NCBI RefSeq assembly: GCF_005887615.1 | Contig: NZ_VANS01000004.1 | Coordinates: 1-64,000 of the forward strand | DNA length: 64,000 nucleotides | Reading direction: 5' to 3' | Origin: Sulfitobacter sabulilitoris | GTDB taxonomy: Bacteria > Pseudomonadota > Alphaproteobacteria > Rhodobacterales > Rhodobacteraceae | Shown here: piece after piece, positions 1 to 64,000 of the stretch | How the letters are laid out: every line of letters starts with the position of its first letter | Position numbering within the stretch: the first letter of the stretch is position 1 | Program-made: the position numbers and the translations under genes | The notes under the pieces: generated by a model | The model's database searches: none | The model's input: the letters and a program-made list of their open reading frames with translations, nothing else | Told to the model about the DNA's origin: nothing

Positions 1-101
1 CGAGCAAAACACCCGATCCCATCCCGAACTCGGCAGTTAAGTGCCGCCGCGCCGATGGTACTGCGTCTTAAGGCGTGGGAGAGTAGGTCACCGCCAAACC
101 T
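1..101 (+). rRNA. rrf: 5S ribosomal RNA, 3' part
   Basis: The first ~100 bases match the conserved body and 3' half of alphaproteobacterial 5S rRNA: the loop segment CCCGATCCCATCCCGAAC, then GCCGATGGTACTGCGTC, then GTGGGAGAGTAGGTC near the end. The 5' end lies outside the window, so 16S, 23S and the start of 5S should lie just upstream. The 3' boundary is estimated from where the terminal stem would close. Confidence 0.9.
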
Positions 102-222
102 AGTAAAACCTCTGCAAAACCGTATCTCTCGATCGATGACACACACAGCGACACAACGCGCGATCCAAACGATCCGCACACAGGGCCAAAACTCGCAAAG
201 CGCGACAACCGGCCATAAGCGT

Positions 223-299
<77 letters not shown>

Positions 300-327
300 A
301 AATTACCAAACAATACCAAAGCCTTAG

Positions 328-351
328 GCCTCGCATCACGCGGGGCTTTTT
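328..351 (+). terminator. Rho-independent terminator of the rRNA operon
   Basis: The hairpin GCCTCGC-ATCAC-GCGGGGC (7 bp with one G-T wobble) at 328-346 is followed directly by TTTTT. It lies 29 bases after the tRNA-fMet CCA end, where the rRNA transcript should stop. Confidence 0.8.
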
Positions 352-380
352 GCTTGTCCGCATTCCATGTCAACGCCACG

Positions 381-542
381 TCAACGTTTGGCGAGTCTGT
401 CGCGGTCCGGTGTCAGGCGAACCTCCGACAGCAAGCTGCGAAGGATCTCCGCCGCTTCCGTCTTGGCATCTGGAGCGTTCAAGGCCTCCGCGAGGTTGGC
501 GACCTTGCCGCGAGACACGTCAGACAGGCCACGTCGCATCAT
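381..542 (-). pseudogene. Serine recombinase C-terminal remnant
   Basis: The minus strand reads 53 residues, beginning MMRRGLSDVSRGKVANLAEA and ending RSLLSEVRLTPDRDRLAKR. The pattern of an 'L..AL' helix, an 'AAEILRSLL' helix and then 'RLTPD' resembles the extreme C-terminus of large serine recombinases (resolvase/zinc-ribbon/coiled-coil family). The rest of such a protein (usually 400-600 residues, with a catalytic Ser near the N-terminus) is missing, and the sequence upstream on this strand runs into the end of the deacetylase gene. It looks like a scar of an element that inserted beside tRNA-fMet. Family assignment is from memory of the motif, not a search. Confidence 0.5.
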
Positions 543-577
543 TGTCCGAGAGGAGTAGCGAAGGTGACCTCAAGCCT

Positions 578-1561
578 TCAAGACGCCAGCCCGCGCACCC
601 GTGCGCAATGTGCCGCAATTTCGGTGCGGGTTGTCACCCAGAGCGATCCATCTTGACGGCAGATCTTTGCGATATCTTCGATAGCCCAAGCCGCAGCGGG
701 ACGACCGTAGCAATGACCATGCGCAAAGACGTCGAAGATGACCGTTTCCGCCGGTTGGGCTTGGACCCCGACAAGAGCCTCGCGGAAAAGATCGACAAAT
801 TGTCCTGGCGTGCGCCCAAAGCGCATGGCGTGCGGCAGATCGTTGAATTCGACAGACATAGGGATGGCAAGAATCTCGCCCTTATCGAAGCGCTGGACGT
901 AGGGTTGGTCGCCATCCAGGGCATCGCCGTGCCAGGTGTAACCCTGTGCGGACAACATGGCCTGTATTTGCGGCGACGATGTGACCCGGGGGCTGATCCA
1001 GCCTGTCGGCCGCTGCCCAGTCGCAGTTTCGATCAATGCCGTGCTGCGGGTGATCGAATGACGTGCATCATCGGCCGAAAGCGTCGGAAATACCAAGTTC
1101 TGCGCCAGCCCGTGGCCCACGATATCATGTCCCTGTTCCGCGTAGGCGCGCAGTTGATCTGGATAGGCTTCTGCCACTAACCCCGAGGTCATGAGGGTGG
1201 CCGGGATGCCGTGCCGTTCGAGAATGGACACCAATCGCGGTATCCCATGGGTGGCGTTGTAGCGTCCGTAACTATCTGCGTTGGGATCGAAAAGACCGTC
1301 GGTCAGTACATTGCCCATCGGCCCGACACCGGACGTGACGCCGGGCGACCACATCTCGTAGGCGAGGTTGAAGACGACGGCGATCCGGCGGTTGTCGGGC
1401 CAACACAAATCCTGTGCTACAGAATGTTTTTCGTACTGAATTTCTTCCATGATGTCTTGGCCCCGGTCATGCTCAAATCGCATTTGTCGTCGGGCCAACC
1501 TATCGCCGAGGGCGTCCTGAGCAAACTTCATTCCTTTCACGTCGTGCTGCACCGTATTCAT
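578..1561 (-). CDS. Polysaccharide deacetylase-family protein (PuuE/allantoinase-like)
   Basis: The 327-residue frame holds a NodB-type deacetylase fold. An early strand-like segment, RRIAVVFNLAYEMWSPG, is followed by a long loop and then the metal-site region GHDIVGHGLAQN. The acidic/aromatic segment WISPRVTSS and a late FDVFAHGHCYGRP complete the pattern of the PuuE-like branch, which acts on amide bonds such as those of allantoin or N-acyl sugars. The substrate is unknown. The ATG at 1561 has no good ribosome site. Homologues usually start shortly before WPD(N/G)RR, so the in-frame ATG at 1450 (290 residues) is a serious alternative. It is divergent from the TRAP operon across 140 bases, so the transporter may import its substrate or product. 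Confidence 0.8.
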   Translation of the reverse strand: MNTVQHDVKGMKFAQDALGDRLARRQMRFEHDRGQDIMEEIQYEKHSVAQDLCWPDNRRIAVVFNLAYEMWSPGVTSGVGPMGNVLTDGLFDPNADSYGRYNATHGIPRLVSILERHGIPATLMTSGLVAEAYPDQLRAYAEQGHDIVGHGLAQNLVFPTLSADDARHSITRSTALIETATGQRPTGWISPRVTSSPQIQAMLSAQGYTWHGDALDGDQPYVQRFDKGEILAIPMSVEFNDLPHAMRFGRTPGQFVDLFREALVGVQAQPAETVIFDVFAHGHCYGRPAAAWAIEDIAKICRQDGSLWVTTRTEIAAHCARVRGLAS

Positions 1562-1701
1562 CAGGCGTGCTGCATGATATGCATGTCACCGTGCGGTTTA
1601 TGCACTGTTTGCATCGGTCGTCGCATGTTTAGGCTGTGCGTGGACCTTTCGGGCCTACGAGTACTCTGGGCTCCGAAGGATCATTTTAGGGAGGATACCT
1701 G

Positions 1702-2700
1702 ATGACCATGACTTTCACGCGCAGGCTGTTCGGAGCATTGCTGACGACGGCCGCGTTGACCGGAACGGCCCATGCTGCAGAAATCGAGCTTAAACTGGCT
1801 TGGCTGACAGCTGACAGTCCCACCGATCCGTATGCAATCACCGCCCACGCCTTCAAGAAAGAGCTTGAAGCCGCGCTGCCCGGACGGGTCGAAGTGCAGC
1901 TTTTCCCCAACCGTCAGTTGGGCGACGACAAGGAGATCCTGGAGGGTCTGCAATTCGGCACCATAGACATGGGCGTGATTACCAATGCCGTGGTGGCCAA
2001 CCTGGAACCGACCTATCAGCTTGTCGATCTGCCCTTCCTCTTCGGCAGCGCCGAGCAGGCGCACGAGGTGCTGGATGGCGACGTTGGTCAACAGCTCGCC
2101 GCCAACCTGCGCGATGATGGCGTCGTCTCTCTTGGGGCCGCCGAAGGCGGGTTCCGCAACATGATCAACAACACCCGGCCTGTCCGCACGCCTGCGGATG
2201 TTGAAGGTGTGAAATATCGCACCATGCAAAACCCCGTGTTCATCGAGATGTTTTCATCGCTTGGTGGCAGCCCGGTGCCGATGGCCTGGGGCGAGGTCTT
2301 TACCGCCATGCAGCAGGGCACCGTGGACGGGCTTGAAATCCCAGCCTCCGTGGTGAACTCCAACAATTACGCCGACGTGACGAAGTACCTGAGTTTTACC
2401 CGCCACACCTATTCGGCGATCCACCTCCTGATGTCCGAGCGAAGCTTCGAGGGTCTGCCTGCGGACGTGCAGCAGGCGGTGCAGGATGCCGGCCGAGCGG
2501 CGATTGCCGAGCAGCGCCGGACCGTTGCCGCCGCAGAGGCCGATATTGTCGCCGCGCTGACGGAAAAGGGGATGGAGATCAACGACATTGAAGACGTCGG
2601 CGCCTTTCGCGCCAAGGTCGGCCCAGTCTATGAGCGGTTCGAGCCGACCATCGGTGCGGATCTGCTTGAGCGCGCGCTTCAAGCCGTCTCGTCCAACTGA
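1702..2700 (+). CDS. TRAP transporter substrate-binding protein (DctP family)
   Basis: This is a 332-residue periplasmic solute receptor. A Sec signal peptide covers about residues 1-25 (basic start, hydrophobic core, AHAA cleavage region). The mature protein has the DctP signatures: a segment around KYRTMQNPVFIEMFSSLGG with the conserved ligand-binding Arg, followed by AWGEVFTAMQQGTVDGLE. The start is set by GGGAGG six bases before the ATG at 1702. It begins the operon with the two membrane subunits and a LysR gene. The ligand is probably a carboxylate, as for the family in general, but the sequence does not identify it. Confidence 0.9.
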   Translation: MTMTFTRRLFGALLTTAALTGTAHAAEIELKLAWLTADSPTDPYAITAHAFKKELEAALPGRVEVQLFPNRQLGDDKEILEGLQFGTIDMGVITNAVVANLEPTYQLVDLPFLFGSAEQAHEVLDGDVGQQLAANLRDDGVVSLGAAEGGFRNMINNTRPVRTPADVEGVKYRTMQNPVFIEMFSSLGGSPVPMAWGEVFTAMQQGTVDGLEIPASVVNSNNYADVTKYLSFTRHTYSAIHLLMSERSFEGLPADVQQAVQDAGRAAIAEQRRTVAAAEADIVAALTEKGMEINDIEDVGAFRAKVGPVYERFEPTIGADLLERALQAVSSN

Positions 2701-2715
2701 CGCGCAGGAGTCTTC

Positions 2716-3210
2716 TTGCAACAGATCGTCTCACTGATTTCCACCACAAGCCGCGTGACATCGCGGCTTGTGGCGAACCTGTGTGTCGGGTTGATCTTCG
2801 TCATGCTGGGGCTTTTGGTGACGCAGGTCTTGATGCGTTACTTTCTCGGCGCCCCGCCCAGTTGGACCGAAGAACTGGCCATCATTCTCTTTGCCTGGCT
2901 TGTTCTGCTCTATGCCACGGTCGGTCTGCGCGAAGGCTTCCATGTCGCCGTTGAATCGATCCCAGCCCGCTTTGACCGTCTGCACCGCTGGGCCGATCGC
3001 TGGGTTGCCGGATTGGCCGTCGTCTTTGGCGCCGTCACGCTGACCGCCGGCATCGCTTATGTGGGCCGCACCGCCGGGCAAAAGACCGCCGCGCTGCAAA
3101 TGCCCATCGAGGCGCTGTACCTCTGTGTACCGGTCTGCGGTGCGCTGTTCATCCTGCACGGGGTGGCGCGGATTCTCGGGCCGAATGACCCCGACAAGGG
3201 TGCCCGATGA
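2716..3210 (+). CDS. TRAP transporter small permease (DctQ family)
   Basis: The 164-residue protein has four predicted membrane segments and the family hallmark around VLMRYFLGAPPSWTEELAIILFAWLVL. It forms the integral membrane complex with the DctM subunit encoded next. The start is a TTG at 2716, supported by CAGGAG at 2705-2710. The stop overlaps the DctM start by four bases (ATGA), indicating translational coupling. Confidence 0.88.
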   Translation: MQQIVSLISTTSRVTSRLVANLCVGLIFVMLGLLVTQVLMRYFLGAPPSWTEELAIILFAWLVLLYATVGLREGFHVAVESIPARFDRLHRWADRWVAGLAVVFGAVTLTAGIAYVGRTAGQKTAALQMPIEALYLCVPVCGALFILHGVARILGPNDPDKGAR

Positions 3211-4487
3211 ACACGACCCTTCTTGTCCTGACGCTTGGCCTGCCGGTGATGCTTTTGCTGCGCGTCCCGCTGGCCTTTGCCATCGGCCTTGCCACGATCG
3301 GCGCGCTCTGGACGGCCGACATCGACATGATGATTTTCGCGCAGCGTATGGTGTCCGGGACCCAGTCCTTCAGCCTTCTGGCGATTCCCTTTTTCATCCT
3401 GGCCGGTGACTTGATGACCGCGGGTGGAATCTCACGCCGCTTGGTCGCTTTCGCTGATGTCCTGGTTCGTCATCGTACAGGCGGCTTGGGCATGGTTGCG
3501 GTTCTGGCGGCAGCGTTCTTTGCTGCACTCTCGGGGTCGGCCCCCGCGACCACGGCGGCCATTGGCGCAATCATGATCCCCGAAATGGAAAAGCGGGGCT
3601 ACTCGCGTCCCTTCGCGACGGCGCTCGCGGTCGCCGGGGGAATTATCGGGCCGATGCTTCCGCCCTCGATCCCCATGGTGGTCTGGGGGGTCATGTCCGA
3701 AACCTCCATCAGCGAGCTCTTTCTGGCGGGAGTCGTGCCTGGGATACTTCTGGCCCTCGGACTCATGGCGCTTTGCTGGATGCACGCGCGCAAGCACGAC
3801 ATTGAACCCCAGCCAAAGGCGACCCGCGCCGAGGTCTGGACCGCCTTCAATTCAGCAAAATGGGCCCTGTGCGGTCCAATCCTTGTGCTGGGCGGAATCT
3901 ATGGCGGCATCGTCACGCCAACCGAAGCCGCCATCGTCGCCGCAGTCTTTGCGCTGGTGCTGGGCTTTGGCGCGTACCGGGAACTGACGCTGAGGAACAT
4001 CGTCCCTGTCACGCGTGGATCGCTCAAGACCATGACCATCGTCATGTTCATCATTGCGCTGGCCAATGGTTTCGGCTGGGTGATGGCGTTCGAACGTATC
4101 CCCGGACAGGTCACGCAGGCGTTGGAAGGCTTTGCCGACACGCCGGCGCTGTATCTTCTGATGATGAATTTGCTGCTGCTGGTGATCGGCTGCGTGATGG
4201 ACAACCTCGCGGCCATGATCATCCTCGCTTCGTTTCTCGTGCCCATCGGTGAACAGCTTGGCATGGATCCAGTCCAGTTCGGTGCCATGGTCGCGATCAA
4301 TTTCACCATCGGAATGGCCACGCCGCCTTTCGGCTACACGATCTTCGTCGGGGCTGCGATCAGTGGACTGAGAATTGGCCAGATCGCCCGGCCCTTGATG
4401 CCCATGTTGGCGGTGATGATCGGAGTTTTGCTGCTGGTGGCCTTCGTGCCGCAGGTAACGCTGTCTATCGTGGGGCTTTTGCGGTGA
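3207..4487 (+). CDS. TRAP transporter large permease (DctM family)
   Basis: The 426-residue protein has about 12 hydrophobic segments and is the transport channel of a Na+-coupled TRAP system. Typical DctM motifs are ALSGSAPATTAAIGAIMIPEM, GGIIGPMLPPSIPMV and GGIVTPTEAA, with a late AMVAINFTIGMATPPFGY segment. Length and topology are normal for the family. It is coupled to the DctQ gene by ATGA and followed after four bases by the LysR gene. Confidence 0.92.
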   Translation: MNTTLLVLTLGLPVMLLLRVPLAFAIGLATIGALWTADIDMMIFAQRMVSGTQSFSLLAIPFFILAGDLMTAGGISRRLVAFADVLVRHRTGGLGMVAVLAAAFFAALSGSAPATTAAIGAIMIPEMEKRGYSRPFATALAVAGGIIGPMLPPSIPMVVWGVMSETSISELFLAGVVPGILLALGLMALCWMHARKHDIEPQPKATRAEVWTAFNSAKWALCGPILVLGGIYGGIVTPTEAAIVAAVFALVLGFGAYRELTLRNIVPVTRGSLKTMTIVMFIIALANGFGWVMAFERIPGQVTQALEGFADTPALYLLMMNLLLLVIGCVMDNLAAMIILASFLVPIGEQLGMDPVQFGAMVAINFTIGMATPPFGYTIFVGAAISGLRIGQIARPLMPMLAVMIGVLLLVAFVPQVTLSIVGLLR

Positions 4488-4491
4488 CGCG

Positions 4492-5403
4492 ATGGTGAAT
4501 TTGCGTCGTTTCGACCTCAACCTTCTGGTCATTTTTCGGGCCATCATGAACCGTGGCTCCATTGCGGGTGCCGCCGAGGAGATCGGATTGTCGCCCTCCG
4601 CCGTCAGTCACGCGCTCGCCCGGTTGCGCGTGATGCTCAACGACGAGCTGTTCTTCCGGACTGCTGACGGGGTCAGCCCAACCGATCGCGCCCGTGACCT
4701 CAATGCCGATATCGAACGCGGCCTCGGCTTCATCTCAACGGCGATCTCACTGCAGCACGAGTTTGTCCCGGCGCAGACCGAGCGGGTCTTTACGATACAG
4801 GTCGCTGACTATGTCTCGGGGTTTCTTCTCCCGCGGTTGGCCGAGCGGCTGCAGATCGAAGCCCCCGGCGTATCCATAGATATCCTGCCCTTTTCCATCT
4901 CGCACGAGAGCGTCTGGGACCGGGTGGACATGCAGGTGCGCCTGACACCGGGGCGGCTGCAACCGGAAATGGTGCGGTCCCGACGCCTGCTGGCTGACGA
5001 GATTGTTGTGTTGATGCGGCGCGACCACCCGCGGGCGTGTGAACCGATGACGGCCGAACTCTATGCCGATTTGCCCCACGTGAAGCTGTCACAATCGGCC
5101 ACGGGCACGACGGTCATCGACGACGCACTGGCGGCGCGTGGGCTCAAGCGCCACATGGCAATGACCGTTGCAAGCTGGTTCGAGATACCCGACATCGTGG
5201 CGAATTCCGACCTGATCGCCATCGCGCCTCGACGTCTGTTTTCGCTGGACCCACGACTGAACAACCTGCGGGCCGCCCCTTTGCCGCTGGAGGAAGTGGT
5301 GTTTTCGTTCGATCTTTGCTGGGATCTCAGAACCGAGCGCGAGCCGGGGCAAAAATGGCTGCGCCAGGTGATCTCGGATGTGTTCAAAGAGATGCGCGCC
5401 TGA
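4492..5403 (+). CDS. LysR-family transcriptional regulator
   Basis: The 303-residue protein has an N-terminal winged helix-turn-helix (about residues 5-65), including FDLNLLVIFRAIMNRGSI and SPSAVSHALARLR, followed by a periplasmic-binding-like effector domain to the end. The gene starts four bases after the DctM stop and is transcribed with it, unlike the usual divergent LysR layout. It probably controls the TRAP operon, and by autoregulation itself, in response to the transported compound. This is inference from position. Confidence 0.9.
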   Translation: MVNLRRFDLNLLVIFRAIMNRGSIAGAAEEIGLSPSAVSHALARLRVMLNDELFFRTADGVSPTDRARDLNADIERGLGFISTAISLQHEFVPAQTERVFTIQVADYVSGFLLPRLAERLQIEAPGVSIDILPFSISHESVWDRVDMQVRLTPGRLQPEMVRSRRLLADEIVVLMRRDHPRACEPMTAELYADLPHVKLSQSATGTTVIDDALAARGLKRHMAMTVASWFEIPDIVANSDLIAIAPRRLFSLDPRLNNLRAAPLPLEEVVFSFDLCWDLRTEREPGQKWLRQVISDVFKEMRA

Positions 5404-5850
5404 GCGGCCAGCATAGCGGTCCGAGCGGGGTCATCGGAGTGAGACGAGGTTTGAATACAAACCTCTGCACGGATGGAAGCGGCTATCCGCGTCGATTGTG
5501 GTGAAGCACCGTTTTGGGCCGTCGAGGAAGAACGGTCCGGCTGATCACGTCCGTGGTGGTGAGGACGCGGTCGCTTCTGCCCGACGACGCGCCCTTTGTC
5601 CCAACCTGACGCAGGCGCCTTGGCATATCACGATTTCTTGGAGCAGCAGCGAAAGCCCGGAGCGGGCCCAACCCTTCCGCCCCAATGATGCAGCGCTTGT
5701 CACGCAACACCGTGCCGTGAGTTTCTTCTACTCGGCAAATCTCAACTGTGGTGGCGCGGGTGCACGGCGTTTGCGGGCGAACCGGCTGAAGGCTGCTGGT
5801 CGCGGATATGCGGAATTGCTGTGCCACGCGACAGGCGTTATTCAAGCGTC
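5404..5850 (+). other. 447-base stretch without a supported gene
   Basis: Short open frames occur on both strands, but none has a convincing start, ribosome site or family resemblance. The stretch ends at the DUF1007 gene, so it should hold that operon's promoter. I looked for a Zur-type palindrome and for cobalamin-riboswitch boxes, because Zn, Ni or Co genes follow, and saw neither. It could be decayed coding sequence. Confidence 0.4.
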
Positions 5851-6507
5851 ATGCGAACCATCATCAACATCATCGCGATCCTGAGTGGCCTGACCGCCAC
5901 CTCACTCGCGGCGCATCCGCATATCTTTGTCGATACCGGGTTTGAACTGGTCACGAACGACGCGGGCCAGCTGACCCATGTGCGGGTCACGTGGGAATAC
6001 GATGAATTCTATTCACTGCTGATCACCGAGGACTTGGCGCTGGATGGTGACGGCGATGGCGTGCTGACCAAAGCCGAACTTGAGACACTGACAGGCTTTG
6101 ATATGAAATGGATTGATGGGTTCAATGGTGATCTGATGCTCACCGTGCAAGACGGGGCCATCGCGATGTCAAAGCCTCGGGAGGTCACCGCCAGCTATTC
6201 CGGCGGGCGCATCACCACAACCCATCTCCGCGCGCTTGAAAAGCCAGTACCGGCAGGTGAAGCCCTGGTCATAAAAGCCTATGATCCGACCTATTATACC
6301 GCATATGAATTATCCCGTCCTGTGACAGTGAGCGGCGGCGGCAAGTGCGATGCGCAGCTTAAGGCACCGGAGATGGACGACGGGTTGAAAGCGCTTCAAC
6401 AGCAGCTTTCGGCGTTGGATGCCGGGTCTGAACCGCAGGATGTCGGTCTGCCCAACATTGGGGCGCAGTTGGCCGGCAGCGTAGATGTGACATGCGTCGC
6501 ATCCTGA
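5851..6507 (+). CDS. DUF1007 family periplasmic protein
   Basis: The 218-residue protein has a Sec signal peptide (about residues 1-21, ending SLAA). The mature N-terminus HPHIFVDTGFELV is the hallmark of DUF1007 proteins, which accompany metal transporters. An EF-hand-like acidic stretch, LALDGDGDGVLTKAEL, lies near residue 65. The start at 5851 was chosen because the signal peptide begins there; a GTG 30 bases upstream would add a charged extension. It overlaps the downstream NicO gene by 16 bases. A metal-handling or chaperone role for the transporter is inferred from context. Confidence 0.8.
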   Translation: MRTIINIIAILSGLTATSLAAHPHIFVDTGFELVTNDAGQLTHVRVTWEYDEFYSLLITEDLALDGDGDGVLTKAELETLTGFDMKWIDGFNGDLMLTVQDGAIAMSKPREVTASYSGGRITTTHLRALEKPVPAGEALVIKAYDPTYYTAYELSRPVTVSGGGKCDAQLKAPEMDDGLKALQQQLSALDAGSEPQDVGLPNIGAQLAGSVDVTCVAS

Positions 6508-7376
6508 CACTGACGACGATCACCGTCCTGATCGGCCTGATCCTGATGTGGTGGGGCGGCAGCTTTGACCGTATCGGCTATTGGGCCGCTGGCCAGCAGC
6601 GTGCATTTCAGAACACCATCGCCAGCAGCCTGCGCGCCGCACGCGCAGGTCAACCGGGCGCGGTCATTGCCCTCCTCTCCGCCTGCTTTGCCTATGGCCT
6701 GGCCCATGCAGCCGGACCGGGTCATGGCAAGCTGTTGATCGGGGGCTATGGTATGGCGCGGGGCGTGTCGATGCTGCGCTTGTCGCTCATCGCGCTGGCA
6801 TCCGCGCTGGGTCAGGCAGTGACAGCGGTGGCGCTGGTCTATGGTGGAATAACCTTGTTGAACCTCGGACGTGAGGCGATGGTTGGCGTGACAGAAGACA
6901 TCATGGCCCCGGTGAGCTATGCCGCCATTGCGCTGATCGGTGGCTGGCTGGTCACGCGCGGGCTGCGCCATCTGCGACCTGTGGCAGAGCATGATTCTGA
7001 CCGTGCGGTCTGCGCCAGCTGCGGCCATACACACGGGCCAACGCTGGCTCAGGTTCAAAAGACCGGAACACTGCGAGAGGCATTGGTACTGATCGCAGGC
7101 ATCGCTGTGCGCCCCTGCACCGGCGCGCTGTTCGTGCTGATCATCACCTGGCAGATGGGGATCGGAGTGTTGGGGGTCGGTGGCGCATTCGCCATGGCGC
7201 TTGGTACGGCAGCGATCACCATCGCGTTCGGGCTTGGCGCGGGTGCATTGCGCAAAGGTGTGCTTGCCGGGGTCGTTGGATCACCTCGCGCGGCAACGCT
7301 CGCCGCAGTGGTGGAAATATCCGCTGGTGGAATTGTCGTTGTGCTCGCAGGTGGATTGCTCCTGCGCGCGGTGTAG
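6492..7376 (+). CDS. Nickel/cobalt transporter, NicO/RcnA family
   Basis: This is a 294-residue membrane protein. The family motif is present as GLAHAAGPGHGKLLIGGYG (about residues 74-92), with conserved His residues. The second signature, RPCTGALFVLIITW, lies in the C-terminal half. Between them is a loop with CASCGHTHG, rich in Cys and His, as expected for metal sensing or delivery. NicO proteins move Ni2+ or Co2+, either as efflux (RcnA) or uptake; direction cannot be told here. It overlaps the DUF1007 gene by 16 bases, a conserved pairing. Confidence 0.85.
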   Translation: MRRILTLTTITVLIGLILMWWGGSFDRIGYWAAGQQRAFQNTIASSLRAARAGQPGAVIALLSACFAYGLAHAAGPGHGKLLIGGYGMARGVSMLRLSLIALASALGQAVTAVALVYGGITLLNLGREAMVGVTEDIMAPVSYAAIALIGGWLVTRGLRHLRPVAEHDSDRAVCASCGHTHGPTLAQVQKTGTLREALVLIAGIAVRPCTGALFVLIITWQMGIGVLGVGGAFAMALGTAAITIAFGLGAGALRKGVLAGVVGSPRAATLAAVVEISAGGIVVVLAGGLLLRAV

Positions 7377-7425
7377 GACGCCAACGGGCCGCAGTTCGTG
7401 ACGCACTGCAAGCTGCGTGTCTTCG

Positions 7426-7442
7426 GCTTGCGCTGCGCAAGC
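7426..7442 (+). terminator. Possible terminator hairpin after the NicO gene
   Basis: GCTTGCG-CTG-CGCAAGC forms a perfect 7-bp stem 50 bases after the NicO stop. A TTTTTT run occurs about 11 bases further on rather than immediately after the stem, so function as an intrinsic terminator is uncertain. Confidence 0.3.
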
Positions 7443-7560
7443 GGTATTCGGCTTTTTTGATCTTGTCACCCTGGGACCAGACCGATTACCGTTTTTCACT
7501 CTGCGAATATTAGGCAGTACAGTGAAAGCGTGCGGCTTTGAAAATGGCGAGGCGGATTTT

Positions 7561-8007
7561 GTGGCACCGGACCTGAGCTTCGATCACCTTGGTCTTGTCT
7601 GCTCGGACCTTTCTCTTGGGCGGTCGTTTTTATCCCGGACCATCAGCGTCGGAGATTGGACAGCAAGCTTCACCGATCCTATTCAAAAGGTGCACGTGCA
7701 ATTCGGCCGTGATCGGGGGGGGATGGTGTATGAACTCATCGCGCCAAGCGAGACCGGATCACCGATCGCAAAGTCTTTGAAATCCCGCCAGAACATCCTC
7801 AATCACGTCGCCTATCGCACCAATGATCTTGCCGCGGCTGCTGCACATCTCGAAGCAGCGGGTTGCCTTGCGGTGTCGATGCCCGATCCGGCTGTGGCCT
7901 TTGGCGGTGCCCTGATCCAGTTTTTTTACTCGCCGTTGGATTTCATCATCGAACTCATCGAACAGGATCAATCACGCCATATTTTCGAACCCCTGCCGCA
8001 GGATTGA
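7561..8007 (+). CDS. VOC (glyoxalase-fold) family protein
   Basis: From GTG 7561 the product is 148 residues and contains both beta-alpha-beta-beta-beta halves of the VOC fold. The first is DLSFDHLGLVCSDL to YELIAPS, the second ILNHVAYRTNDLAAAAAHLEAAG to LDFIIELIEQ. Metal-ligand candidates are His in FDHLG, His in ILNHVAY and Glu near the C-terminus, an arrangement like methylmalonyl-CoA epimerases and related enzymes. The open frame extends upstream to 7417, but that part does not look like VOC, and GCGAGG sits about 8 bases before the GTG. It is separated by 250 bases from the MBOAT gene, so a role with it is only possible. Substrate unknown. Confidence 0.75.
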   Translation: MAPDLSFDHLGLVCSDLSLGRSFLSRTISVGDWTASFTDPIQKVHVQFGRDRGGMVYELIAPSETGSPIAKSLKSRQNILNHVAYRTNDLAAAAAHLEAAGCLAVSMPDPAVAFGGALIQFFYSPLDFIIELIEQDQSRHIFEPLPQD

Positions 8008-8171
8008 TCGCCGCGACCCTGTGGTCGAAGCACGCGTGCGGATCAAAGATATTGAAAAAAAGGCAAAAATCGGCGAAGCTGTCCCGAACCAGATTACAGG
8101 CCGTGTTCCCGATCGTCGAAGCTGGTGACACGCGTTCAGAGCTTTTTGACTGTCCGCCCTTCAACAGGGCA

Positions 8172-8189
8172 ACCGTTTTTCCAAACGGT
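8172..8189. repeat. Inverted repeat ahead of the MBOAT operon
   Basis: ACCGTTT-TTCC-AAACGGT is a perfect 7-bp palindrome with a 4-base spacer, 68 bases before the MBOAT start codon and 164 bases after the VOC stop. It could be an operator for the MBOAT cassette or a hairpin ending the VOC transcript; there is no T-run. Confidence 0.35.
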
Positions 8190-8257
8190 AGAAGATTTGA
8201 TACCCCGCGCGCCGTTGTCGTTAGGCGTGACAAGATTGCGGAAGTGGTCTTTTTGCC

Positions 8258-9685
8258 ATGTCTTTGTTTTCACACGTGTTCATTTTATTCGCCGTTGTAT
8301 TCGTGCTGATGTTTCGATTGCGTTCGGACTACGTGTGGCGTGCCTCGGTGCTTTTGGCGGCAAACCTTCTGTTCGTGTCGGGCTTTTTCGCGTCGGTTGC
8401 GGGCGCGGTGCCGTTGGTCGGGTTCGTTGTATTGGGTTACCTGGCCGTCGTGTCGGTGCAAGCGATGCCGCACCGCGCATTGAGTTGGTCGTGGGTGGTG
8501 CTGTTCGTCGGGCTTCTGGCATGGTTTCAGGGCTACAGCCTGATCGCATTCGTGCCCGGCCTGCCCGTGGCCATATCGACCATCGGCCTGTCCTATATCC
8601 TGTTTCGGATCCTGCACATGGTTTTCGACGCCCGCGAAGGTGCCTTGCCGGATCGGATCAGCCCAGTCGATTATCTTAACTACACGGTCAATTTCCTTGC
8701 CTTCGTGTCAGGCCCGATTGACCGGTTTCAAACCTTCCGGGACAATTTCATGATCCCCGCTCCGGCCGACCCCACGGCGGTGCGCGCGGCGCTGGGGCGG
8801 GTGACGATCGGCTATGGCAAGGTGCTCATCCTGTCGGCCATTGCACTCTACGTCTTTGACAACATCGCGCCGCAGCTATTGGATGACGGAATGGCGGCAG
8901 GCCCCAAGCTGGTGGGCTTTTACTGCATCGCAGCGGCTGCCTATACCTTCTACCTCTATATGAACTTTTCGGGGTACATGGATATCGTGATCGGCATCGC
9001 GCGGCTTGCCGGGTTGGACCTGCCGGAAAATTTCAACAAACCTTTCGCCTCGCGCGGCATGATCGAATTCTGGAGCAGGTGGCACATCACCCTGTCGAAC
9101 TGGTTCAAGCAGTATTCTTTCATCCCGATCCTGCAAGCTCTGATGATGCGGTGGCCCTCGGCCGGTGCCGCGCCCTTTTTCGGCGTCTTCACCTATTTCG
9201 TAGTCTTCATGGTGCTGGGCATCTGGCATGGCTCGACGCCGGTCTTCGTGGCCTACGGCTTTGTGCTGGGCCTTGGCGTAAGCCTCAACAAGCTGTGGCA
9301 GGTCTTGTTGACCGCGCGGTTGGGCCACAAGCGGTTCCGTGGATTGTCGGCCAATCGCGTCTATACCTATGCGGCACGCGGGTTGACCATCGGATATTTC
9401 GCCATCGCGTTGACAGCCTTCTGGTTCGACCACGCCGAGGTCGCGGCGCTGACCGAACGCTTCCGGCTGACCGGATGGCTTCTGGCGCTCGGGCTGCTTA
9501 GCCTTGGATGGGCGATGATCGCGCTGCTGATGGACATGGCGTCGGGGCTGACGCGCTGGCGGTGGGATTGGCAATCGGCGCCCGCCGGGCTGGCCTTTGG
9601 CGGCATGGCCGGCATCCTCTATACCTGCATCACCGCGCAGGCCATCCTCAACAAGGGGGCTGGGTTTGTCTATGCGGATTTCTGA
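8258..9685 (+). CDS. MBOAT family membrane O-acyltransferase
   Basis: This is a 475-residue polytopic membrane protein with about 10-12 hydrophobic segments. Diagnostic MBOAT motifs are present: the loop IEFWSRWHITLSNWFKQY (about residues 270-287) and the invariant His in MVLGIWHGSTP (about residues 320-330). Such enzymes (DltB, AlgI, PatA) move an acyl group from a cytoplasmic donor to a glycan outside the membrane. It overlaps the SGNH gene by 14 bases and is followed by a carrier protein and an FkbH-like enzyme. That makes a carrier-protein-bound donor, as in DltB, more likely than acyl-CoA. Confidence 0.9.
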   Translation: MSLFSHVFILFAVVFVLMFRLRSDYVWRASVLLAANLLFVSGFFASVAGAVPLVGFVVLGYLAVVSVQAMPHRALSWSWVVLFVGLLAWFQGYSLIAFVPGLPVAISTIGLSYILFRILHMVFDAREGALPDRISPVDYLNYTVNFLAFVSGPIDRFQTFRDNFMIPAPADPTAVRAALGRVTIGYGKVLILSAIALYVFDNIAPQLLDDGMAAGPKLVGFYCIAAAAYTFYLYMNFSGYMDIVIGIARLAGLDLPENFNKPFASRGMIEFWSRWHITLSNWFKQYSFIPILQALMMRWPSAGAAPFFGVFTYFVVFMVLGIWHGSTPVFVAYGFVLGLGVSLNKLWQVLLTARLGHKRFRGLSANRVYTYAARGLTIGYFAIALTAFWFDHAEVAALTERFRLTGWLLALGLLSLGWAMIALLMDMASGLTRWRWDWQSAPAGLAFGGMAGILYTCITAQAILNKGAGFVYADF

Positions 9686-10766
9686 TCTGAAAACCGTACT
9701 GTGGCAAATGCTGCTGCTGGTGATGAGCTTTGTCGCGCTCAGCGCCGTTTTGCTGGGGCTGTCGTTGCTGGTCTTGCCGCCGCCCGATCGGATCACCCCG
9801 ATCGATACCTTTCGCGCCGGCGCCACCGTCTATTCCACGCCGCCGCGTCTGATCTATTATGGCCGGAAAAGCCTGCGAAACGAAGGCCCCAAGGTCATTC
9901 TTTTGGGGTCCAGCAACACGCAGGTCGGATTCGACCGGCAGGCGCTTGCCGACAGGATGGAAGGAATGGCGGTTCACAACCTGGGCATCGGCGATGCCAA
10001 CATCACCGAGATTGCACAGATTGCCGATCTGGCGCTGTCCTCAATCGGGTCCGACCGGATCAAGGATCAGGTCTTTGTTATCGGCATCTGGTACGCGACC
10101 TTCGTGGATAATGCCAATCGCTGGTCCTCGGGCGATGCGCTCCGTTTTGAGACGGATATCGACCGGGAGCGGTATCGCTACGGTTTTCAGCGCGGTGGCG
10201 TGAACGGTCCGAAGGTATGGATCTCGGACCGCGATGCCGACATCGCAGCGGTCCTTGTCCATCCCTTGATTGCGCTGGAAAAGGGCATCCGGATCGTGAC
10301 AGCGGATTTGCGCAGCCTGTTTTTCGTGCGCCCGCCCCGGATAGACACGCAGACGCGCAACACGATGACACCAAGCAAGGCGCAGAAAGCCGCCGCGCTG
10401 GCCTATCGGGCAGGCTACATGAAATCGGAACGGCTTTCGGGCGAACAGTATGATGTTCTTGATCGTCTCGTGCGTGACCTGACGGGGCAGGGCGCGCATG
10501 TGGTCGTGGCCGACCTTCCGATCCCTGACTGGCATGCGCAGGGCCTGCCCTATCACGCCGACCACCGGGAGAGGATCGCCCAGGTCGTGGCGGGCCTGAC
10601 CGGGGTGGAGCGTTTCGACTACGTCGATCTGCGCCATCTCGATGATCCCGACAGTTTCTACGACGATGCGCATGTCCGGCCGCGCGATTTGGGGCCGTGG
10701 GTCGATGCGCTTGCCGCGCGTCTCGAAACTTTCGCGCCGACTCGCATCACCTCAGCAACCGATTGA
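9672..10766 (+). CDS. Membrane-anchored SGNH/GDSL-like protein, DltD/AlgX-type MBOAT partner
   Basis: From ATG 9672 the product is 364 residues. One N-terminal membrane anchor (about residues 8-33) precedes an extracytoplasmic SGNH-type domain. The block I equivalent is VILLGSSNTQVGFD with the putative nucleophile Ser. The C-terminal catalytic pair appears as FYDDAHVRP (Asp and His three apart). In MBOAT systems such proteins (DltD, AlgJ/AlgX, PatB) complete acyl transfer to the acceptor. The start overlaps the MBOAT stop by 14 bases; the longer frame upstream lies inside the MBOAT gene and is discarded. The acceptor is not known. Confidence 0.8.
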   Translation: MRISDLKTVLWQMLLLVMSFVALSAVLLGLSLLVLPPPDRITPIDTFRAGATVYSTPPRLIYYGRKSLRNEGPKVILLGSSNTQVGFDRQALADRMEGMAVHNLGIGDANITEIAQIADLALSSIGSDRIKDQVFVIGIWYATFVDNANRWSSGDALRFETDIDRERYRYGFQRGGVNGPKVWISDRDADIAAVLVHPLIALEKGIRIVTADLRSLFFVRPPRIDTQTRNTMTPSKAQKAAALAYRAGYMKSERLSGEQYDVLDRLVRDLTGQGAHVVVADLPIPDWHAQGLPYHADHRERIAQVVAGLTGVERFDYVDLRHLDDPDSFYDDAHVRPRDLGPWVDALAARLETFAPTRITSATD

Positions 10767-10778
10767 AGGGACAATGAC

Positions 10779-11018
10779 ATGGACGACACGCAGGTTTCCG
10801 AGACCCTCTACGAGATTTTCAACGACTTCTTCGAACTTGACCGCTCCGAATTCGGTCCCGATCTGACAGCGGACCAGGTGGATGGCTGGGACAGTCTCAA
10901 CCACATCCGTCTGATGCTGAACATCCAGCAGAATTTCGGGGTCAAGTTTTCGTCCGGTGAAATCAGTGATCTCAAGAACGTCGGCCAGCTTGCCAGCCTG
11001 ATCGCCGCGAAAACCTGA
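10779..11018 (+). CDS. Acyl carrier protein
   Basis: This is a 79-residue acidic carrier protein. The phosphopantetheine attachment site is Ser39 in DGWDSLNHIRL, inside the usual four-helix pattern. It lies 12 bases after the SGNH gene and 14 bases before the FkbH-like gene. This suggests it is charged by FkbH and used by the MBOAT, matching DltC in dlt operons. It is unlike fatty-acid AcpP, which has a DSLD motif and a different neighbourhood. Confidence 0.9.
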   Translation: MDDTQVSETLYEIFNDFFELDRSEFGPDLTADQVDGWDSLNHIRLMLNIQQNFGVKFSSGEISDLKNVGQLASLIAAKT

Positions 11019-11032
11019 GGGAGCCTGCGCGT

Positions 11033-12946
11033 ATGAGCCTCGACCTGTACCTTGACCTGGGCTGGCTTCCCCGACCGCCGTCCGATCTGAACAAGATCAT
11101 CAAATCGGTGCGCGACGCGGGCCCGGCCACCGCAGAGGCATTGCGCGGGCTGGCTCAATTCGGGCTGAACGAACTGCAGTTGAACAAGGTCGCGCGCGCC
11201 CTGTCGGACGCACGCGACGGTGGCGTCGACCTCAAACCGCTGATCCCGCTCAAGGTCGCGCTGCTGAGCAATACAACCACCGAATTCCTTAGTCCTGCGA
11301 TGATGGCGACGGGGTTACGGTACGGGTTCGCGACCGACCTTGTCCTGGCGCCCTATGGACAGGTGGTTCAGGAACTGCTTGATCCCCAGTCCATGACCTA
11401 TGCCGCGGATCCGGATGTGATCGTGATATCGCTGGATCACCGTGGGCTGAACCTGACGGCGGTGCCGGGCGACGTCGATGCGGCGGCTGCCGGGCTCGCG
11501 GCGTCGCTTGACCAGATAGAGACCCTGAAGGCTGCGATCGAACAGAATTCCCGCGCGGTCGCTATGTTCCAGACCGTCGCTCGCCCGGCAGAGCCGGACC
11601 TGGGTTCGCTCGATCTTGGCGTGCCCGGAACGTGGCGCCAATTGACCCATGACTTCAACCGCGCGTTGGCCGACATGCTGACCGGAACGCCGCATCTGCT
11701 GCTCGATACCGCCGGTCTGGCCGACACTGTGGGGCTTGCCACCTGGCACGATCCGGGGCTGTGGCACATGGCGCGGGTTCCCTTTTCCAACCGTGTGCTG
11801 CCGCTTTATGCCGATCACATCATGCGGGTGATCGCGGCATGGCGCGGCAAAAGCCGGCGCTGTCTCGTGCTGGATCTGGACAATACGCTTTGGCACGGGG
11901 TGATCGGCGACGATGGGCTGGACGGAATTCGCCTGGCGGAAGGCGACCCGGTCGGAGAGGCGCACAGGGATGTTCAGGACCGCGCGCTGCAATTCCGCAG
12001 TCAGGGCGTGGTTCTGGCCGTGTCGTCAAAGAACGACGACGCCGTTGCCCGAACCGCCTTTCGCGATCATGCTGAAATGGTCTTGAAGGAAGATCACATC
12101 GCCGTTTTCCAGGCAAACTGGCGCGACAAGGCGACCAATATCCAGGCGATCAGCGATGATCTGGCCTTGGGGCTGGAATCGCTGGCGTTTCTTGACGACA
12201 ATCCCGCCGAACGCGGCTTGATCCGCGAGGCCCTGCCGCGTGTCGGTGTGCCCGAATTGCCGGAGGATCCGGCGCTATACGTGCGCACCCTCGTGGCCAG
12301 CGGTCTTTTCGAGGCGACAACGTTTTCAGACGAGGATCGCCGACGGGCCGAGGATTACCAAAGCAACTCCAAGCGCGTGGCGTTGCAGGCGTCAGTCACC
12401 GACATCGGGGAATACCTGCGCTCTCTGGACATGGAGTTCGCGGTTCTTCCCTTTGACGCGCCGGGGCGCGCGCGGATCGCGCAACTGATCAACAAGTCCA
12501 ACCAGTTCAACTTGACCACGCGGCGCTATTCCGAGGCCGATGTCGCCGCGATGGAGGATGATTCAGGGCTCTTGACCCTCCAGATACGGCTCAGGGATCG
12601 GTTCGCCGATAACGGCATGATCAGCGTCGTCATCTGCCGGACCGACGGCGCGACATGGGAGATCGACACCTGGCTGATGAGTTGCCGCGTCTTGGGCCGC
12701 CGGGTCGAGCGGGCCATCCTGCAGGTTCTGAAGGACGCGGCGCAGGCGGCAGGCATCACGACGCTGCGCGGGCGCTACATTCCGACGGACCGCAATGGCA
12801 TGGTGGCGCAGCACTACGCGCAGCTGGGCTTTGGCCTCGTGGAAACCAGAGAGGACGGCACGACCCTGTGGTCGGTCGAGGTTGCCGATCTTCCCGATCA
12901 GGAGGTCATCGGGACGATATCCCGTCAAACGGCACCCTCGGCCTGA
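11033..12946 (+). CDS. FkbH-like HAD-superfamily protein (HAD-IIIC)
   Basis: The 637-residue protein has three parts. An N-terminal ~260-residue region is of SGNH-like type. The HAD core follows, with motif I CLVLDLDNTLWHGVIGDDG (about residues 277-295), motif II LAVSSKN and motif IV SLAFLDDNPAERG. The C-terminal part is GNAT-like, with WLMSCRVLGRRVERAIL and HYAQLGFG. FkbH proteins take a glyceryl group from 1,3-bisphosphoglycerate onto a carrier protein, as in methoxymalonyl-ACP pathways. With an ACP encoded 14 bases upstream, glyceryl-ACP is the simplest predicted product. None of the methoxymalonyl oxidation or methylation genes is nearby. Confidence 0.85.
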   Translation: MSLDLYLDLGWLPRPPSDLNKIIKSVRDAGPATAEALRGLAQFGLNELQLNKVARALSDARDGGVDLKPLIPLKVALLSNTTTEFLSPAMMATGLRYGFATDLVLAPYGQVVQELLDPQSMTYAADPDVIVISLDHRGLNLTAVPGDVDAAAAGLAASLDQIETLKAAIEQNSRAVAMFQTVARPAEPDLGSLDLGVPGTWRQLTHDFNRALADMLTGTPHLLLDTAGLADTVGLATWHDPGLWHMARVPFSNRVLPLYADHIMRVIAAWRGKSRRCLVLDLDNTLWHGVIGDDGLDGIRLAEGDPVGEAHRDVQDRALQFRSQGVVLAVSSKNDDAVARTAFRDHAEMVLKEDHIAVFQANWRDKATNIQAISDDLALGLESLAFLDDNPAERGLIREALPRVGVPELPEDPALYVRTLVASGLFEATTFSDEDRRRAEDYQSNSKRVALQASVTDIGEYLRSLDMEFAVLPFDAPGRARIAQLINKSNQFNLTTRRYSEADVAAMEDDSGLLTLQIRLRDRFADNGMISVVICRTDGATWEIDTWLMSCRVLGRRVERAILQVLKDAAQAAGITTLRGRYIPTDRNGMVAQHYAQLGFGLVETREDGTTLWSVEVADLPDQEVIGTISRQTAPSA

Positions 12947-13038
12947 GCCGGAACGCCACCTTTGGGCCGCAAGGGGCGCGGCATATCGTGACCGGGCCGA
13001 TGCCATCTCCGGGATCTGGCGGTCAAAGCCCGGACCCG

Positions 13039-13851
13039 TCAGGCGCTATCGGTCGTTGACCCCTGTCGCGACGTCACCAAAGCAAGACCGGGAACGCCCT
13101 TGGTCGCTTCTGGCCGGTGTTTCGTCAGATAGTCGAAATTCGTCAGCGCAAGGCGCGCGTGTTCGCGCGTCAAAGCCTCGGCGCGACTGCCCTCACGGTT
13201 CGTGATCGCTTCCAGGATCGCACGGTGTTGCCGCTGTGCATAGCGCAGCGACTCCTGAAAATCCGGGATGCCGGCCTGTTCGATCAGAAACGCCGAAGGC
13301 GAAGCCAATGGCAAGCGGTTCATCCGTTCCAATTCCCGTTCGATCAGACCGCTGCCAGCGAGCCGTCCCAGCAAATTGTGAAACCGGGCGTTTTGCCGGA
13401 CGTATAGATCAAAGTCGATCCGGCCACGCGGCGCGAGCGCGATGTCGATCCGGTCCAGCGCATCGTTGGCCTGCGCGGTCAAAAGCGGATCGGCGCCTCG
13501 TTCCGCCGCCATTTTCGCGGCGGTTCCTTCCATGACGCCCCGGATCTCGATCGCGTCCGTGATGTCTTGCTTGGTAAAGATCGCCACCCGGCACCCACCG
13601 GTCTCGATCCGTTCCAGCAACCCTTCCGACACCAGCCGGTCCATCGCCTGACGGAGCGGTGTTCTCGACACGCCCAACTGCTTGGCGACGGCCACTTCGG
13701 ACAGTCGTTTGTCGCCCAGAAACGCGCCGCCCAGGACCAGCGAACGCAGGCCAAAGAGCGCTTTGTCGAACTGGCTCAGACGATCAGGCAAGCCTTTGGC
13801 CCCTTCGATGTCGCAGGCGCGGTCGCTGCCTGGGTGAAATAATGTATACAC
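13039..13851 (-). CDS. GntR-family regulator, FCD subfamily
   Basis: An N-terminal winged helix includes LSEVAVAKQLGVSRTPLRQAMDRLVSEGLLE (about residues 50-80). It is followed by the all-helical FCD effector domain with metal-binding His/Asp positions (RQNARFHNLLGRLAGS, then QHRAILEAI). FCD regulators bind organic acids or sugar acids and usually repress catabolic operons. The frame's first codon is a GTG at 13851 lying within an operator-like TGTATACAC, with a poorly spaced ribosome site. A TTG at 13791 with GAAGGG upstream is an alternative start. It is divergent from the second TRAP operon, which it probably controls together with itself. Confidence 0.88.
   Translation of the reverse strand: MYTLFHPGSDRACDIEGAKGLPDRLSQFDKALFGLRSLVLGGAFLGDKRLSEVAVAKQLGVSRTPLRQAMDRLVSEGLLERIETGGCRVAIFTKQDITDAIEIRGVMEGTAAKMAAERGADPLLTAQANDALDRIDIALAPRGRIDFDLYVRQNARFHNLLGRLAGSGLIERELERMNRLPLASPSAFLIEQAGIPDFQESLRYAQRQHRAILEAITNREGSRAEALTREHARLALTNFDYLTKHRPEATKGVPGLALVTSRQGSTTDSA
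13843..13850. promoter_or_regulatory. Operator-like TGTATACA palindrome, site 1
   Basis: This perfect 8-base palindrome overlaps the apparent GTG start of the GntR gene. FCD-type GntR regulators commonly recognise T-GTATAC-A cores, so this is a likely autoregulatory site. A second identical copy lies 83 bases away. Confidence 0.55.
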
Positions 13852-14380
13852 AACCTCTGGCTGGTAGCGCGTTCAGGCGGATGACACGACGATTCGTGGC
13901 AATTTTGTTCGATACCGACTAAAGTTGTATACAGAAATCGCGTTTCCAAGAAATCTTTCGAGTTTTTTCCAACGAATTCAAACTGCGCCAATTGGCTGGC
14001 ATCACTCAGACGCGTCGGCCAAAGGGCCCCGCAGCGTTCGCGCGGGCAGGTCACGGCGACGAGGTAAAAGGCAGGAATACCAATGACTTGAATCGGGTCA
14101 GGGCAAAATTCGGATGGTCTGCAACCAAAACGGTTGCCAGTGCAATGCAGCCATCCGAGCGAAATCACGGCGTTCTGGAGCGGCCCCACGGGCCAAGATG
14201 CGCTTGCCAGAACGCACACTTCTTCTAAAGTTTGCGTGGATCACGTGCAACTGGCGGCCGCGCTCCCGGTCAACTGGTTTGCCCGGAACGCACAACAAAG
14301 CCTGACTGCGTGATCCAGAAAATGAAGCTACCAGTGCTGGCTCAAGACGTCTGGCGCGCTTACATTCCTTGGGAGGAAAA
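13852..14380. promoter_or_regulatory. 529-base divergent control region of GntR and TRAP operon
   Basis: It contains the second TGTATACA operator and part of the surroundings of the first. I see no open frame with a credible start and no clear sigma-70 or sigma-54 promoter. The long distance from the operators to the TRAP gene (about 450 bases) means either that the TRAP promoter is far upstream with a long leader, or that the operators mainly control the regulator gene. Confidence 0.5.
13926..13933. promoter_or_regulatory. Operator-like TGTATACA palindrome, site 2
   Basis: The context is GTTGTATACAGA. This second perfect copy of TGTATACA in the divergent region between the GntR gene and the TRAP operon would allow one regulator to act on both promoters or to loop the DNA between sites. 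Confidence 0.55.
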
Positions 14381-15475
14381 ATGACAGATAATCTTAACCG
14401 CAGGAAATTCCTGCGTGGCTCCGCTGTCGTCGGTGCTGCCGCTCTTGCTACGCCAGCAATTGCCGCGAACCACACGACAACACTGAAAATGCAAGCGGCC
14501 TGGGGGGGCGGTATCTTTCTCGAGAATGCGCAATCCTATGTGGACCGCGTTCATGCGATGGCCGGCGATTCACTGAAGATCGACCTGTTGGCGGTCGACT
14601 CGGTCGTGAAGACCTCCCAGATGCAGGATGCCGTTCACCGCGGCGTTCTGGACGCGGCGCATTACGTGCCCGCCTATTGGTATTCCAAGTCCAAGACGGC
14701 ATCGCTGTTCGGCACCGGCCCCTGCTTTGGCTGGTCCTCGCAAGAGGTTCTGGGCTGGGTCAACTATGGCGGCGGTCAGGAACTGTTCGACGAACTGATG
14801 GGCTCGCTGGGCCTGAATGTCGTGTCGTTCTTCAACTCGCCGATGCCGGCGCAGCCGCTGGGCTGGTTCAAAGAGCAGATCACCGACGCGGCCCAGATGA
14901 AGGGCCTCAAGTACCGGACCGTCGGTCTGGCGGCCGACGTTCTGCTGGAAATGGGCATGTCCGTCGTGCAGTTGCCCGGTGGCGAAATTCAGCCCGCGAT
15001 GAAATCCGGCCTGATCGACGCGGCCGAGTTCAACAACCCGACATCCGACCGCGATTTCGGGATGCAGGACGTGTCCAAGCACTATCACCTTGCGTCGTTC
15101 CACCAGTCGCAGGAATTCTTTGAGGTGACGTTCAACAAGAACAAGTTTGAATCGCTGCCGTCCGAGCTTCAGGCGATCCTGCGTTATGCGTCCGAGGCCG
15201 AGAATTCGAACTTCTACTGGCACAACACCAAGCGCTACGCGGACGATCTGAACACGCTGCGCGAAGAGCAGGGCGTCAACGTCTATCGCACGCCCGACAG
15301 CGTGATGGCCGACCAGCTCGCCGCCTGGGATGTGGTGGTCGAGCGCATCGCGGGAGAGGATGAATTCTTTGCCAAGGTGATCGAAAGCCAGAAGGCTTAT
15401 GCCAAGAACGTCATGGGCTATCTGAACCTGAACCAGCCTGACTACAAACTGGCCTACAACCACTACTTCGGTTGA
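14381..15475 (+). CDS. TRAP transporter substrate-binding protein (TakP-like)
   Basis: The start at ATG 14381 is fixed by GGGAGG at 14371-14376; an in-frame TTG at 14369 is rejected. The 364-residue product has a Tat-type signal, NRRKFLRGSAVVGAAALA. The mature domain carries the GGGQELFDELMGSLGLNVV segment and a LKYRTVGLAADVL segment typical of the alpha-keto-acid/lactate-binding (TakP-like) TRAP receptors, which are longer than ordinary DctP. A Tat signal would mean it folds before export. With an amidase and a 2-hydroxyacid dehydrogenase downstream, a 2-oxo or 2-hydroxy acid or its amide is a reasonable guess for the ligand. Confidence 0.88.
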   Translation: MTDNLNRRKFLRGSAVVGAAALATPAIAANHTTTLKMQAAWGGGIFLENAQSYVDRVHAMAGDSLKIDLLAVDSVVKTSQMQDAVHRGVLDAAHYVPAYWYSKSKTASLFGTGPCFGWSSQEVLGWVNYGGGQELFDELMGSLGLNVVSFFNSPMPAQPLGWFKEQITDAAQMKGLKYRTVGLAADVLLEMGMSVVQLPGGEIQPAMKSGLIDAAEFNNPTSDRDFGMQDVSKHYHLASFHQSQEFFEVTFNKNKFESLPSELQAILRYASEAENSNFYWHNTKRYADDLNTLREEQGVNVYRTPDSVMADQLAAWDVVVERIAGEDEFFAKVIESQKAYAKNVMGYLNLNQPDYKLAYNHYFG

Positions 15476-15493
15476 ACTGACCAGACACGACAC

Positions 15494-15522
15494 GATCCGG
15501 GGACCTGTCAGGCCCCCGGATC
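15494..15522 (+). promoter_or_regulatory. Intra-operon stem-loop between TRAP binding protein and permease genes
   Basis: GATCCGGGG at 15494-15502 pairs perfectly with CCCCGGATC at 15514-15522 (9 bp), and the inner CCT/AGG can extend the stem. No T-run follows. Such hairpins between a binding-protein gene and membrane genes typically protect the upstream mRNA from 3' exonucleases, or partly attenuate, so the receptor is made in excess. Function here is inferred. Confidence 0.55.
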
Positions 15523-15546
15523 GGCTGTGCCAGAAGGAGAGGCAAA

Positions 15547-16161
15547 TTGATCAAACTCGTGCATGGAATTGAAGGGCTGAGCCTTTGGGTCGGGAGGGCG
15601 TTCGGATGGTGTATCCTGATCCTGACGCTGTCGGTCTCGTACGAAGTGTTCGTGCGCTATGCGCTCAATGCGCCCACGGTCTGGGCCTTTGACATGATGG
15701 TGCAGATGTACGGCGCCCTTTTCCTGATGGCAGGCCCCTATGCGCTGGCGCAGGACAGCCACGTGCGCGGCGATGTGCTTTATCGTCTGTTTCCGGTGCG
15801 TTGGCAGGCTCGGATCGACTTCCTTCTGTATCTGATCTTCTTCTTTCCGGGCATTCTCGCGCTGTTCTGGTACGGTTGGGAAATCGCGTCGGACAGTTGG
15901 CGCTACAAGGAAGTGAGCTGGAACAGCCCCGCACGCATCCAGATCTATTTTTTCAAGACACTGATCCCATTGGCGGGCGGTCTGTTGCTGCTGCAAGGGT
16001 TTGCCGAATTGCTTCGGTGTTGGAACGCGATGCGGACAGGTGTCTGGTTGGAGCGTCTCGATGACGTCCGAGAGACCGAGGACATGCTGATGCACATGGA
16101 CAAAACGGCGATCCCGGTCCCTTTGCCCGGTGACAATCACATCGACCGCAAGACCAAATAG
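15547..16161 (+). CDS. TRAP transporter small permease (DctQ family)
   Basis: The 204-residue protein has four membrane segments, the motif SYEVFVRYALNAPTVWAFD and a GALFLMAGPYALAQDSHVRGD segment typical of DctQ. It carries a C-terminal cytoplasmic extension of about 30 residues. The start is a TTG at 15547 with the strong AAGGAGAGG just upstream. A low-efficiency TTG start plus the hairpin ahead of it both point to lower expression than the binding protein. Confidence 0.88.
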   Translation: MIKLVHGIEGLSLWVGRAFGWCILILTLSVSYEVFVRYALNAPTVWAFDMMVQMYGALFLMAGPYALAQDSHVRGDVLYRLFPVRWQARIDFLLYLIFFFPGILALFWYGWEIASDSWRYKEVSWNSPARIQIYFFKTLIPLAGGLLLLQGFAELLRCWNAMRTGVWLERLDDVRETEDMLMHMDKTAIPVPLPGDNHIDRKTK

Positions 16162-16191
16162 GCCCTGGCCGCTTCCTGAAAGATAAAAACA

Positions 16192-17556
16192 ATGTCAAAT
16201 CCCGAAGTCGCCATCCTGATGCTGTGCATGTTCATCGTGCTGGTTCTCCTTGGCTTTCCGATCGCTTTCACTCTCATCGCCATGGGCGTCGCTTTTGGCT
16301 ACTACGCCTATTACCAGGGTCCGCCCGAGGCGATTTCCGACGTTTTCAACAACAACATCTTCTACCTGCTGAACCAGAACACCTATTCGGTGATGGAGAA
16401 CGACACCCTGGTCGCCATCCCGCTGTTCTTGTTCATGGGCTATGTTGTCGAACGCGCGAATATCGTCGATCGGCTTTTCTTTTCGCTCTACATGGCCGCG
16501 CGAAACCTGCCCGGCTCGCTTGCGATTGCGGCGCTGCTGACCTGTGCCGTTTTCTCGACCGCTTCTGGCATCGTCGGCGCGGTCGTCACCTTGATGGGCT
16601 TGCTGGCCTATCCCGCGATGGCCAATGCCAACTACAACAAAAGTTTTGCGTCCGGCGTGATTTGCGCGGGCGGTACGTTGGGTATCCTGATCCCGCCGTC
16701 GATCATGCTGATCGTCTATGCCGCCATCGGCAACCTGTCGCCTCTGCGTCTGTATGCTGCGGCGGTCTTTCCGGGGCTGCTGCTTGCGGGATTGTATATC
16801 GTCTATGTGATCGTCCGCGTCTGGATCAATCCTTCCATCGCGCCAAAACCTAACCTCGAAGACGTGCCGCCGCCCTCCAAGATCTACAAGGATCTGCTGA
16901 TTTCCTTCGTTCCGCTGACGGTGCTGATCGCGTTGGTGCTGGGGTCCATCCTCGGGGGGCTGGCCACCCCGGCCGAAGCCGCCGCGATGGGTGCGTTGGG
17001 CGGGATGGTGCTGGCGGTCATCTACCGCTCGATGACCTGGCAAAAGCTGAAGGAAAGCGTTTTCCTGACCGCCAAGGCCACGGCGATGGTGTGCTGGCTG
17101 TTCGTCGGATCCTGGACCTTTGCGTCGGTGTTCTCGTACCTCGGGGGGCATGACCTGATTTCGGATTGGGTGATCGGGATGAACCTCACGACGATCCAGT
17201 TCCTGATCATGGCGCAGCTCATCATCTTTGTCCTGGGCTGGCCGCTCGAATGGTCGGAAATCCTGATCATCTTCGTGCCGATTTTCCTGCCCCTGCTGGA
17301 GCCCTTCGGCGTGAACCCGTATTTCTTCGCGATGCTCGTCGCGCTCAACCTGCAGACATCGTTCCTCACGCCGCCAATGGCCATGTCGGCCTACTATCTG
17401 AAGGGGGTGCTGAAGAAACAGATCGAACTGATCGAGATCTTCAAGGGCATCATGCCCTATCTGGGGATCGTGATCCTGACGATGGTGCTGATGTATACCT
17501 TCCCCGGTATTGCGCTTTGGTTTCCTGACTTCCTCTTTGGCGAATACGTCCCGTGA
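16192..17556 (+). CDS. TRAP transporter large permease (DctM family)
   Basis: The 454-residue protein has about 12-13 membrane segments. Motifs include VFSTASGIVGAVVTLMGLLAYPAM, ICAGGTLGILIPPSIM, GGLATPAEAAAMGALGG and a C-terminal LNLQTSFLTPPMAMSAYYL. Its length fits the TakP-associated subclass. The last codons overlap the amidase GTG start by four bases. Confidence 0.92.
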   Translation: MSNPEVAILMLCMFIVLVLLGFPIAFTLIAMGVAFGYYAYYQGPPEAISDVFNNNIFYLLNQNTYSVMENDTLVAIPLFLFMGYVVERANIVDRLFFSLYMAARNLPGSLAIAALLTCAVFSTASGIVGAVVTLMGLLAYPAMANANYNKSFASGVICAGGTLGILIPPSIMLIVYAAIGNLSPLRLYAAAVFPGLLLAGLYIVYVIVRVWINPSIAPKPNLEDVPPPSKIYKDLLISFVPLTVLIALVLGSILGGLATPAEAAAMGALGGMVLAVIYRSMTWQKLKESVFLTAKATAMVCWLFVGSWTFASVFSYLGGHDLISDWVIGMNLTTIQFLIMAQLIIFVLGWPLEWSEILIIFVPIFLPLLEPFGVNPYFFAMLVALNLQTSFLTPPMAMSAYYLKGVLKKQIELIEIFKGIMPYLGIVILTMVLMYTFPGIALWFPDFLFGEYVP

Positions 17557-18893
17557 CGGCCGCGCCCCATACCCTGACAGCTACCGAGGCGGTGGCGGCC
17601 ATCGCCTCGGGCCGCCTCAGTTCCGTCGATCTGGTGAAATCCTGCCTTGGCCGAATTGCCACGACCGACGGCGAAATCAAGGCCTGGGCCCATCTGGACG
17701 CCGACGCCGCCCTGGCGCAGGCGGCGGAATGCGACCGCATTCGCAAGGCCGGATATGCGACCGGGCCCTTGCACGGTGTTCCGGTCGGCCTGAAAGACAT
17801 CATCGACACCGCCGACATGCCCACGCAGCGTGGCACGCCGATATTTGCCGGTCGCAGGCCGGATGCGGATGCGCGGATCGTCGAGCACCTGCGCGAGGCG
17901 GGCGCGGTGATCTTGGGCAAGACGGTGACGACCGAACTGGCCTTCGTTCACGCCAACGAGACGCGCAATCCTCATGATACCGGTCGCAGCCCCGGCGGGT
18001 CATCCAGCGGATCCGCCGCCGCCGTCGCCGCGTGCCATGTTCCGCTTGCCATCGGCACGCAGACCAACGGGTCGGTGATCCGCCCGGCGTCCTTTTGCGG
18101 CACATTCGGGTTCAAACCGACGCGGGGCACGATCAGCCGCAGCGGCGTGTTGCAGACCTCCGCCTCACTGGACCAGATCGGCAGCTTCGGCAGAACGCTG
18201 GCCGATGTCGCCCTGTTGACGGACGCGATCGGCAGCTACGATCAACGCGATCCTGCAAGCTTTGCCCGGCCGCGGGCGTCGATGCTGCGCGGCGCGAACG
18301 CCGACGTGCCGGTCACGCCCGACCTGGCGTGGTTGGATCTGCCGTTCTACGACCGGCTGGCCGAGGATGCGCGCGCCGGGCTGGAAACGGTGCTCGAAGC
18401 CCTGGGGCCTCAGGTCACGAGGATGAGCGCCGCCGACACCCTGTCAAACCTGGTGGCCGTGCAGGCCCGGATTCACGAATATGAAATCTGCCTGCATCAG
18501 GCAGAGGTGTTCGATACGCATTGGGATCAGATCAGCGACACCCTTAAACCCATCGTCACGCGTGGTCGCCAGATCAGCAAGGCCGAATACGACGATGCGC
18601 TCGCCGTCAAGGCATCGGCGGAAAGCTTCTTTGCCGATTTCTTTACGGAATTCGACGCGATCGTGGCCCCCTCCGCGGCTGGTGAAGCCCCACGGTTCGG
18701 CGAGGGCACGGGCGATCCGATCTTCTGCACGCTCTGGACCCTGGCCGGCCTGCCGTGCGTGACACTGCCCTTGCTTCTGGGCGATAATGACCTTCCGATC
18801 GGGGTGCAATTGATCGGGCCTGCCGAAAAGGACGACCGGCTTTTGCGCACCGCGCATTGGCTGCAAAGCCACCTCGCGGCTGCGGCGGAATAG
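17553..18893 (+). CDS. Amidase family protein (amidase signature, GatA-like fold)
   Basis: The 446-residue enzyme starts at a GTG that overlaps the DctM stop. The amidase-signature triad is recognisable: Lys in GVPVGLKDIIDT (about residue 80), the cis-Ser in the Gly/Ser-rich loop GRSPGGSSSGSAAA (about residue 150), and the nucleophile Ser in TQTNGSVIRPAS. The usual GGS around the nucleophile is NGS here. It hydrolyses a C-N amide bond. Being translationally coupled to a TRAP permease, it most likely cleaves the imported compound. It is not Glu-tRNA amidotransferase, because gatB/gatC are absent. Confidence 0.87.
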   Translation: MTAAPHTLTATEAVAAIASGRLSSVDLVKSCLGRIATTDGEIKAWAHLDADAALAQAAECDRIRKAGYATGPLHGVPVGLKDIIDTADMPTQRGTPIFAGRRPDADARIVEHLREAGAVILGKTVTTELAFVHANETRNPHDTGRSPGGSSSGSAAAVAACHVPLAIGTQTNGSVIRPASFCGTFGFKPTRGTISRSGVLQTSASLDQIGSFGRTLADVALLTDAIGSYDQRDPASFARPRASMLRGANADVPVTPDLAWLDLPFYDRLAEDARAGLETVLEALGPQVTRMSAADTLSNLVAVQARIHEYEICLHQAEVFDTHWDQISDTLKPIVTRGRQISKAEYDDALAVKASAESFFADFFTEFDAIVAPSAAGEAPRFGEGTGDPIFCTLWTLAGLPCVTLPLLLGDNDLPIGVQLIGPAEKDDRLLRTAHWLQSHLAAAAE

Positions 18894-18906
18894 CAAAGGA
18901 TATACA

Positions 18907-19101
18907 ATGTCTTACACTGTCAAACTGATCACGGGATTCATCGGAACCGCCTTGTTGCTGGTCTTTATCGGCGGCCTGTCGCACAGCGTGTCGTCCGGGT
19001 TCGCGGGGTTCATGGGCGGTCTGCCGTTCATGATCATCGCCATAATCGTCTGCGCTGCCGCGGTCTATGATTTCTGGGATGAATGTGTTCGCAAGAAATG
19101 A
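18907..19101 (+). CDS. Small two-segment membrane protein
   Basis: This 64-residue hypothetical protein has two hydrophobic segments (about residues 7-27 and 35-55) and a charged tail ending WDECVRKK. The ribosome site AAAGGA lies 6 bases before ATG, and its stop overlaps the next start as ATGA, so it appears to be a real cistron of this operon. No family recognised; it may assist the transporter. Confidence 0.7.
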   Translation: MSYTVKLITGFIGTALLLVFIGGLSHSVSSGFAGFMGGLPFMIIAIIVCAAAVYDFWDECVRKK

Positions 19102-20057
19102 CCAAGCCGCGTCTCTGGATCACACGCCGTCTGTCCGATGCCACGCTGGAACGCGCCGCGCGCGACTATGATGTCGTGATCAACCATGCCGATCTGCCAG
19201 GTACGGCGGACGACATCATCGCGGCCAGCCATGCCTTCGACGCAATCATCCCCTGCCACTCGGAGCATTTCACGGCACCGGTCGTCGCGGCGCTTGGCGA
19301 CCGTCTCAAGATCGTTGCGAACCATTCGGTCGGTGTCGATCACTGCGATCTGCCCGCCTTGAAAGCGCGCGGTATCACGGTCACGAACACGCCCGACGTT
19401 CTGTCGGATGCGACCGCAGAACTGGCCATGCTGCTGATGTTGGGCGCGGCCCGTCACGCTGTCGCGGGGGACCGGATCGTGCGCAGCGGCGCGTGGGATA
19501 CCTGGTCGCCATCCTTCATGGTCGGCAAGCAAGTCACCGGTGCACGGCTGGGGATCGTCGGAATGGGCCGCGTCGGACGCGCGTTTGCCGCCAAGGCGCG
19601 CGGTTTCGACATGGATATCCACTATTACAACCGCTCCGAACTGCCCGCCGATCAGGCAGGGGGCGCGACCTATCATGACAGCATCGAAAGCCTGCTTGGC
19701 GTCGCGGATTTCCTGTCGCTGCATTGCCCGGCCACGCCCGAAACCACGGATCTGATGAATGCGGAACGGCTGGCGCTTTTGCCCAAGGGGGCCGTCGTGG
19801 TGAATTCCGCACGCGGCGCGCTGGTGGACGAAGACGCGCTGATGGCCGCGCTTGACGCCGGCCACCTGTCGGGCGCAGGGCTTGATTGTTTCAAGGTCGA
19901 ACCCGGCGGGAACCCCGCTTTCGCACGCTATGACACGATCTTCATGCTGCCGCATATCGGCAGCGCCACGCGGAAAACCCGTGATGCGATGGGGTTTCGG
20001 GCGCTCGACAACCTCGATGCCTTTTTCGCGGGGCAAACCCCGCTGGATATGCTGTAG
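19098..20057 (+). CDS. D-2-hydroxyacid dehydrogenase (glyoxylate/hydroxypyruvate reductase-like)
   Basis: The start at 19098 (ATGA overlap) gives 319 residues. The NAD(P)-binding Rossmann motif is LGIVGMGRVGRAF (about residues 150-162). The catalytic triad is Arg in NSARGALVDE, Glu in FKVEPGGNP and His in LPHIGSATR. It interconverts 2-oxo and D-2-hydroxy acids. As the last gene of the TRAP-amidase operon it probably reduces or oxidises the acid released by the amidase. GTAs such as GyaR/GhrB are the nearest functional analogues. Confidence 0.9.
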   Translation: MTKPRLWITRRLSDATLERAARDYDVVINHADLPGTADDIIAASHAFDAIIPCHSEHFTAPVVAALGDRLKIVANHSVGVDHCDLPALKARGITVTNTPDVLSDATAELAMLLMLGAARHAVAGDRIVRSGAWDTWSPSFMVGKQVTGARLGIVGMGRVGRAFAAKARGFDMDIHYYNRSELPADQAGGATYHDSIESLLGVADFLSLHCPATPETTDLMNAERLALLPKGAVVVNSARGALVDEDALMAALDAGHLSGAGLDCFKVEPGGNPAFARYDTIFMLPHIGSATRKTRDAMGFRALDNLDAFFAGQTPLDML

Positions 20058-20101
20058 CGTCACCCGCCCCGGCGATACCCGTTCGGATTTTGTTGGCTGG
20101 A

Positions 20102-21334
20102 TTAGCGTGCGGCAGGCCGGTCAAGAATGTCGCCATAAAGACCCAACAGCGCGTCGCACCACGTCTCGTCGCTGAGCGACAGATCGCGGGCGTTCGACCG
20201 GGCGGTTCGCGAAAGCCGGGCCACAAGCCCGTCGTCATGGGCAAGAGTGACGAGCGCCCTTGCCAGATCATCGCGGTCGCCCGCCGCAAAGCGCAGGCCC
20301 ATGCCGCCGGTGTCGATGTCGCCGGCCAGCAGCATACTGTCCGAGATCAGCACCGGTATCCCTGACATCAGTGCTTCGGCGGGGGCCAGCCCGTAGGGCT
20401 CTGGCCCCAAGGTCGGCGCAACCAGAATCCGGGCATCGGCCATGATACGGCACAGCCCGGCGCGGTCCTGCCAGCCATCGAAGCGGTGCTCGGGATAGTC
20501 CCGTGCCAAAGCCTCCTTGTCCTGACCATCGCCGACAAAACGGATCTGCACCCCGGCCTGTCGCCCCGCACATGCGAGTAACCGAACGCCCTTGTAGCTG
20601 TGAATGTCGCCGACATAGATGAGATCGCTGTTGCGTTCCGCCGCGACCGGAGAAGCCAGAAAGGCCTGCGCCGGGTTGGGAATGACGCGGATGCCGCCGG
20701 GCGATCGCCGCGCAAACAGGCGCGCTTGCATAGCGTCATGCAGCAGGATGGTTGTTACCCCGGGGGCCAGTTGTCGGCGCGCGGTATTCTGCACTGTCTG
20801 CCGGGCCACCCGCCAGAGTTTGTGGCCATAGTTCCGCTTGTCGCAATTTCGCATGACGCAGGAAAAGGAGAGCGGAGCGCGTCCACAGGTCTGACCCGAG
20901 CGGAAGTCGAAGAAAGCGCCATTGGGGCAGGCAAGGAAGTAGTCATGCGCATGCATCACGCTGCGCGATCGAACCCGCCGCAGCGGCGCCAGCACCGACG
21001 GCGACAACGTCTGATGATAACCGTGAAGGTGATAGATCGTGGCGGCGGTATCGTTTTGCGCGATCCAGTCCGCAAGCAACGTCGATGACGCCCGGTTCCA
21101 AAGCCCCGCAAGGGCCGCCGAGACACGCCCTCCCTCCAGCAGCCTTTGGCCGCCGACCGCGACCTGGCTCACCCCCTTTGGCAGGTCGTGTGTGGCGTCG
21201 CCGCTGAAAAAGGTGACGGGCACGCCGCGCGCCGACAAAAGCGCCGCCTGCGATACCGCCAGTTGCGACGCGCCGCCCCGCACCGTCGAAAAATCGCTGA
21301 TGATGACAACCCTGTCCGGACAGGACGGTTTCAT
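20102..21334 (-). CDS. Glycosyltransferase family 4 (GT-B fold)
   Basis: The 410-residue protein has an N-terminal acceptor domain with FSTVRGGASQLAVSQAALL. The C-terminal donor domain contains the retaining-GT motif EPYGLAPAEALMSGIPVLIS (the E-x7-E pattern). A central LIYVGDIHSYKG strand starts the donor half. It probably adds a sugar to the exopolysaccharide repeat unit on the cytoplasmic face; the donor is not identifiable. It is the last gene of a minus-strand set and overlaps the preceding GT2 gene by four bases (ATGA). Confidence 0.88.
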   Translation of the reverse strand: MKPSCPDRVVIISDFSTVRGGASQLAVSQAALLSARGVPVTFFSGDATHDLPKGVSQVAVGGQRLLEGGRVSAALAGLWNRASSTLLADWIAQNDTAATIYHLHGYHQTLSPSVLAPLRRVRSRSVMHAHDYFLACPNGAFFDFRSGQTCGRAPLSFSCVMRNCDKRNYGHKLWRVARQTVQNTARRQLAPGVTTILLHDAMQARLFARRSPGGIRVIPNPAQAFLASPVAAERNSDLIYVGDIHSYKGVRLLACAGRQAGVQIRFVGDGQDKEALARDYPEHRFDGWQDRAGLCRIMADARILVAPTLGPEPYGLAPAEALMSGIPVLISDSMLLAGDIDTGGMGLRFAAGDRDDLARALVTLAHDDGLVARLSRTARSNARDLSLSDETWCDALLGLYGDILDRPAAR

Positions 21335-22212
21335 TTGAATTCGAGCAGGCGTTCTGGCGACATCCGGCCACGGACAAGATCGGCCAGCGCGGTCAGATTG
21401 CCCTTGAGCCTGCCCCAGCGGTCTATCTCGGGTTCCGGCTTTAGCGATTTCACCAAATTGCTGATCAGGTTCCGCGACAGGATCGTCAGCACGCGGCGCA
21501 AGCTCATGGTCCCCTTGGACAACAGATACAGCGGATTGGCGACCTGGGCATAGCCCAGTGGCACGCCCTTGCTGCGTCCGATTTTCGTGCCCAGATGAAC
21601 GCCGCGCAGTTCCGGCGATTTCACGATCCGGCCATGGGCCGCCATCTGCCGCGAGAAATCGACATCTTCAAGCCATGCATACAGCTTGAGCCGCTCATCA
21701 AGCCGGATTTCGTGATCGACAAGAGGACGCGCCCTGACGGCCATGTTGCATCCGTAGCAATTATAGATGTCTTCAAGCGCCGGGTCAGCGGGGGCAGATG
21801 GTTCGGCAAGCCGCCGCTGTGCATGACCAAAGTCCAGCCCGGGCCCGTGAATCCCGTCCTCGAGCACGGTTCCGGTCACCATCACGACATCGGGGTTCTG
21901 TGCCAACAGCCGTTCAAGGGTTTGCAGGTAATCGGGAGCCATCAGGAAATCGTCATCGAGAAACAAGAGCACGTCATCACGGCCCAGGTGCTGCAAGGCG
22001 GTATTGCGTTGAAGCACGAGTCCCCGCTCGCTTGGGATGACCCGGACAGGAAACGGCAAGTCTTTCAGCGCGGCGGGGTCGATGTCGGTGTCGCTGGCGA
22101 CGACGACAAGCATGAGATCGGGCAGACGTGTCTGGCGGGCAATATCCCTGACGGTCGACGCCACGACCAGCGGCCTGTTCGTCGTCGGAATGGATACGAC
22201 CAGGCCCATCAT
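21331..22212 (-). CDS. Glycosyltransferase family 2 (GT-A fold)
   Basis: From ATG 22212 the product is 293 residues; GGGGT lies about 8 bases upstream. The frame extends to 22251, but that extension is not GT2-like. The N-terminus MGLVVSIPTTNRP, the strand RVIPSERGLVLQRNTAL and the metal-binding LLFLDDDFL (DxD) identify a GT2. The C-terminal region has a WLEDVDFSRQMAAHG segment with the ED pair typical of the catalytic base. Likely an exopolysaccharide glycosyltransferase. Confidence 0.88.
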   Translation of the reverse strand: MMGLVVSIPTTNRPLVVASTVRDIARQTRLPDLMLVVVASDTDIDPAALKDLPFPVRVIPSERGLVLQRNTALQHLGRDDVLLFLDDDFLMAPDYLQTLERLLAQNPDVVMVTGTVLEDGIHGPGLDFGHAQRRLAEPSAPADPALEDIYNCYGCNMAVRARPLVDHEIRLDERLKLYAWLEDVDFSRQMAAHGRIVKSPELRGVHLGTKIGRSKGVPLGYAQVANPLYLLSKGTMSLRRVLTILSRNLISNLVKSLKPEPEIDRWGRLKGNLTALADLVRGRMSPERLLEFK

Positions 22213-22341
22213 GCAGTACCCCGCCGCATGGCCGCAGTCATGCCGAAACACGCCGACTGCAATCTCTGCAATTGACCGGGAATGCCGGGCGGAGTAGTTT
22301 CGACGCCAAAGCTGACATGAAAAACAACAAGAGCAGAACTC

Positions 22342-22479
22342 ATGTTTTTTGACCTACAGGACAACGCCTCCCGGTGTCGCCGGGTGTTGAACGCAGTCTC
22401 GCCCGCGATACTTCGGTCCACCGTGATCGGTGCATGCGCACTCAGCTGGCTGGCTGTCATCTGGCTCCTCGCATTCTGA
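22342..22479 (+). CDS. Small single-span membrane protein (45 residues)
   Basis: An ATG at 22342 opens a 45-codon frame, beginning MFFDLQDNAS, with an amphipathic basic middle and a C-terminal membrane segment LRSTVIGACALSWLAVIW. It is on the opposite strand to its neighbours and too short for routine gene calling. A second small protein at 48657-48821 has the same layout and a matching membrane segment (9 of 18 identical), which argues that both are genuine. Ribosome site weak (AAGAGCAG). Function unknown. Confidence 0.5.
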   Translation: MFFDLQDNASRCRRVLNAVSPAILRSTVIGACALSWLAVIWLLAF

Positions 22480-22497
22480 TCCGGCGAATGGGTGTGG

Positions 22498-23268
22498 CTA
22501 GCGGGCGCCGTCACCGAGCAGCATTACTTTTATAGTTTTCAGAATAATACCGAGATCTTTCCCGAAGGTGCGGGTCCGGACGTACTCGACGTCCATCGCA
22601 ACCCGTCTCTCATAGGTCGTCAGGCTTCGACCGTTGACCTGCCAGTAACCGGTGATCCCCGGCTTGATGGAGTGATAATCCGACAGGTATTCGCCGTAGT
22701 GGTGTGTCTCTGACGCGACGATGGGCCGGGGCCCCACAATCGCCATGTCGCCAATCAGGACGTTCCAGAACTGGGGCAATTCATCCAGGCTGGTCTTGCG
22801 AAAGAACTCGCCGATGCAGGTGATCCGGGGATCGTTGTCCAGCTTCTGGTTGGCGCGCCACTGCGCGGCGGCCTCGCGGTCATTCTCAAGAAGCGCGGCA
22901 AGCCGTTCTTCGGCATCCACGGCCATCGTCCTAAATTTCAGACAATTGAATTCCCGGCCATCTTTTCCGACACGCTTGTGCGCGAAAAACACCGGACCGC
23001 CTTCCGAAATAAGGATCGCCAGAGCGATGACGGCAATAAACGGCGCAAAAAACAGGAGTGCCAAAACGGCAAACCCTTTATCAAATGACGATCTCGCAAA
23101 ACTCTTGAGAATGTTAACCTGACGTACCTTCGATGGCAGTGCAGGGACACAAAAAACCCTGGTTTTGGAATCGCCCGCTCGGAGGTGAATATCAGATTCC
23201 ATGATGTAAGCATCTAGTTTCATTAAAAAAAAGAACGCCAAAAACGCCAAAATGCGAATCGGACGCAT
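22498..23268 (-). CDS. Undecaprenyl-phosphate sugar-phosphate transferase (ExoY/WcaJ-like)
   Basis: The initiating enzyme of polysaccharide repeat-unit assembly transfers a sugar-1-phosphate to the lipid carrier. One membrane segment (KGFAVLALLFFAPFIAVIALAIL) precedes the cytosolic catalytic domain. That domain has CLKFRTMAVDAEERL, FFRKTSLDELPQFWNVL and GDMAIVGPRPI, and ends with GITGYWQVNGRS, all hallmarks of the bacterial sugar transferase family. The N-terminus is uncertain: a TATACT hexamer at 23275-23280 would put transcription start at the first ATG, so ATG 23223 or 23202 (234 residues, near ExoY's length) may be the true start. It lacks the WbaP multi-span N-terminal domain. Confidence 0.9.
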   Translation of the reverse strand: MRPIRILAFLAFFFLMKLDAYIMESDIHLRAGDSKTRVFCVPALPSKVRQVNILKSFARSSFDKGFAVLALLFFAPFIAVIALAILISEGGPVFFAHKRVGKDGREFNCLKFRTMAVDAEERLAALLENDREAAAQWRANQKLDNDPRITCIGEFFRKTSLDELPQFWNVLIGDMAIVGPRPIVASETHHYGEYLSDYHSIKPGITGYWQVNGRSLTTYERRVAMDVEYVRTRTFGKDLGIILKTIKVMLLGDGAR

Positions 23269-23337
23269 TCGATGAGTATAGCTTAAAACCCCTCACGTTT
23301 CGGCAAAAACTTTACAAAGTGTTAACTTGCCCCCCTC

Positions 23338-23358
23338 TTGTCCCCGGTTTGGAGACAA
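23338..23358 (-). terminator. Hairpin downstream of the Wzy-like gene
   Basis: Read on the minus strand, TTGTCTCC-AAACC-GGGGACAA forms an 8-bp stem with one wobble pair, about 110 bases after the polymerase-gene stop and before the sugar-transferase gene. No T-run follows, so it may be a processing site or a weak terminator. Confidence 0.3.
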
Positions 23359-23469
23359 TCATCGGGCTTATTCTTGAAAACCCCAGAAAATCGCCTTGAA
23401 AAAAACACAATTCCGTCTGGGGGCGATTCAATCTCTGATTATTTTGGGCGGCGGTGGGACACTTGGCAA

Positions 23470-24900
23470 TCACCACGTCGGTGCCTGCGATGTTCCTGCC
23501 GTGAACCCGGCTGTTGCAGACCCCGCACGAGGTCTTTGGGTCCGGGCGGCCGTTTCGCGGGCCACCACGCAGATGGACGCAAACGCGACCAGGAACAGGG
23601 TCGGGTCGGGCACCGTAGCCGACACCAGCATCGAGGCAAACAACGTGAGCGCGCCGATACGGGCCGCGTAGAATGCCTTTTTCGTGTCCCTTGGCGCAGG
23701 GCCGATACCTCTGCCGAAGGCCAATGTCAGAAACCCGGCAAACGCCAAGGTTCCCGGAACGCCGACGCTGCCCAGAAGAACCGTGGCAAACCCGTTCGCA
23801 CGCAGCGATCCCACCCCGGCGCCCATCCCCCAGGTGTTGAAGAATGCGTCGATGCCGCTTTGTGCCCATGCGCCGCGTTCCAGCCCCGAGAGTGAATCGC
23901 CCTTGGACAGCACCAGGCGATCCAGGATATCCGATGTCAGGTCCGCCGCTGGTGTGAGCAGGAAAACCAGACAGCCGACAAGCGCCGCCACAGCCAGCGC
24001 GATAATGAAAACGTGACCGAACACGCGCGACATTCCGGTGCTCAGATAAACGGGGGCGTGCAGAACGATCAACAGCAACGCCGCCGCGAGCGACAACATC
24101 GCGGTGCTGGACAGCGCCATGAGCGCGCACGCCAGGCTGGCGAACGCCAGTACCCCATCGCGAAACCCATGACCGACCAAAAAGGACATGGCAAAGAAGC
24201 CGAAGAACGCGGAGGATGCGGCCCCGAAACCGGAGGCTTCGGCAAATCCGCCGATGATGCGGGCAAACCCCGATACGGTGTGATGATTGTTGAGGTTGTA
24301 ATCCGCGGTTCGGATCAGTGCCAGAAGCGGGTCGAGCTGCGCGAAATCCGCCAGTCCCAGGACAAGGTTGATGACCCCAGCCGCGACGAGGCCGGACAAC
24401 ACAAAGCCAAGGCCGCGCCGGCGCATGACGAATACGCAGGTCAGAAAGAAGCCGGTAGAGAGCAGAATGTAGAAGGACTGCGCGATGTTCGAATTGCCGG
24501 GGGACAGCGGCCACATGGTGGACGGGTAGAAGACGCTGACCTGGGTGCCCTTCGAGGACACGCTCATCGGGAAGACCAGGAACTGGCCTTCGAACAGGCG
24601 GACCAGGACGAACCCCGAAAACAACGCGTAGCCGGAAAAGAGCAACAGGCACAGCCCGGCGGTCGGCAACCCCTCTTGCGGGACGCCGCGGCGCTGGCTG
24701 ACCCAGCGCACGAGCAGCAGGCCGATCGTCAGGATCGCCAGCAGGTTGGCGATGATGATCGACAGCCCGCCCGCCACCAGAGCCGCGAACATGCCAAAGG
24801 GCAGCATGGCGACCGTAACCGGCACGCCGTTGTCGGCATTGCGCATGCACAGCGCCAGCCACAATAGCACAAAGGCTGCCGCCAGAGGATAAACGACCAT
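23470..24900 (-). CDS. O-antigen polymerase/ligase-like membrane protein (Wzy/ExoQ-like)
   Basis: The 476-residue protein has about 11-12 membrane segments with one large periplasmic loop in the second half (around ADLTSDILDRLVLSKGDSLSGLERGAW). This is the layout of the Wzy_C superfamily that includes ExoQ and WaaL. The first ~45 residues are two hydrophobic stretches. In this locus, with Wzx, Wzc-like and ExoF-like proteins present, it most likely polymerises repeat units rather than ligating O-antigen to lipid A. Divergent from the methyltransferase gene across 150 bases. Confidence 0.82.
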   Translation of the reverse strand: MVVYPLAAAFVLLWLALCMRNADNGVPVTVAMLPFGMFAALVAGGLSIIIANLLAILTIGLLLVRWVSQRRGVPQEGLPTAGLCLLLFSGYALFSGFVLVRLFEGQFLVFPMSVSSKGTQVSVFYPSTMWPLSPGNSNIAQSFYILLSTGFFLTCVFVMRRRGLGFVLSGLVAAGVINLVLGLADFAQLDPLLALIRTADYNLNNHHTVSGFARIIGGFAEASGFGAASSAFFGFFAMSFLVGHGFRDGVLAFASLACALMALSSTAMLSLAAALLLIVLHAPVYLSTGMSRVFGHVFIIALAVAALVGCLVFLLTPAADLTSDILDRLVLSKGDSLSGLERGAWAQSGIDAFFNTWGMGAGVGSLRANGFATVLLGSVGVPGTLAFAGFLTLAFGRGIGPAPRDTKKAFYAARIGALTLFASMLVSATVPDPTLFLVAFASICVVARETAARTQRPRAGSATAGFTAGTSQAPTW

Positions 24901-25050
24901 CGGTTTTCCCGTTCCTTTGCCTGCCAGTGTACACCATGCGCCCGCGCCGCCAACAAATCTGCGCCGGCGGTGGGAAAATCACTTTGTTCGGGGCCGGACC
25001 TGCACAATACTCGGCGGGACCGGAGCCATTTCGAGTGGAGACCTGAAACC

Positions 25051-25857
25051 ATGCGACCGCGTCAAATGGCCAAGTCCGCGCTGACCGTGGCGCGGCGCAC
25101 AGTTGGATTGCCGGCGGCGACGTTCTGGGGGCGTCTGATGGCCAGCGGCATCCGCCCTCCCGCCTTTGTCGGGGCCTATCCCGATTTCGACACCGCGCGG
25201 GCCAACGCGCCGAAAACCGCGCCCAATACCTATGATGACGACACTGTCGCACCGCTCAATTTCAAGGTGATGTGCGAGGTCCACATCTGGGATTATCCAG
25301 TCATTTTCTGGCTCGAACGTCTGTTGAAACCGGATATGCACGTGCTCGACGCGGGCGGGCATTTCGGCACGAAATATATCGCTTTCCAACATATTCTGGC
25401 GCTTGGTGCCATTCGGTGGACCGTTCAGGATTTGCCCGCAACGATACGTGGCGCGCGCGCGGGACAGCGGCGCGGGGATGTGCCCGGTGAAATCAGGTTT
25501 CTGGATGACGTCACCCAGGCGGAAAGCGCCGATATCCTGCTCATGTCCGGCTTGCTGCAATACCTCGACAGACCGATCGCGGAACTTGTCTCGGCGTTAC
25601 CTGCCCGGCCGCCGCATATCGTTCTCAACAAGGTCGCGACCCGCGATGGTCCGACTGTCGTCACCCTCGAAAAGATCGGAACGGCGCGTGTGCCCTACCA
25701 GATACGCAACCGCGAGGCGTTCGAAGCCGACCTGAGAGCGATGGGCTATGTGATCCGTGACAGCTGGACGATCCCGTCGCTGGCGCGGGTGATCGCAACG
25801 CATCCCGCACTCGGGGCCAGCACCAGCCGCGGATACTACCTGGAGCGGGCGGCATGA
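25051..25857 (+). CDS. Putative SAM-dependent methyltransferase (TIGR04325-like)
   Basis: The start at ATG 25051 gives 268 residues. The N-terminal block PPAFVGAYPDFDTARANAP and the SAM-binding strand MHVLDAGGHFGTKYIAFQHIL resemble TIGR04325 proteins, which occur in polysaccharide and lipopolysaccharide clusters. A later strand ADILLMSGLLQYLDRPI fits the fold. It would methylate a sugar of the polymer or an intermediate; the target is unknown. The upstream part of the open frame (from 24970) overlaps the divergent promoter region and is discarded. Confidence 0.72.
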   Translation: MRPRQMAKSALTVARRTVGLPAATFWGRLMASGIRPPAFVGAYPDFDTARANAPKTAPNTYDDDTVAPLNFKVMCEVHIWDYPVIFWLERLLKPDMHVLDAGGHFGTKYIAFQHILALGAIRWTVQDLPATIRGARAGQRRGDVPGEIRFLDDVTQAESADILLMSGLLQYLDRPIAELVSALPARPPHIVLNKVATRDGPTVVTLEKIGTARVPYQIRNREAFEADLRAMGYVIRDSWTIPSLARVIATHPALGASTSRGYYLERAA

Positions 25858-25882
25858 CAGTCCCGCCGGGGCGGTGGGCCGA

Positions 25883-27670
25883 ATGAAACGACCGATTGCC
25901 ATAGCTGCCGTGGTGGTGGCCGCCGCTGCGGTCGGGCTGGCGCTGGGTGCGCCCTGGCGCGACCTTCTTGGCACGGCCAGGGATGTGGTGGCCTGGCAGG
26001 TGCAGGCAGGACAACCGGATCACGCCGACGCGATGATCGCCATGCCCGACGGGGTGCGGCTGGCGACGGATGTGTATCTGCCGGGGGAAACCGGCAGGCG
26101 TCCGACTGTTCTCATGCGGCTTCCTTACGGAAAAAGATCCTACGGCGAGGTCAGGTTCTGGGTCGATCAATTGACCCGCCGGGGCTTTGCCGTGGTCGCG
26201 CAGGACATGCGCGGGCGGCATGCATCCGAGGGGGTGTTCGCACCCTATCCCAACGCCGGGCGGGACGGCGCGGCAACGCTCGACTGGATCGTCGCGCAGC
26301 CGTGGTCGAACGGGCGGGTGGGCACGCTCGGGTGTTCCGCGCTGGGCGAGGCGCAGTTGATGCTGGCCGCCCAGGGTCATCCCGCACATCGCGCAATGGT
26401 CCCGATCGCTGCGGGCGGGGCGATTGGCTCTGCCGGGGGCAATCGCGACTACTTCAGCGTATTCGAGGGCGGAATTTTCGCCCTGGCCACCGGTGCGGGC
26501 TGGTTCGGGGCACAGGGCGGCAAGACGCCCGCGCGCTCCGGTCCTCATCCGATCGATCCCGCGTCCACGCTGGACCACCTGCCGATCATCGACATCGTCC
26601 GGCAGATGCGGCCCGACCCGACCGACTACGAGGCGTTCTTGCGCAATTTCGATGTGCCCGGCTATTGGCGCGATGCGGGCTATGTCACCGGCAAGGAACG
26701 TTTTGCCACGCCGTCGCTTCTTGTCGATACCTGGCACGACCCCGGCATCCGGTCCACCCTCGACCTGGCCGAGACATTGGCCCGCGGCGGGGCGCCGGTC
26801 AGTACGATCATCGCCGCAGGGACGCATTGTGGGTATCTGGGCAGCGACGGTGATACCGTGGTGGGCGATCTGGCGGTCAGTCCGGAAACAACTTTCGGCT
26901 TTGTCGATGCGATCGTCGGGTTTCTTGACCATCACCTGGCCGATGGCCCGGCACCGCAGTTGCCGCCGCTCAGCTATTACTCGCTGGTCGAAGACCGTTG
27001 GCGCAGCGCGACACGCTGGCCACCGCAGGCCGCGACCCTCACACGCTTGTATCTGACCGGGGATGCAGCGCTAAGCCCTGCGCGACCGACAGGGCCCGCC
27101 GCACCGCGCCGGTTGCGGTCCGATCCCGCGGATCCGGTGCCAAGCATCGGCGGCGCCCTGTGTTGCACCGGCGATCCGGAGGCGCGCAGCGGGCCGGTCT
27201 TCCAGAATGCGATCGAGGGGCGCGATGATCTGCTGCTCTATTCGTCCGAGCCGCTGCGCGCACCCTTGTTGGTTGCGGGCCCCATCCGCGCCCGGCTTCG
27301 GATTTCAGCGGATGTTCCCGATACCGATGTGGTCCTGCGCCTGACGGACGTCGATCCGGAGGGTCGCTCCCTGCTTGTTCAGGAAGGCGCGCTCAGGCTG
27401 CGCTACCGCGATGGCTTTGACCGGCCCAGGCTGATGAAGCCGGGCGAGATCTATGACGTGACCATCGAAATCCGCGATATCGCCTACCTGTTCCGCGCCG
27501 GCCATCGCTTGCGGCTTCATGTTGCGGGCAGCAGTTTTCCCCGCCTGGCGCGCAATCTGAATACCGGCGGGACGAACCATTCCGAAACGGCGATGACCGT
27601 GGCCAATATCGCCGTGCACAGCGACACTGCGCAGGCGTCCGAACTGATCCTTTATGCGTTGCCCGACTGA
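25883..27670 (+). CDS. CocE/NonD family serine hydrolase, exported or membrane-anchored
   Basis: From ATG 25883 the product is 595 residues. An N-terminal hydrophobic helix (about residues 3-25) acts as signal or anchor. The alpha/beta-hydrolase domain follows: MPDGVRLATDVYLPG, the nucleophile loop GTLGCSALGEAQLM with Ser, Asp in LLVDTWHDPGI, and His in AAGTHCGYLG. A C-terminal jelly-roll domain (X-Pro dipeptidyl-peptidase C-terminal type) ends the protein. CocE-type enzymes cleave esters or acyl-amino-acid bonds. Inside an exopolysaccharide/NRPS locus it could trim acyl or peptidyl groups on the polymer. Its last 19 bases overlap the convergent GT4 gene. Confidence 0.85.
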   Translation: MKRPIAIAAVVVAAAAVGLALGAPWRDLLGTARDVVAWQVQAGQPDHADAMIAMPDGVRLATDVYLPGETGRRPTVLMRLPYGKRSYGEVRFWVDQLTRRGFAVVAQDMRGRHASEGVFAPYPNAGRDGAATLDWIVAQPWSNGRVGTLGCSALGEAQLMLAAQGHPAHRAMVPIAAGGAIGSAGGNRDYFSVFEGGIFALATGAGWFGAQGGKTPARSGPHPIDPASTLDHLPIIDIVRQMRPDPTDYEAFLRNFDVPGYWRDAGYVTGKERFATPSLLVDTWHDPGIRSTLDLAETLARGGAPVSTIIAAGTHCGYLGSDGDTVVGDLAVSPETTFGFVDAIVGFLDHHLADGPAPQLPPLSYYSLVEDRWRSATRWPPQAATLTRLYLTGDAALSPARPTGPAAPRRLRSDPADPVPSIGGALCCTGDPEARSGPVFQNAIEGRDDLLLYSSEPLRAPLLVAGPIRARLRISADVPDTDVVLRLTDVDPEGRSLLVQEGALRLRYRDGFDRPRLMKPGEIYDVTIEIRDIAYLFRAGHRLRLHVAGSSFPRLARNLNTGGTNHSETAMTVANIAVHSDTAQASELILYALPD

Positions 27671-28761
27671 TCGGCCAGCACGTCTTCGACGACGCGCGCG
27701 AAGTCGCGGCGAAACCGCTCCGCCCCGAACCCGGCCGCGTGGTCGCTGATCCCGACGGGATCGAAATCTGCCGCGCGGCGTTCGAAGCGGGCCACCACCT
27801 CGCGGATGGCGGTCGTATCCTGACGGTCAAAAAACAAGCCCGTCTTGCCGTCAACGACGCTGTCACACACACCGCCGCGCCCATAGGCCAGCACCGGCGT
27901 GCCGCAGGCCATCGCTTCGACCGGGACAATGCCGAAATCCTCCTCCGCCGGGAAAATCAGCGCTTTGGCCCCTTGGTAGAGGGCGGGCAGATTCTCGCCC
28001 GCGACCCGGCCTAGAAGCTCGACGTTGGAGGGCAGATTGCGTTCGAGCTCGGCACGCTGGCTGCCATCCCCGACGACCAGCAGGCGATGATCCAGATCGC
28101 GAAACGCTTCGATCACCAGATCCGCGCGCTTGTATGGCACCAACTGCGACACGAAGAGATAATAGTCGCGCGTGCCCGCGTCGCGGGGCAGGCGGTAGGC
28201 CTCAAGATCGACCGGCGGATGCACGACGGTCGCATCCCTGTTGTAAAACCGCCGTATCCGCCGTGCGATAAAGGTGGAATTGGCGACAAAGCGGTCCACC
28301 CGCGCGGCCGAGGTTACATCCCAGACCCGCAAACGGTGGGCCAGCCCCGAGAAATACATCCGGCCCAGCCACCCCAGTCGGTCGCGGTAAGGTCCGTAAT
28401 GATCCCAGATATAGCGCATCGGCGTATGAACATAGCATACGTGGGCGGCATCCGGCGGCACGATCACCCCTTTGGCGGGGCCGCTCTCGGAAGAGATTAC
28501 CAGATCGTACCCGGTCAGGTCCAACTCCTCCAACGCGCGGGGCATAAAGCCCAGGTACTTTTGGTAGTGCTTGCGGGCACCGGGCAGACGGGCGATGAAT
28601 GTCTCGGTGATCGGGCGGCTGTTCAACACATCGGACAAAGAGGCACGATCGGCGACATGAGTGTAGATATCGGCCTGCGGATAGAGCCGGACAAGTTCTT
28701 CCAGAACACGCTCGCCGCCGCGCATTCCGACCAGCCAATAGTGAACGATGGCAACCTTCAC
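27652..28761 (-). CDS. Glycosyltransferase family 4 (WbaZ-like)
   Basis: The 369-residue GT-B enzyme has N-terminal MKVAIVHYWLVGMRGGERVLEEL, the acceptor-domain segment CYVHTPMRYIWDHYG and the donor-domain motif EEDFGIVPVEAMACGTPVLAYG (E-x7-E). The GGERV and HTPMRY segments are typical of the WbaZ-type mannosyltransferase branch, though the donor sugar is not certain. It lies 15 bases downstream of the Wzc-like gene in the same operon. Confidence 0.88.
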   Translation of the reverse strand: MKVAIVHYWLVGMRGGERVLEELVRLYPQADIYTHVADRASLSDVLNSRPITETFIARLPGARKHYQKYLGFMPRALEELDLTGYDLVISSESGPAKGVIVPPDAAHVCYVHTPMRYIWDHYGPYRDRLGWLGRMYFSGLAHRLRVWDVTSAARVDRFVANSTFIARRIRRFYNRDATVVHPPVDLEAYRLPRDAGTRDYYLFVSQLVPYKRADLVIEAFRDLDHRLLVVGDGSQRAELERNLPSNVELLGRVAGENLPALYQGAKALIFPAEEDFGIVPVEAMACGTPVLAYGRGGVCDSVVDGKTGLFFDRQDTTAIREVVARFERRAADFDPVGISDHAAGFGAERFRRDFARVVEDVLADQSGNA

Positions 28762-28776
28762 GGCGTGTCCATTCCG

Positions 28777-30990
28777 TCAGTACCCGTAGGAATACATATC
28801 GACTTCGCGAGAGGCGGCGTCCTTGCGGCGCACCATCGTCAGCACGGTGCCGGCAACGTTCACGCCGCCCTCTTCAAGCCTGCGCAGCGCGTCGCGCGCC
28901 ACAGAGGCCCGCGTCTTGCCGCACTGAACTGCAAACAGCGTGGCGTCCGCCTGCTTGGCCAGCAAAACGGAATCCGCGAGGTTCAGCACGGGCGGGGCAT
29001 TAACCACGATATAGTCATACTGCGACGACATGCGATTGAGCAGGCCCTCGAACAAGGGCGACAGGAGCAGGTTCGTCGGATCCTGCGTCGCCCGGCAGGG
29101 CGTTATGACATCCGCGCCAAGCACATCGGAATGCACGGTCAGATCCTTCAGCTTTTCGCCGCCCTGAAGATAGCTGGCCAGGCAATTCCCCTCGGACGGC
29201 AGCTCAAGCGCCTTGCGGATATCGGGTCGCCGCAAGTCGGCGTCGATCAGCAGGACCGATTTCTTGGGCTGGATCATCACCTTGGCCAGCGCGCAAGACA
29301 GGGAGGTCTTGCCCTCGTTCGGGACGGAGGAGGTGACAACGACTATTCGCGGTGTCCTTGTGCGAGCGACATCGAACAGATGTGTGCGGATGGCGCGCAC
29401 GTGATCCATGTAATTTGTCCTGCTCTTCCCGGTCAGTTCCTTGCGCAACCACTTGAAGGATTTGCCGAATGTCCGGACATAGGGAACGGTCGCGACATTG
29501 GGTTTCTGGCTGATCGCGCGCAATTCGTCGGTCGTGGATACCGGCGCATGCACGAGGTTGCGCAAGAATATGAATGCAATTGCCGCTGACATTCCCAGAA
29601 CCATCGCGGAGAGCATGAAGATCGTCTTGCGCGGACCCGACGGCACGACCGGAACCGACGCGTATCCAATGACGCGCGCCTCGGGGGTCTGAAAATCGGC
29701 CTGCGCGCTGGTTTCCTTGAACCGCGACAGGAAATTTTCATAGACAAGGCGGGTCGCCTGCGCGGTGCGTTCAAGCTGGCTCAGCCGGACGGAGGCCTTG
29801 GCAAGCGAATCCGCGCGCTGCGACACGACAGCAATTTGTTCGCTCAGCGCATCCTCGCGGTTTCGCGTCACGATGACATCGCTGCGCATGGCTTCCAACC
29901 GCCGCCGCAATTCATCCTCGATGCTGCGGTCGATATCGCCAAGCTGGGCGCTGATCCGTATCATTTCGGGGTGCTTTCGCCCCAGCGTGCTGGCCAGTTG
30001 CGCCTGCGCGGCGGCCAGTTCGGCGCGCTGCCGCTGAAGTGTCTCGAGCAGCGGCGAGGTCACGACATCGGCCACCGCGCCCAGCCCGCCGGCCTGCTCG
30101 AGCATTTCGACCTGGCTCAGCCGCACTTCGGCATCGGCGCGCTCGGTGGAACTGCCGACCAGCTTGGTGTTCAATTCCGCCAGCAACTGGTTGATGCTCA
30201 CCTCGCTGCCATTGGCGATCTCGATCATGTTGGCCTTGAAATCCACGACCTCCCGGTCGGCGGTCTCGACCTGGTCGCTCAGCTCCAGCAAGCGGTCCGA
30301 CAGCCAGGCGTTGGCCCGCAGTGTCGCGGCCATCTTGGCGTCAAGTTGGCTTTCGATATATTGATCCGCAACGGCGTTCGCGATCTCTGCCGCCAGTTTC
30401 GGGTTGGTGCTGCGAAAGCTGATGCCGATGCCATAGGAAACCCCGATCTGCGACACGCCAAGGTCGCGACGCACCGCGCCGATCACCCAGGACCGCAACG
30501 TGTCAAACGGCAGGCGCGCCGCGATGACATGAGGTTTTTCGCCACCACGCGCGATTCTCTTCAAATACGACACGACGCTTTCGGGCCGCGGCAGCCGCGG
30601 GTCGAATTCCGGCGCATCGACAAGATCAAGCCGATCCACGACCTCGCCGATCAGGACATTGGACCGGATCGTGATCACCTCGCCGGCCATCACCGACTGC
30701 GAGACGTCAAGGTTTGACACGACCTCCTCGACCGGCGTCACCCGTTCCTTTCGGGTGTCGAGGATCACTTGCGAATAGGCGGTAAAGACCGGTGGTACGA
30801 ATTGCAGATAGACGAACATGGCGACAAGGCTGGCAAATGTCGTCAGCGCGATCAGCCGCGCATTGGAGCGTAGCACGGAAAAGAGATACATCAGGTCGAT
30901 CGAATGGATCGCGTTGTGCCCCTCGCCGGTGCCATGTACCGGTGCGTCGCTTCCGCCTGGGTGCCTGTTGGCCGTGGGACGGTTCATCAT
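28777..30990 (-). CDS. Polysaccharide co-polymerase/tyrosine autokinase (Wzc/ExoP-like)
   Basis: The 737-residue inner-membrane protein has a Wzz domain with a first membrane segment near residues 45-65 and a long periplasmic coiled coil (about 200-420). The second membrane segment (about 450-475, after a Pro-rich SVPVVPSGPRKT) leads to a C-terminal BY-kinase domain. Kinase motifs are Walker A SSVPNEGKTSLSCALA, Walker A' VLLIDADLRRPDI and Walker B YIVVNAPP. The C-terminal tyrosine tail is short, ending MYSYGY, with three Tyr instead of the five to seven of Wzc/ExoP. It controls chain length with the ExoF-like exporter, whose gene overlaps by four bases. Confidence 0.92.
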   Translation of the reverse strand: MMNRPTANRHPGGSDAPVHGTGEGHNAIHSIDLMYLFSVLRSNARLIALTTFASLVAMFVYLQFVPPVFTAYSQVILDTRKERVTPVEEVVSNLDVSQSVMAGEVITIRSNVLIGEVVDRLDLVDAPEFDPRLPRPESVVSYLKRIARGGEKPHVIAARLPFDTLRSWVIGAVRRDLGVSQIGVSYGIGISFRSTNPKLAAEIANAVADQYIESQLDAKMAATLRANAWLSDRLLELSDQVETADREVVDFKANMIEIANGSEVSINQLLAELNTKLVGSSTERADAEVRLSQVEMLEQAGGLGAVADVVTSPLLETLQRQRAELAAAQAQLASTLGRKHPEMIRISAQLGDIDRSIEDELRRRLEAMRSDVIVTRNREDALSEQIAVVSQRADSLAKASVRLSQLERTAQATRLVYENFLSRFKETSAQADFQTPEARVIGYASVPVVPSGPRKTIFMLSAMVLGMSAAIAFIFLRNLVHAPVSTTDELRAISQKPNVATVPYVRTFGKSFKWLRKELTGKSRTNYMDHVRAIRTHLFDVARTRTPRIVVVTSSVPNEGKTSLSCALAKVMIQPKKSVLLIDADLRRPDIRKALELPSEGNCLASYLQGGEKLKDLTVHSDVLGADVITPCRATQDPTNLLLSPLFEGLLNRMSSQYDYIVVNAPPVLNLADSVLLAKQADATLFAVQCGKTRASVARDALRRLEEGGVNVAGTVLTMVRRKDAASREVDMYSYGY

Positions 30991-32255
30991 TTATCGTCCA
31001 AGGATTCAGGGGATTTCACGACGATGACCAGCAGGTCGCCGGGCAACAATTCGTCACTGGGCGTTATGGTCAGGGTGCTGATCCCCGCGCCATCGCGCCT
31101 GCGAACCTGGTATTGCAGCAGCAATTCGGTCTGCAATCCGGAGGCTGCGTTCATCCATTGCTGCAACAGGCGCATCCGATCCTGAAGCGATGCGCGCGTC
31201 GACAGCGCCTTCTTGATTTCGCTCAGAAACCTTTGCTGTTCGGTCAACAGCTGTTTTTCGCGTTCGGCGTCGAACTGTGACAATCGCCCGGACAATTCGG
31301 CCAGTTGCACCCGCGCGGCAGAGCGTTCTTCGCGCAGCTGCAAAAGCTGGTTGTCGGCCTGGGAGGCCCGAAGTTCGGTCGTGGTGACCTCGTTCTTGGG
31401 GATCAACCCGCGATCGGCCAGCGTTCGCACGCGTGTGACCTCGCCTCGGGTGATGGTCAACACCTCGGTCAGAACGACCTCTTGCTGCTCCAGCAACGAG
31501 ATCCGGTTTTCCGACTCCGATACCGCGTCGGTCAGCAGCTTGCGGCGGGTGGTCGCGTCCTGCGCCTCAAGGGCGATGATCCTGTCTTCCTCGATCCTGT
31601 GTTCATCGAACAATTCGCGGTCTATGCCGGGGCGGATCGTCTGCGGCACGTCGGTCCAGACCGCGCTGTCGTTGCCCTTGAGTTGCGCCTGAGCGCGGGC
31701 GAATTGCGCGGCCAGCAGAGCGAGATCAAACTCGATCGTATTGAGAGACCCCTCAAGGCTGCGCCGCTCCAGAACCCGCGCTTCCTCGTTGTTCGCTGAA
31801 ATCGATGGTCCGCCGGCCATGCCCACCGCCTGCTCGGCCGTCATGAAGGGCTGGTAATCGTAGTTGCCCGGCGTTCTGACATCGCCCAGCACCGAGATGG
31901 GGCGGAAGCTGGCAATCGACAATTCAATCAGCGGATCCACGAAGATCTCTCGATCGACATAGGCGGCCTGGATCATCCGGCGGGCGTCGCTGACCGTGTT
32001 CGACACCACTTCGAGGCCGCCGATAAAGGGCAACTGCACGGCACCGTCGCGGCCTACCGTAAACCGTTGGGGGGGGTCGTTGTCATCCAGTATGTCAAGC
32101 TCAAGCTCGTCGCCCACGTTGATCAGGTAGGCGTCCAACGTTGCCGCCGATGCGGGCATGGCCGCGCCGAGGGTCGCGACCAACATGCATGCCGCCCAAA
32201 CCCAGTTGCGCACCGGGGCGATAAAAAAAGGATGACTTCTCGCTATCAAAAACAT
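30987..32255 (-). CDS. Polysaccharide export protein, ExoF-like (outer-membrane Wza family)
   Basis: The 422-residue protein is close in length to Sinorhizobium ExoF. A Sec signal peptide (about residues 1-38, ending PASA) is followed by the polysaccharide export domain INVGDELELDILDDND and RDGAVQLPFIGGLEV, then an SLBB-type segment SVLGDVRTPGNYDYQPFMTAEQAVGMAGG. A long coiled coil covers about residues 175-370. No lipobox Cys is present, so unlike Wza it is not a lipoprotein. First gene of the ExoF-like, ExoP-like, GT4 operon. Confidence 0.88.
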   Translation of the reverse strand: MFLIARSHPFFIAPVRNWVWAACMLVATLGAAMPASAATLDAYLINVGDELELDILDDNDPPQRFTVGRDGAVQLPFIGGLEVVSNTVSDARRMIQAAYVDREIFVDPLIELSIASFRPISVLGDVRTPGNYDYQPFMTAEQAVGMAGGPSISANNEEARVLERRSLEGSLNTIEFDLALLAAQFARAQAQLKGNDSAVWTDVPQTIRPGIDRELFDEHRIEEDRIIALEAQDATTRRKLLTDAVSESENRISLLEQQEVVLTEVLTITRGEVTRVRTLADRGLIPKNEVTTTELRASQADNQLLQLREERSAARVQLAELSGRLSQFDAEREKQLLTEQQRFLSEIKKALSTRASLQDRMRLLQQWMNAASGLQTELLLQYQVRRRDGAGISTLTITPSDELLPGDLLVIVVKSPESLDDK

Positions 32256-32714
32256 GACGAATCGCTGGGTAAAAAATTCATTACTTACTATAGCAACTTA
32301 ACCCCGCCGCAGGCTTGATATTCACCAAAGCGCCGGACGTGGACGGTTGCGGGCCATCAACCGACAGCCCAAAGGGCAGGGTGGCGCAGGCCAGCACATA
32401 TGCCAGGCCATTTCGTGTGCACACGTCGGCTCTGCCGTGCCGGCACTGCGAATCGGCGCAATGGGGTGCGTAGGCTTCGTGCACGGGACAGGCGAAAGCC
32501 GACCGGTTTTGCCGCCGGACGCCTCGCCTTTTGCGTGAAACTGGCACAGGAGGCCGCGGCGAATTCGATTTTGTTTTGACTCGCCGCGACGCATGGCGCG
32601 AAACTATGTATTATTATCAGTTGCGCGCATGCGCCCGTTTCCGGCGAATTTTTTCCGTATTGCCTGATTTGCCGATGGTTTTTTTCGACCAATGGGGCGT
32701 GAAAGGGAATTGAA
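32256..32714. promoter_or_regulatory. 459-base divergent region between export operon and C-PCP-TE operon
   Basis: No supported gene. The end near 32255 holds the extended -10 candidate for the export operon. The end near 32714 is AT-rich (around 32600-32680) and has the ribosome site GAAAGGGA before ATG 32715. An 88-codon minus-strand frame (32281-32547) has no ribosome site or recognisable content and is not called. Confidence 0.5.
32287..32295 (-). promoter_or_regulatory. Possible extended -10 promoter of the ExoF-like operon
   Basis: Read on the minus strand the bases are TGCTATAGT, matching the extended -10 consensus TGnTATAAT at all but one position. Transcription would begin about 25 bases before the ExoF-like ATG. 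No good -35 hexamer is seen, which extended -10 promoters tolerate. Confidence 0.35.
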
Positions 32715-35222
32715 ATGAAAGCTTTGCAAGAAGGGAACGTCGTTGCGTCGTTTCCAACCTCGGTCACTCAACAACGCTGCTGGTTCATGGAACAGATCCA
32801 CCCCGGAAACCGCGGGCTGAACATTGCGGTGCGGTGGGAACTGCGGGGGCCCGCAACCAGCGAAATGGTCGAAACGGCGTTCCGCCAGATCGTGGCCCGA
32901 CACGAAATCCTGCGGACCTGTTTCATGGAGCGGGACGGGGAGCCGGTTCAGCAGATCGTCGATCATGTCGATTTCCGGCTGAACCGTGTCGATGTCCGCA
33001 ATGTTCCCGAAGCCGCGCGGGCCGAAAAAATCAATGAAATCGCCAGGGCACATGCCGAAGAGCCCTTCGATCTGGGCGTGCCCTGCCTGATGCGTGTTGC
33101 AATGATCCAGATCGAACCGCAGCGCGCGGCGCTGTTGATCGCGGTGCACAACGCGGTGTTCGACGGCTATTCCATTGGCGTGTTGGGGCACGAATTGGGT
33201 ACCAGGCTTGCGGCATTGGCCGCGGGCACCGCGCCGGATCTGCCCGATCTCGAACTGCAATACGGCGATTACGCCATGTGGCTGGCCGAATACGAGGCCA
33301 GTGGCGCAATGGCCGAAGAAGAGGCCTATTGGGTGCGCACGCTGCACGGCATGCCCTATTTCGAACTGCCCGCCGACCACCCGAGGGTGGCCGAGGAACC
33401 CGAGACCAAGGCCTGCGCCACGGACCTGCCCGCAGATTTCGAAGAGCGCATGGCGGCGACCGCAAAGGCGTTGGAGACGTCCGTATTCGCGCTGGGCACG
33501 GCAGCCTTCAGCATCGCGCTCGAGCGGTTTTCCGGCCGGACCGATATCAGTTTTGCGGTGCAGGTCGCGGGCCGCAACGACATCGACCTCGAACCGCTCA
33601 TCGGGATTTTCACCAATCCGCTTGTCTTGCGGTTCGACGTCGATCCGCGGGGGTCGTTGGCCCGGCATGCGCAGGCGTCCCGCGATGTGGTCAACGGGGC
33701 GCTGGCCCATCAGACCCTGCCGTTCGACAAGCTTGTACAGGTCTTGAACCCGCCGCGCGATCCGCTGCGCATCCCGCTGGTGTCGGTGATGTTCAATCTG
33801 CAGCGGGCGTTCCTGAAAGAGCGCGGCTATGGCCCCTTTGAGCTGGTGTCGGTGCAATCGCATTCACCGGGCACGCTTTACGATCTCAACGTCAATATCG
33901 TCGGGCGCAATGCCGGATGGCGTATGGTGATCGACTACAACGCCCGTCTGTTCGATGCGGACACGATGCGCCGGTTCTCGGATCTGCTGACCAAGGTGTT
34001 CGAGGCCATGATGCACCGCGCCGAGACGCCGATCGGCGACATCGCCGCGCCGTCGGCCCCTGCGCCCGCGGTTCTGGCCGCGTCGACGGCGCTGGCCGAA
34101 CAGCCGCCTGACCCCACCCCACGCCCCGAGACGGCGACCCGGCTCAGGGCGATCTGGGCCGATGTCCTGGGCCTTCCGGAGACCGAGGTGGAGGGCAATT
34201 TCTTTGATCTGGGCGGGCATTCGGCGCTGGCGCTGCGAATGCTGGCAAAGGTCGGGGATCAGTTCGATCACCGTCCGGGAATTTACGCCTTCCTGGGCGA
34301 TCCGACGCTGGCGGGGCTGGCGCGGCTGCTCGGGCAGGCGGACTTTCCCAAGGGACAGATCTCCGCCCCCGCGCCGCAGCAGGAGCGATCCGCTGCACAG
34401 GCCATCTGGCAATTGATCGAATTGCGCGCCGCGCGCCCCGACGCACCGGTGCTGCTGACGATGAACCAACCGTTCATGTATCAGGCGCTGGCGCGGGACA
34501 TGTCGGCGCAGTGCACGGTCGCCAACTTGGGCGTTGCCGGGCGCGATCACCTTGCGGCGCTGACGGACGCGGGCTTTGACGCGGCACTGGATGCGGGACT
34601 TGCGGTGGTCCGCGCGCGATACGCGGGCCGGCCGCTTTTGCTGTGCGGTTTGTGCGTCGATGGCCGGGTCGCGCTGCGCCTTGCCCAGCGTCTGAAGGAC
34701 AGCGGGGAAGCCGTGCAACTGGTGGCCATGATAGACACCTGGGCACCCGGAGCGATCCAGGCGTTTTCGGCCAATGCCAGACTGCGGGATCGCTGGCGGA
34801 TCCGGTTGCGGCGCCTGCGCTACTACCTGGGACTTAAAGCTCAGGGCCAGATCGGCTGGATCGATCTGCTGCGGCAGAACGATTTCGCGGCGCGTCTCCT
34901 GCCCCGCTCCGGTCAGGCGGCGGCCACCACCGAAACCGAGGCGCTTGTCGATGACACGGTGGACCTGCTGGTGGCGCAGACCCGCGACTACCGTTTCGCG
35001 CCCTACGACGGGGAAGCGGCGCTTTTCATCACCCGGTCGCAGGGGCTCGTGCCGCGCGACGGCGTTTTGGGGTGGTCGGGTATCCTGGCCAGTGACACGG
35101 CGGTCTATCCGGTCAACGGCTGGCATGGCGATGTCCTGATGCGTTCGGGGTTCGACCGCATCATCGGCGTGCTCGATGCCAAGGCCCGGCGGATGGTGCC
35201 CGCCGACCGTCGCGATGACTGA
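32715..35222 (+). CDS. NRPS termination protein: condensation-PCP-thioesterase
   Basis: The 835-residue protein starts at ATG 32715 after GAAAGGGA. The condensation domain (about residues 8-450) begins PTSVTQQRCWFMEQIHPGN and has a degenerate core, His145-Asn146-A-V-F-Asp150-G, in place of HHxxxDG. Other C-domain blocks (FALGTAAFSIALERFSGRTDI-like, LPFDKLVQVLN, MFNLQ) are intact. The PCP (about 470-540) carries the pantetheine Ser503 in DLGGHSALAL. The C-terminal thioesterase (about 575-830) has Cys647 in CGLCVDG where Ser is usual, then VAMIDTWAPG and WHGDVL. There is no adenylation domain. Its stop overlaps the next gene, so it is coupled to sugar-processing genes. Confidence 0.9.
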   Translation: MKALQEGNVVASFPTSVTQQRCWFMEQIHPGNRGLNIAVRWELRGPATSEMVETAFRQIVARHEILRTCFMERDGEPVQQIVDHVDFRLNRVDVRNVPEAARAEKINEIARAHAEEPFDLGVPCLMRVAMIQIEPQRAALLIAVHNAVFDGYSIGVLGHELGTRLAALAAGTAPDLPDLELQYGDYAMWLAEYEASGAMAEEEAYWVRTLHGMPYFELPADHPRVAEEPETKACATDLPADFEERMAATAKALETSVFALGTAAFSIALERFSGRTDISFAVQVAGRNDIDLEPLIGIFTNPLVLRFDVDPRGSLARHAQASRDVVNGALAHQTLPFDKLVQVLNPPRDPLRIPLVSVMFNLQRAFLKERGYGPFELVSVQSHSPGTLYDLNVNIVGRNAGWRMVIDYNARLFDADTMRRFSDLLTKVFEAMMHRAETPIGDIAAPSAPAPAVLAASTALAEQPPDPTPRPETATRLRAIWADVLGLPETEVEGNFFDLGGHSALALRMLAKVGDQFDHRPGIYAFLGDPTLAGLARLLGQADFPKGQISAPAPQQERSAAQAIWQLIELRAARPDAPVLLTMNQPFMYQALARDMSAQCTVANLGVAGRDHLAALTDAGFDAALDAGLAVVRARYAGRPLLLCGLCVDGRVALRLAQRLKDSGEAVQLVAMIDTWAPGAIQAFSANARLRDRWRIRLRRLRYYLGLKAQGQIGWIDLLRQNDFAARLLPRSGQAAATTETEALVDDTVDLLVAQTRDYRFAPYDGEAALFITRSQGLVPRDGVLGWSGILASDTAVYPVNGWHGDVLMRSGFDRIIGVLDAKARRMVPADRRDD

Positions 35223-36762
35223 AAATGCCCGCGCGGCGGTGCGCATCGTGCTGGTCACGCCCAGGGGGCAATCCCTTCAGGACTGGCAGGCCCGCCTGAT
35301 CGACAGGATCGCGGCGGACCCCAGGTTCGATTTTGTGGGACAGATCGAAGGAGAGGGCCGACGCGCCGATCCCGCGCCGTCGCCGGTACTGCGGATGGTG
35401 CTGGCGGGCGAACGCGCGCTGATGCATCGCCGCATCAGGCCCTATGACACGGGCCCGGCGCGACGTCTCCTGGACAGTCTTGTCAATCGCGCACCGGCGC
35501 AGGCCGATCTGGCGCTGGCGCTGAGTACCGGCGCGCTGTCCGATGGGCAATTGGCGGCAGTCGGGCACGGGGAATGGTCCGTGACCTTTTCCGGCGCGGC
35601 AGACCCCTCGTGGATCGGGGCGGCGCGGGATATCCACGGGGCGGAGACCGTTGACGTCGATATCATTGCGCGGTCTGCCGATCATCCGTCGGCAAGGGTG
35701 GTGCGTCGTGCGGGTTACAACCCCAAACCGGGCGCCGTTCTGACAGGGGCCTTCGTCGCGGAAAAATCTGTTCTTCTGATGCTGCGCGCCTTGTGGGATC
35801 TGGCGGCTGGCAGGGCGCCCGACCGGCCCGCGCCATTGCCCCTGGCCGCGCCTGCGGTTCCGGGTGTCACCGCGTCGCTGGGCTATGCCGCGCAGTTTGC
35901 ACGGATCGCCCTGCGCAAGCTGAGGGAAGAGAGCCGGACCCGGCAGGGCCGCGCGCGCGTCTATTGGCGCCTTGCCAGCGGCACGGGCGCGCTGGCGGAC
36001 CTGTCCCTGACGTCGGCGGCACGCCTGCCCGCGCTCACGCATACGATGGCCGACCCTTTCCTGTTCCACGACGACGGGTCTGATTGGCTGTTCTACGAGG
36101 CGATGAATGCTGATGACGGCGACGGGTGGATCGCCGCTGCCCGGTTGGTCGGGGATGGGCTTGAAACCCCGGTGACAGCGCTGGCGCGCCCCTATCACCT
36201 GTCGTTTCCCTTCGTGTTTCGCGACGGGGGCGACATTTACATGATGCCGGAAACCTGCCAGTCGCAACGGCTGGAGGTCTGGCGCGCAACGCGTTTTCCG
36301 ACCGACTGGGTCTTGCACGCCACGGCCTTCGAAGGGCAGCACCTTGCGGATTCAAGCCTGTTCAAGGCGCAGGACGGACAGTGGTGGCTGCTGACGAATC
36401 TGTCGGACCACCATGCGTTCCAGGACCACTCAAGCGAGCTTTATCTGTTTGCCGTGGATGGGCCGGACCTGACATCCATCGTGGCACATCCCGACAACCC
36501 CGTTGCAATCGGCGCCGACCACGCGCGCAACGCCGGCGCGATCATCCGTCAGGACGGTCGTCTGTTCCGGCCCTCGCAGAACAACAGCTTCGGCGTTTAC
36601 GGCTATGGTTTGAACCTGATGGAAATCTCGCGGCTGGATGCGACGGCCTTTGACGAAAGCCTGATCCGGCGTTTCACACCCGCCGACCGCCCGGGCATTA
36701 CCGGAATTCACCATCTGAGCGTCGCGGGCGACCGTTATGTCTTTGATTGGAGCGGGCAATGA
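35215..36762 (+). CDS. Glycosyltransferase-like protein (GINT1-type, formyltransferase-like N-terminus plus GH43-like propeller)
   Basis: The start at ATG 35215 overlaps the C-PCP-TE gene by eight bases and gives 515 residues. The N-terminal ~200 residues resemble the Rossmann part of formyltransferase-like proteins (AAVRIVLVTPRGQSLQDWQ). The C-terminal ~290 residues form a five-bladed-propeller type repeat with MADPFLFHDDGSDWLFYEAM, YHLSFPFVFRDGGDIYMMPE and a DSSLFKAQDGQWWLLTNL blade. This is the pattern of glucosamine inositolphosphorylceramide transferase 1-like proteins seen in polysaccharide clusters. It is probably a glycosyltransferase, but substrates are unproven. Coupled (ATGA) to the glycoside hydrolase. 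Confidence 0.65.
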   Translation: MTENARAAVRIVLVTPRGQSLQDWQARLIDRIAADPRFDFVGQIEGEGRRADPAPSPVLRMVLAGERALMHRRIRPYDTGPARRLLDSLVNRAPAQADLALALSTGALSDGQLAAVGHGEWSVTFSGAADPSWIGAARDIHGAETVDVDIIARSADHPSARVVRRAGYNPKPGAVLTGAFVAEKSVLLMLRALWDLAAGRAPDRPAPLPLAAPAVPGVTASLGYAAQFARIALRKLREESRTRQGRARVYWRLASGTGALADLSLTSAARLPALTHTMADPFLFHDDGSDWLFYEAMNADDGDGWIAAARLVGDGLETPVTALARPYHLSFPFVFRDGGDIYMMPETCQSQRLEVWRATRFPTDWVLHATAFEGQHLADSSLFKAQDGQWWLLTNLSDHHAFQDHSSELYLFAVDGPDLTSIVAHPDNPVAIGADHARNAGAIIRQDGRLFRPSQNNSFGVYGYGLNLMEISRLDATAFDESLIRRFTPADRPGITGIHHLSVAGDRYVFDWSGQ

Positions 36763-38399
36763 GACCCTTGGCCACGACATGCTGCGCGGTGATCGTGGCA
36801 TGGGCGTCGGGTGCGGCCGCGCAGCACCGTGTCGACGCGTTTCGCCTGGGCGTTCAGACCCATTTCGAGCAGGGCTGGTCAACCGACCTGATCGAGACCG
36901 CAAAGCGCCTCGGCGCGCCCGCGGTTCGGGATGAAATCGGCTGGAGCGAGGTCGAGACCGCGCCCGGCGTCTATGACTTTTCGGTCGCGGATGCGTACAT
37001 GCACCCGCTGATCCGGGCCGGCATCATGCCTTTCATCGTCATCAACGACACCAACCCGCTTTACGATGGGGGAAAGACACCACACAGCACGGATGGCCGG
37101 GCCGCCTTTGCCCGCTATGTCAGCGCCATCCTGTCGCACTACGGCGCGGATGCGGTGCGGATCGAAATCGGCAACGAGGTGAATTCGGGCGATTTCGTGA
37201 ACGGTCCTTTCGCCACGGATCAGCCGCGCTATTTCGCGGCGACGGTGCGGGCGGTAAAGGAAAGGCTGCAACAGGACCATCCGCAGGCGGGCATCATCTG
37301 CTCGGGCCTGAACACCGTTGCCATCGGGTTCTACCGGTCGTTCTTTCGCCGTGGCGGTTTGGTGGCCTGCGATGCGATCTCGGTGCATCCCTACCGCGAC
37401 AATCCTGACAGCCTGATGGGCGATCTGGCGCGTCTGCGGGCCTTGATGCGCGAGTACGGTGGCGAAAAACCGATCTACGTGACCGAATTCGGCAACTGGT
37501 TCGAAAACCCGGACAATGCGCCCGATTACATGGTCAAGATGGTGACGCAACTGGCGGCCGCCGGGGTGGAGGAGGCCTATTGGTACGCGCTTTTGGACGA
37601 GGAATGGTGGCCCAATATGGGCCTGATGGATCGCGGGGGCAAAGCGCGCAAGCCCGCCGCGGAAACCTTCCAGATGTTGCAGACCCGGCTGATCCCGCTC
37701 GGTCGGCCCCGCACGCTCAGCGACGATGCGACTGTCCGCGTGTTCGAATTCGGCACCAGCGGAGAGGCCTATGTGCTTTGGGGCAGCGGCGCCACCGTCG
37801 CCATCACGGGCGCGGCGAGCTTTCTCGACACACGCGGGCGAGACATCGCGCCCGTGACACGGTTGACGGACAGCCCCGTGATTGTCGTGGGCCGGGGGAT
37901 CGAGGTGCAGGTCGCCGCTTCGGAAATCGTCGCCGACAGCTTGTACCAATATGGTCAGCCGCCCTGGAGCTATTATGCGCTGCGGCCCGACATTGGCCTT
38001 GTCCCGCTGGAGATCATCGACTGGGACTGGACCAGCTACCGGGGTGCGCCCGACCTGTCACCGCTGGCCGTTCGCGACGACTGGATCACGACCGCGCGGT
38101 TCGGCGACAAGCCCTATCACGCGATCGAGCGATTCACCGCGCGGGCGGGCGGGCGCTACCGTGTAAGCGGCTGGTGGGAAGCATCGCCCAAGACCGAAGC
38201 CTCGCAGCTTCTGATCCGGCACAATCGGCAGACGATTTCCCAAGCCACGATCACGCCGGACAGGTTTTCGCTTTCGGGGGTGTCGTTGCAACTGGCGCCG
38301 GGCGATACGGTTGATTTCGAAATCGCGCCCGGCGGCCCCGGCGGCAACGGCTCGGTCCGCCGCCGGATCCAGATCGCCGGCCCGCTGACCGGCGGGTGA
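36759..38399 (+). CDS. Secreted glycoside hydrolase (clan GH-A, TIM barrel)
   Basis: From ATG 36759 (ATGA overlap) the product is 546 residues with a signal peptide of about 21 residues ending GAAAQ. The barrel begins FRLGVQTHFEQGWSTDLIETAKRLGAPAVRDEIGW. The acid/base Glu is in IEIGNEVNSGDF and the nucleophile Glu in IYVTEFGNWF, the strand-4/strand-7 pair of clan GH-A (GH5/GH39-like). A C-terminal beta-rich domain (about residues 330-546) may bind carbohydrate. It probably trims or remodels the polymer in the periplasm. It ends 23 bases from the convergent end of the NRPS-PKS gene. Confidence 0.82.
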   Translation: MRPLATTCCAVIVAWASGAAAQHRVDAFRLGVQTHFEQGWSTDLIETAKRLGAPAVRDEIGWSEVETAPGVYDFSVADAYMHPLIRAGIMPFIVINDTNPLYDGGKTPHSTDGRAAFARYVSAILSHYGADAVRIEIGNEVNSGDFVNGPFATDQPRYFAATVRAVKERLQQDHPQAGIICSGLNTVAIGFYRSFFRRGGLVACDAISVHPYRDNPDSLMGDLARLRALMREYGGEKPIYVTEFGNWFENPDNAPDYMVKMVTQLAAAGVEEAYWYALLDEEWWPNMGLMDRGGKARKPAAETFQMLQTRLIPLGRPRTLSDDATVRVFEFGTSGEAYVLWGSGATVAITGAASFLDTRGRDIAPVTRLTDSPVIVVGRGIEVQVAASEIVADSLYQYGQPPWSYYALRPDIGLVPLEIIDWDWTSYRGAPDLSPLAVRDDWITTARFGDKPYHAIERFTARAGGRYRVSGWWEASPKTEASQLLIRHNRQTISQATITPDRFSLSGVSLQLAPGDTVDFEIAPGGPGGNGSVRRRIQIAGPLTGG

Positions 38400-38422
38400 C
38401 GCCGCCGGGTTGGCGCCCGGGC

Positions 38423-41400
38423 TCACACCCCGCGCCGCGCCCCGCGCCGAAAGGATTTGAGCGATGGCTTCTTGGGTGCCGCCGGATCGTCCTGCCGGCT
38501 GTCGGCAAAGGCGGCCAGTCGCGCGATTGACGGATATTCCAGCAGGTGCCGCGCTTCGAGATTCATCCCAGCATCGATCAGCCGTGCAGCTATCCGAAAG
38601 ACGGTCAGCGAATCCGCACCCAGCGCGAACAGGGTTTGCGAGGTGCTGATGCCATCCATCCCCAGAACGGATTCCCAGATCTCGGCCATCCTGGTTTCGG
38701 TTGCGGTGCCCGGTGCGGTATGCAGCGCGGTGATCGTGGCGACACTCTGGGCATCGGGTAGCGCCTTGCGGTCCAGCTTGCCATTGGCGTTTGACGGCAG
38801 CTTGCTCAGGAACACCCAGGCGGTCGGCACCATGTAGGCGGGCAGGGCCTCGCCGACCGCGGTGGCCAAGGCGCCGGGCTGCGGATCACGGCCCCCGCGG
38901 GCCACGACGTAGCCGACAAGCTGATCGCCGCCGCGCGGTGTGGGTTTCAGCGCAACAGCCGCCGCCGCGACCCCCTCCAGCCCGCGCAGGGCGCTTTCGA
39001 TCTCGCCCAACTCGATCCGAAAGCCGCGCAGCTTGACCTGCCCGTCCTCGCGGCCGAGCACTTCGATGGATCCATCGGCCAGCCGCCGCGCGCGATCTCC
39101 GGTCCTGTACAGACGCCGGGCCGTGCCGTTCAGGGTCACGTCGCGAAACGCAGCGCGGGTCAGTTCCGCGTTGCGGAAATACCCCTTGGCCAGTCCGGCG
39201 CCACCGATATTCAGCACGCCCACCGCCCCGATCGGCAAAAGCTGATCCGCCTCTCCCAGCACATGCAGTTGGGTGTTCGCGATCGGATGCCCGATGGTCA
39301 CGCTGTCGCCGGGGCGCATGCGGGCAATCGCGGACCATATCGTGGTTTCGGTCGGCCCATAGACATTCCAGACATCCGCGCCGTTCTCCGTCAGACGGTC
39401 GGCAAGATCCTGCGGCAGAGGCTCGCCACCGGCCAGCATGGTCAGCCCATTGCGGGGTTTGAACCCGGCTTCCAGCGCCATCGCCCAGAGGGTGGGGGTG
39501 GCCTGCATGTGGGTGATGTCGCCCCGGCCCAGACGCTCGACCAGCCGAAAGCCGTCAAGCACGTCTTCGTGCGGGGCGATCACGCAGCGCCCGCCGACGG
39601 TCAGCGGCAAGAACATCTCGAGCACGGAGATGTCGAACATCGTCGTGGTCACGGCCAGCAAAACGTCGTTCTGGTCAAATCCAGGCTCCTGCGCCATCGA
39701 TCCAAGCAGGTTCACGACCGAGCGATGACTGATCTCGACCCCTTTCGGGACGCCGGTCGAGCCGGAGGTGAACATCACGTAGGCCGAGGCATCGCCGGTC
39801 GCCTGGCAGGCCTCGGGCGTGCCCGACTGCGGGCAATCGCCAATCCCGAGCGCGGTCAGCCCAAGCCCGGATGCGCACTCCGGCAGTTCGGCGTGATCGT
39901 GCAGGATTGCGGCCACATCGGCAGTCTCAAGGATCATGCGAAGTCTTGCCGGCGGTTGCGTCACGTCGAGCGGCACATAGGCATTGCCGGTCTTCATCAC
40001 CGCCAGCAGCGCCGCGATGCCCTCTGCCGAGCGGGGCACCGCCACCGCGATGCGGCCGTCGCGGCCGACACCCTGCGCCTGCAAGGCCGCGGCAATCGCG
40101 TCGCTGCGCCGCTCAAGCCGGCCATAGGTCATCTGGCCCGCGCTGTCCTCGATGGCGATGGCATCAGGGTGCGCGGTGGCGGCGCGCGCCACCATCGCAT
40201 CGACGGTTTGCGGCGCGGGCAGCGGGGCAGCGGTGTCGTTCAGCGTCTCGAGCATCCAGGCGCGTTCCCCGGCGGACTGGACCGGAACCTGCGCAATCGG
40301 GCGCGCGGTGTCCGCGGCCATTTCCGACAGCACGGTTTCAAGATGGCCGATCCAGCGTTCGACCGTGGACTTGTCGAACACATCCGTATTGTAATCGACA
40401 TCCACCCGCAGCCCGTCGCGCCGCTCCACGATGTTGAAGAACAGGTCGAAATTGACCGCGGCCTTGGGATTGGGCGCCATCGTCGCGCGCACCGGCCCCA
40501 TGTCGACGCTTTCGCCCAGCCGTTCGAGGTTGAACTGGATCTCGGTCAGCGGCAACCGGTTGAGCGAGCGGTCGATGTCGAGATCGCGCACCAGTGTTCC
40601 GTAGGTGTATTCCTGATGCTCGAAGGCATCCATCACCCGGTCGCGCACCTGCGCCAGTGTCTCGGCCACCGAGGCCGTGGGGGTCCAGGTGCTGCGGATC
40701 GGCAGGAAATTGACGCAGTGCCCGACAAGGGCGCTGTCGGCAAGATTGGCCTGGCCACCGGCGGGGACGCCAAGGACTATGTCGTCAGAGCCCGACAGCC
40801 GCCCGATCACGATCTGCAGCGCGGCAAAGAGCGTGGCAAAGAGCGTACAGCCTTGCGCCGCCCCCGCCTTGCGCGCGCCGCGCATCACGTCACCCGGAAT
40901 ATGCGCCGTGCAGGTCGATCCGGAAAAGGACTTCATCGCGGGGCGCGGCCGATCCGTCGGAAGGTCCGGCAATTCCGGCAGGTCGGCGAATTGCGCCTGC
41001 CAATAGCTGCGCGTGGCGTCCGATGTCTTGGTCCCGGCGCGGTCCATCGCGTACCGGGCAAACGATGGCGCGGGCGGCAGGTCTGCCGTGGTGCCGGTCA
41101 CCTCCTGCGCATAGCAGGCCGCCAGGTCGCTGCCGATTACGTTGTAGGACCAGCCGTCGCAGACGATGTGATGCGCATTGATCACAAGAACATGCTTGTC
41201 CGTCGCCTTGCGCACCAAGAACGCGCGCAGTGGCGGGCCTTCGACGATATCGATCTCGGTGGCGGCGTCGCGGGCCAGAAGGTCGGCCAGTGCGGCGTCC
41301 GCATCGGCGTGATTGCCGAGGTCGTGCAGGTCGAGCGGCAGCGAGAACGGATCGAGGATGTCAAAGGTTTCGCCGGCGCGGTCAAAGACCTGCCGCAGGC

Positions 41401-44400
41401 CGTCGTGCCGCGCGATCACCCGGTCGAACGCGCGCTGCAGTGCATCCCGGTCCAGCGGTCCGTCCAGCTCGATCGACGCGCTTTCGTTAAAGCAGCACGA
41501 GGCCGCCTTGCCCAGTTGCGCGGTCATCCAGATTTCTCGCTGCGCCTCTGTCAGCGGAATGTCCCGTGTCGGCGCCTGTTCCGCCGGGCGCGTGGCCGAC
41601 GCCGCGGTGGTGTCCGACGCCAGAATGCCCACGCTGCGCAGCGCATCGACCGACTGTTCGAAGACGGCGACGACCTTGTCTGCCTCTGCCTGGCCATGGG
41701 CGGTGGTGAAGATGCAAGGATAGCCGATCTGCACATGCACCCCGCCCAGCCGCATCAACGGAAACAACAGGGCCGCATTCGGGTCCTGATCCGTGACCTG
41801 CGGGACGAACCAACTTGAGTATGTCTCGACCATGCGCGGCAGGCCGCGTTGCTCCAGGATGTCGTTCATCCGGCCCACGGCGCTTGCGGTCAGCGCGGCG
41901 GTCGCCTGCCACAGGTCGGCGCCGTTCCTCTCCATGTGGTCGAGGGTCGCCTCTATCGCGGCAAGCACCAGCGGATGCCGCACGAATGTACCCGCAAAGA
42001 AGGTTGGAGAGGCCTCGGGCACGGACGCATCGCCGAAGTGCCACATACCGCCATCGAGCGCATCCATGAACCGGGCAGATCCGGCCAGCATTCCCACGGG
42101 CATACCGCCCCCCATGACCTTGCCATAGGTCGCCATGTCGGCCTGAATGTCCCATTCCCCCTGCATCCCGCGCGGCCCGACGCGAAAGCCGGTCACGACC
42201 TCGTCCATCACCATTGCGGCCCCCCCGGCCTGCGTCAGGTCGCGAATGGTCTGCACAAAGGCGCGGGGGCGCAGATCGGGATGGCGGCTTTGCACCGGCT
42301 CGACGACCACGGCGGCGACGTGCGCGATGTTGTCGCGCAGCCAGTCAAGACTGTCCTGCTCGGCATAGGGCAGCACGATCATGTTCGACAGGCTGGACCG
42401 GGGTATGCCCGGCGCGATCGGCAAGGCGGTCGGGTCGCCACCGCGCTTCTTGCCTTTGACCAGCACCTCGTCGAACTGGCCGTGGTAGTCGTTTCCGAAA
42501 ACCACGATCTTTTCGCGCCCGGTCACGGTCCTGGCGATCCGCATCGCCGCCATAACGGCCTCTGACCCGGTGTTGCAGAACGCGGCGCGTTCGTGGCCCA
42601 CGAAGCGCGCGAAACGCTCTGCGACGGGGCCGGCCAGGTCGCTTTGCGGTCCGATGGCAAAGCCACGTTTCATCTGGCGGGTGACGGCATCGATCACGAA
42701 GTCGGGCGAATGGCCAAAGGCGGTCTGGCCGAAGCCGTTGACCAGATCGACGTATTGATTGCCGTCGATGTCCCACAGGTGCGCGCCCTTGGATGTGTCG
42801 CAGACCATCGGGAACACCAGTTCCTTCCACTCCGCGCGAAATCCTGACGCGGTGCGCGGATCGGCCATGACGGACCGATATTTTTGCACATAGGCCTTGG
42901 ATTTCGGGCTGCGCGCACTGTAGCGATCGGCCAGATCGCGGGCAAAGCGCAATTGCTCCTCCGTCAGGTCGCCACCGCTCGCGTTGGTCGCCCGCCCGAT
43001 CGAGAAGTTCGGCTTTGCGTCCTCGCGTGGCGCATCGTCGGTCGGTGCGGTCGGGGCCGCAGCCACGGGTGCTGCGGCCTGCGATGGCGCGACAGTGTCC
43101 CGTGACGGCGCAACAGGAACCGCCGCTGCGGCGGGCTGGGCCCCTGAAATCGTCTGGAGTTGTTGCGAAAACAGTGACTGCATCGCGGATATCTGCGCTT
43201 GCATCAGGGCGGCGGCGGAGCTGTCGGCACCGACCGGGGCGGTTGCGGGTGCTGTCGGGACCGGTGCTGCGGCCGGGACGACTGCCGGGGCGGCGGCCGT
43301 GGTGCCGGTCGGGGCTGCACCGTCCTGGGCGGGCAGGGCCTCGGCGACTTCGGGCGGCAGGGTCGCATCCAGATAGGCCGCGACCGCCTCTGCGGTGGGA
43401 TAGTTCGCAAGCAACTGGCGAAACGTAAGGTCAATTCCGTATTCCGATCCCAGCTTTTGTGCGACCTGTCCAAGAAACAACGAGTCGAAACCCAGATCGA
43501 GGAACGAGGCGCCCGCGTCGTCGGGACCGAGGTCTTCGCCCGAGACATCGCTGAGCATCGCCAGCACGTCGCTGATCAGTCGGGGTGTGCGGTCGATGAC
43601 CGGTGCAGTCGATGGGTCGGCCATTGGGGCAACCTCCTGTTGGCGTATGGGATTGGGGGCTGCGACGGCGGCCGCAGGCGGCGTGGCTTGGTCGGTTGCG
43701 AAATCGGGCGCCGGTGCGTCGATCCAGTGAAGCTTTCGCTCGAAGGGATAGGTGGGCAGAGAAACGCGCCGGTTGCCACGCGGGCCCAGCTTGTCCCACG
43801 CCACCTCGGCCCCCGCAGCCCAGAGCCGACCGAACCCTTCGGCCATTGTCACCTCGTCGCTGTCGGGTCGGGTGTGATCGGGCAGCGATTGGACAATTGC
43901 CACCTGCGCGTCGCGCGGCAGGGTCTGCGCGCAGAATGCGCTGAGCGTATTGCCCGCCCCGACCTCGAGCAGGATCGCAGGATCCGGCCCGGCGAGTTCG
44001 GTCACGGCATCGGCAAAGTTCACCGCCGCGCGGGCCTGCCGTGCCCAATAGGCCGGATCGGTACACTCGGCTTGGGTGATCCACGTGCCGGTGACACAAC
44101 TGACATAGGGAATGTGCGCCGGGGTCAGGGCGATACCTGCCAGGGCCTCGGTCAGGCCGTCACAGACAGGGTCCATCATCCGCGAATGAAAGGCATGCGA
44201 GGTATGCAGCCGGGCGCAGGCGATGCCCGCCGACTTGAGACGCTCTTCCAATTGCGCGACCGCGTCGAAGGCACCGGCGACCACGTTCAGTTTCGGCGCG
44301 TTCCGCGCGGCGATATCGACGCTGGCGTCAAGGTGCGGTTCAAGCACATCCAGCGGCGCGCGCACCGACAGCATAGCGCCTTCGGGCTGGTCCTGCATCA

Positions 44401-47400
44401 GTTGACCACGTGTCGCGATGATCCCCAGGCCGGTCTCGAAGCTCATCACACCCGCCAGCGCGGCGGCGGTGAATTCGCCCACGGAATGCCCGATCATCGC
44501 GGCAGGCACCACGCCGCGGGCCATCCACAGCTTTGCGCAGGCATATTGCGTGAGGAAAAGCGCCGGTTGCGTCAACCGGGTCTCGCGCAACGCGCGCGCC
44601 GCGTCCTTGTCCGACGAATCGCCAAAGCACAGCATGGTTTTCACGTCGAGCCCAAGGATCGGGCGCAGGATTTCGGCACCCTCGTCGATCCAGCGGGCGA
44701 ACTCCGGTTCGCTGTGGTAAAGTCCGCTGCCCATGCCGGGATATTGCGACCCCTGGCCGGGGAACATGAACGAAACCGCCGGTGTGCCGGACAGGGCCGG
44801 CTTGCGCACGGCAGGCGCACGGCGCAGCCTGGCCGCCACTTCGGCGGTCTGTGTGCCCGCCACGGCCAGTCGGTATGCGAACGCGCTGCGCCCTTCCTGA
44901 AGCGTGAATGCCACGTCGCACAGATCCGGCGGATCGTTTGCCTCCATCGCATCGGCGAGCCGGGTCTGCATCTGCACCAGCGCGTCCGGCGTCCTGGCGG
45001 ACAGAACCACCGTCTGAACGTTGTCTGGTATCTCCCGCCGGCGCTGCGGTGGGGCTTCCTCCAGAACCACATGCACGTTCGTGCCGCCGACACCAAAGGA
45101 ACTGACCCCGGCCCGCAGCGGCCCGTCCGCGCGCCAGTCCGACAGTTCGGTCTGAATGCGGAAAGGAGAGCCGGACAGGTCGATCCGGTCATTCAGGGTC
45201 TTGAAATTGGCAACTGGCGGGATTTCGCGATGCGTCATCATCAGCGCCGTCTTGATCACGCTGACCACGCCTGCGCCGGCATCCAGATGGCCGATATTGC
45301 CTTTGACAGAGCCGAGTGCGCACTGCCCTTCATCGAGGTCGGAGCCGAATGCCTGCCGCAGCCCGCTGACCTCGATCGGGTCGCCCAGCGGAGTCGCGGT
45401 GCCGTGGCATTCCACGTAGGAAATCGTCTTGGGCGCGACACCGGCGTCGGCGTGGGCCATGCGAATGGCCGCAGCCTGACCCAGAACCGTGGGCGCGGTG
45501 TAGGAAATCTTGTCGGCGCCGTCATTGTTCACCCCGACACCGCGGATCACGGCATAGATCTGATCGCCATCCGCGACCGCGTCCGCCAGACGGCGCAGAA
45601 CGACAACCCCGCCACCATGCGAAAACACGGTGCCCGTTGCCTGCGCGTCAAACGGGCGGCAGGTGCCGTCATCCGACGCCAGCCCGCCGTCTTGGGTGAA
45701 GTAGCCGCGCCTTTGCGGGAAAGTGATGGAAACGCCCCCGGCCAGCGCCATGTCGCACAGGCCTGACCGCAGGTTCAGCACCGCCTGTGAAATAGCCGTC
45801 AGCGAGGTTGAACAGGCGGTCTGCACCGTCATCGCCGGGCCCTGCAGGTTCAGCTTGAACGACACGCGCGTCGCCAGGCAATCGCCGAGGTTGCCGGTCA
45901 GTTCCGAATATTTTCCGGTCTGGTAGTTCGAGGTGAAGGCCTCGGCCTCGGCGCGGTTTCCCAGCACGTTGTGGATCAGGTAGGTGTTCATCGACGACCC
46001 GGCAAAAACGCCCGTGCTCATCTTGGTGTGTTTGGGGTCGTGGCCGCTGTCCTCCAGGGCCTCGTAGCACATTTCCATGAAGATCCGGGCCTGCGGGTCG
46101 GTGACCGCCGCTTCGCGCGGGTACATCGAAAAGAACTTGGCGTCGAAAAGGCCGGCGTCCGGCAGATGAGGCCGGGTCGGGACATAATTGCCCGCGGCGC
46201 GTTCTTGCGGGGTGAAGCTGTCCTCCAGTTCGTCGGGGGCAAAGGGGCGGATCAGGTTCGTGCCCTGCCGCAGATGGTCCCAGAATTCGGCGATGGACCC
46301 CGACGCAGGGGTACGGGCCGACAGGCCCACGATTGCGATGGCCGCGTCGGGAAGCTCCGTCACCCCTGTCGGGTGCGCGTCCGGCGCGGCATCGCGAACA
46401 GGGGCTTGATCGGGCTCTTGCTGCGCTATGATCTCGGCCAGCCGGGCCGAGAGCTGCGCAAGCTTCGGTGCCTCGAACAAGAGGGTGATGTCGAAACCGA
46501 TGCGGAAGTGTTTCTTGAGTTCGGCATGCACGTCGACCAGTTGCAAGGACGTGCCGCCCGCCTCGAAAAATGTCATGTCGTCCGCGACGGGACCACATTT
46601 CAGGGACTGATCCCAAATCGTCGCGATCTGGCGCGATACGTCATTGACCGAGACGGATTTCGCCACAGTTGCCTTGGGCGCGGGTGGGTCCGGTTCGCGG
46701 GTGGCCGGGGTCTCTTCAAGGCTGCGCAGCAGTGCCTTTCGGTCGATCTTGCTGTTCACGGTCAGGGGGAACTCGGGCAGGACGCGATTGACGCGGGGCA
46801 GCATGCCGTCGGGCAGGCTGTTCGCCAGCGCAGCCATGACCGCGCGGATGAACGCGGTATGATCCTGAGGCATCCCGCCTTGGGGTTTCAGAAACGACGC
46901 GATCCGCTTATCCCCCGATGGGGTGGTGACCAACGCGACCGCCGCGTCGGTCAGCATGGGCAATTCGCGCAGGTGATGTTCGACCTCGTCCAGCTCGATC
47001 CGGCGACCGCCCAACTTGACCTGCCGGTCCACGCGGCCGGAGAATTCGTAAATGCCGGTATCGCGCCGCCGCACCAGGTCGCCGGTCAGATAGACCAGGC
47101 CGCTGTGCCCGGGCCGCGGATCGGCGATAAAGGACACCGCGCTGCGATCGGGTTGATTGAGGTATCCCAGCGCCACGCTCGGCCCCGCCGCAACAAGCTG
47201 GCCCAACTCTCCATCGCCCAGTTCGGCGTGGTCGTCGTCGATGACAAAGCAGTCGCAATGCCCCGTTGGCACCCCGATCGGGATCGAGCCGCCCTCAACA
47301 TCTGCGCGGCACAGCAGGTGAATGGTGGTGAACACGGAATTTTCGGTCGGGCCATAGCCGTTGATAATCTCGACATCTGGGTAGGTGTCCATCAAGCGCC

Positions 47401-48277
47401 GCATGTGAGAGGAGGACATGACATCGCCGCCAGCCCTGAATTGCCGCAGCCCACCAAGCGCATCGAGGTGGTGTTCGATCATCAGGTGTGCCAGCCCGGT
47501 ATAGAAAAAGGCCACGGTGACCTGTTCGTCGCGGATGACGCGGGCCAGCACGTCCAATGCCGGTTTGGTTTGGGTCACGACCGCGACCGACGCCCCGTTG
47601 AGCAGCGGCGCCCAGATTTCCCACGTCGAAGCATCGCAGGCGATCGTTGAATTCGCGAGAGACACGTCACTGGGCGTGAACTGCCCGACGGGCTGATCGT
47701 ACCCCAGCCGCGTGATGGCGCGATGGGGCAGCACGACACCCTTGGGTTTGCCGGTCGATCCCGAGGTGTACATGATGTAGCAGGGATCGTCGCCACTACG
47801 GCGGGGAAAGCCGGGGCGCGCGTCCGGCGCGTCTTGCAACAGGTTCTGGATATTCAGCAAGGGCGTGCCCGCCGGGGCCAGCCCTTTCGCCAGATTGCCG
47901 TAGGGCGCATCCCACAGGATCGACGCTGGGGTGCAGTCGTCGATGACATAGCCGAGCTGCTTGGAGTCGTAGGCCGGATCGAGCGGCACATATACCGCCC
48001 CGGCGCGCATGATCCCCGCCATCACGAGCACGGAATGCAGCGTGCGGTCGGTGATCATGGCGACTTGGCTGCCCGGCCCGACGCCATTCGCCATCAGATG
48101 CCAGGCAATCCGATCGGCGGCGGCACCCATTTGGGAATACGTGAAGCTGTGTCCACCACCGCGCAATGCAATGGCATCGGGCACGATGTCGGCGACGTTC
48201 AGGACTTGGTCGATCAGAGTTGCATCGGCGTCATATTGCAATTCCGCCAACGCGTTTCTTGCAGCATCGTCAAGCAT
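38423..48277 (-). CDS. Hybrid NRPS-PKS megasynthase: A-PCP-KS-AT-ACP-aminotransferase-C-A-PCP
   Basis: The product has 3,284 residues from ATG 48277, preceded by GGGGGA; an in-frame GTG at 48304 is less likely. Domains: A1 (about 20-520; YIMYTSGSTGKPKG, NSKIDRKAL); PCP1 (Ser577); KS (640-1075; Cys822 in TACSTSL, His in VECHGTATPLGDP, GNIGHLDAGAG); AT (1170-1480; Ser1265 in GHSVGE, HAFH indicating malonyl-CoA); ACP (Ser1599 in LGFDSL); Ala/Pro linker; PLP class III aminotransferase (1800-2220; Lys2053 in ATYGKVMGGGMPVG); C (2250-2690; HHIVCDG at 2369-2375); A2 (2710-3190); PCP2 (Ser3223). By-eye specificity codes: A1 DAWFFAGVF (unclear, amino acid); A2 DILQMAVIW, near glycine's DILQLGLIWK. No KR, DH or TE: the beta-keto group would be transaminated, as in mycosubtilin/iturin synthases. 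Release may need the separate C-PCP-TE protein. Confidence 0.95.
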   Translation of the reverse strand: MLDDAARNALAELQYDADATLIDQVLNVADIVPDAIALRGGGHSFTYSQMGAAADRIAWHLMANGVGPGSQVAMITDRTLHSVLVMAGIMRAGAVYVPLDPAYDSKQLGYVIDDCTPASILWDAPYGNLAKGLAPAGTPLLNIQNLLQDAPDARPGFPRRSGDDPCYIMYTSGSTGKPKGVVLPHRAITRLGYDQPVGQFTPSDVSLANSTIACDASTWEIWAPLLNGASVAVVTQTKPALDVLARVIRDEQVTVAFFYTGLAHLMIEHHLDALGGLRQFRAGGDVMSSSHMRRLMDTYPDVEIINGYGPTENSVFTTIHLLCRADVEGGSIPIGVPTGHCDCFVIDDDHAELGDGELGQLVAAGPSVALGYLNQPDRSAVSFIADPRPGHSGLVYLTGDLVRRRDTGIYEFSGRVDRQVKLGGRRIELDEVEHHLRELPMLTDAAVALVTTPSGDKRIASFLKPQGGMPQDHTAFIRAVMAALANSLPDGMLPRVNRVLPEFPLTVNSKIDRKALLRSLEETPATREPDPPAPKATVAKSVSVNDVSRQIATIWDQSLKCGPVADDMTFFEAGGTSLQLVDVHAELKKHFRIGFDITLLFEAPKLAQLSARLAEIIAQQEPDQAPVRDAAPDAHPTGVTELPDAAIAIVGLSARTPASGSIAEFWDHLRQGTNLIRPFAPDELEDSFTPQERAAGNYVPTRPHLPDAGLFDAKFFSMYPREAAVTDPQARIFMEMCYEALEDSGHDPKHTKMSTGVFAGSSMNTYLIHNVLGNRAEAEAFTSNYQTGKYSELTGNLGDCLATRVSFKLNLQGPAMTVQTACSTSLTAISQAVLNLRSGLCDMALAGGVSITFPQRRGYFTQDGGLASDDGTCRPFDAQATGTVFSHGGGVVVLRRLADAVADGDQIYAVIRGVGVNNDGADKISYTAPTVLGQAAAIRMAHADAGVAPKTISYVECHGTATPLGDPIEVSGLRQAFGSDLDEGQCALGSVKGNIGHLDAGAGVVSVIKTALMMTHREIPPVANFKTLNDRIDLSGSPFRIQTELSDWRADGPLRAGVSSFGVGGTNVHVVLEEAPPQRRREIPDNVQTVVLSARTPDALVQMQTRLADAMEANDPPDLCDVAFTLQEGRSAFAYRLAVAGTQTAEVAARLRRAPAVRKPALSGTPAVSFMFPGQGSQYPGMGSGLYHSEPEFARWIDEGAEILRPILGLDVKTMLCFGDSSDKDAARALRETRLTQPALFLTQYACAKLWMARGVVPAAMIGHSVGEFTAAALAGVMSFETGLGIIATRGQLMQDQPEGAMLSVRAPLDVLEPHLDASVDIAARNAPKLNVVAGAFDAVAQLEERLKSAGIACARLHTSHAFHSRMMDPVCDGLTEALAGIALTPAHIPYVSCVTGTWITQAECTDPAYWARQARAAVNFADAVTELAGPDPAILLEVGAGNTLSAFCAQTLPRDAQVAIVQSLPDHTRPDSDEVTMAEGFGRLWAAGAEVAWDKLGPRGNRRVSLPTYPFERKLHWIDAPAPDFATDQATPPAAAVAAPNPIRQQEVAPMADPSTAPVIDRTPRLISDVLAMLSDVSGEDLGPDDAGASFLDLGFDSLFLGQVAQKLGSEYGIDLTFRQLLANYPTAEAVAAYLDATLPPEVAEALPAQDGAAPTGTTAAAPAVVPAAAPVPTAPATAPVGADSSAAALMQAQISAMQSLFSQQLQTISGAQPAAAAVPVAPSRDTVAPSQAAAPVAAAPTAPTDDAPREDAKPNFSIGRATNASGGDLTEEQLRFARDLADRYSARSPKSKAYVQKYRSVMADPRTASGFRAEWKELVFPMVCDTSKGAHLWDIDGNQYVDLVNGFGQTAFGHSPDFVIDAVTRQMKRGFAIGPQSDLAGPVAERFARFVGHERAAFCNTGSEAVMAAMRIARTVTGREKIVVFGNDYHGQFDEVLVKGKKRGGDPTALPIAPGIPRSSLSNMIVLPYAEQDSLDWLRDNIAHVAAVVVEPVQSRHPDLRPRAFVQTIRDLTQAGGAAMVMDEVVTGFRVGPRGMQGEWDIQADMATYGKVMGGGMPVGMLAGSARFMDALDGGMWHFGDASVPEASPTFFAGTFVRHPLVLAAIEATLDHMERNGADLWQATAALTASAVGRMNDILEQRGLPRMVETYSSWFVPQVTDQDPNAALLFPLMRLGGVHVQIGYPCIFTTAHGQAEADKVVAVFEQSVDALRSVGILASDTTAASATRPAEQAPTRDIPLTEAQREIWMTAQLGKAASCCFNESASIELDGPLDRDALQRAFDRVIARHDGLRQVFDRAGETFDILDPFSLPLDLHDLGNHADADAALADLLARDAATEIDIVEGPPLRAFLVRKATDKHVLVINAHHIVCDGWSYNVIGSDLAACYAQEVTGTTADLPPAPSFARYAMDRAGTKTSDATRSYWQAQFADLPELPDLPTDRPRPAMKSFSGSTCTAHIPGDVMRGARKAGAAQGCTLFATLFAALQIVIGRLSGSDDIVLGVPAGGQANLADSALVGHCVNFLPIRSTWTPTASVAETLAQVRDRVMDAFEHQEYTYGTLVRDLDIDRSLNRLPLTEIQFNLERLGESVDMGPVRATMAPNPKAAVNFDLFFNIVERRDGLRVDVDYNTDVFDKSTVERWIGHLETVLSEMAADTARPIAQVPVQSAGERAWMLETLNDTAAPLPAPQTVDAMVARAATAHPDAIAIEDSAGQMTYGRLERRSDAIAAALQAQGVGRDGRIAVAVPRSAEGIAALLAVMKTGNAYVPLDVTQPPARLRMILETADVAAILHDHAELPECASGLGLTALGIGDCPQSGTPEACQATGDASAYVMFTSGSTGVPKGVEISHRSVVNLLGSMAQEPGFDQNDVLLAVTTTMFDISVLEMFLPLTVGGRCVIAPHEDVLDGFRLVERLGRGDITHMQATPTLWAMALEAGFKPRNGLTMLAGGEPLPQDLADRLTENGADVWNVYGPTETTIWSAIARMRPGDSVTIGHPIANTQLHVLGEADQLLPIGAVGVLNIGGAGLAKGYFRNAELTRAAFRDVTLNGTARRLYRTGDRARRLADGSIEVLGREDGQVKLRGFRIELGEIESALRGLEGVAAAAVALKPTPRGGDQLVGYVVARGGRDPQPGALATAVGEALPAYMVPTAWVFLSKLPSNANGKLDRKALPDAQSVATITALHTAPGTATETRMAEIWESVLGMDGISTSQTLFALGADSLTVFRIAARLIDAGMNLEARHLLEYPSIARLAAFADSRQDDPAAPKKPSLKSFRRGARRGV

Positions 48278-48656
48278 GTCATCCCCCACGCAAACGGGGA
48301 GCACAATCCTTTTGGTGCAGTCACGAAATAGTGCTGCGAAAAATATCTACAAAGGAAGTTCGGCCCCCACCAAACTGAAATCACACTAATTTCGTGATCC
48401 AATTTTTTCAGGGTAAATCATCGACTTGCGAAAATCGACTCTTCTTTGCGCCAGCGTCAGCTTTCACCGGGTCGGTGGAATTCGATCCTGCTGGCGGATA
48501 CGTCGCGGCGCCCCCGGACGCCGCAGAAATTGTAGCCGCTGCGCTCAAAGCCACCAAATACTGTGGCCGCGCACAAGTTTTCCCAAGGGTGTCAATCTCA
48601 AGGCAGTCGTCCGAGATTGTTTCCATTTCGGCGACAGATACGCACCTGGCGCCCTA
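48278..48656. promoter_or_regulatory. 379-base upstream region of the NRPS-PKS gene
   Basis: It should contain the megasynthase promoter. AT-rich stretches occur around 48330-48420. I see no lux-box, clear -35/-10 pair or strong palindrome. Open frames on both strands here lack ribosome sites and recognisable content. Confidence 0.4.
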
Positions 48657-48821
48657 TCAAACCAGAATCATCCAAATCGCCACGCCCCAGAACACCGCGC
48701 AGGCCACGACGACGATCGTTCGCAGAACCGATCCTCGAAGCCGGTGGGGACGGGACCGGGGCATCGTTTTCGTGCGAATTTTCGATTGATGTTCCAGTGG
48801 GGGCAACACCTCTTTGTTCAT
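48657..48821 (-). CDS. Small single-span membrane protein (54 residues)
   Basis: From ATG 48821 the frame reads MNKEVLPPLEHQSKIRTKTM, then a basic Arg/His/Pro stretch, then a C-terminal membrane segment LRTIVVVACAVFWGVAIW. The frame is open to a TTG at 48869 but ATG is the likelier start. The layout (basic middle, C-terminal helix ending with a Trp-rich IW) and the helix itself match the 45-residue protein at 22342-22479. It lies between the flippase and NRPS-PKS genes. Function unknown; possibly a regulator or assembly partner of a membrane enzyme of this locus. Confidence 0.5.
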   Translation of the reverse strand: MNKEVLPPLEHQSKIRTKTMPRSRPHRLRGSVLRTIVVVACAVFWGVAIWMILV

Positions 48822-49033
48822 GCCATGAGAGTAGCAAGAAAACAGCGTCCGAAGACAAATGATTTTCAACCGATAAGTGTGTGGGCGAAATCAAGCCGTT
48901 TTCCGGGAGCGCATCGCTGATTCTGGCCGATGTATCCTTTGTCCCGCCTGCCGCGCGCTCAAATTTCCGCCGACCCAGAAACCGAAGTGCAAACCTGCAA
49001 TTCTGCCGTGAAAGGCTTTATCGCAGCCTGATC

Positions 49034-49054
49034 CGCGGCGGACAGGCCGCCGCG
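49034..49054 (-). terminator. GC-rich hairpin after the flippase gene
   Basis: CGCGGCGG-ACAGG-CCGCCGCG is a perfect 8-bp stem starting 16 bases beyond the Wzx stop on the minus strand. There is no T-run, so it may be a transcript-stabilising 3' hairpin rather than a classic terminator. Confidence 0.45.
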
Positions 49055-49069
49055 CCGCGAAACAGTTCG

Positions 49070-50551
49070 CTAACCGGCCAATGATCGTATCTTGCGCCCG
49101 ATGGCAGACCGCAGTGACCTGTCACAAATCGCGATCACCGGGGCATAGACTGCCAACATGCACAGACCCAGACCGACAAACCGCACAAGCGGGTGCAGAT
49201 GTGCGACCGGGCCAGTGCCGATCAGCAGGTACGGAACCGGCAACGCAGCCAGGACCGCGGGCAGCACCGGCCAGCAACCGGCAAGAATGGCCGGCCATCG
49301 CACATCGGCATGGATGCGCATCACCCGCGCATTGATGACGAACACGATCACCGCGGCAATGACTTCGGACAGGGCGGTCGCGATAACGCCGAACACCGCG
49401 CCCACGGATATGCACGCGATGGAAATGAGTGAGTACAAAAGCACGTAGCGTGGCAGCAGGCCGACCTTGCCCACCAGCGACAAGATGGGCGTGGAGGCCG
49501 AACTTGACGCGCGGATAAATGCCGCGATCGCCAGAACCTGAACCACGGGCACCGCCGCGGTCCAGTCCGCGCCCAGCATCCCGCGGATCAGATCGTCGGC
49601 CATCACCGCAATCCCGGTGAACAGCGGGACGGCACAATAGATCAGCATCGGAAAGTATCGCCGCGCCGCCTCGTCGAAACCTTGGTCCGGGGTTGCGGTG
49701 GTATGGAACTTGCGAAAATGGCTCCATGCCAGGATACGCGCGGGTTCGCTCAGGATTTCTTCGAAAGCGCCGACAACGCGCTGCCCGGCGCGATAGATGC
49801 CAACCGCCGCCGGCCCCATGAAACCGCCGATCATCAGGGTCGCCGCGTAGCTGCGAAAGGTCACGAGCAGCCGTGTCGCCATGATATTCCACGAGAAAAC
49901 CGCTATTTCGGCAATCAAGGATAGCTGCGTGGTGACGACCGGCCGCAGGTGCGACGCCGCCATCGATGCGCCGCAGGTGACGATTGCGCCGGCAAGTCGG
50001 CCATAGGCCAGCGCCATGATGCCCTGACCCTGCAAAAGCGATGTAACCGCGACGGCGAAATTGGCCATCTCTCCGGTCAGGATGCAGATCGCCGACACGG
50101 AAATCCTGCCCTGCCATATCAGCACGCCGGAATAGGTTGCCCCGACCGCGGTGAAAACGACGCTCGCCGACAGAACCCGCGCCAGCCAAGCGACGACGGG
50201 GTCATCGCTAAACATATGCGCGAAGAACGACAAAGACACCCCCAGCGCCGATCCGACAAGACCGGCGACCAGCGCAAGAAAGAGGGTTTGCCGCAGCCGG
50301 TCCTCCGCCCCTTTCCAATGCAGTATGTATTCCGACCAACCCGCCGTCGCCATCTGGTTGAGAAACAAGATAAGTGCCGCGACCAGTGCGAAGATCCCGA
50401 ATTCCTCGGGCCGCATCACACGGACGGCCACCATGAAGATCCCGAACTGGATGACCTGCACCAAGACCCGCGATACCGTCGTCCAGATACCGCCGCGCAA
50501 CGCGGTCTCGGACGGGCCTTTGCTGGTTGATGTCCCTTTGATGTCGAACAC
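49070..50551 (-). CDS. Polysaccharide flippase (Wzx, MOP/PST family)
   Basis: From GTG 50551 the product is 493 residues; the frame is open to a TTG at 50635, but that extension is hydrophilic and unlike the family. The cytosolic start MFDIKGTSTSKGPSETALRG leads into the first helix pair GGIWTTVSRVLVQVIQFGIFMVAVRVM. About 12-14 membrane segments follow, with the typical central segment of an oligosaccharide flippase (MIGGFMGPAAVGIYRAGQRVVGAFEEI). It moves lipid-linked repeat units to the periplasm for the Wzy-like polymerase. Its weak start and GTG codon may limit expression. Confidence 0.88.
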   Translation of the reverse strand: MFDIKGTSTSKGPSETALRGGIWTTVSRVLVQVIQFGIFMVAVRVMRPEEFGIFALVAALILFLNQMATAGWSEYILHWKGAEDRLRQTLFLALVAGLVGSALGVSLSFFAHMFSDDPVVAWLARVLSASVVFTAVGATYSGVLIWQGRISVSAICILTGEMANFAVAVTSLLQGQGIMALAYGRLAGAIVTCGASMAASHLRPVVTTQLSLIAEIAVFSWNIMATRLLVTFRSYAATLMIGGFMGPAAVGIYRAGQRVVGAFEEILSEPARILAWSHFRKFHTTATPDQGFDEAARRYFPMLIYCAVPLFTGIAVMADDLIRGMLGADWTAAVPVVQVLAIAAFIRASSSASTPILSLVGKVGLLPRYVLLYSLISIACISVGAVFGVIATALSEVIAAVIVFVINARVMRIHADVRWPAILAGCWPVLPAVLAALPVPYLLIGTGPVAHLHPLVRFVGLGLCMLAVYAPVIAICDRSLRSAIGRKIRSLAG

Positions 50552-50838
50552 CTCTCGATCCGTCCGCGTACTGCCGGCCGGGATCCAAACTTGAAAAATA
50601 TCACGTCCGCCAGCCCCCCTGTCAGGGTCATGCAAGCGCGCCGAAATTCGGCGATGTGCCTCAAGTCATGGTGAATTTCCCACGGTTGGCAAGGGAAATG
50701 CAGTCGCGCGGCATAGTGCCGGGGCGCCGCGAAAAGGAGCCTGGCCTTTGACCGCGCGGTTCCGCGGGCCTTTGGTTGCTGGCCCGTCGAAACAGGCCCC
50801 CGCCGGCGGTCGGGGCACCGGCGCGCCGTGACGCTGAT

Positions 50839-53800
50839 CTAGTCCAGCAGCTCGTGCAGCGACTGGGCAAGCTCCTGCAGGCTGTAGGGTTTGCGCAGCA
50901 TCTTGTGGGGCGTCGCCGGCTCGCCGTTGCCCGGTCGCTCCGATTTCGCGTATCCGGTCGCAAGCAGGACCTTCAGGTCGGGATTGATCTCGAGCGCCTT
51001 TTCCGCGACCTCGAACCCCGACATGCCGCCGGGCATAACCACATCGGAAAGGATCAGGTCGATGTCACCGTTTTTCCTGAGCACCTCGATCGCGGTCGGG
51101 CCGTCCTCGGCGGCGATGACCTGGTAGCCCAATTCGTTGAGGCGCATGACGGTCAGCCTGCGGACACATGGGTCGTCCTCCACCACGAGGATGGTTTCAT
51201 CGGATGATCTGGCCACCATATCGGGCGTGACATCGGCGAACTCGGCCTCGCCTTCCGACGCGACCGGCAGAAACAGGGTGATTTTCGTGCCCACGCCGGG
51301 GGTGCTGTCAATTGCGACGTGGCCGCCCGACTGTTTGGCAAAGCCATAGACCATACTCAGCCCCAGCCCCGAACCTGCACCGGGCCCCTTGGTGGTAAAG
51401 AACGGCTCGAACACGCGGTTGATCACATCCGGCGTCATTCCGTGCCCGGTATCGGTGACCGCCAGCGCGACATACACCCCGGGCGTCACGTCGACCTGCG
51501 TGGCGGCGTAATCCTCGTCCAGAATGGCGTTCCATGTCGCAATGCCGAGGGTGCCGCCATCGGGCATGGCATCGCGCGCGTTGAGTGCGAGGTTCAGGAT
51601 GGCGCTTTCGATCTGCCCCGGATCGGTCAGGGTCATGCGCAGATCGTCGGCAAGCTCGGTTTCGATGGTGATCTGCTCGCCCAGGGTGCGCGTCAGCATC
51701 GGGCGCAGCGATCGCACCAGCGTATTCAGCGCCACGATTTCCGGGGTCAGCGCCTGGTTCCGCGAAAAGGCCAGCATCTGCGCCGTCAGTTGCGCCCCCA
51801 GGTTCGACGCCTCCAGCGCCTCGACAAGCAGGTCGCGCTTGGGATGGTCGCCAAGGTGCATGTCCAGCAGTTCGAGATTGCCGATGATTACGGTCAGCAG
51901 ATTGTTGAAATCATGCGCAAGTCCGCCGGTCAGTTGCCCGACGGCCTCCATCTTTTGCACCCGGTTCAAGGCGTCTCGGCGCTGCATGTCTTCTGTCAGG
52001 TCGTGGATGATGCCGGTGAAATAGCGTTTGCCCTCGATCCACCATTCCGCAACGGTCAGGCGGATCGGGATGATCGTGCCATCCCTCCGGCAGGCGTTCA
52101 TCTCGCGGCCGATGCCGATAATCCGTTTTTCGCCGGTCCTGATGTAGTGCGAAATATAGGAATCGTGCTTGTCCCTGTCGGGCGCGGGCATCAGCATGCT
52201 GACATTCTTGCCGATGACCTCGTTGGCGGGAAATCCCAGAAGGCTCTCCGCCGCGGGGCTGTAGCTGCCCACGATGCCATGTTCGTCGATGGTGATGATC
52301 GCCTCGGGCGCGGCGTCCAGGATCGCGCGCAACCGCGCCTCGCGTTCCTCCAGGTCGGCCTGGATCCTCTTGCGCTCCGTCACGTCCTCGAGCGCGAGCA
52401 GGATCATGGTGCCGTGGTCGTTTTCACCCTCGAGCGTGCGGGCGTTCAACAGCATCGTCCGCTTGCCCAACCGTGCGGTGTCGATCTTGATCTCGTAGTC
52501 TTCGACGGTCGTCTTGTTCGGCAGGATACGTTCCAGCAACTGTCGCAGGCGGGGCCGGTCCCACTGCTGCCCCTGAAGATCGAAAAGAACCTGGCCTTCG
52601 ATCTGCTCGGGCGAGGTCTGGAACAACTTGTGGAAGGACAGGCTTGCCCGGACGATCGCCAGGGTGTTGTCGAGAACAAGCATCGGCTCGCGCACCGTCG
52701 AGACGATATTCTCGGCAAAGCGCTGGGCCTGTTTATGTGCCTCCTGCATGTTCTTGATGTCCGACACATCCGTGAACGTGACCACCACGCCGTTGATCTG
52801 CCCGGATTGCGTCCGGTAGGGCAGAAGCCGGCGAATGAACCAACGACCGTCGGTCGCCTGCACTTCGACCTCGATCGCCGTCAGTTCGGAAATGACCCGG
52901 CGCGCGTCGTTCAGAAGGTCGGGATCGTCGATCTTGCCGGTGATGTCGCTGAACGGACGTCCGACATCGTTCGTGATCAGGTTGAAAAGGTCACGGGTCG
53001 CCGGTGTGAAACGTTTGATGTTGAGGTCCGGATCGAGAAACAGCGTGGCGACACCCGAGCTGGACAGGAGATTGTTCAGATCGTCCGACAGGCGCCGCTC
53101 GTCATCGACTTTTTGTTGAAGCTGGCTGTTGAGGGTCGTGAGTTCCTCGTTCAGCGACTGCAATTCCTCCTTGGACGTTTCCAGTTCTTCGTTGGTCGAC
53201 TGGAACTCCTCGTTCATCGACATGGCTTCTTCGTTGGCGGCCTTCAGTTCTTCTGTCGATAACTCGAAATCCCGGATCGTGTTCTGAAGATCGAGCCGCG
53301 TCGTCTCCAGTTCCTTTTCCAACTGCTGGTAGGCCGCGCTGCCTTTGGACACGTCGTCAAGGCTTGGCGCGGGTTCCGTCACCGGCTGATCGGTAAAGGT
53401 CACGAGGTAGAGCTGCGCGTCCTCGACCCGCATGGGGTGCACCTTGATCGTCACGGCCACGCTGACCCCGTCGCGGGTCACCGTTCCGGTGCGCGCGACC
53501 TCTTTGTTTTGCTGGATGGTCTTGCGTACGGCGCTGCCCAGTTGCGCGCGCATGCCGTCGCGCGCCATCGCCAGCAAATCTTGGCTTGCCTCGCCCAGCG
53601 GCACCTTGAGGTAGCGATCCGCCGGACCCTGCACGAACAGGGCTTCCATCTGTCCGTTGATCAGAACGGCCGCAGGCGCGTAATGCTCGATCAGGACCTT
53701 CTGGCTCAGATCGGCCAGGGGCACGCCTTTCGGGGCGTCGGCCGCGCGCAACGCCGGCGCAAGGTGCCCCAAGTACGATCTTTGCGGCGAGGGAAAATTG

Positions 53801-55350
53801 ATCGGGCGGTTCCGAACCCCGCCGGCGCGTCGATACACGCGGTATTTCTTGGAAACGGGACGGAAATACATCTCTTGGGCATTCGCCGTCTCGGACGAGC
53901 CGAGAAACAGGATGCCGTCCTCGTTCAGGGCGAAATGAAACATGTGGATGATGCGCTCTTGCGCGTCGGCATTGAGATAGATCAGCAGATTCCGGCAGGA
54001 GATCAGATCAAGCTTGGAAAACGGCGCATCGGCGAGGATGTTCTGACTGGCAAAGACGACCGTGTCGCGCAGTTCGGGCACGACGCGGTAGGTGTGATCC
54101 TCGTGGATGAAGAACCGTTCCAGCCGTTCGGGCGATACCGTTTCCTCGATCGCGTCGGGGTAGACGCCCGAGCGGGCCACCGACAACGCGGTTTCGTCCA
54201 CGTCCGACGCAAAGACCTGAAGCTTGACGTCCTTACGCAACGCAGAGATTTTTTCGATCAGCAGGATCGCCAGGGAATAGGCTTCCTCGCCCGTCGCGCA
54301 GGCCGGAACCCAGACGCGGATCGGTTGGCCCGAGGTCTGATTTTCCACCATGTCATGAAGAACGTTTCCGGACAGGTATTCAAACGCCTCCGGGTCGCGG
54401 AAAAACGATGTCACGCTGATCAGCAGGTCACTGCAAAGCCTGGCCGCTTCTTCCGGGCTGTCTTGCAGCAACGCAAGATAGTCGGCTGAGTTCTCCATGT
54501 GCCGCAGGGCCATCCGCCGTTCGATCCGCCGCAGCAGGGTGCCTTCCTTGTAGAGATCGAAGTTGATCGGCGAATAGGCCTTGAGCGCGGCGATGATATC
54601 GTAAAGCGACCCGCGCGCATTGTCGCCCAGGACCTTGGGCGCCCTGGCTTTGTCGACATAGGGGTGCTTGGCGTATTTCAGGATGATCGCGGGCATGTCC
54701 TTGACTGACACGATGTAATCCACCGACCCGGTCGCGATGGCGCTGCGGGGCATCCCGTCATGGGCCGCGTCCTTCGGTTTCTGAACCAGAACCACTCCGC
54801 CCTGGGCCTTGATGTTGCGAACACCCGCCGCACCGTCGCTGCCGGTGCCGGACAGGATGATCGCCACCGCCTTTTGCTGTTGGTCCTCGGCAAGCGAGCG
54901 CAGGAAGAAATCGATGGGAAGCCGCAGGCCGCGACGCTCTGCCGGCTCGGTCAGCCGCAAGACGCCGTTGTCCATGCTCAGAAACCGGTTGGGCGGAATT
55001 ACATACACATTGTCGGGAACGATGCGCGTATCGTCCTTTGCCAGCGTCACGGTCATCCTGGTGTGCTTGGCCAGAAGATCGGCCATCAGGCTTTCATGGT
55101 CGGGGTCGGCATGGTGAATGACGACAAAGGCCATGCCGCCCGCGTCGGGCATCGCCTCGAAGAAATCCGACAAGGCCTGCAACCCGCCGGCCGACGCGCC
55201 AAGCCCCACGACCGGCACGACACCTGTCGGCGCCGGCGCCAGGCGCTCCGTCGCCTTGGAGGGGGCCTTGGCAATGGCGCGCTTTTTCCGTGCCGCCGAC
55301 GACGGTTTTGCGCGTTTGCCAGTGGGTCCTTTAGGGGGAGCTTTCGCCAT
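50839..55350 (-). CDS. CheB-CheR-PAS-histidine kinase-receiver hybrid protein
   Basis: From ATG 55350 (CAGGCGGA upstream) the product has 1,503 residues. A Lys/Ala-rich head of ~35 residues leads to a CheB methylesterase domain (about 40-230; Ser in GLGASAGGLQ, His in VIHHADPDHESL, Asp in SGTGSDGAAG). A CheR methyltransferase domain follows (about 245-500; SVTSFFRDPEAFEYL, WVPACATGEEAYSLAI). A coiled coil lies near 670-760, then three PAS-type domains (to about 1120). Next come HisKA with the phospho-acceptor His in GGLAHDFNNLLTV (about 1143), HATPase (NLALNARDAM, GAGSGLGLSMVYGFAKQ) and a receiver with phospho-Asp in LILSDVVMPGG (about 1432). No chemoreceptors or CheA are nearby, so it is probably a stand-alone sensor, perhaps for the adjacent surface locus. 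Confidence 0.92.
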   Translation of the reverse strand: MAKAPPKGPTGKRAKPSSAARKKRAIAKAPSKATERLAPAPTGVVPVVGLGASAGGLQALSDFFEAMPDAGGMAFVVIHHADPDHESLMADLLAKHTRMTVTLAKDDTRIVPDNVYVIPPNRFLSMDNGVLRLTEPAERRGLRLPIDFFLRSLAEDQQQKAVAIILSGTGSDGAAGVRNIKAQGGVVLVQKPKDAAHDGMPRSAIATGSVDYIVSVKDMPAIILKYAKHPYVDKARAPKVLGDNARGSLYDIIAALKAYSPINFDLYKEGTLLRRIERRMALRHMENSADYLALLQDSPEEAARLCSDLLISVTSFFRDPEAFEYLSGNVLHDMVENQTSGQPIRVWVPACATGEEAYSLAILLIEKISALRKDVKLQVFASDVDETALSVARSGVYPDAIEETVSPERLERFFIHEDHTYRVVPELRDTVVFASQNILADAPFSKLDLISCRNLLIYLNADAQERIIHMFHFALNEDGILFLGSSETANAQEMYFRPVSKKYRVYRRAGGVRNRPINFPSPQRSYLGHLAPALRAADAPKGVPLADLSQKVLIEHYAPAAVLINGQMEALFVQGPADRYLKVPLGEASQDLLAMARDGMRAQLGSAVRKTIQQNKEVARTGTVTRDGVSVAVTIKVHPMRVEDAQLYLVTFTDQPVTEPAPSLDDVSKGSAAYQQLEKELETTRLDLQNTIRDFELSTEELKAANEEAMSMNEEFQSTNEELETSKEELQSLNEELTTLNSQLQQKVDDERRLSDDLNNLLSSSGVATLFLDPDLNIKRFTPATRDLFNLITNDVGRPFSDITGKIDDPDLLNDARRVISELTAIEVEVQATDGRWFIRRLLPYRTQSGQINGVVVTFTDVSDIKNMQEAHKQAQRFAENIVSTVREPMLVLDNTLAIVRASLSFHKLFQTSPEQIEGQVLFDLQGQQWDRPRLRQLLERILPNKTTVEDYEIKIDTARLGKRTMLLNARTLEGENDHGTMILLALEDVTERKRIQADLEEREARLRAILDAAPEAIITIDEHGIVGSYSPAAESLLGFPANEVIGKNVSMLMPAPDRDKHDSYISHYIRTGEKRIIGIGREMNACRRDGTIIPIRLTVAEWWIEGKRYFTGIIHDLTEDMQRRDALNRVQKMEAVGQLTGGLAHDFNNLLTVIIGNLELLDMHLGDHPKRDLLVEALEASNLGAQLTAQMLAFSRNQALTPEIVALNTLVRSLRPMLTRTLGEQITIETELADDLRMTLTDPGQIESAILNLALNARDAMPDGGTLGIATWNAILDEDYAATQVDVTPGVYVALAVTDTGHGMTPDVINRVFEPFFTTKGPGAGSGLGLSMVYGFAKQSGGHVAIDSTPGVGTKITLFLPVASEGEAEFADVTPDMVARSSDETILVVEDDPCVRRLTVMRLNELGYQVIAAEDGPTAIEVLRKNGDIDLILSDVVMPGGMSGFEVAEKALEINPDLKVLLATGYAKSERPGNGEPATPHKMLRKPYSLQELAQSLHELLD

Positions 55351-55501
55351 TCCGCCTGCCTTTTCTGTCGCGAACCTGCACGGGAAGGATATTTTGATTT
55401 TGCGGCAGACGCCAGTTGTCAGATGCAAAGGATGTCCTGCGGCGGCCGATCCTCCTTCCGGGGTCAAATCGGGCCGCGCATGGGCACACCCGGCGCGCCA
55501 C

Positions 55502-55537
55502 AAAAAACAAAGCGCCGCCCCGGGTTGGGGCGGCGCT
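55502..55537 (-). terminator. Rho-independent terminator of the molybdenum hydroxylase operon
   Basis: On the minus strand AGCGCCGCCCC-AACCC-GGGGCGGCGCT forms a perfect 11-bp stem (55511-55537). It is followed by TTGTTTTTTG (55501-55510), beginning 61 bases after the hydroxylase stop. This is the clearest intrinsic terminator in the window. Confidence 0.85.
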
Positions 55538-55597
55538 GTTTCAGTTCGGGGGTGGGTCGGGCCTGCGCGCAGGCCCGACCGGATCGCGGCGTTGCGC

Positions 55598-57874
55598 CTA
55601 GCCCTTGAGCAGGGCCGTCACGGCATCGGGACGGATCGGCAGATCGGTGACCCTGACGCCCAGCGCCTCGCGGATCGCGTTGCCGATCGCGGGGGCAATC
55701 GCCACCGTTCCCGGCTCTCCCAGGCCGACAGGCATTTCCGTGCTCTCGACGAATTCGATCTCGAGCTCGGGCACCTGGTTCATCCGCAGCGGCGTGTAGG
55801 TGTCGAGGTTGCGATCGGCCACGACACCGTTTTCGATCTGCGTGGCCTCGTGCAAGGCCATCGACAGCCCCCACAGGATGGACCCTTCGGCCTGTGCCAT
55901 CGCGCCGTCCGGATGCACGACCGTGCCCGCGTCGATCGCCATCGTGATCTTCTCGACCTTGACCTCGCCACTGTCGCGATCGACCTTGGCGCGGACCACG
56001 CAGGCGATCCATGTCGGCATGGACCGTTCCTGTCCGAAGGCCGTGGCCAGGCCCAGCGCAGTGCCGTCGGGCAGCGCATCGCGCGCGTCCCAGTCCGACA
56101 TCTCGCGCACCCGCTCAAGCACGCCCGCCAGCCTCGCAGCCCCGCCGACGCTGACCGGGGCCTCGCCCGCATTGCGGCCTTCGGCCTTGAGCAGCGACAG
56201 GCGGTATTCCAGCGGATCGGCCCCGGCGGCGCGGGCGACCTCGTCCATGTGGCTTTCCAGCGCCCAGGTGATCCAGCCCACACCCACCGACCGCAGCCAG
56301 CCCGGCGTGAACGTCTCGCGCACAAGCGGCACGTCGATGGCACGGATGCGCTGATCGGGAATGGCATACCAGTGGTCCGCACCATTGGCGGAAAACGCGT
56401 CGAGCTTTTCGCCGTTCACGCCCTGGGCAAGACCGCCCGGGAAAATGGCCGTCGTCGGCCACCCCGCCGCCGCGGCATGATCCCATGCGACGGGCGCACC
56501 ACCTTCATCCAGCGCCGTCGTCAGCGTCTGAACCGATGGCGAGCGCGCACAGTCAAGCCATGCGTCATCCTCGCGGGTGAACACCATCTTGACGGGCTTG
56601 CCCACCGCCTTGGCGGTCAGCGCGGCTGGCACGAAGTAGTCACCGAAAAGCCGCCGGCCGAACCCGCCGCCCAGATAATACTGGTGCAGGGTGATATTGC
56701 TCTGTTCCACCCCAAGGGCGGAGGCCAGGACAGGCAGGACCAGCGATTGCCACTGGTTGCCGCCATGCAGGTGCCAATGGCCGTCTTCCTCCATCGCCAC
56801 CGCGTTCACCGGCTCCAGCTGAAAGTGCAGCACGCTCGATGTGCGGTAGGTGCCCTTGACCAGCCGTTCGGGCGCCGTCGCGTCGATGGTGGCCCGTGCG
56901 TCCCCCTGCGACACGAAAAGCGCGCCGCTGTCGGGATCGTTCGCAAGGCGGGCCGCCTCTTCCACCAGTTGCGCTTCGCTCACATCGGCATTGGGGCCGG
57001 GTGTCCAGTCCACGCTCAGGGCGTCGGCGGCCTTGATCGCGGCGGGATAGGTCTCTGCCACCACGGCAAGCCAGCCCTGGCAGGTGCCGGACGGATCGTC
57101 GATCTCGACCGTTTGCAGATAGCCGGGAATGTCCCTGGCCTTGCTGTCGTCGAACCCGTTGACCACGGCGCCGAACCGCGAGGGCGGCAGCACCGGGCGG
57201 GCATAGACCATACCGTCGACTTCGGCGTCGATGCCGAACGTCGCGGTGCCGGTCGATTTCGCCGGGATGTCCAGCGCCTGGGCGCTGGTGTTGAGGATCC
57301 GGCGCTCGCTTGCGGGTTTGAGGGTGATCGCGCCCAACTCCTCGGATGAAAAGCTGCGGAACTCCGGCCCGGCTGCGACGATGTCGCCATAGCTCACGGA
57401 TGCCTCGCCGTGCTTGACCATGCCGCCGCGCGCGGTGCAATCCGCCGGATCGGCATCCAGCATCCGTGCGCCCGCCTCGATCAGCGCGATGCGGCCCGCG
57501 GCCCCCGCTTGCGACAGCATGAACCATGTGTGATTGACCGACCACGACCCGCCCGTGACCATGTAACCCCATTTCGGATCGCTATCGACATGCACGATCT
57601 CGATGTCGTCCCAGTTCGCCTCAAGCTCTTCGGCGACGACCCGTGCAAGGGCGGTGCCGACGTGCTGGCCCATCTCGGCCTTGGCGATATTGACGACGAT
57701 GTGCCCATCGGGATGAATGACGTACCAGACGGTCGGCTCGAAGCCGCCGTTCGCGATCTGGTGTTCGGCCGCCAGACCCGATGACGGATTGGCGAATGCC
57801 AGCGTCAGCGCGGACCCGGACAGCCCGACCAGAAAGCCGCGGCGCGTAAGATCTGAGAAATTGCCATCGGCCAT
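55598..57874 (-). CDS. Molybdopterin-binding subunit of a xanthine-oxidase-family hydroxylase (IorB-like)
   Basis: From ATG 57874 (GGGAGG 8 bases upstream) the product has 758 residues. A Tat signal DLTRRGFLVGLSGSAL (about residues 7-22) means the enzyme is folded with cofactor and exported to the periplasm. The molybdopterin region includes YLGGGFGRRLFGDYFVPAAL, and the conserved Glu of the active site is near the end in VGLGEPGTVAIAPAIGNAI. The single-chain layout with Tat signal and lack of a FAD subunit match isoquinoline 1-oxidoreductase/aldehyde dehydrogenase (IorAB, AldFGH-like) enzymes. Its start overlaps the [2Fe-2S] subunit's stop by one base. No XdhC-type maturation gene is in the window. 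Confidence 0.9.
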   Translation of the reverse strand: MADGNFSDLTRRGFLVGLSGSALTLAFANPSSGLAAEHQIANGGFEPTVWYVIHPDGHIVVNIAKAEMGQHVGTALARVVAEELEANWDDIEIVHVDSDPKWGYMVTGGSWSVNHTWFMLSQAGAAGRIALIEAGARMLDADPADCTARGGMVKHGEASVSYGDIVAAGPEFRSFSSEELGAITLKPASERRILNTSAQALDIPAKSTGTATFGIDAEVDGMVYARPVLPPSRFGAVVNGFDDSKARDIPGYLQTVEIDDPSGTCQGWLAVVAETYPAAIKAADALSVDWTPGPNADVSEAQLVEEAARLANDPDSGALFVSQGDARATIDATAPERLVKGTYRTSSVLHFQLEPVNAVAMEEDGHWHLHGGNQWQSLVLPVLASALGVEQSNITLHQYYLGGGFGRRLFGDYFVPAALTAKAVGKPVKMVFTREDDAWLDCARSPSVQTLTTALDEGGAPVAWDHAAAAGWPTTAIFPGGLAQGVNGEKLDAFSANGADHWYAIPDQRIRAIDVPLVRETFTPGWLRSVGVGWITWALESHMDEVARAAGADPLEYRLSLLKAEGRNAGEAPVSVGGAARLAGVLERVREMSDWDARDALPDGTALGLATAFGQERSMPTWIACVVRAKVDRDSGEVKVEKITMAIDAGTVVHPDGAMAQAEGSILWGLSMALHEATQIENGVVADRNLDTYTPLRMNQVPELEIEFVESTEMPVGLGEPGTVAIAPAIGNAIREALGVRVTDLPIRPDAVTALLKG

Positions 57875-58335
57875 CAGTTTGCCTCCCGTGCTTCGGCGGC
57901 GGCCATTTTGATCGCCTTGCGGATGCGTGTGTAGGACATGCAGCGGCACAGATTGCCCGACATGACCGCATTGATGTCTTCATCGGTCGGATCGGGCGTA
58001 TCGGCCAGCAACGTCGCGGCCTGCATGATCTGGCCCGACTGGCAGTACCCGCACTGCGGCACCTGCGCTTCGATCCACGCCTTTTGCAGCGGGTGGTCGT
58101 TGTTTTCCGCCAAACCTTCGATGGTTGTGACCTCGGCGCCTTCGACCACCGAAATCGGTGTCGAACACGACCGCGCGGCGTATCCGTCCAGGTGCACGGT
58201 GCAGGCGCCGCATTGCGCGATGCCGCAGCCGAATTTCGTGCCCTTCAGGCCCAGTTCGTCGCGGATCACCCACAGCAGGGGCGTATCCTCAGGCGCGTTC
58301 GTTTCAACCACCTGTCCGTTCAATGTGAATTTCAT
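57874..58335 (-). CDS. [2Fe-2S] subunit of molybdenum hydroxylase (IorA-like)
   Basis: From ATG 58335 the product has 153 residues. It has the plant-type [2Fe-2S] cluster ([23 protein letters not shown] with a fourth Cys in ARSCSTP) and the second, helical [2Fe-2S] domain ([12 protein letters not shown] and [18 protein letters not shown]). It has no signal peptide and is expected to hitch-hike with the Tat-exported large subunit. The upstream extension of the frame to 58626 has no family resemblance. It passes electrons out of the Mo centre; the acceptor (probably a c-type cytochrome) is not encoded here. Confidence 0.92.
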
Positions 58336-58519
58336 GTTGTCCTTTCCGACAGGGCGCGGGGGCGCCTGTTCGTTCCGCCAATGATGTTCCGCCGCCCGCG
58401 CCAAAGCGCGTGTCAGGGCCGGATCAGCCCAACAGCGGCGGTGAAAAGAAAGAGTAGTGCAATCTCGCGGCGTCTCAACCCCGGGTTCCGCGGGGGCAGG
58501 CGTGACGGCACGGATCGGC

Positions 58520-59446
58520 CTAGCCGTGGATCCGCGTGTCGAACCGGCCATCCTGCGTGACCGTGCCGCGATACATGCCTTCGCAGTTGAACGGAAGCGA
58601 CAGATTTCCGTCGGCATCGACCGCAATCAGACCGCCGCTGCCATCGTTCAGGGCAAGATCATGCATCACCACGTGATCCGCCGCCTGCGCCAGCGATTGA
58701 CCCGCGTGCCGCATCCGCGCCGCGATTTCCGAGGCCGCGCACCAGCGGATGAAGACCTCGCCATGTCCGGTGCCGGACACCGCGCAGGTGGCATTGTCGG
58801 CAAAGGTGCCCGCGCCGATCAGGGGGGTGTCACCGACCCGTCCCGGCGATTTCGCGGTCATGCCGCCGGTCGATGTGGCGGCGGCCAGATGGCCTGCCGC
58901 ATCGCGCGCGACGGCCCCCACGGTGCCGTGCCGCCGGGCGGGATCGTCGTCTTCCTTGCCCTCCGCGCGCATCGCCAGCGTGCTTTGCAGCGCGTCCCAG
59001 CGGGCCTGAGTAAAGAAATAGTCCGTGTCCTCGAACGGCAGTCCTGCATCGCGCGCCACGTTCAGCGCGTTCGGACCGATCAGCATGACGTGATCCGTCG
59101 CGTCCATCACCGCGCGGGCGGCGCGGATCGGATTGCGCGGGCCGAATATGCCTCCCACTGCACCCGCCGCGCGGGTTGTCCCGTCCATGATGGCCGCATC
59201 CATTTCCTGCTTGCCCTCGCTGGTGAACACAGCGCCGCGCCCTGCATTGAACAACGGCTCGTCCTCCAGTGCGCACACGGCTGCGGTGACGGCATCGATC
59301 GCCGTGCCGTGCCCGGCCAGCACATCATGTCCCGCCTCGAGCGCGCGGCGCAGGGCCGCGTGATACTCCGCCTCCAGCGCCGGCGTGAGGCTGGATTTCC
59401 GGATCGTCCCGGCCCCGCCATGCACGGCAAGCGAAAATTTGGTCAT
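58520..59446 (-). CDS. Isoaspartyl peptidase/L-asparaginase (Ntn-hydrolase, type 2)
   Basis: From ATG 59446 (GGAGA 8 bases upstream) the product has 308 residues. The N-terminus [13 protein letters not shown] and the segment [20 protein letters not shown] are typical. The autoprocessing site is Thr175 in [12 protein letters not shown], where cleavage exposes the nucleophile. [24 protein letters not shown] forms the substrate pocket. It cleaves beta-aspartyl dipeptides and asparagine. The frame upstream to 59593 is discarded. It may be transcribed alone; 231 bases separate it from the phosphoribosyltransferase gene. Confidence 0.92.
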
Positions 59447-59677
59447 CGTGTCGTCTCCATTCCTTTGCGCGCCAGCACCAGGGGCACGCCCGAAACCGGA
59501 CCACCACCGACCGGTGCGCGTGTTTCGGTCCGTTGAGGGGGCAAGGCGAAAGCGGTGCTGCCAAGAATTGACCGGATGCACCAGCAGATGCAACCGGTCC
59601 GCCGCATCATCCTGCGGTGAAGGCGCTGTGAAAACCCCGGATGAGAAACCCGCGCGCGGGCACCGGGCGGCCCGGAT

Positions 59678-60355
59678 TCAGGTATCGGTGGCGGGTTGGG
59701 CGGCGCGCAGATCCGCGTCGTAGCTGCGAAGCAACGACACGACCTCGTCATCCGAAAGCTGATCGAAGCGGCGGTAATGCGCGCCGATGGCATGGAAGGG
59801 CTCCGGCGTCTCGAGACAGACGACCGTGTCCACATCGCGCTCCAGCAGTCGCACCGTCGTCTCGGGCGCGACCGGAATGGCCAGCACCAGCTTGCGCGGA
59901 TGCTGGCGGCGCACGGCCAGCAGGGCGGCGCGGGTCGTGGCCCCCGTGGCGATGCCGTCATCGACGACGATCGCGGTCTTGCCCCTGAGCGGCACATGCG
60001 GCCGCCCCGGCAGATAGACTTCGCGGCGGCGGCGGATTTCTTCGAGCTGGACCTGCGACAGACGCTCAAGATCCGCACGGTTCAGACCGACCATGTCGCA
60101 GATATGATCGTTCACCACCATTTCGGGGTTCGCGCCGTCGACGATGGCGCCCGCCGCCAGTTCGGGCTGGTTGGGCACTCCGATCTTGCGCACCATGACC
60201 AGATCCAGCGGCGCTCCCAGCGCGCGGGCGACATGCACGGCGACCGGTACGCCGCCGCGTGGCAACGCCAGCACGACCGGATCGACAAAATCGAATTCGG
60301 CCAGGGCCTCGGCCAGGGCCGTTCCGGCGGCGTCGCGGTCGGAAAAGGCGATCAT
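59678..60355 (-). CDS. Phosphoribosyltransferase-family protein
   Basis: From ATG 60355 (ATGA overlap with the hydrolase gene) the product has 225 residues. The PRTase type I fold is shown by the PRPP-binding loop AIVVDDGIATGATTRAAL, with VLALPRGGVPVAVHVARAL near the start and VRKIGVPNQPELAAGAI in between. This is the subgroup commonly found beside small alpha/beta hydrolases in stress islands. A nucleobase substrate is not established. No hydrolase domain is fused to it here; the partner is a separate coupled gene. Confidence 0.85.
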   Translation of the reverse strand: MIAFSDRDAAGTALAEALAEFDFVDPVVLALPRGGVPVAVHVARALGAPLDLVMVRKIGVPNQPELAAGAIVDGANPEMVVNDHICDMVGLNRADLERLSQVQLEEIRRRREVYLPGRPHVPLRGKTAIVVDDGIATGATTRAALLAVRRQHPRKLVLAIPVAPETTVRLLERDVDTVVCLETPEPFHAIGAHYRRFDQLSDDEVVSLLRSYDADLRAAQPATDT

Positions 60356-61008
60356 CGGGCGATCTTTCGCGCGAAATGGGTCTTGAACCAGCCCGTGGCC
60401 AGGGCAATCACCTGCTCCAGCGTTCCGGGCTCTTCGAACAGGTGCGTGGCCCCCGGTACGATTTCGACACGCGGGGCGCACATCATCGCGCGGGCGGCGC
60501 TTTTGTTGAGGTCGATCACAACATGGTCCGCGCCCCCCACGATCAGAAGCGTCGGCGCGGACACCAGCGGCAGCGCGGTGCCAGCCAGATCGGGCCGCCC
60601 GCCGCGCGACACGACCGCCGCAACCCTATCGCGCCGCCGGGCCGCGGCGACAAGGGCCGCGGCGGCCCCCGTGCTTGACCCGAACAGCCCGATCGGCAAA
60701 TCCCCCAGATCGGGATGCGCGCGCGCCCAGTCGATCGCGTCAACCACCCGTGCGCTCAGCAGGGGAATATCGAACACCCGGGCGCGATTGGCGGCCTCGA
60801 TTTCAGTCAGCAGATCCAGCAGCAGCGTGGCCATCCCGGCCTTGCCCAGATGTTCGGCGACCTGTGTGTTGCGCGGGCTGAACCGGCTGCTGCCTGCGCC
60901 ATGCGCAAAGATGACCAGCCCCACAGGATCGTCCGGCACCCGCAGTATCGCATCAAGCCTGCGGGGGCCGACCCCGACCGTCTGTGTGGCGCTGGCTGTA
61001 TCGGCCAT
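60352..61008 (-). CDS. Small alpha/beta hydrolase (dienelactone-hydrolase-like)
   Basis: The 218-residue enzyme has the strand GLVIFAHGAGSSRFSPRN, nucleophile Ser in IGLFGSSTGAAAAL, Asp in LLIVGGADHVVID and His in VPGATHLFEEPG. It overlaps the PRTase start by four bases and lies 15 bases after the dodecin gene, forming a dodecin-hydrolase-PRTase operon. Substrate unknown; homologues are regularly coupled to or fused with the PRTase. Confidence 0.85.
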   Translation of the reverse strand: MADTASATQTVGVGPRRLDAILRVPDDPVGLVIFAHGAGSSRFSPRNTQVAEHLGKAGMATLLLDLLTEIEAANRARVFDIPLLSARVVDAIDWARAHPDLGDLPIGLFGSSTGAAAALVAAARRRDRVAAVVSRGGRPDLAGTALPLVSAPTLLIVGGADHVVIDLNKSAARAMMCAPRVEIVPGATHLFEEPGTLEQVIALATGWFKTHFARKIAR

Positions 61009-61023
61009 CCTGTGCGTCCCCTG

Positions 61024-61242
61024 TCAGCCCGCGCTCGACGAATCGTCCAGGACAAAGCTGATCTTGCCGTTGACGCGGTATTTGGTGATGGCGCTGCCAT
61101 CGACCGTGGCGGTCATGTCGCTGATGTAGATCGACTTGATGTTGTGAACCGATTTCGCCGCGGTCTGCACCGCGACTTTGGCCGCGTCTTCGAAGCTTTT
61201 TTCGGATTCGGCGAGAACCTCAATGACTTTGAGCATGGACAT
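61024..61242 (-). CDS. Dodecin (flavin-storage protein)
   Basis: From ATG 61242 (AAAGGA upstream) the product has 72 residues. It matches the dodecin fold: MLKVIEVLAESEKSFEDAA, an amphipathic helix, then KSIYISDMTATVDG and a last strand KYRVNGKISFVLD. Dodecins form 12-mers that bind riboflavin/FAD and buffer free flavin. The flavin-stacking aromatic usual in archaeal and bacterial dodecins (Trp) is Tyr/Ile here (SIYIS), so flavin affinity may differ. Confidence 0.88.
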   Translation of the reverse strand: MSMLKVIEVLAESEKSFEDAAKVAVQTAAKSVHNIKSIYISDMTATVDGSAITKYRVNGKISFVLDDSSSAG

Positions 61243-61403
61243 TGGACAGATCCTTTTGACTGTAAGAAGCAAGATAGGTCAGGGCCATACCCCGACAGGC
61301 GGCGCAATCCGCGGTCGCTGTAGGGCAGTCTAGGCGGGGTGTGTCAGGGCCGTGTTGAGAAGGATCAATTCGCCCAGTCGAGGGTCGCGCGCCCTGGGAG
61401 GCG

Positions 61404-63419
61404 TCACACGCCGAAAGGATAGGTGTCCGGCAACCCTTCAAGGGTCGCGGTCGAGAGCGGCGTGACGGCGCGGGTTTTGTCGATCCAGACGTAGTCGTCG
61501 AACTGCTGCGGCAGGTCGGCCTCGAAATAGTGGCTCTCCAGTTCGGATTCGGGGCGGTAGATCACCCCGATCGCCCGCTCCAGCCGGGGATAGGACAGCG
61601 CCGTCGCCACATCCAGTTCCTGGCCCGCCCGCATCGGCAGGATCAGCCCCGGAAGCCGGGTCAGGTGAAATTGCCGCTCATAGCTTTGCGGGTGGGCCGG
61701 GCGCACCTGCATGGCCCGCATCGGACCGTCCCAGTCGCTGGCCGCCGCCACCGTGCCATGATCGGTGCCAAAGCCGACGCGGTAACAGTCGCCGCCGAAC
61801 CCCCGCGTGCACAACTCGCCCAGATTGTGTTCGCCGCGGCGCGACATCTCGGTCGCACGGGCGTCGCCGACATGCGAATTATGCGCCCAGACGACAGCGC
61901 GCGACGCCGGACCGTGAAACAGCATGACGTTTTGAAGGGTTTCGAACATATGGCTGTCGCGCAGGTTCCATGACGCCCGCGAGCCATAGTACATGATCCG
62001 GTAGTATTGCTCGGCATTGGCCACCAGTGTCGCGTTCTGGGCGGCATCCAGGAACCGCGCGCCGTCGCGCCGGGACAGATCGTGGCGCTTTTTGTACAAC
62101 GCCACCAACATGCGGGTCACGTCCTCGGCGCAAGAGGCATAAGCCCCGGTCAGGGCCGCGCGCCCGTAGGCGGCGGGATCGGCCTGCCACGGGGTCAGGC
62201 AGGCATAGCGCTGGCGCGCGAGTGCGGCGAGCTCGAGGTCCACGCCGTCCAGATATTCCAGGATCGCCTGGGTGGAGGTGTAGAGGCTATAGAGATCGAG
62301 CCCGTAAAACCCGGTGCGCCGGGCGGGCGCGCGCGTGGCATTGTGGCGGTGCAGCCAGTCGATGAAGGCGCGTGTCTCCTCGTTGCGCCACATCCAGGTG
62401 GGGAACCGGCTGAAGGCCTGCCAGGCGGCGGGTTCGACATCGACATGGCGCACATAGTCGTCGATGCGCGCCGCATCCGGCCAGTCGGCTTCGATGGCGA
62501 CGATACCGAACCCCTTGTCCCGGATCAGGCGCTGGGTGATGCGCGCCCGCATCCGGTAGAACTCCGCGGTGCCGTGCGTTGCCTCGCCCAGCAGCACCAC
62601 GCGGGCGTCGCCGATGCGGTCCATCAGCGGATCGAGATCGGCATCGTCCACGGTGTCGAACCGCTCGGCATGGCGGACGATCAGGCCGGGCAGGGCGTCG
62701 TCGGTGCGCGGACGTGTCTGGATCATCCGGGGTGCCGTCGCGATGTCCAGGCGCGCGGCCCGTGTGGCGGCGCCGGGGTCGTCGACCGGCGGGACATAGC
62801 GCAGATCGGCCAGATCCTCGCGGTCGAACTGGCCTTTTTCACGGCGGGTGATGCGAACCAGCTCCTGGGCATGCGGGTCGGTGCCCACCACCGCCACCAG
62901 CCGGCCACCCAGCGCCAGTTGCGATTTCAGCGCCTCGGGCACCTCCGCGACCGCCATTTCGATCAGGATCGCATCGAACGGGGCCTCTTCCTGCCAGGCA
63001 CGCAGATCGTCGTCATGCAGCATGTGCACGTTGGACAGGCCCGCGTCGATGATCGCGGCGGCGGCTTTCTCGGCGACCTCGGCCTTGGGTTCGATTACGT
63101 GGATAGTGCGCACGATGCGCCCCAGCACCGCAGCCCCGTAGCCCGCGCCGGCGCCCCAGACCAGCACTTTGTCGTCACGCTCCAGGGTCAACGCTTCGGC
63201 CATGTAGGCAAAGACATATGGCGCAGGCAGAACGACGTCCTGCGCGACCGTGAGCGGGCCGTCGTCATAGGCGTGATCGCGCAGATGTGCGGGCACGAAC
63301 CGTTCGCGCGGCACGCGGCGCAGGGCCTGCAATACGGACGGGTCGCGCACCCCGCGCGCCACGATGTGCCGGGCAACCATGTGGTTGCGTTTCTCGGCGA
63401 GGGTTACCCGATCGTCCAT
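61404..63419 (-). CDS. PIMT-like methyltransferase fused to erythromycin-esterase-family domain
   Basis: The 671-residue protein starts at ATG 63419 with GGGGG 8 bases upstream. Residues about 1-215 resemble protein-L-isoaspartate O-methyltransferase: MVARHIVARGVRDPSVLQALR, RFVP, and a SAM loop VWGAGAGYGAAVLGRIV. The active-site ISQP segment is replaced by LPAP in DVVLPAPYVFAYM, so the repair activity is doubtful. Residues about 235-660 are an erythromycin-esterase/EreA-like domain, with VLLGEATHGTAEFYRMRARI, IEADWPDA, RTGFYGLDLYSLY, WAHNSHVGDA and GELCTRGFGGD holding the His/Glu positions. The fusion is typical of stress-island proteins rather than true macrolide resistance. It lies 22 bases downstream of the universal-stress-protein gene. 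Confidence 0.88.
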   Translation of the reverse strand: MDDRVTLAEKRNHMVARHIVARGVRDPSVLQALRRVPRERFVPAHLRDHAYDDGPLTVAQDVVLPAPYVFAYMAEALTLERDDKVLVWGAGAGYGAAVLGRIVRTIHVIEPKAEVAEKAAAAIIDAGLSNVHMLHDDDLRAWQEEAPFDAILIEMAVAEVPEALKSQLALGGRLVAVVGTDPHAQELVRITRREKGQFDREDLADLRYVPPVDDPGAATRAARLDIATAPRMIQTRPRTDDALPGLIVRHAERFDTVDDADLDPLMDRIGDARVVLLGEATHGTAEFYRMRARITQRLIRDKGFGIVAIEADWPDAARIDDYVRHVDVEPAAWQAFSRFPTWMWRNEETRAFIDWLHRHNATRAPARRTGFYGLDLYSLYTSTQAILEYLDGVDLELAALARQRYACLTPWQADPAAYGRAALTGAYASCAEDVTRMLVALYKKRHDLSRRDGARFLDAAQNATLVANAEQYYRIMYYGSRASWNLRDSHMFETLQNVMLFHGPASRAVVWAHNSHVGDARATEMSRRGEHNLGELCTRGFGGDCYRVGFGTDHGTVAAASDWDGPMRAMQVRPAHPQSYERQFHLTRLPGLILPMRAGQELDVATALSYPRLERAIGVIYRPESELESHYFEADLPQQFDDYVWIDKTRAVTPLSTATLEGLPDTYPFGV

Positions 63420-63441
63420 TGCGATGTCCCCCCGCCGCGCG

Positions 63442-63969
63442 TCATTTCACGATGGTCACGCTGCAGGGGGCGTGTTGGGCGACCTTGTGCGACACGCTGC
63501 CCAGGACCGCGCTGCGCAACCGGCCCAACCCGCGACAGCCGACGACGATCATGTCCACGTCGTCGGCCTCGGCCACTTCGAGGATTTCATCGGCGACATC
63601 GCCGGCGCACATGTGGGTGGTCACGTCATCGATGCCCACCGACACCGCGTAGCGCTTGGCGTCGCCCAGCACCTTTTCCCCGATGGCGGTGATCACCGCG
63701 CTCATGCGGGCGGCCTTGTCGGCCTCGCGCAGCACATCGACCATCGTCACCGGCACGTCGCCGCGCGCCCCGTCGGAACTTGCTCGGGCATGGGAAATCA
63801 TGTGCTCGACCTCGGCCATCCGCTGCAACTCCAGCGACGGGCGGCCATGCAGCAGCACATGCGCGATGCTCAGGCCGGCACCGACGCCCTTGGCCAGATC
63901 GGTGGCCAGCGACAGCGCCCGGCCGGCATGGGGCGACCCGTCGGTTGCGACAAGGATGCGATTGATCAT
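63442..63969 (-). CDS. Universal stress protein (UspA family)
   Basis: The 175-residue single-domain protein begins MINRILVATDGSPHAGRAL. The C-terminal ATP-binding motif is VVGCRGLGRLRSAVLGSVS (the G-x2-G-x9-G-S pattern), placing it in the nucleotide-binding UspFG/MJ0577-like group. An internal stretch of about 30 residues after LLHGRPSLELQ makes it slightly longer than the usual 140-150. It starts 31 bases from the window edge and heads the operon with the PIMT/esterase fusion. Confidence 0.92.
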   Translation of the reverse strand: MINRILVATDGSPHAGRALSLATDLAKGVGAGLSIAHVLLHGRPSLELQRMAEVEHMISHARASSDGARGDVPVTMVDVLREADKAARMSAVITAIGEKVLGDAKRYAVSVGIDDVTTHMCAGDVADEILEVAEADDVDMIVVGCRGLGRLRSAVLGSVSHKVAQHAPCSVTIVK

Positions 63970-64000
63970 GGTCTGTTCCTTCTGCGCGGCCCCGCCCGTG

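Follow-up and report, generated by a model that had tools for sequence, protein, structure and literature searches.

The window analysed here, a stretch of 64,000 nucleotides, carries on its plus strand four ORFs between positions 8258 and 12946 that encode an MBOAT protein, an SGNH protein, an acyl carrier protein (ACP) and an FkbH-type enzyme. They form a tightly packed operon in which the MBOAT and SGNH genes overlap by 14 bases and the subsequent intergenic gaps measure 12 and 14 bases. A preliminary description of this DNA had claimed four adjacent genes; all four ORFs were confirmed, with families assigned through profiles and, for the SGNH protein, through a structural model. Starting the cassette at 8258 was right for these core genes but omitted an upstream VOC gene, so that the gene set appears to count five. 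The features are as follows.

7417 to 8007, plus strand: VOC-superfamily metalloprotein (PF13669, 48.9 bits), a proposed C2 epimerase or isomerase acting on an ACP-bound acyl thioester.
8258 to 9685, plus strand: DltB-related MBOAT (PF03062) of 475 aa, with candidate catalytic His324 (9227-9229) in a WHG motif.
9665 to 9682, plus strand: acyl-shuttle motif FVYADF at the MBOAT C-terminus, with proposed acceptor Tyr472 (9671-9673; motif as defined in PMC12148441).
9672 to 10766, plus strand: putative membrane-anchored, DltD-like SGNH protein with Ser81, Asn110, Asp331 and His334 (alignment; Foldseek, VIA-align).
10779 to 11018, plus strand: ACP (PF00550) of 79 aa, with phosphopantetheine site Ser39 (10893-10895).
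11033 to 12946, plus strand: FkbH-type glyceryl transferase/phosphatase (TIGR01686) of 637 aa, with Asp281 (11873-11875), Asp283 and Cys551 (12683-12685).

The MBOAT scored 57.6 bits against PF03062 (cut-off 27) and 171 bits against the DltB equivalog model TIGR04091, under its cut-off of 375, and DltB alone among solved structures was related to it at E 0.001 or better. The motif [GA]xWHG is present in 53 of the 57 MBOAT ORFs neighbouring FkbH, and 51 of the 57 terminate in [FIVLA]xYxx[FY], 40 of these in the strict form FXYXXF; among 4199 other ORFs, the loose pattern is found at the end of four and the strict one of two. FXYXXF is the acyl-shuttle motif that in Dlt is carried by a separate protein, DltX, and a 2025 paper describes MBOATs with a fused shuttle as acyl-CoA users and other MBOAT-SGNH pathways as lacking a carrier protein (PMC12148441). 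With an ACP in the operon and FVYADF on the MBOAT, the cassette would therefore join a Dlt-like carrier-protein donor to a PatA-like fused shuttle.

The SGNH ORF was listed from a TTG at 9597 and has an internal ATG at 9672, from which it encodes 364 aa up to the stop at 10766. At E 0.001 the protein matched neither a Pfam nor an NCBIfam family, and a sequence-level match to DltD was absent. Its AlphaFold model, built from four sequences, is of low confidence (mean pLDDT 59); used in Foldseek, this model retrieved GDSL/SGNH enzymes and DltD, the latter second at 5.2e-4, and a second structural comparison with the same low-confidence model retrieved GDSL enzymes and OatA, with DltD not among the 50 matches listed. 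Ser81, Asn110, Asp331 and His334 are common to the window protein and three Bradyrhizobium proteins in the alignment. The fold match of this low-confidence model suggests that the second cassette protein may be a DltD-like SGNH enzyme. An iterated SGNH profile over the loci stalled at five ORFs, two of which were the window's own gene, a class-wide profile search returned the window's own genome alone (1 of 385), and the S. meliloti protein at the SGNH position gave no significant profile match to the window protein. In a rough motif count, which left out the three Bradyrhizobium SGNH ORFs flagged earlier, an SGNH-like ORF lay beside the MBOAT in 23 of 53 loci, compared with 11 of 452 other ORFs.

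The ACP scored 27.8 bits against PF00550 (cut-off 20.8), and its phosphopantetheine serine is invariant in 14 of 14 sequences; its closest solved relative is 2lml, which we take to be Geobacter GmACP3, the subject of a 2011 paper. The FkbH protein scored 295.8 bits against TIGR01686 (cut-off 146.65) and 43.7 bits against PF21211, FkbH_N (cut-off 27). Residues D281, D283, T285, K333, K366 and C551 are identical across all 144 aligned rows; D281 and D283 form the HAD Asp-x-Asp, and C551 is the transfer cysteine of FkbH. By its sequence, FkbH is thus likely to be the ACP-loading enzyme in the place of DltA, as had been proposed before. On a FastTree phylogeny of FkbH (147 rows, 49 of them unlabelled, and with FkbH regions from four Streptomyces plasmids, mostly from polyketide contexts, entering as tree rows only), explaining the MBOAT label takes 13 changes, where shuffling gives a mean of 21.6; the label clusters yet does not form a single clade, and long branches meet, so we give the tree no weight as evidence.

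Upstream, the true start of the VOC gene is likely near the GTG at 7561, and residues 1-42 of the model have a pLDDT under 50. The four metal ligands H57, E106, H130 and E179 are invariant in 19 neighbours. Foldseek with this model retrieved glyoxalase I and methylmalonyl-CoA epimerases, between which the model does not discriminate, and the score against the methylmalonyl-CoA epimerase equivalog TIGR03081 was 26.1 bits, below the cut-off of 114.95. The VOC gene occupies the same position in Sinorhizobium meliloti and adjoins the cassette in Bradyrhizobium.

Related cassettes are real and widespread in many unrelated bacteria. Looking for the gene block elsewhere, as the preliminary description had suggested, yielded 80 FkbH relatives in several phyla, with an ACP within 5 kb in 75, an MBOAT in 53 and a VOC gene in 23. 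For the 60 FkbH loci that are flanked by 5 kb or more on both sides, the corresponding counts were 58, 42 and 21, and none of the three was found solely at 5-9 kb at any locus. The association exceeds chance: among twenty 20-kb control segments of the genome to which the window belongs, the MBOAT profile matched a single one, which covers that genome's other MBOAT. S. meliloti has an identical five-gene order, with capsule export genes adjoining in strain ml47. Annotated records also show FkbH without an MBOAT in Niveispirillum (with WcbI and a MaoC-SDR protein), Maritalea and Methylosinus (beside polyketide synthases).

Several known systems share parts of this arrangement. Dlt D-alanylation (DltA, B, C, D and X) likewise relies on a DltB-related MBOAT, a DltD-like SGNH fold, a dedicated carrier and a loading enzyme in one operon. 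On the other hand, the cassette ORFs include FkbH instead of a DltA-type D-alanine-activating ligase, the shuttle motif is fused to the MBOAT rather than carried by the separate microprotein DltX, the MBOAT and SGNH proteins fall outside the DltB and DltD families as defined by these models, a VOC gene is added, and the genome is of alphaproteobacterial type. The PatA/PatB and AlgI/AlgJ/AlgX O-acetylation systems share an MBOAT with a C-terminal FXYXXF and a separate SGNH protein but are described as acyl-CoA-dependent and carrier-free (PMC12148441), whereas this operon has an ACP and a loading enzyme. Judged from sequence and model, the cassette appears to match MBOAT-SGNH envelope acyltransferases in its MBOAT domain with a conserved His, its FXYXXF and a separate anchored SGNH protein. 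An FkbH paired with a stand-alone ACP is also a feature of polyketide and NRPS pathways to methoxymalonyl-ACP, tetronates and aeruginosins, in the parts of the sources consulted (PMC7489565, PMC10143770), but the partners here are an MBOAT and an SGNH protein. In line with the earlier claim, a Pfam scan of eight cassette neighbours revealed no methoxymalonyl-pathway genes and no dehydrogenase with O-methyltransferase beside FkbH, the remaining neighbours having been read by eye. Promoter and terminator predictions for the cassette did not exceed those for shuffled sequences.

Taken together, we consider it probable that the cassette works as a transmembrane acylation system and places a glycerate-derived group on a polymer at the cell surface, which is probably a polysaccharide; the identity and stereochemistry of the acyl group and its acceptor are what we infer. 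From its family and residues, FkbH would use 1,3-bisphosphoglycerate as the source of an activated three-carbon acid, strip off its other phosphate and put the glyceryl group on the phosphopantetheine arm of the ACP. The VOC protein, the weakest step of the scheme, probably changes the configuration of C2 or brings about some other isomerisation of the acyl thioester. At the cytoplasmic face, the MBOAT would then move the acyl group off the ACP to its own Tyr472 in FVYADF, from which the group would pass to Ser81 of the SGNH protein and on to a hydroxyl of the surface polymer, for which an exopolysaccharide or capsule is the likeliest candidate. The overall logic would be that of Dlt with FkbH replacing DltA and the DltX function fused onto the MBOAT. 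The preliminary description is supported in part: the sequence speaks for its Dlt parallel, for FkbH as the likely loading enzyme and for the membrane route, but it overlooked the VOC gene and the fused shuttle motif and therefore left the DltX function unaccounted for. Its authors knew of no described system of this kind, and we found no published account of one in the open-licence literature.

The operon spacing, families, conserved residues, shuttle motif, SGNH fold match, co-occurrence and S. meliloti gene order all support acylation of a surface polymer, whereas the loci without an MBOAT, the weak SGNH model with DltD missing from its second listing, the unmatched S. meliloti protein at the SGNH position, a flagellar context, the distance to polysaccharide genes and the acyl-CoA paradigm count against it. 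The same machine might carry a tailored group, such as O-methylglyceryl at loci with a methyltransferase (15 of 60, counted within 5 kb of FkbH), pyruvyl or lactyl with a MaoC-SDR protein (10 of 60 on the same count), or an isomer or other product where, as in the window, VOC alone accompanies the core genes. This is in agreement with the mutual exclusion of VOC and MaoC-SDR (together at 0 of 60 loci, p 0.011) and with the methylation of FkbH-loaded glycerate in cyanobacterial NRPS modules, as far as the source was consulted (PMC10143770), but the VOC-only setting of the window and the 16 of 60 loci with ACP and MBOAT and none of the three tailoring genes make it rather unlikely here. Alternatively, the acceptor could be a lipid, a periplasmic glucan or a protein glycan, e.g. 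on flagellin. Two Sphingomonas genomes carry the cassette between genes that read by eye like fliL, fliM and flagellin, and the window's operon has no glycosyltransferase gene of its own, the polysaccharide genes of the window beginning 7 kb past the cassette. We nevertheless regard such an acceptor as fairly improbable, given the capsule export genes beside the S. meliloti cassette and a recognisable polysaccharide gene at 17 of the 54 cassette loci that span 19 kb or more, versus one of 20 control windows (p 0.03).

That the MBOAT and SGNH proteins are an ordinary acetyl-CoA-dependent acetylation pair, with FkbH-ACP an unrelated neighbour, would fit the fused FXYXXF typical of acetyl-CoA systems (PMC12148441) and the 18 of 60 FkbH loci without a recognised MBOAT. 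It is very unlikely in view of the carrier-fed DltB as the sole solved relative at E 0.001, the proximity of MBOAT to FkbH wherever both were found in the 60 loci, and window genes that abut or overlap. Least credible to us is that FkbH and ACP feed a three-carbon unit to the NRPS-PKS at 38423-48304. FkbH-ACP plays such a role in polyketide clusters, according to the part of the source consulted (PMC7489565), and the window does hold this large NRPS-PKS-like ORF, recognised by eye, and a condensation-carrier-thioesterase protein, but the ORF lies 25 kb off on the opposite strand, and the cassette forms an operon with MBOAT and SGNH genes and recurs with an MBOAT in most of the 80 loci.

If transfer to a surface polymer holds, the cassette would represent a third donor logic for MBOAT-SGNH acylation, combining a carrier-protein donor and a fused shuttle, which have been treated as separate designs (PMC12148441, Discussion), and would tie surface decoration to an intermediate of glycolysis. 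More tentatively, there may be a class of surface polymers with glycerate-derived esters made by a modular pathway of FkbH and ACP, swappable tailoring enzymes (VOC, as a C2 epimerase, for L-glyceryl, methyltransferase for O-methylglyceryl, MaoC-SDR for lactyl) and a fused-shuttle MBOAT with an SGNH protein. In such a pathway, FkbH and ACP would tap an already activated glycolytic acid, and the ester would therefore be paid for by 1,3-bisphosphoglycerate. The cassette supplies candidate genes for glycerate esters of bacterial polysaccharides. The L-glycerate of gellan, also a glycerate ester on a surface polysaccharide (PMC9737242, PMC9104527, each consulted in part), may derive from such a cassette; PMC9737242 names a glyceryltransferase activity, and the portions consulted of both sources give no gene for it. 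The genome comparison bearing on this link identified no producer genome and, as far as it goes, was rather unfavourable. As reference served the UDP-glucose dehydrogenase chain 4a7p, presumably from S. elodea. None of the 295 genomes screened, all from the genus to which Sphingomonas sp. NFR15 belongs, matched 4a7p exactly; in the nine closest, between 5 and 11 of its 435 residues differed. FkbH was matched at 1e-60 in 21 of the 295 genomes and in just one of these nine. The idea of a glycerate-ester cassette is testable, since environmental bacteria of several phyla harbour related cassettes and so does S. meliloti, a symbiont that has been studied in depth.

The preliminary description of a Dlt-like four-gene cassette at 8258-12946, with FkbH replacing DltA, holds in outline, but it missed a VOC-superfamily gene upstream and an acyl shuttle fused to the MBOAT protein. 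The block itself was confirmed, with ORFs at those positions, three families that could be named, and operon-like spacing from MBOAT through SGNH and ACP to FkbH (a 14-base overlap, then gaps of 12 and 14 bases); the VOC gene lies 250 bases upstream of the MBOAT gene, on the same strand. The cassette comprises:

7417-8007, + strand, VOC-superfamily gene (PF13669, 48.9 bits)
8258-9685, + strand, MBOAT (Pfam and NCBIfam match)
9672-10766, + strand, SGNH protein, best start ATG 9672 (Pfam and NCBIfam searches gave no match)
10779-11018, + strand, phosphopantetheine carrier, ACP (Pfam and NCBIfam searches)
11033-12946, + strand, FkbH (Pfam and NCBIfam searches)

FkbH is expected to be an active enzyme because D281, D283, T285, K333, K366, and C551 are identical in all 144 aligned rows, which come from the window and from 143 of 146 loci (a length filter removed the other three) and count the window FkbH twice, locus L003 being the same gene. 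The ACP serine is likewise invariant (14/14), and DltB is the sole solved relative of the cassette MBOAT at E 0.001. Together, the FkbH residues, the ACP serine, and the MBOAT-DltB relation support a route in which the acyl group would pass from glyceryl-ACP to Tyr472 of the MBOAT, then to Ser81 of the SGNH protein, and finally to the polymer. The MBOAT ends in GFVYADF, and a passage of PMC12148441 places the acyl-shuttle motif, FXYXXF, on DltX in Dlt and on the MBOAT itself in other pathways, so that the cassette unites a carrier-protein donor with a fused shuttle. FXYXXF ends 40 of the 57 MBOAT ORFs of FkbH loci L036-L123, the window's own left out, and a looser form ends 51, as against 2 and 4, respectively, of 4199 other ORFs of at least 100 aa. 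One of these two FXYXXF control ORFs may be the same gene as the L104 MBOAT in another frame, because it overlaps that ORF, itself without the motif; one of the six motif-less MBOAT ORFs is interrupted by a contig end. The cassette would resemble Dlt in its working, yet is not a Dlt system, and can be placed as a new variant among MBOAT-SGNH acylation systems. The second MBOAT of the same genome (locus L001, 1066-2490, 474 aa, PF03062 108 bits) likewise has a shuttle motif, FIYFQF, at its end.

The SGNH protein was modeled from four sequences with a mean pLDDT of 59, and in a structure search with this model DltD of Streptococcus pneumoniae (E 5.2e-4) came second to the esterase EstL5. VIA-align gave Z 16.1 against a GDSL enzyme and Z 13.4 against OatA, and DltD was absent from the 50 rows of its list. 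In an alignment, the window's SGNH protein has Ser81, Asn110, Asp331, and His334 in common with three Bradyrhizobium proteins.

The first 42 residues of the VOC protein fall under pLDDT 50, and the probable translation start is therefore near GTG 7561. Residues H57, E106, H130, and E179, invariant in 19 aligned VOC proteins of FkbH neighborhoods, are taken as the metal site. Among NCBIfam families, methylmalonyl-CoA epimerase scores best, at 26.1 bits, far under the cut-off of 114.95; of solved structures, a clostridial glyoxalase and methylmalonyl-CoA epimerases lie nearest, E106 aligning with Gln in the Streptomyces epimerase and with Glu in the glyoxalase. Because the product of glyoxalase I is a 2-hydroxyacyl thioester, and acyl thioesters are epimerized by a related fold, C2 epimerization of glyceryl-ACP would fit the VOC protein, although we infer this step with the least confidence.

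When genome contigs were scanned with an alignment of 15 FkbH proteins, at least 593 stretches matched, 586 of which encode a relative; their record titles include Alpha-, Beta-, and Gammaproteobacteria, Acidobacteria, Eremiobacterota/Vulcanimicrobiota, Gemmatimonadetes, Nitrospina, Anaerolineales, and Verrucomicrobia. Among the best 80 of the 586, ACP (75), MBOAT (53), VOC (23), methyltransferase (18), and MaoC-SDR (14) occur within 5 kb of FkbH; restricting the set to the 60 loci flanked by at least 5 kb on each side gives 58, 42, 21, 15, and 10. None of the five families was found solely at 5-9 kb in the 60 loci, whereas a comparison sugar-epimerase family occurs within 5 kb in 7 and solely farther out in 9. 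In the genome to which the window belongs, 20 control windows of 20 kb gave no match to the VOC, ACP, and FkbH profiles and one to the MBOAT profile, over that genome's second MBOAT. The lack of an MBOAT in 18 of the 60 loci points to other uses of FkbH-ACP besides the MBOAT cassette. The FkbH gene is lacking among near relatives, 57 of 60 other genomes giving no match and 3 a weak, partial one (27% identity); matches were found in 32 of 385 genomes of a class sample at 1e-30, own genome counted, and in 21 of 295 of the Sphingomonas group at 1e-60.

No locus has both VOC and MaoC-SDR (0/60, p 0.011), and VOC and methyltransferase occur together in 11 of 60 (p 0.001), both p-values being too favorable, since the genomes are related by descent; the methyltransferase and MaoC-SDR families were chosen for being frequent FkbH neighbors. 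This exclusion and pairing suggest alternative final steps acting on one ACP-bound acid. Other FkbH neighborhoods (L100, L059, L040, and L042) include a MaoC-SDR fusion protein or a class I methyltransferase, so that FkbH-ACP looks like a module whose partners can be exchanged. Cyanobacterial NRPS modules, according to a passage of the review PMC10143770, methylate FkbH-loaded glycerate, and in the aeruginosin NRPS pathway described there FkbH and an MBOAT both act, on different parts of the product. We found no description of an FkbH-MBOAT surface-acylation cassette among the open-licence papers searched, which does not imply absence from print; searches there for FkbH with lipopolysaccharide, HAD-IIIC with ACP, and glycerate with MBOAT-ACP-polysaccharide yielded no such cassette, as judged by listing.

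Sinorhizobium meliloti 1021 pSymB carries the window's gene order (VOC, MBOAT, a 409-aa protein, ACP, and FkbH), with FkbH (L039 11680-13742) broken over two reading frames; a profile search gave no significant match between the 409-aa protein and the window SGNH protein. Among the matches listed, the FkbH match is in two pieces in 6 of 60 plasmid rows, all S. meliloti, and an IS element underlies one of them. In S. meliloti ml47, FkbH is unbroken, and a capsular polysaccharide protein, an ABC transporter, RkpR, and KpsF adjoin the cassette. Three Bradyrhizobium loci have consecutive FkbH, MBOAT, SGNH, ACP, and VOC genes, and Rhodobacteraceae bacterium SC52 has ACP, FkbH, MBOAT, a 358-aa protein, and VOC. 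In Tistrella mobilis, the core genes are spread over both strands and accompanied by a methyltransferase, and the 26-kb stretch analyzed in Paroceanicella contains ACP, FkbH, methyltransferase, and VOC and no recognized MBOAT.

The window's polysaccharide genes, at 20102-32255 and 49070-50635, encode glycosyltransferases, a sugar-phosphate transferase, and proteins resembling Wzc, Wza, and Wzx. A recognizable polysaccharide gene is present in 17 of 54 cassette loci of at least 19 kb versus 1 of 20 control windows (p 0.03), the control being one genome alone and phmmer insensitive. Counting against a polysaccharide acceptor, two Sphingomonas genomes (G676 and G710; L167 and L168) have FkbH-ACP-MBOAT amid ORFs that by eye read like flagellar genes, a flagellin-like ORF adjoining the MBOAT in one of them. 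Within the window's polysaccharide genes (20102-50635) lie a 3293-aa ORF that by eye is NRPS-PKS-like (38423-48304), which is unusual in such a cluster, a condensation-carrier-thioesterase protein (32715-35222), and a protein (35176-36762) whose GINT1_N domain (106 bits) takes its name from a plant-type glucosamine inositolphosphorylceramide transferase. An ORF 6 kb off the cassette (19083-20057), adjoined by transporter and amidase genes, reads by eye like a D-2-hydroxyacid dehydrogenase of the hydroxypyruvate reductase type.
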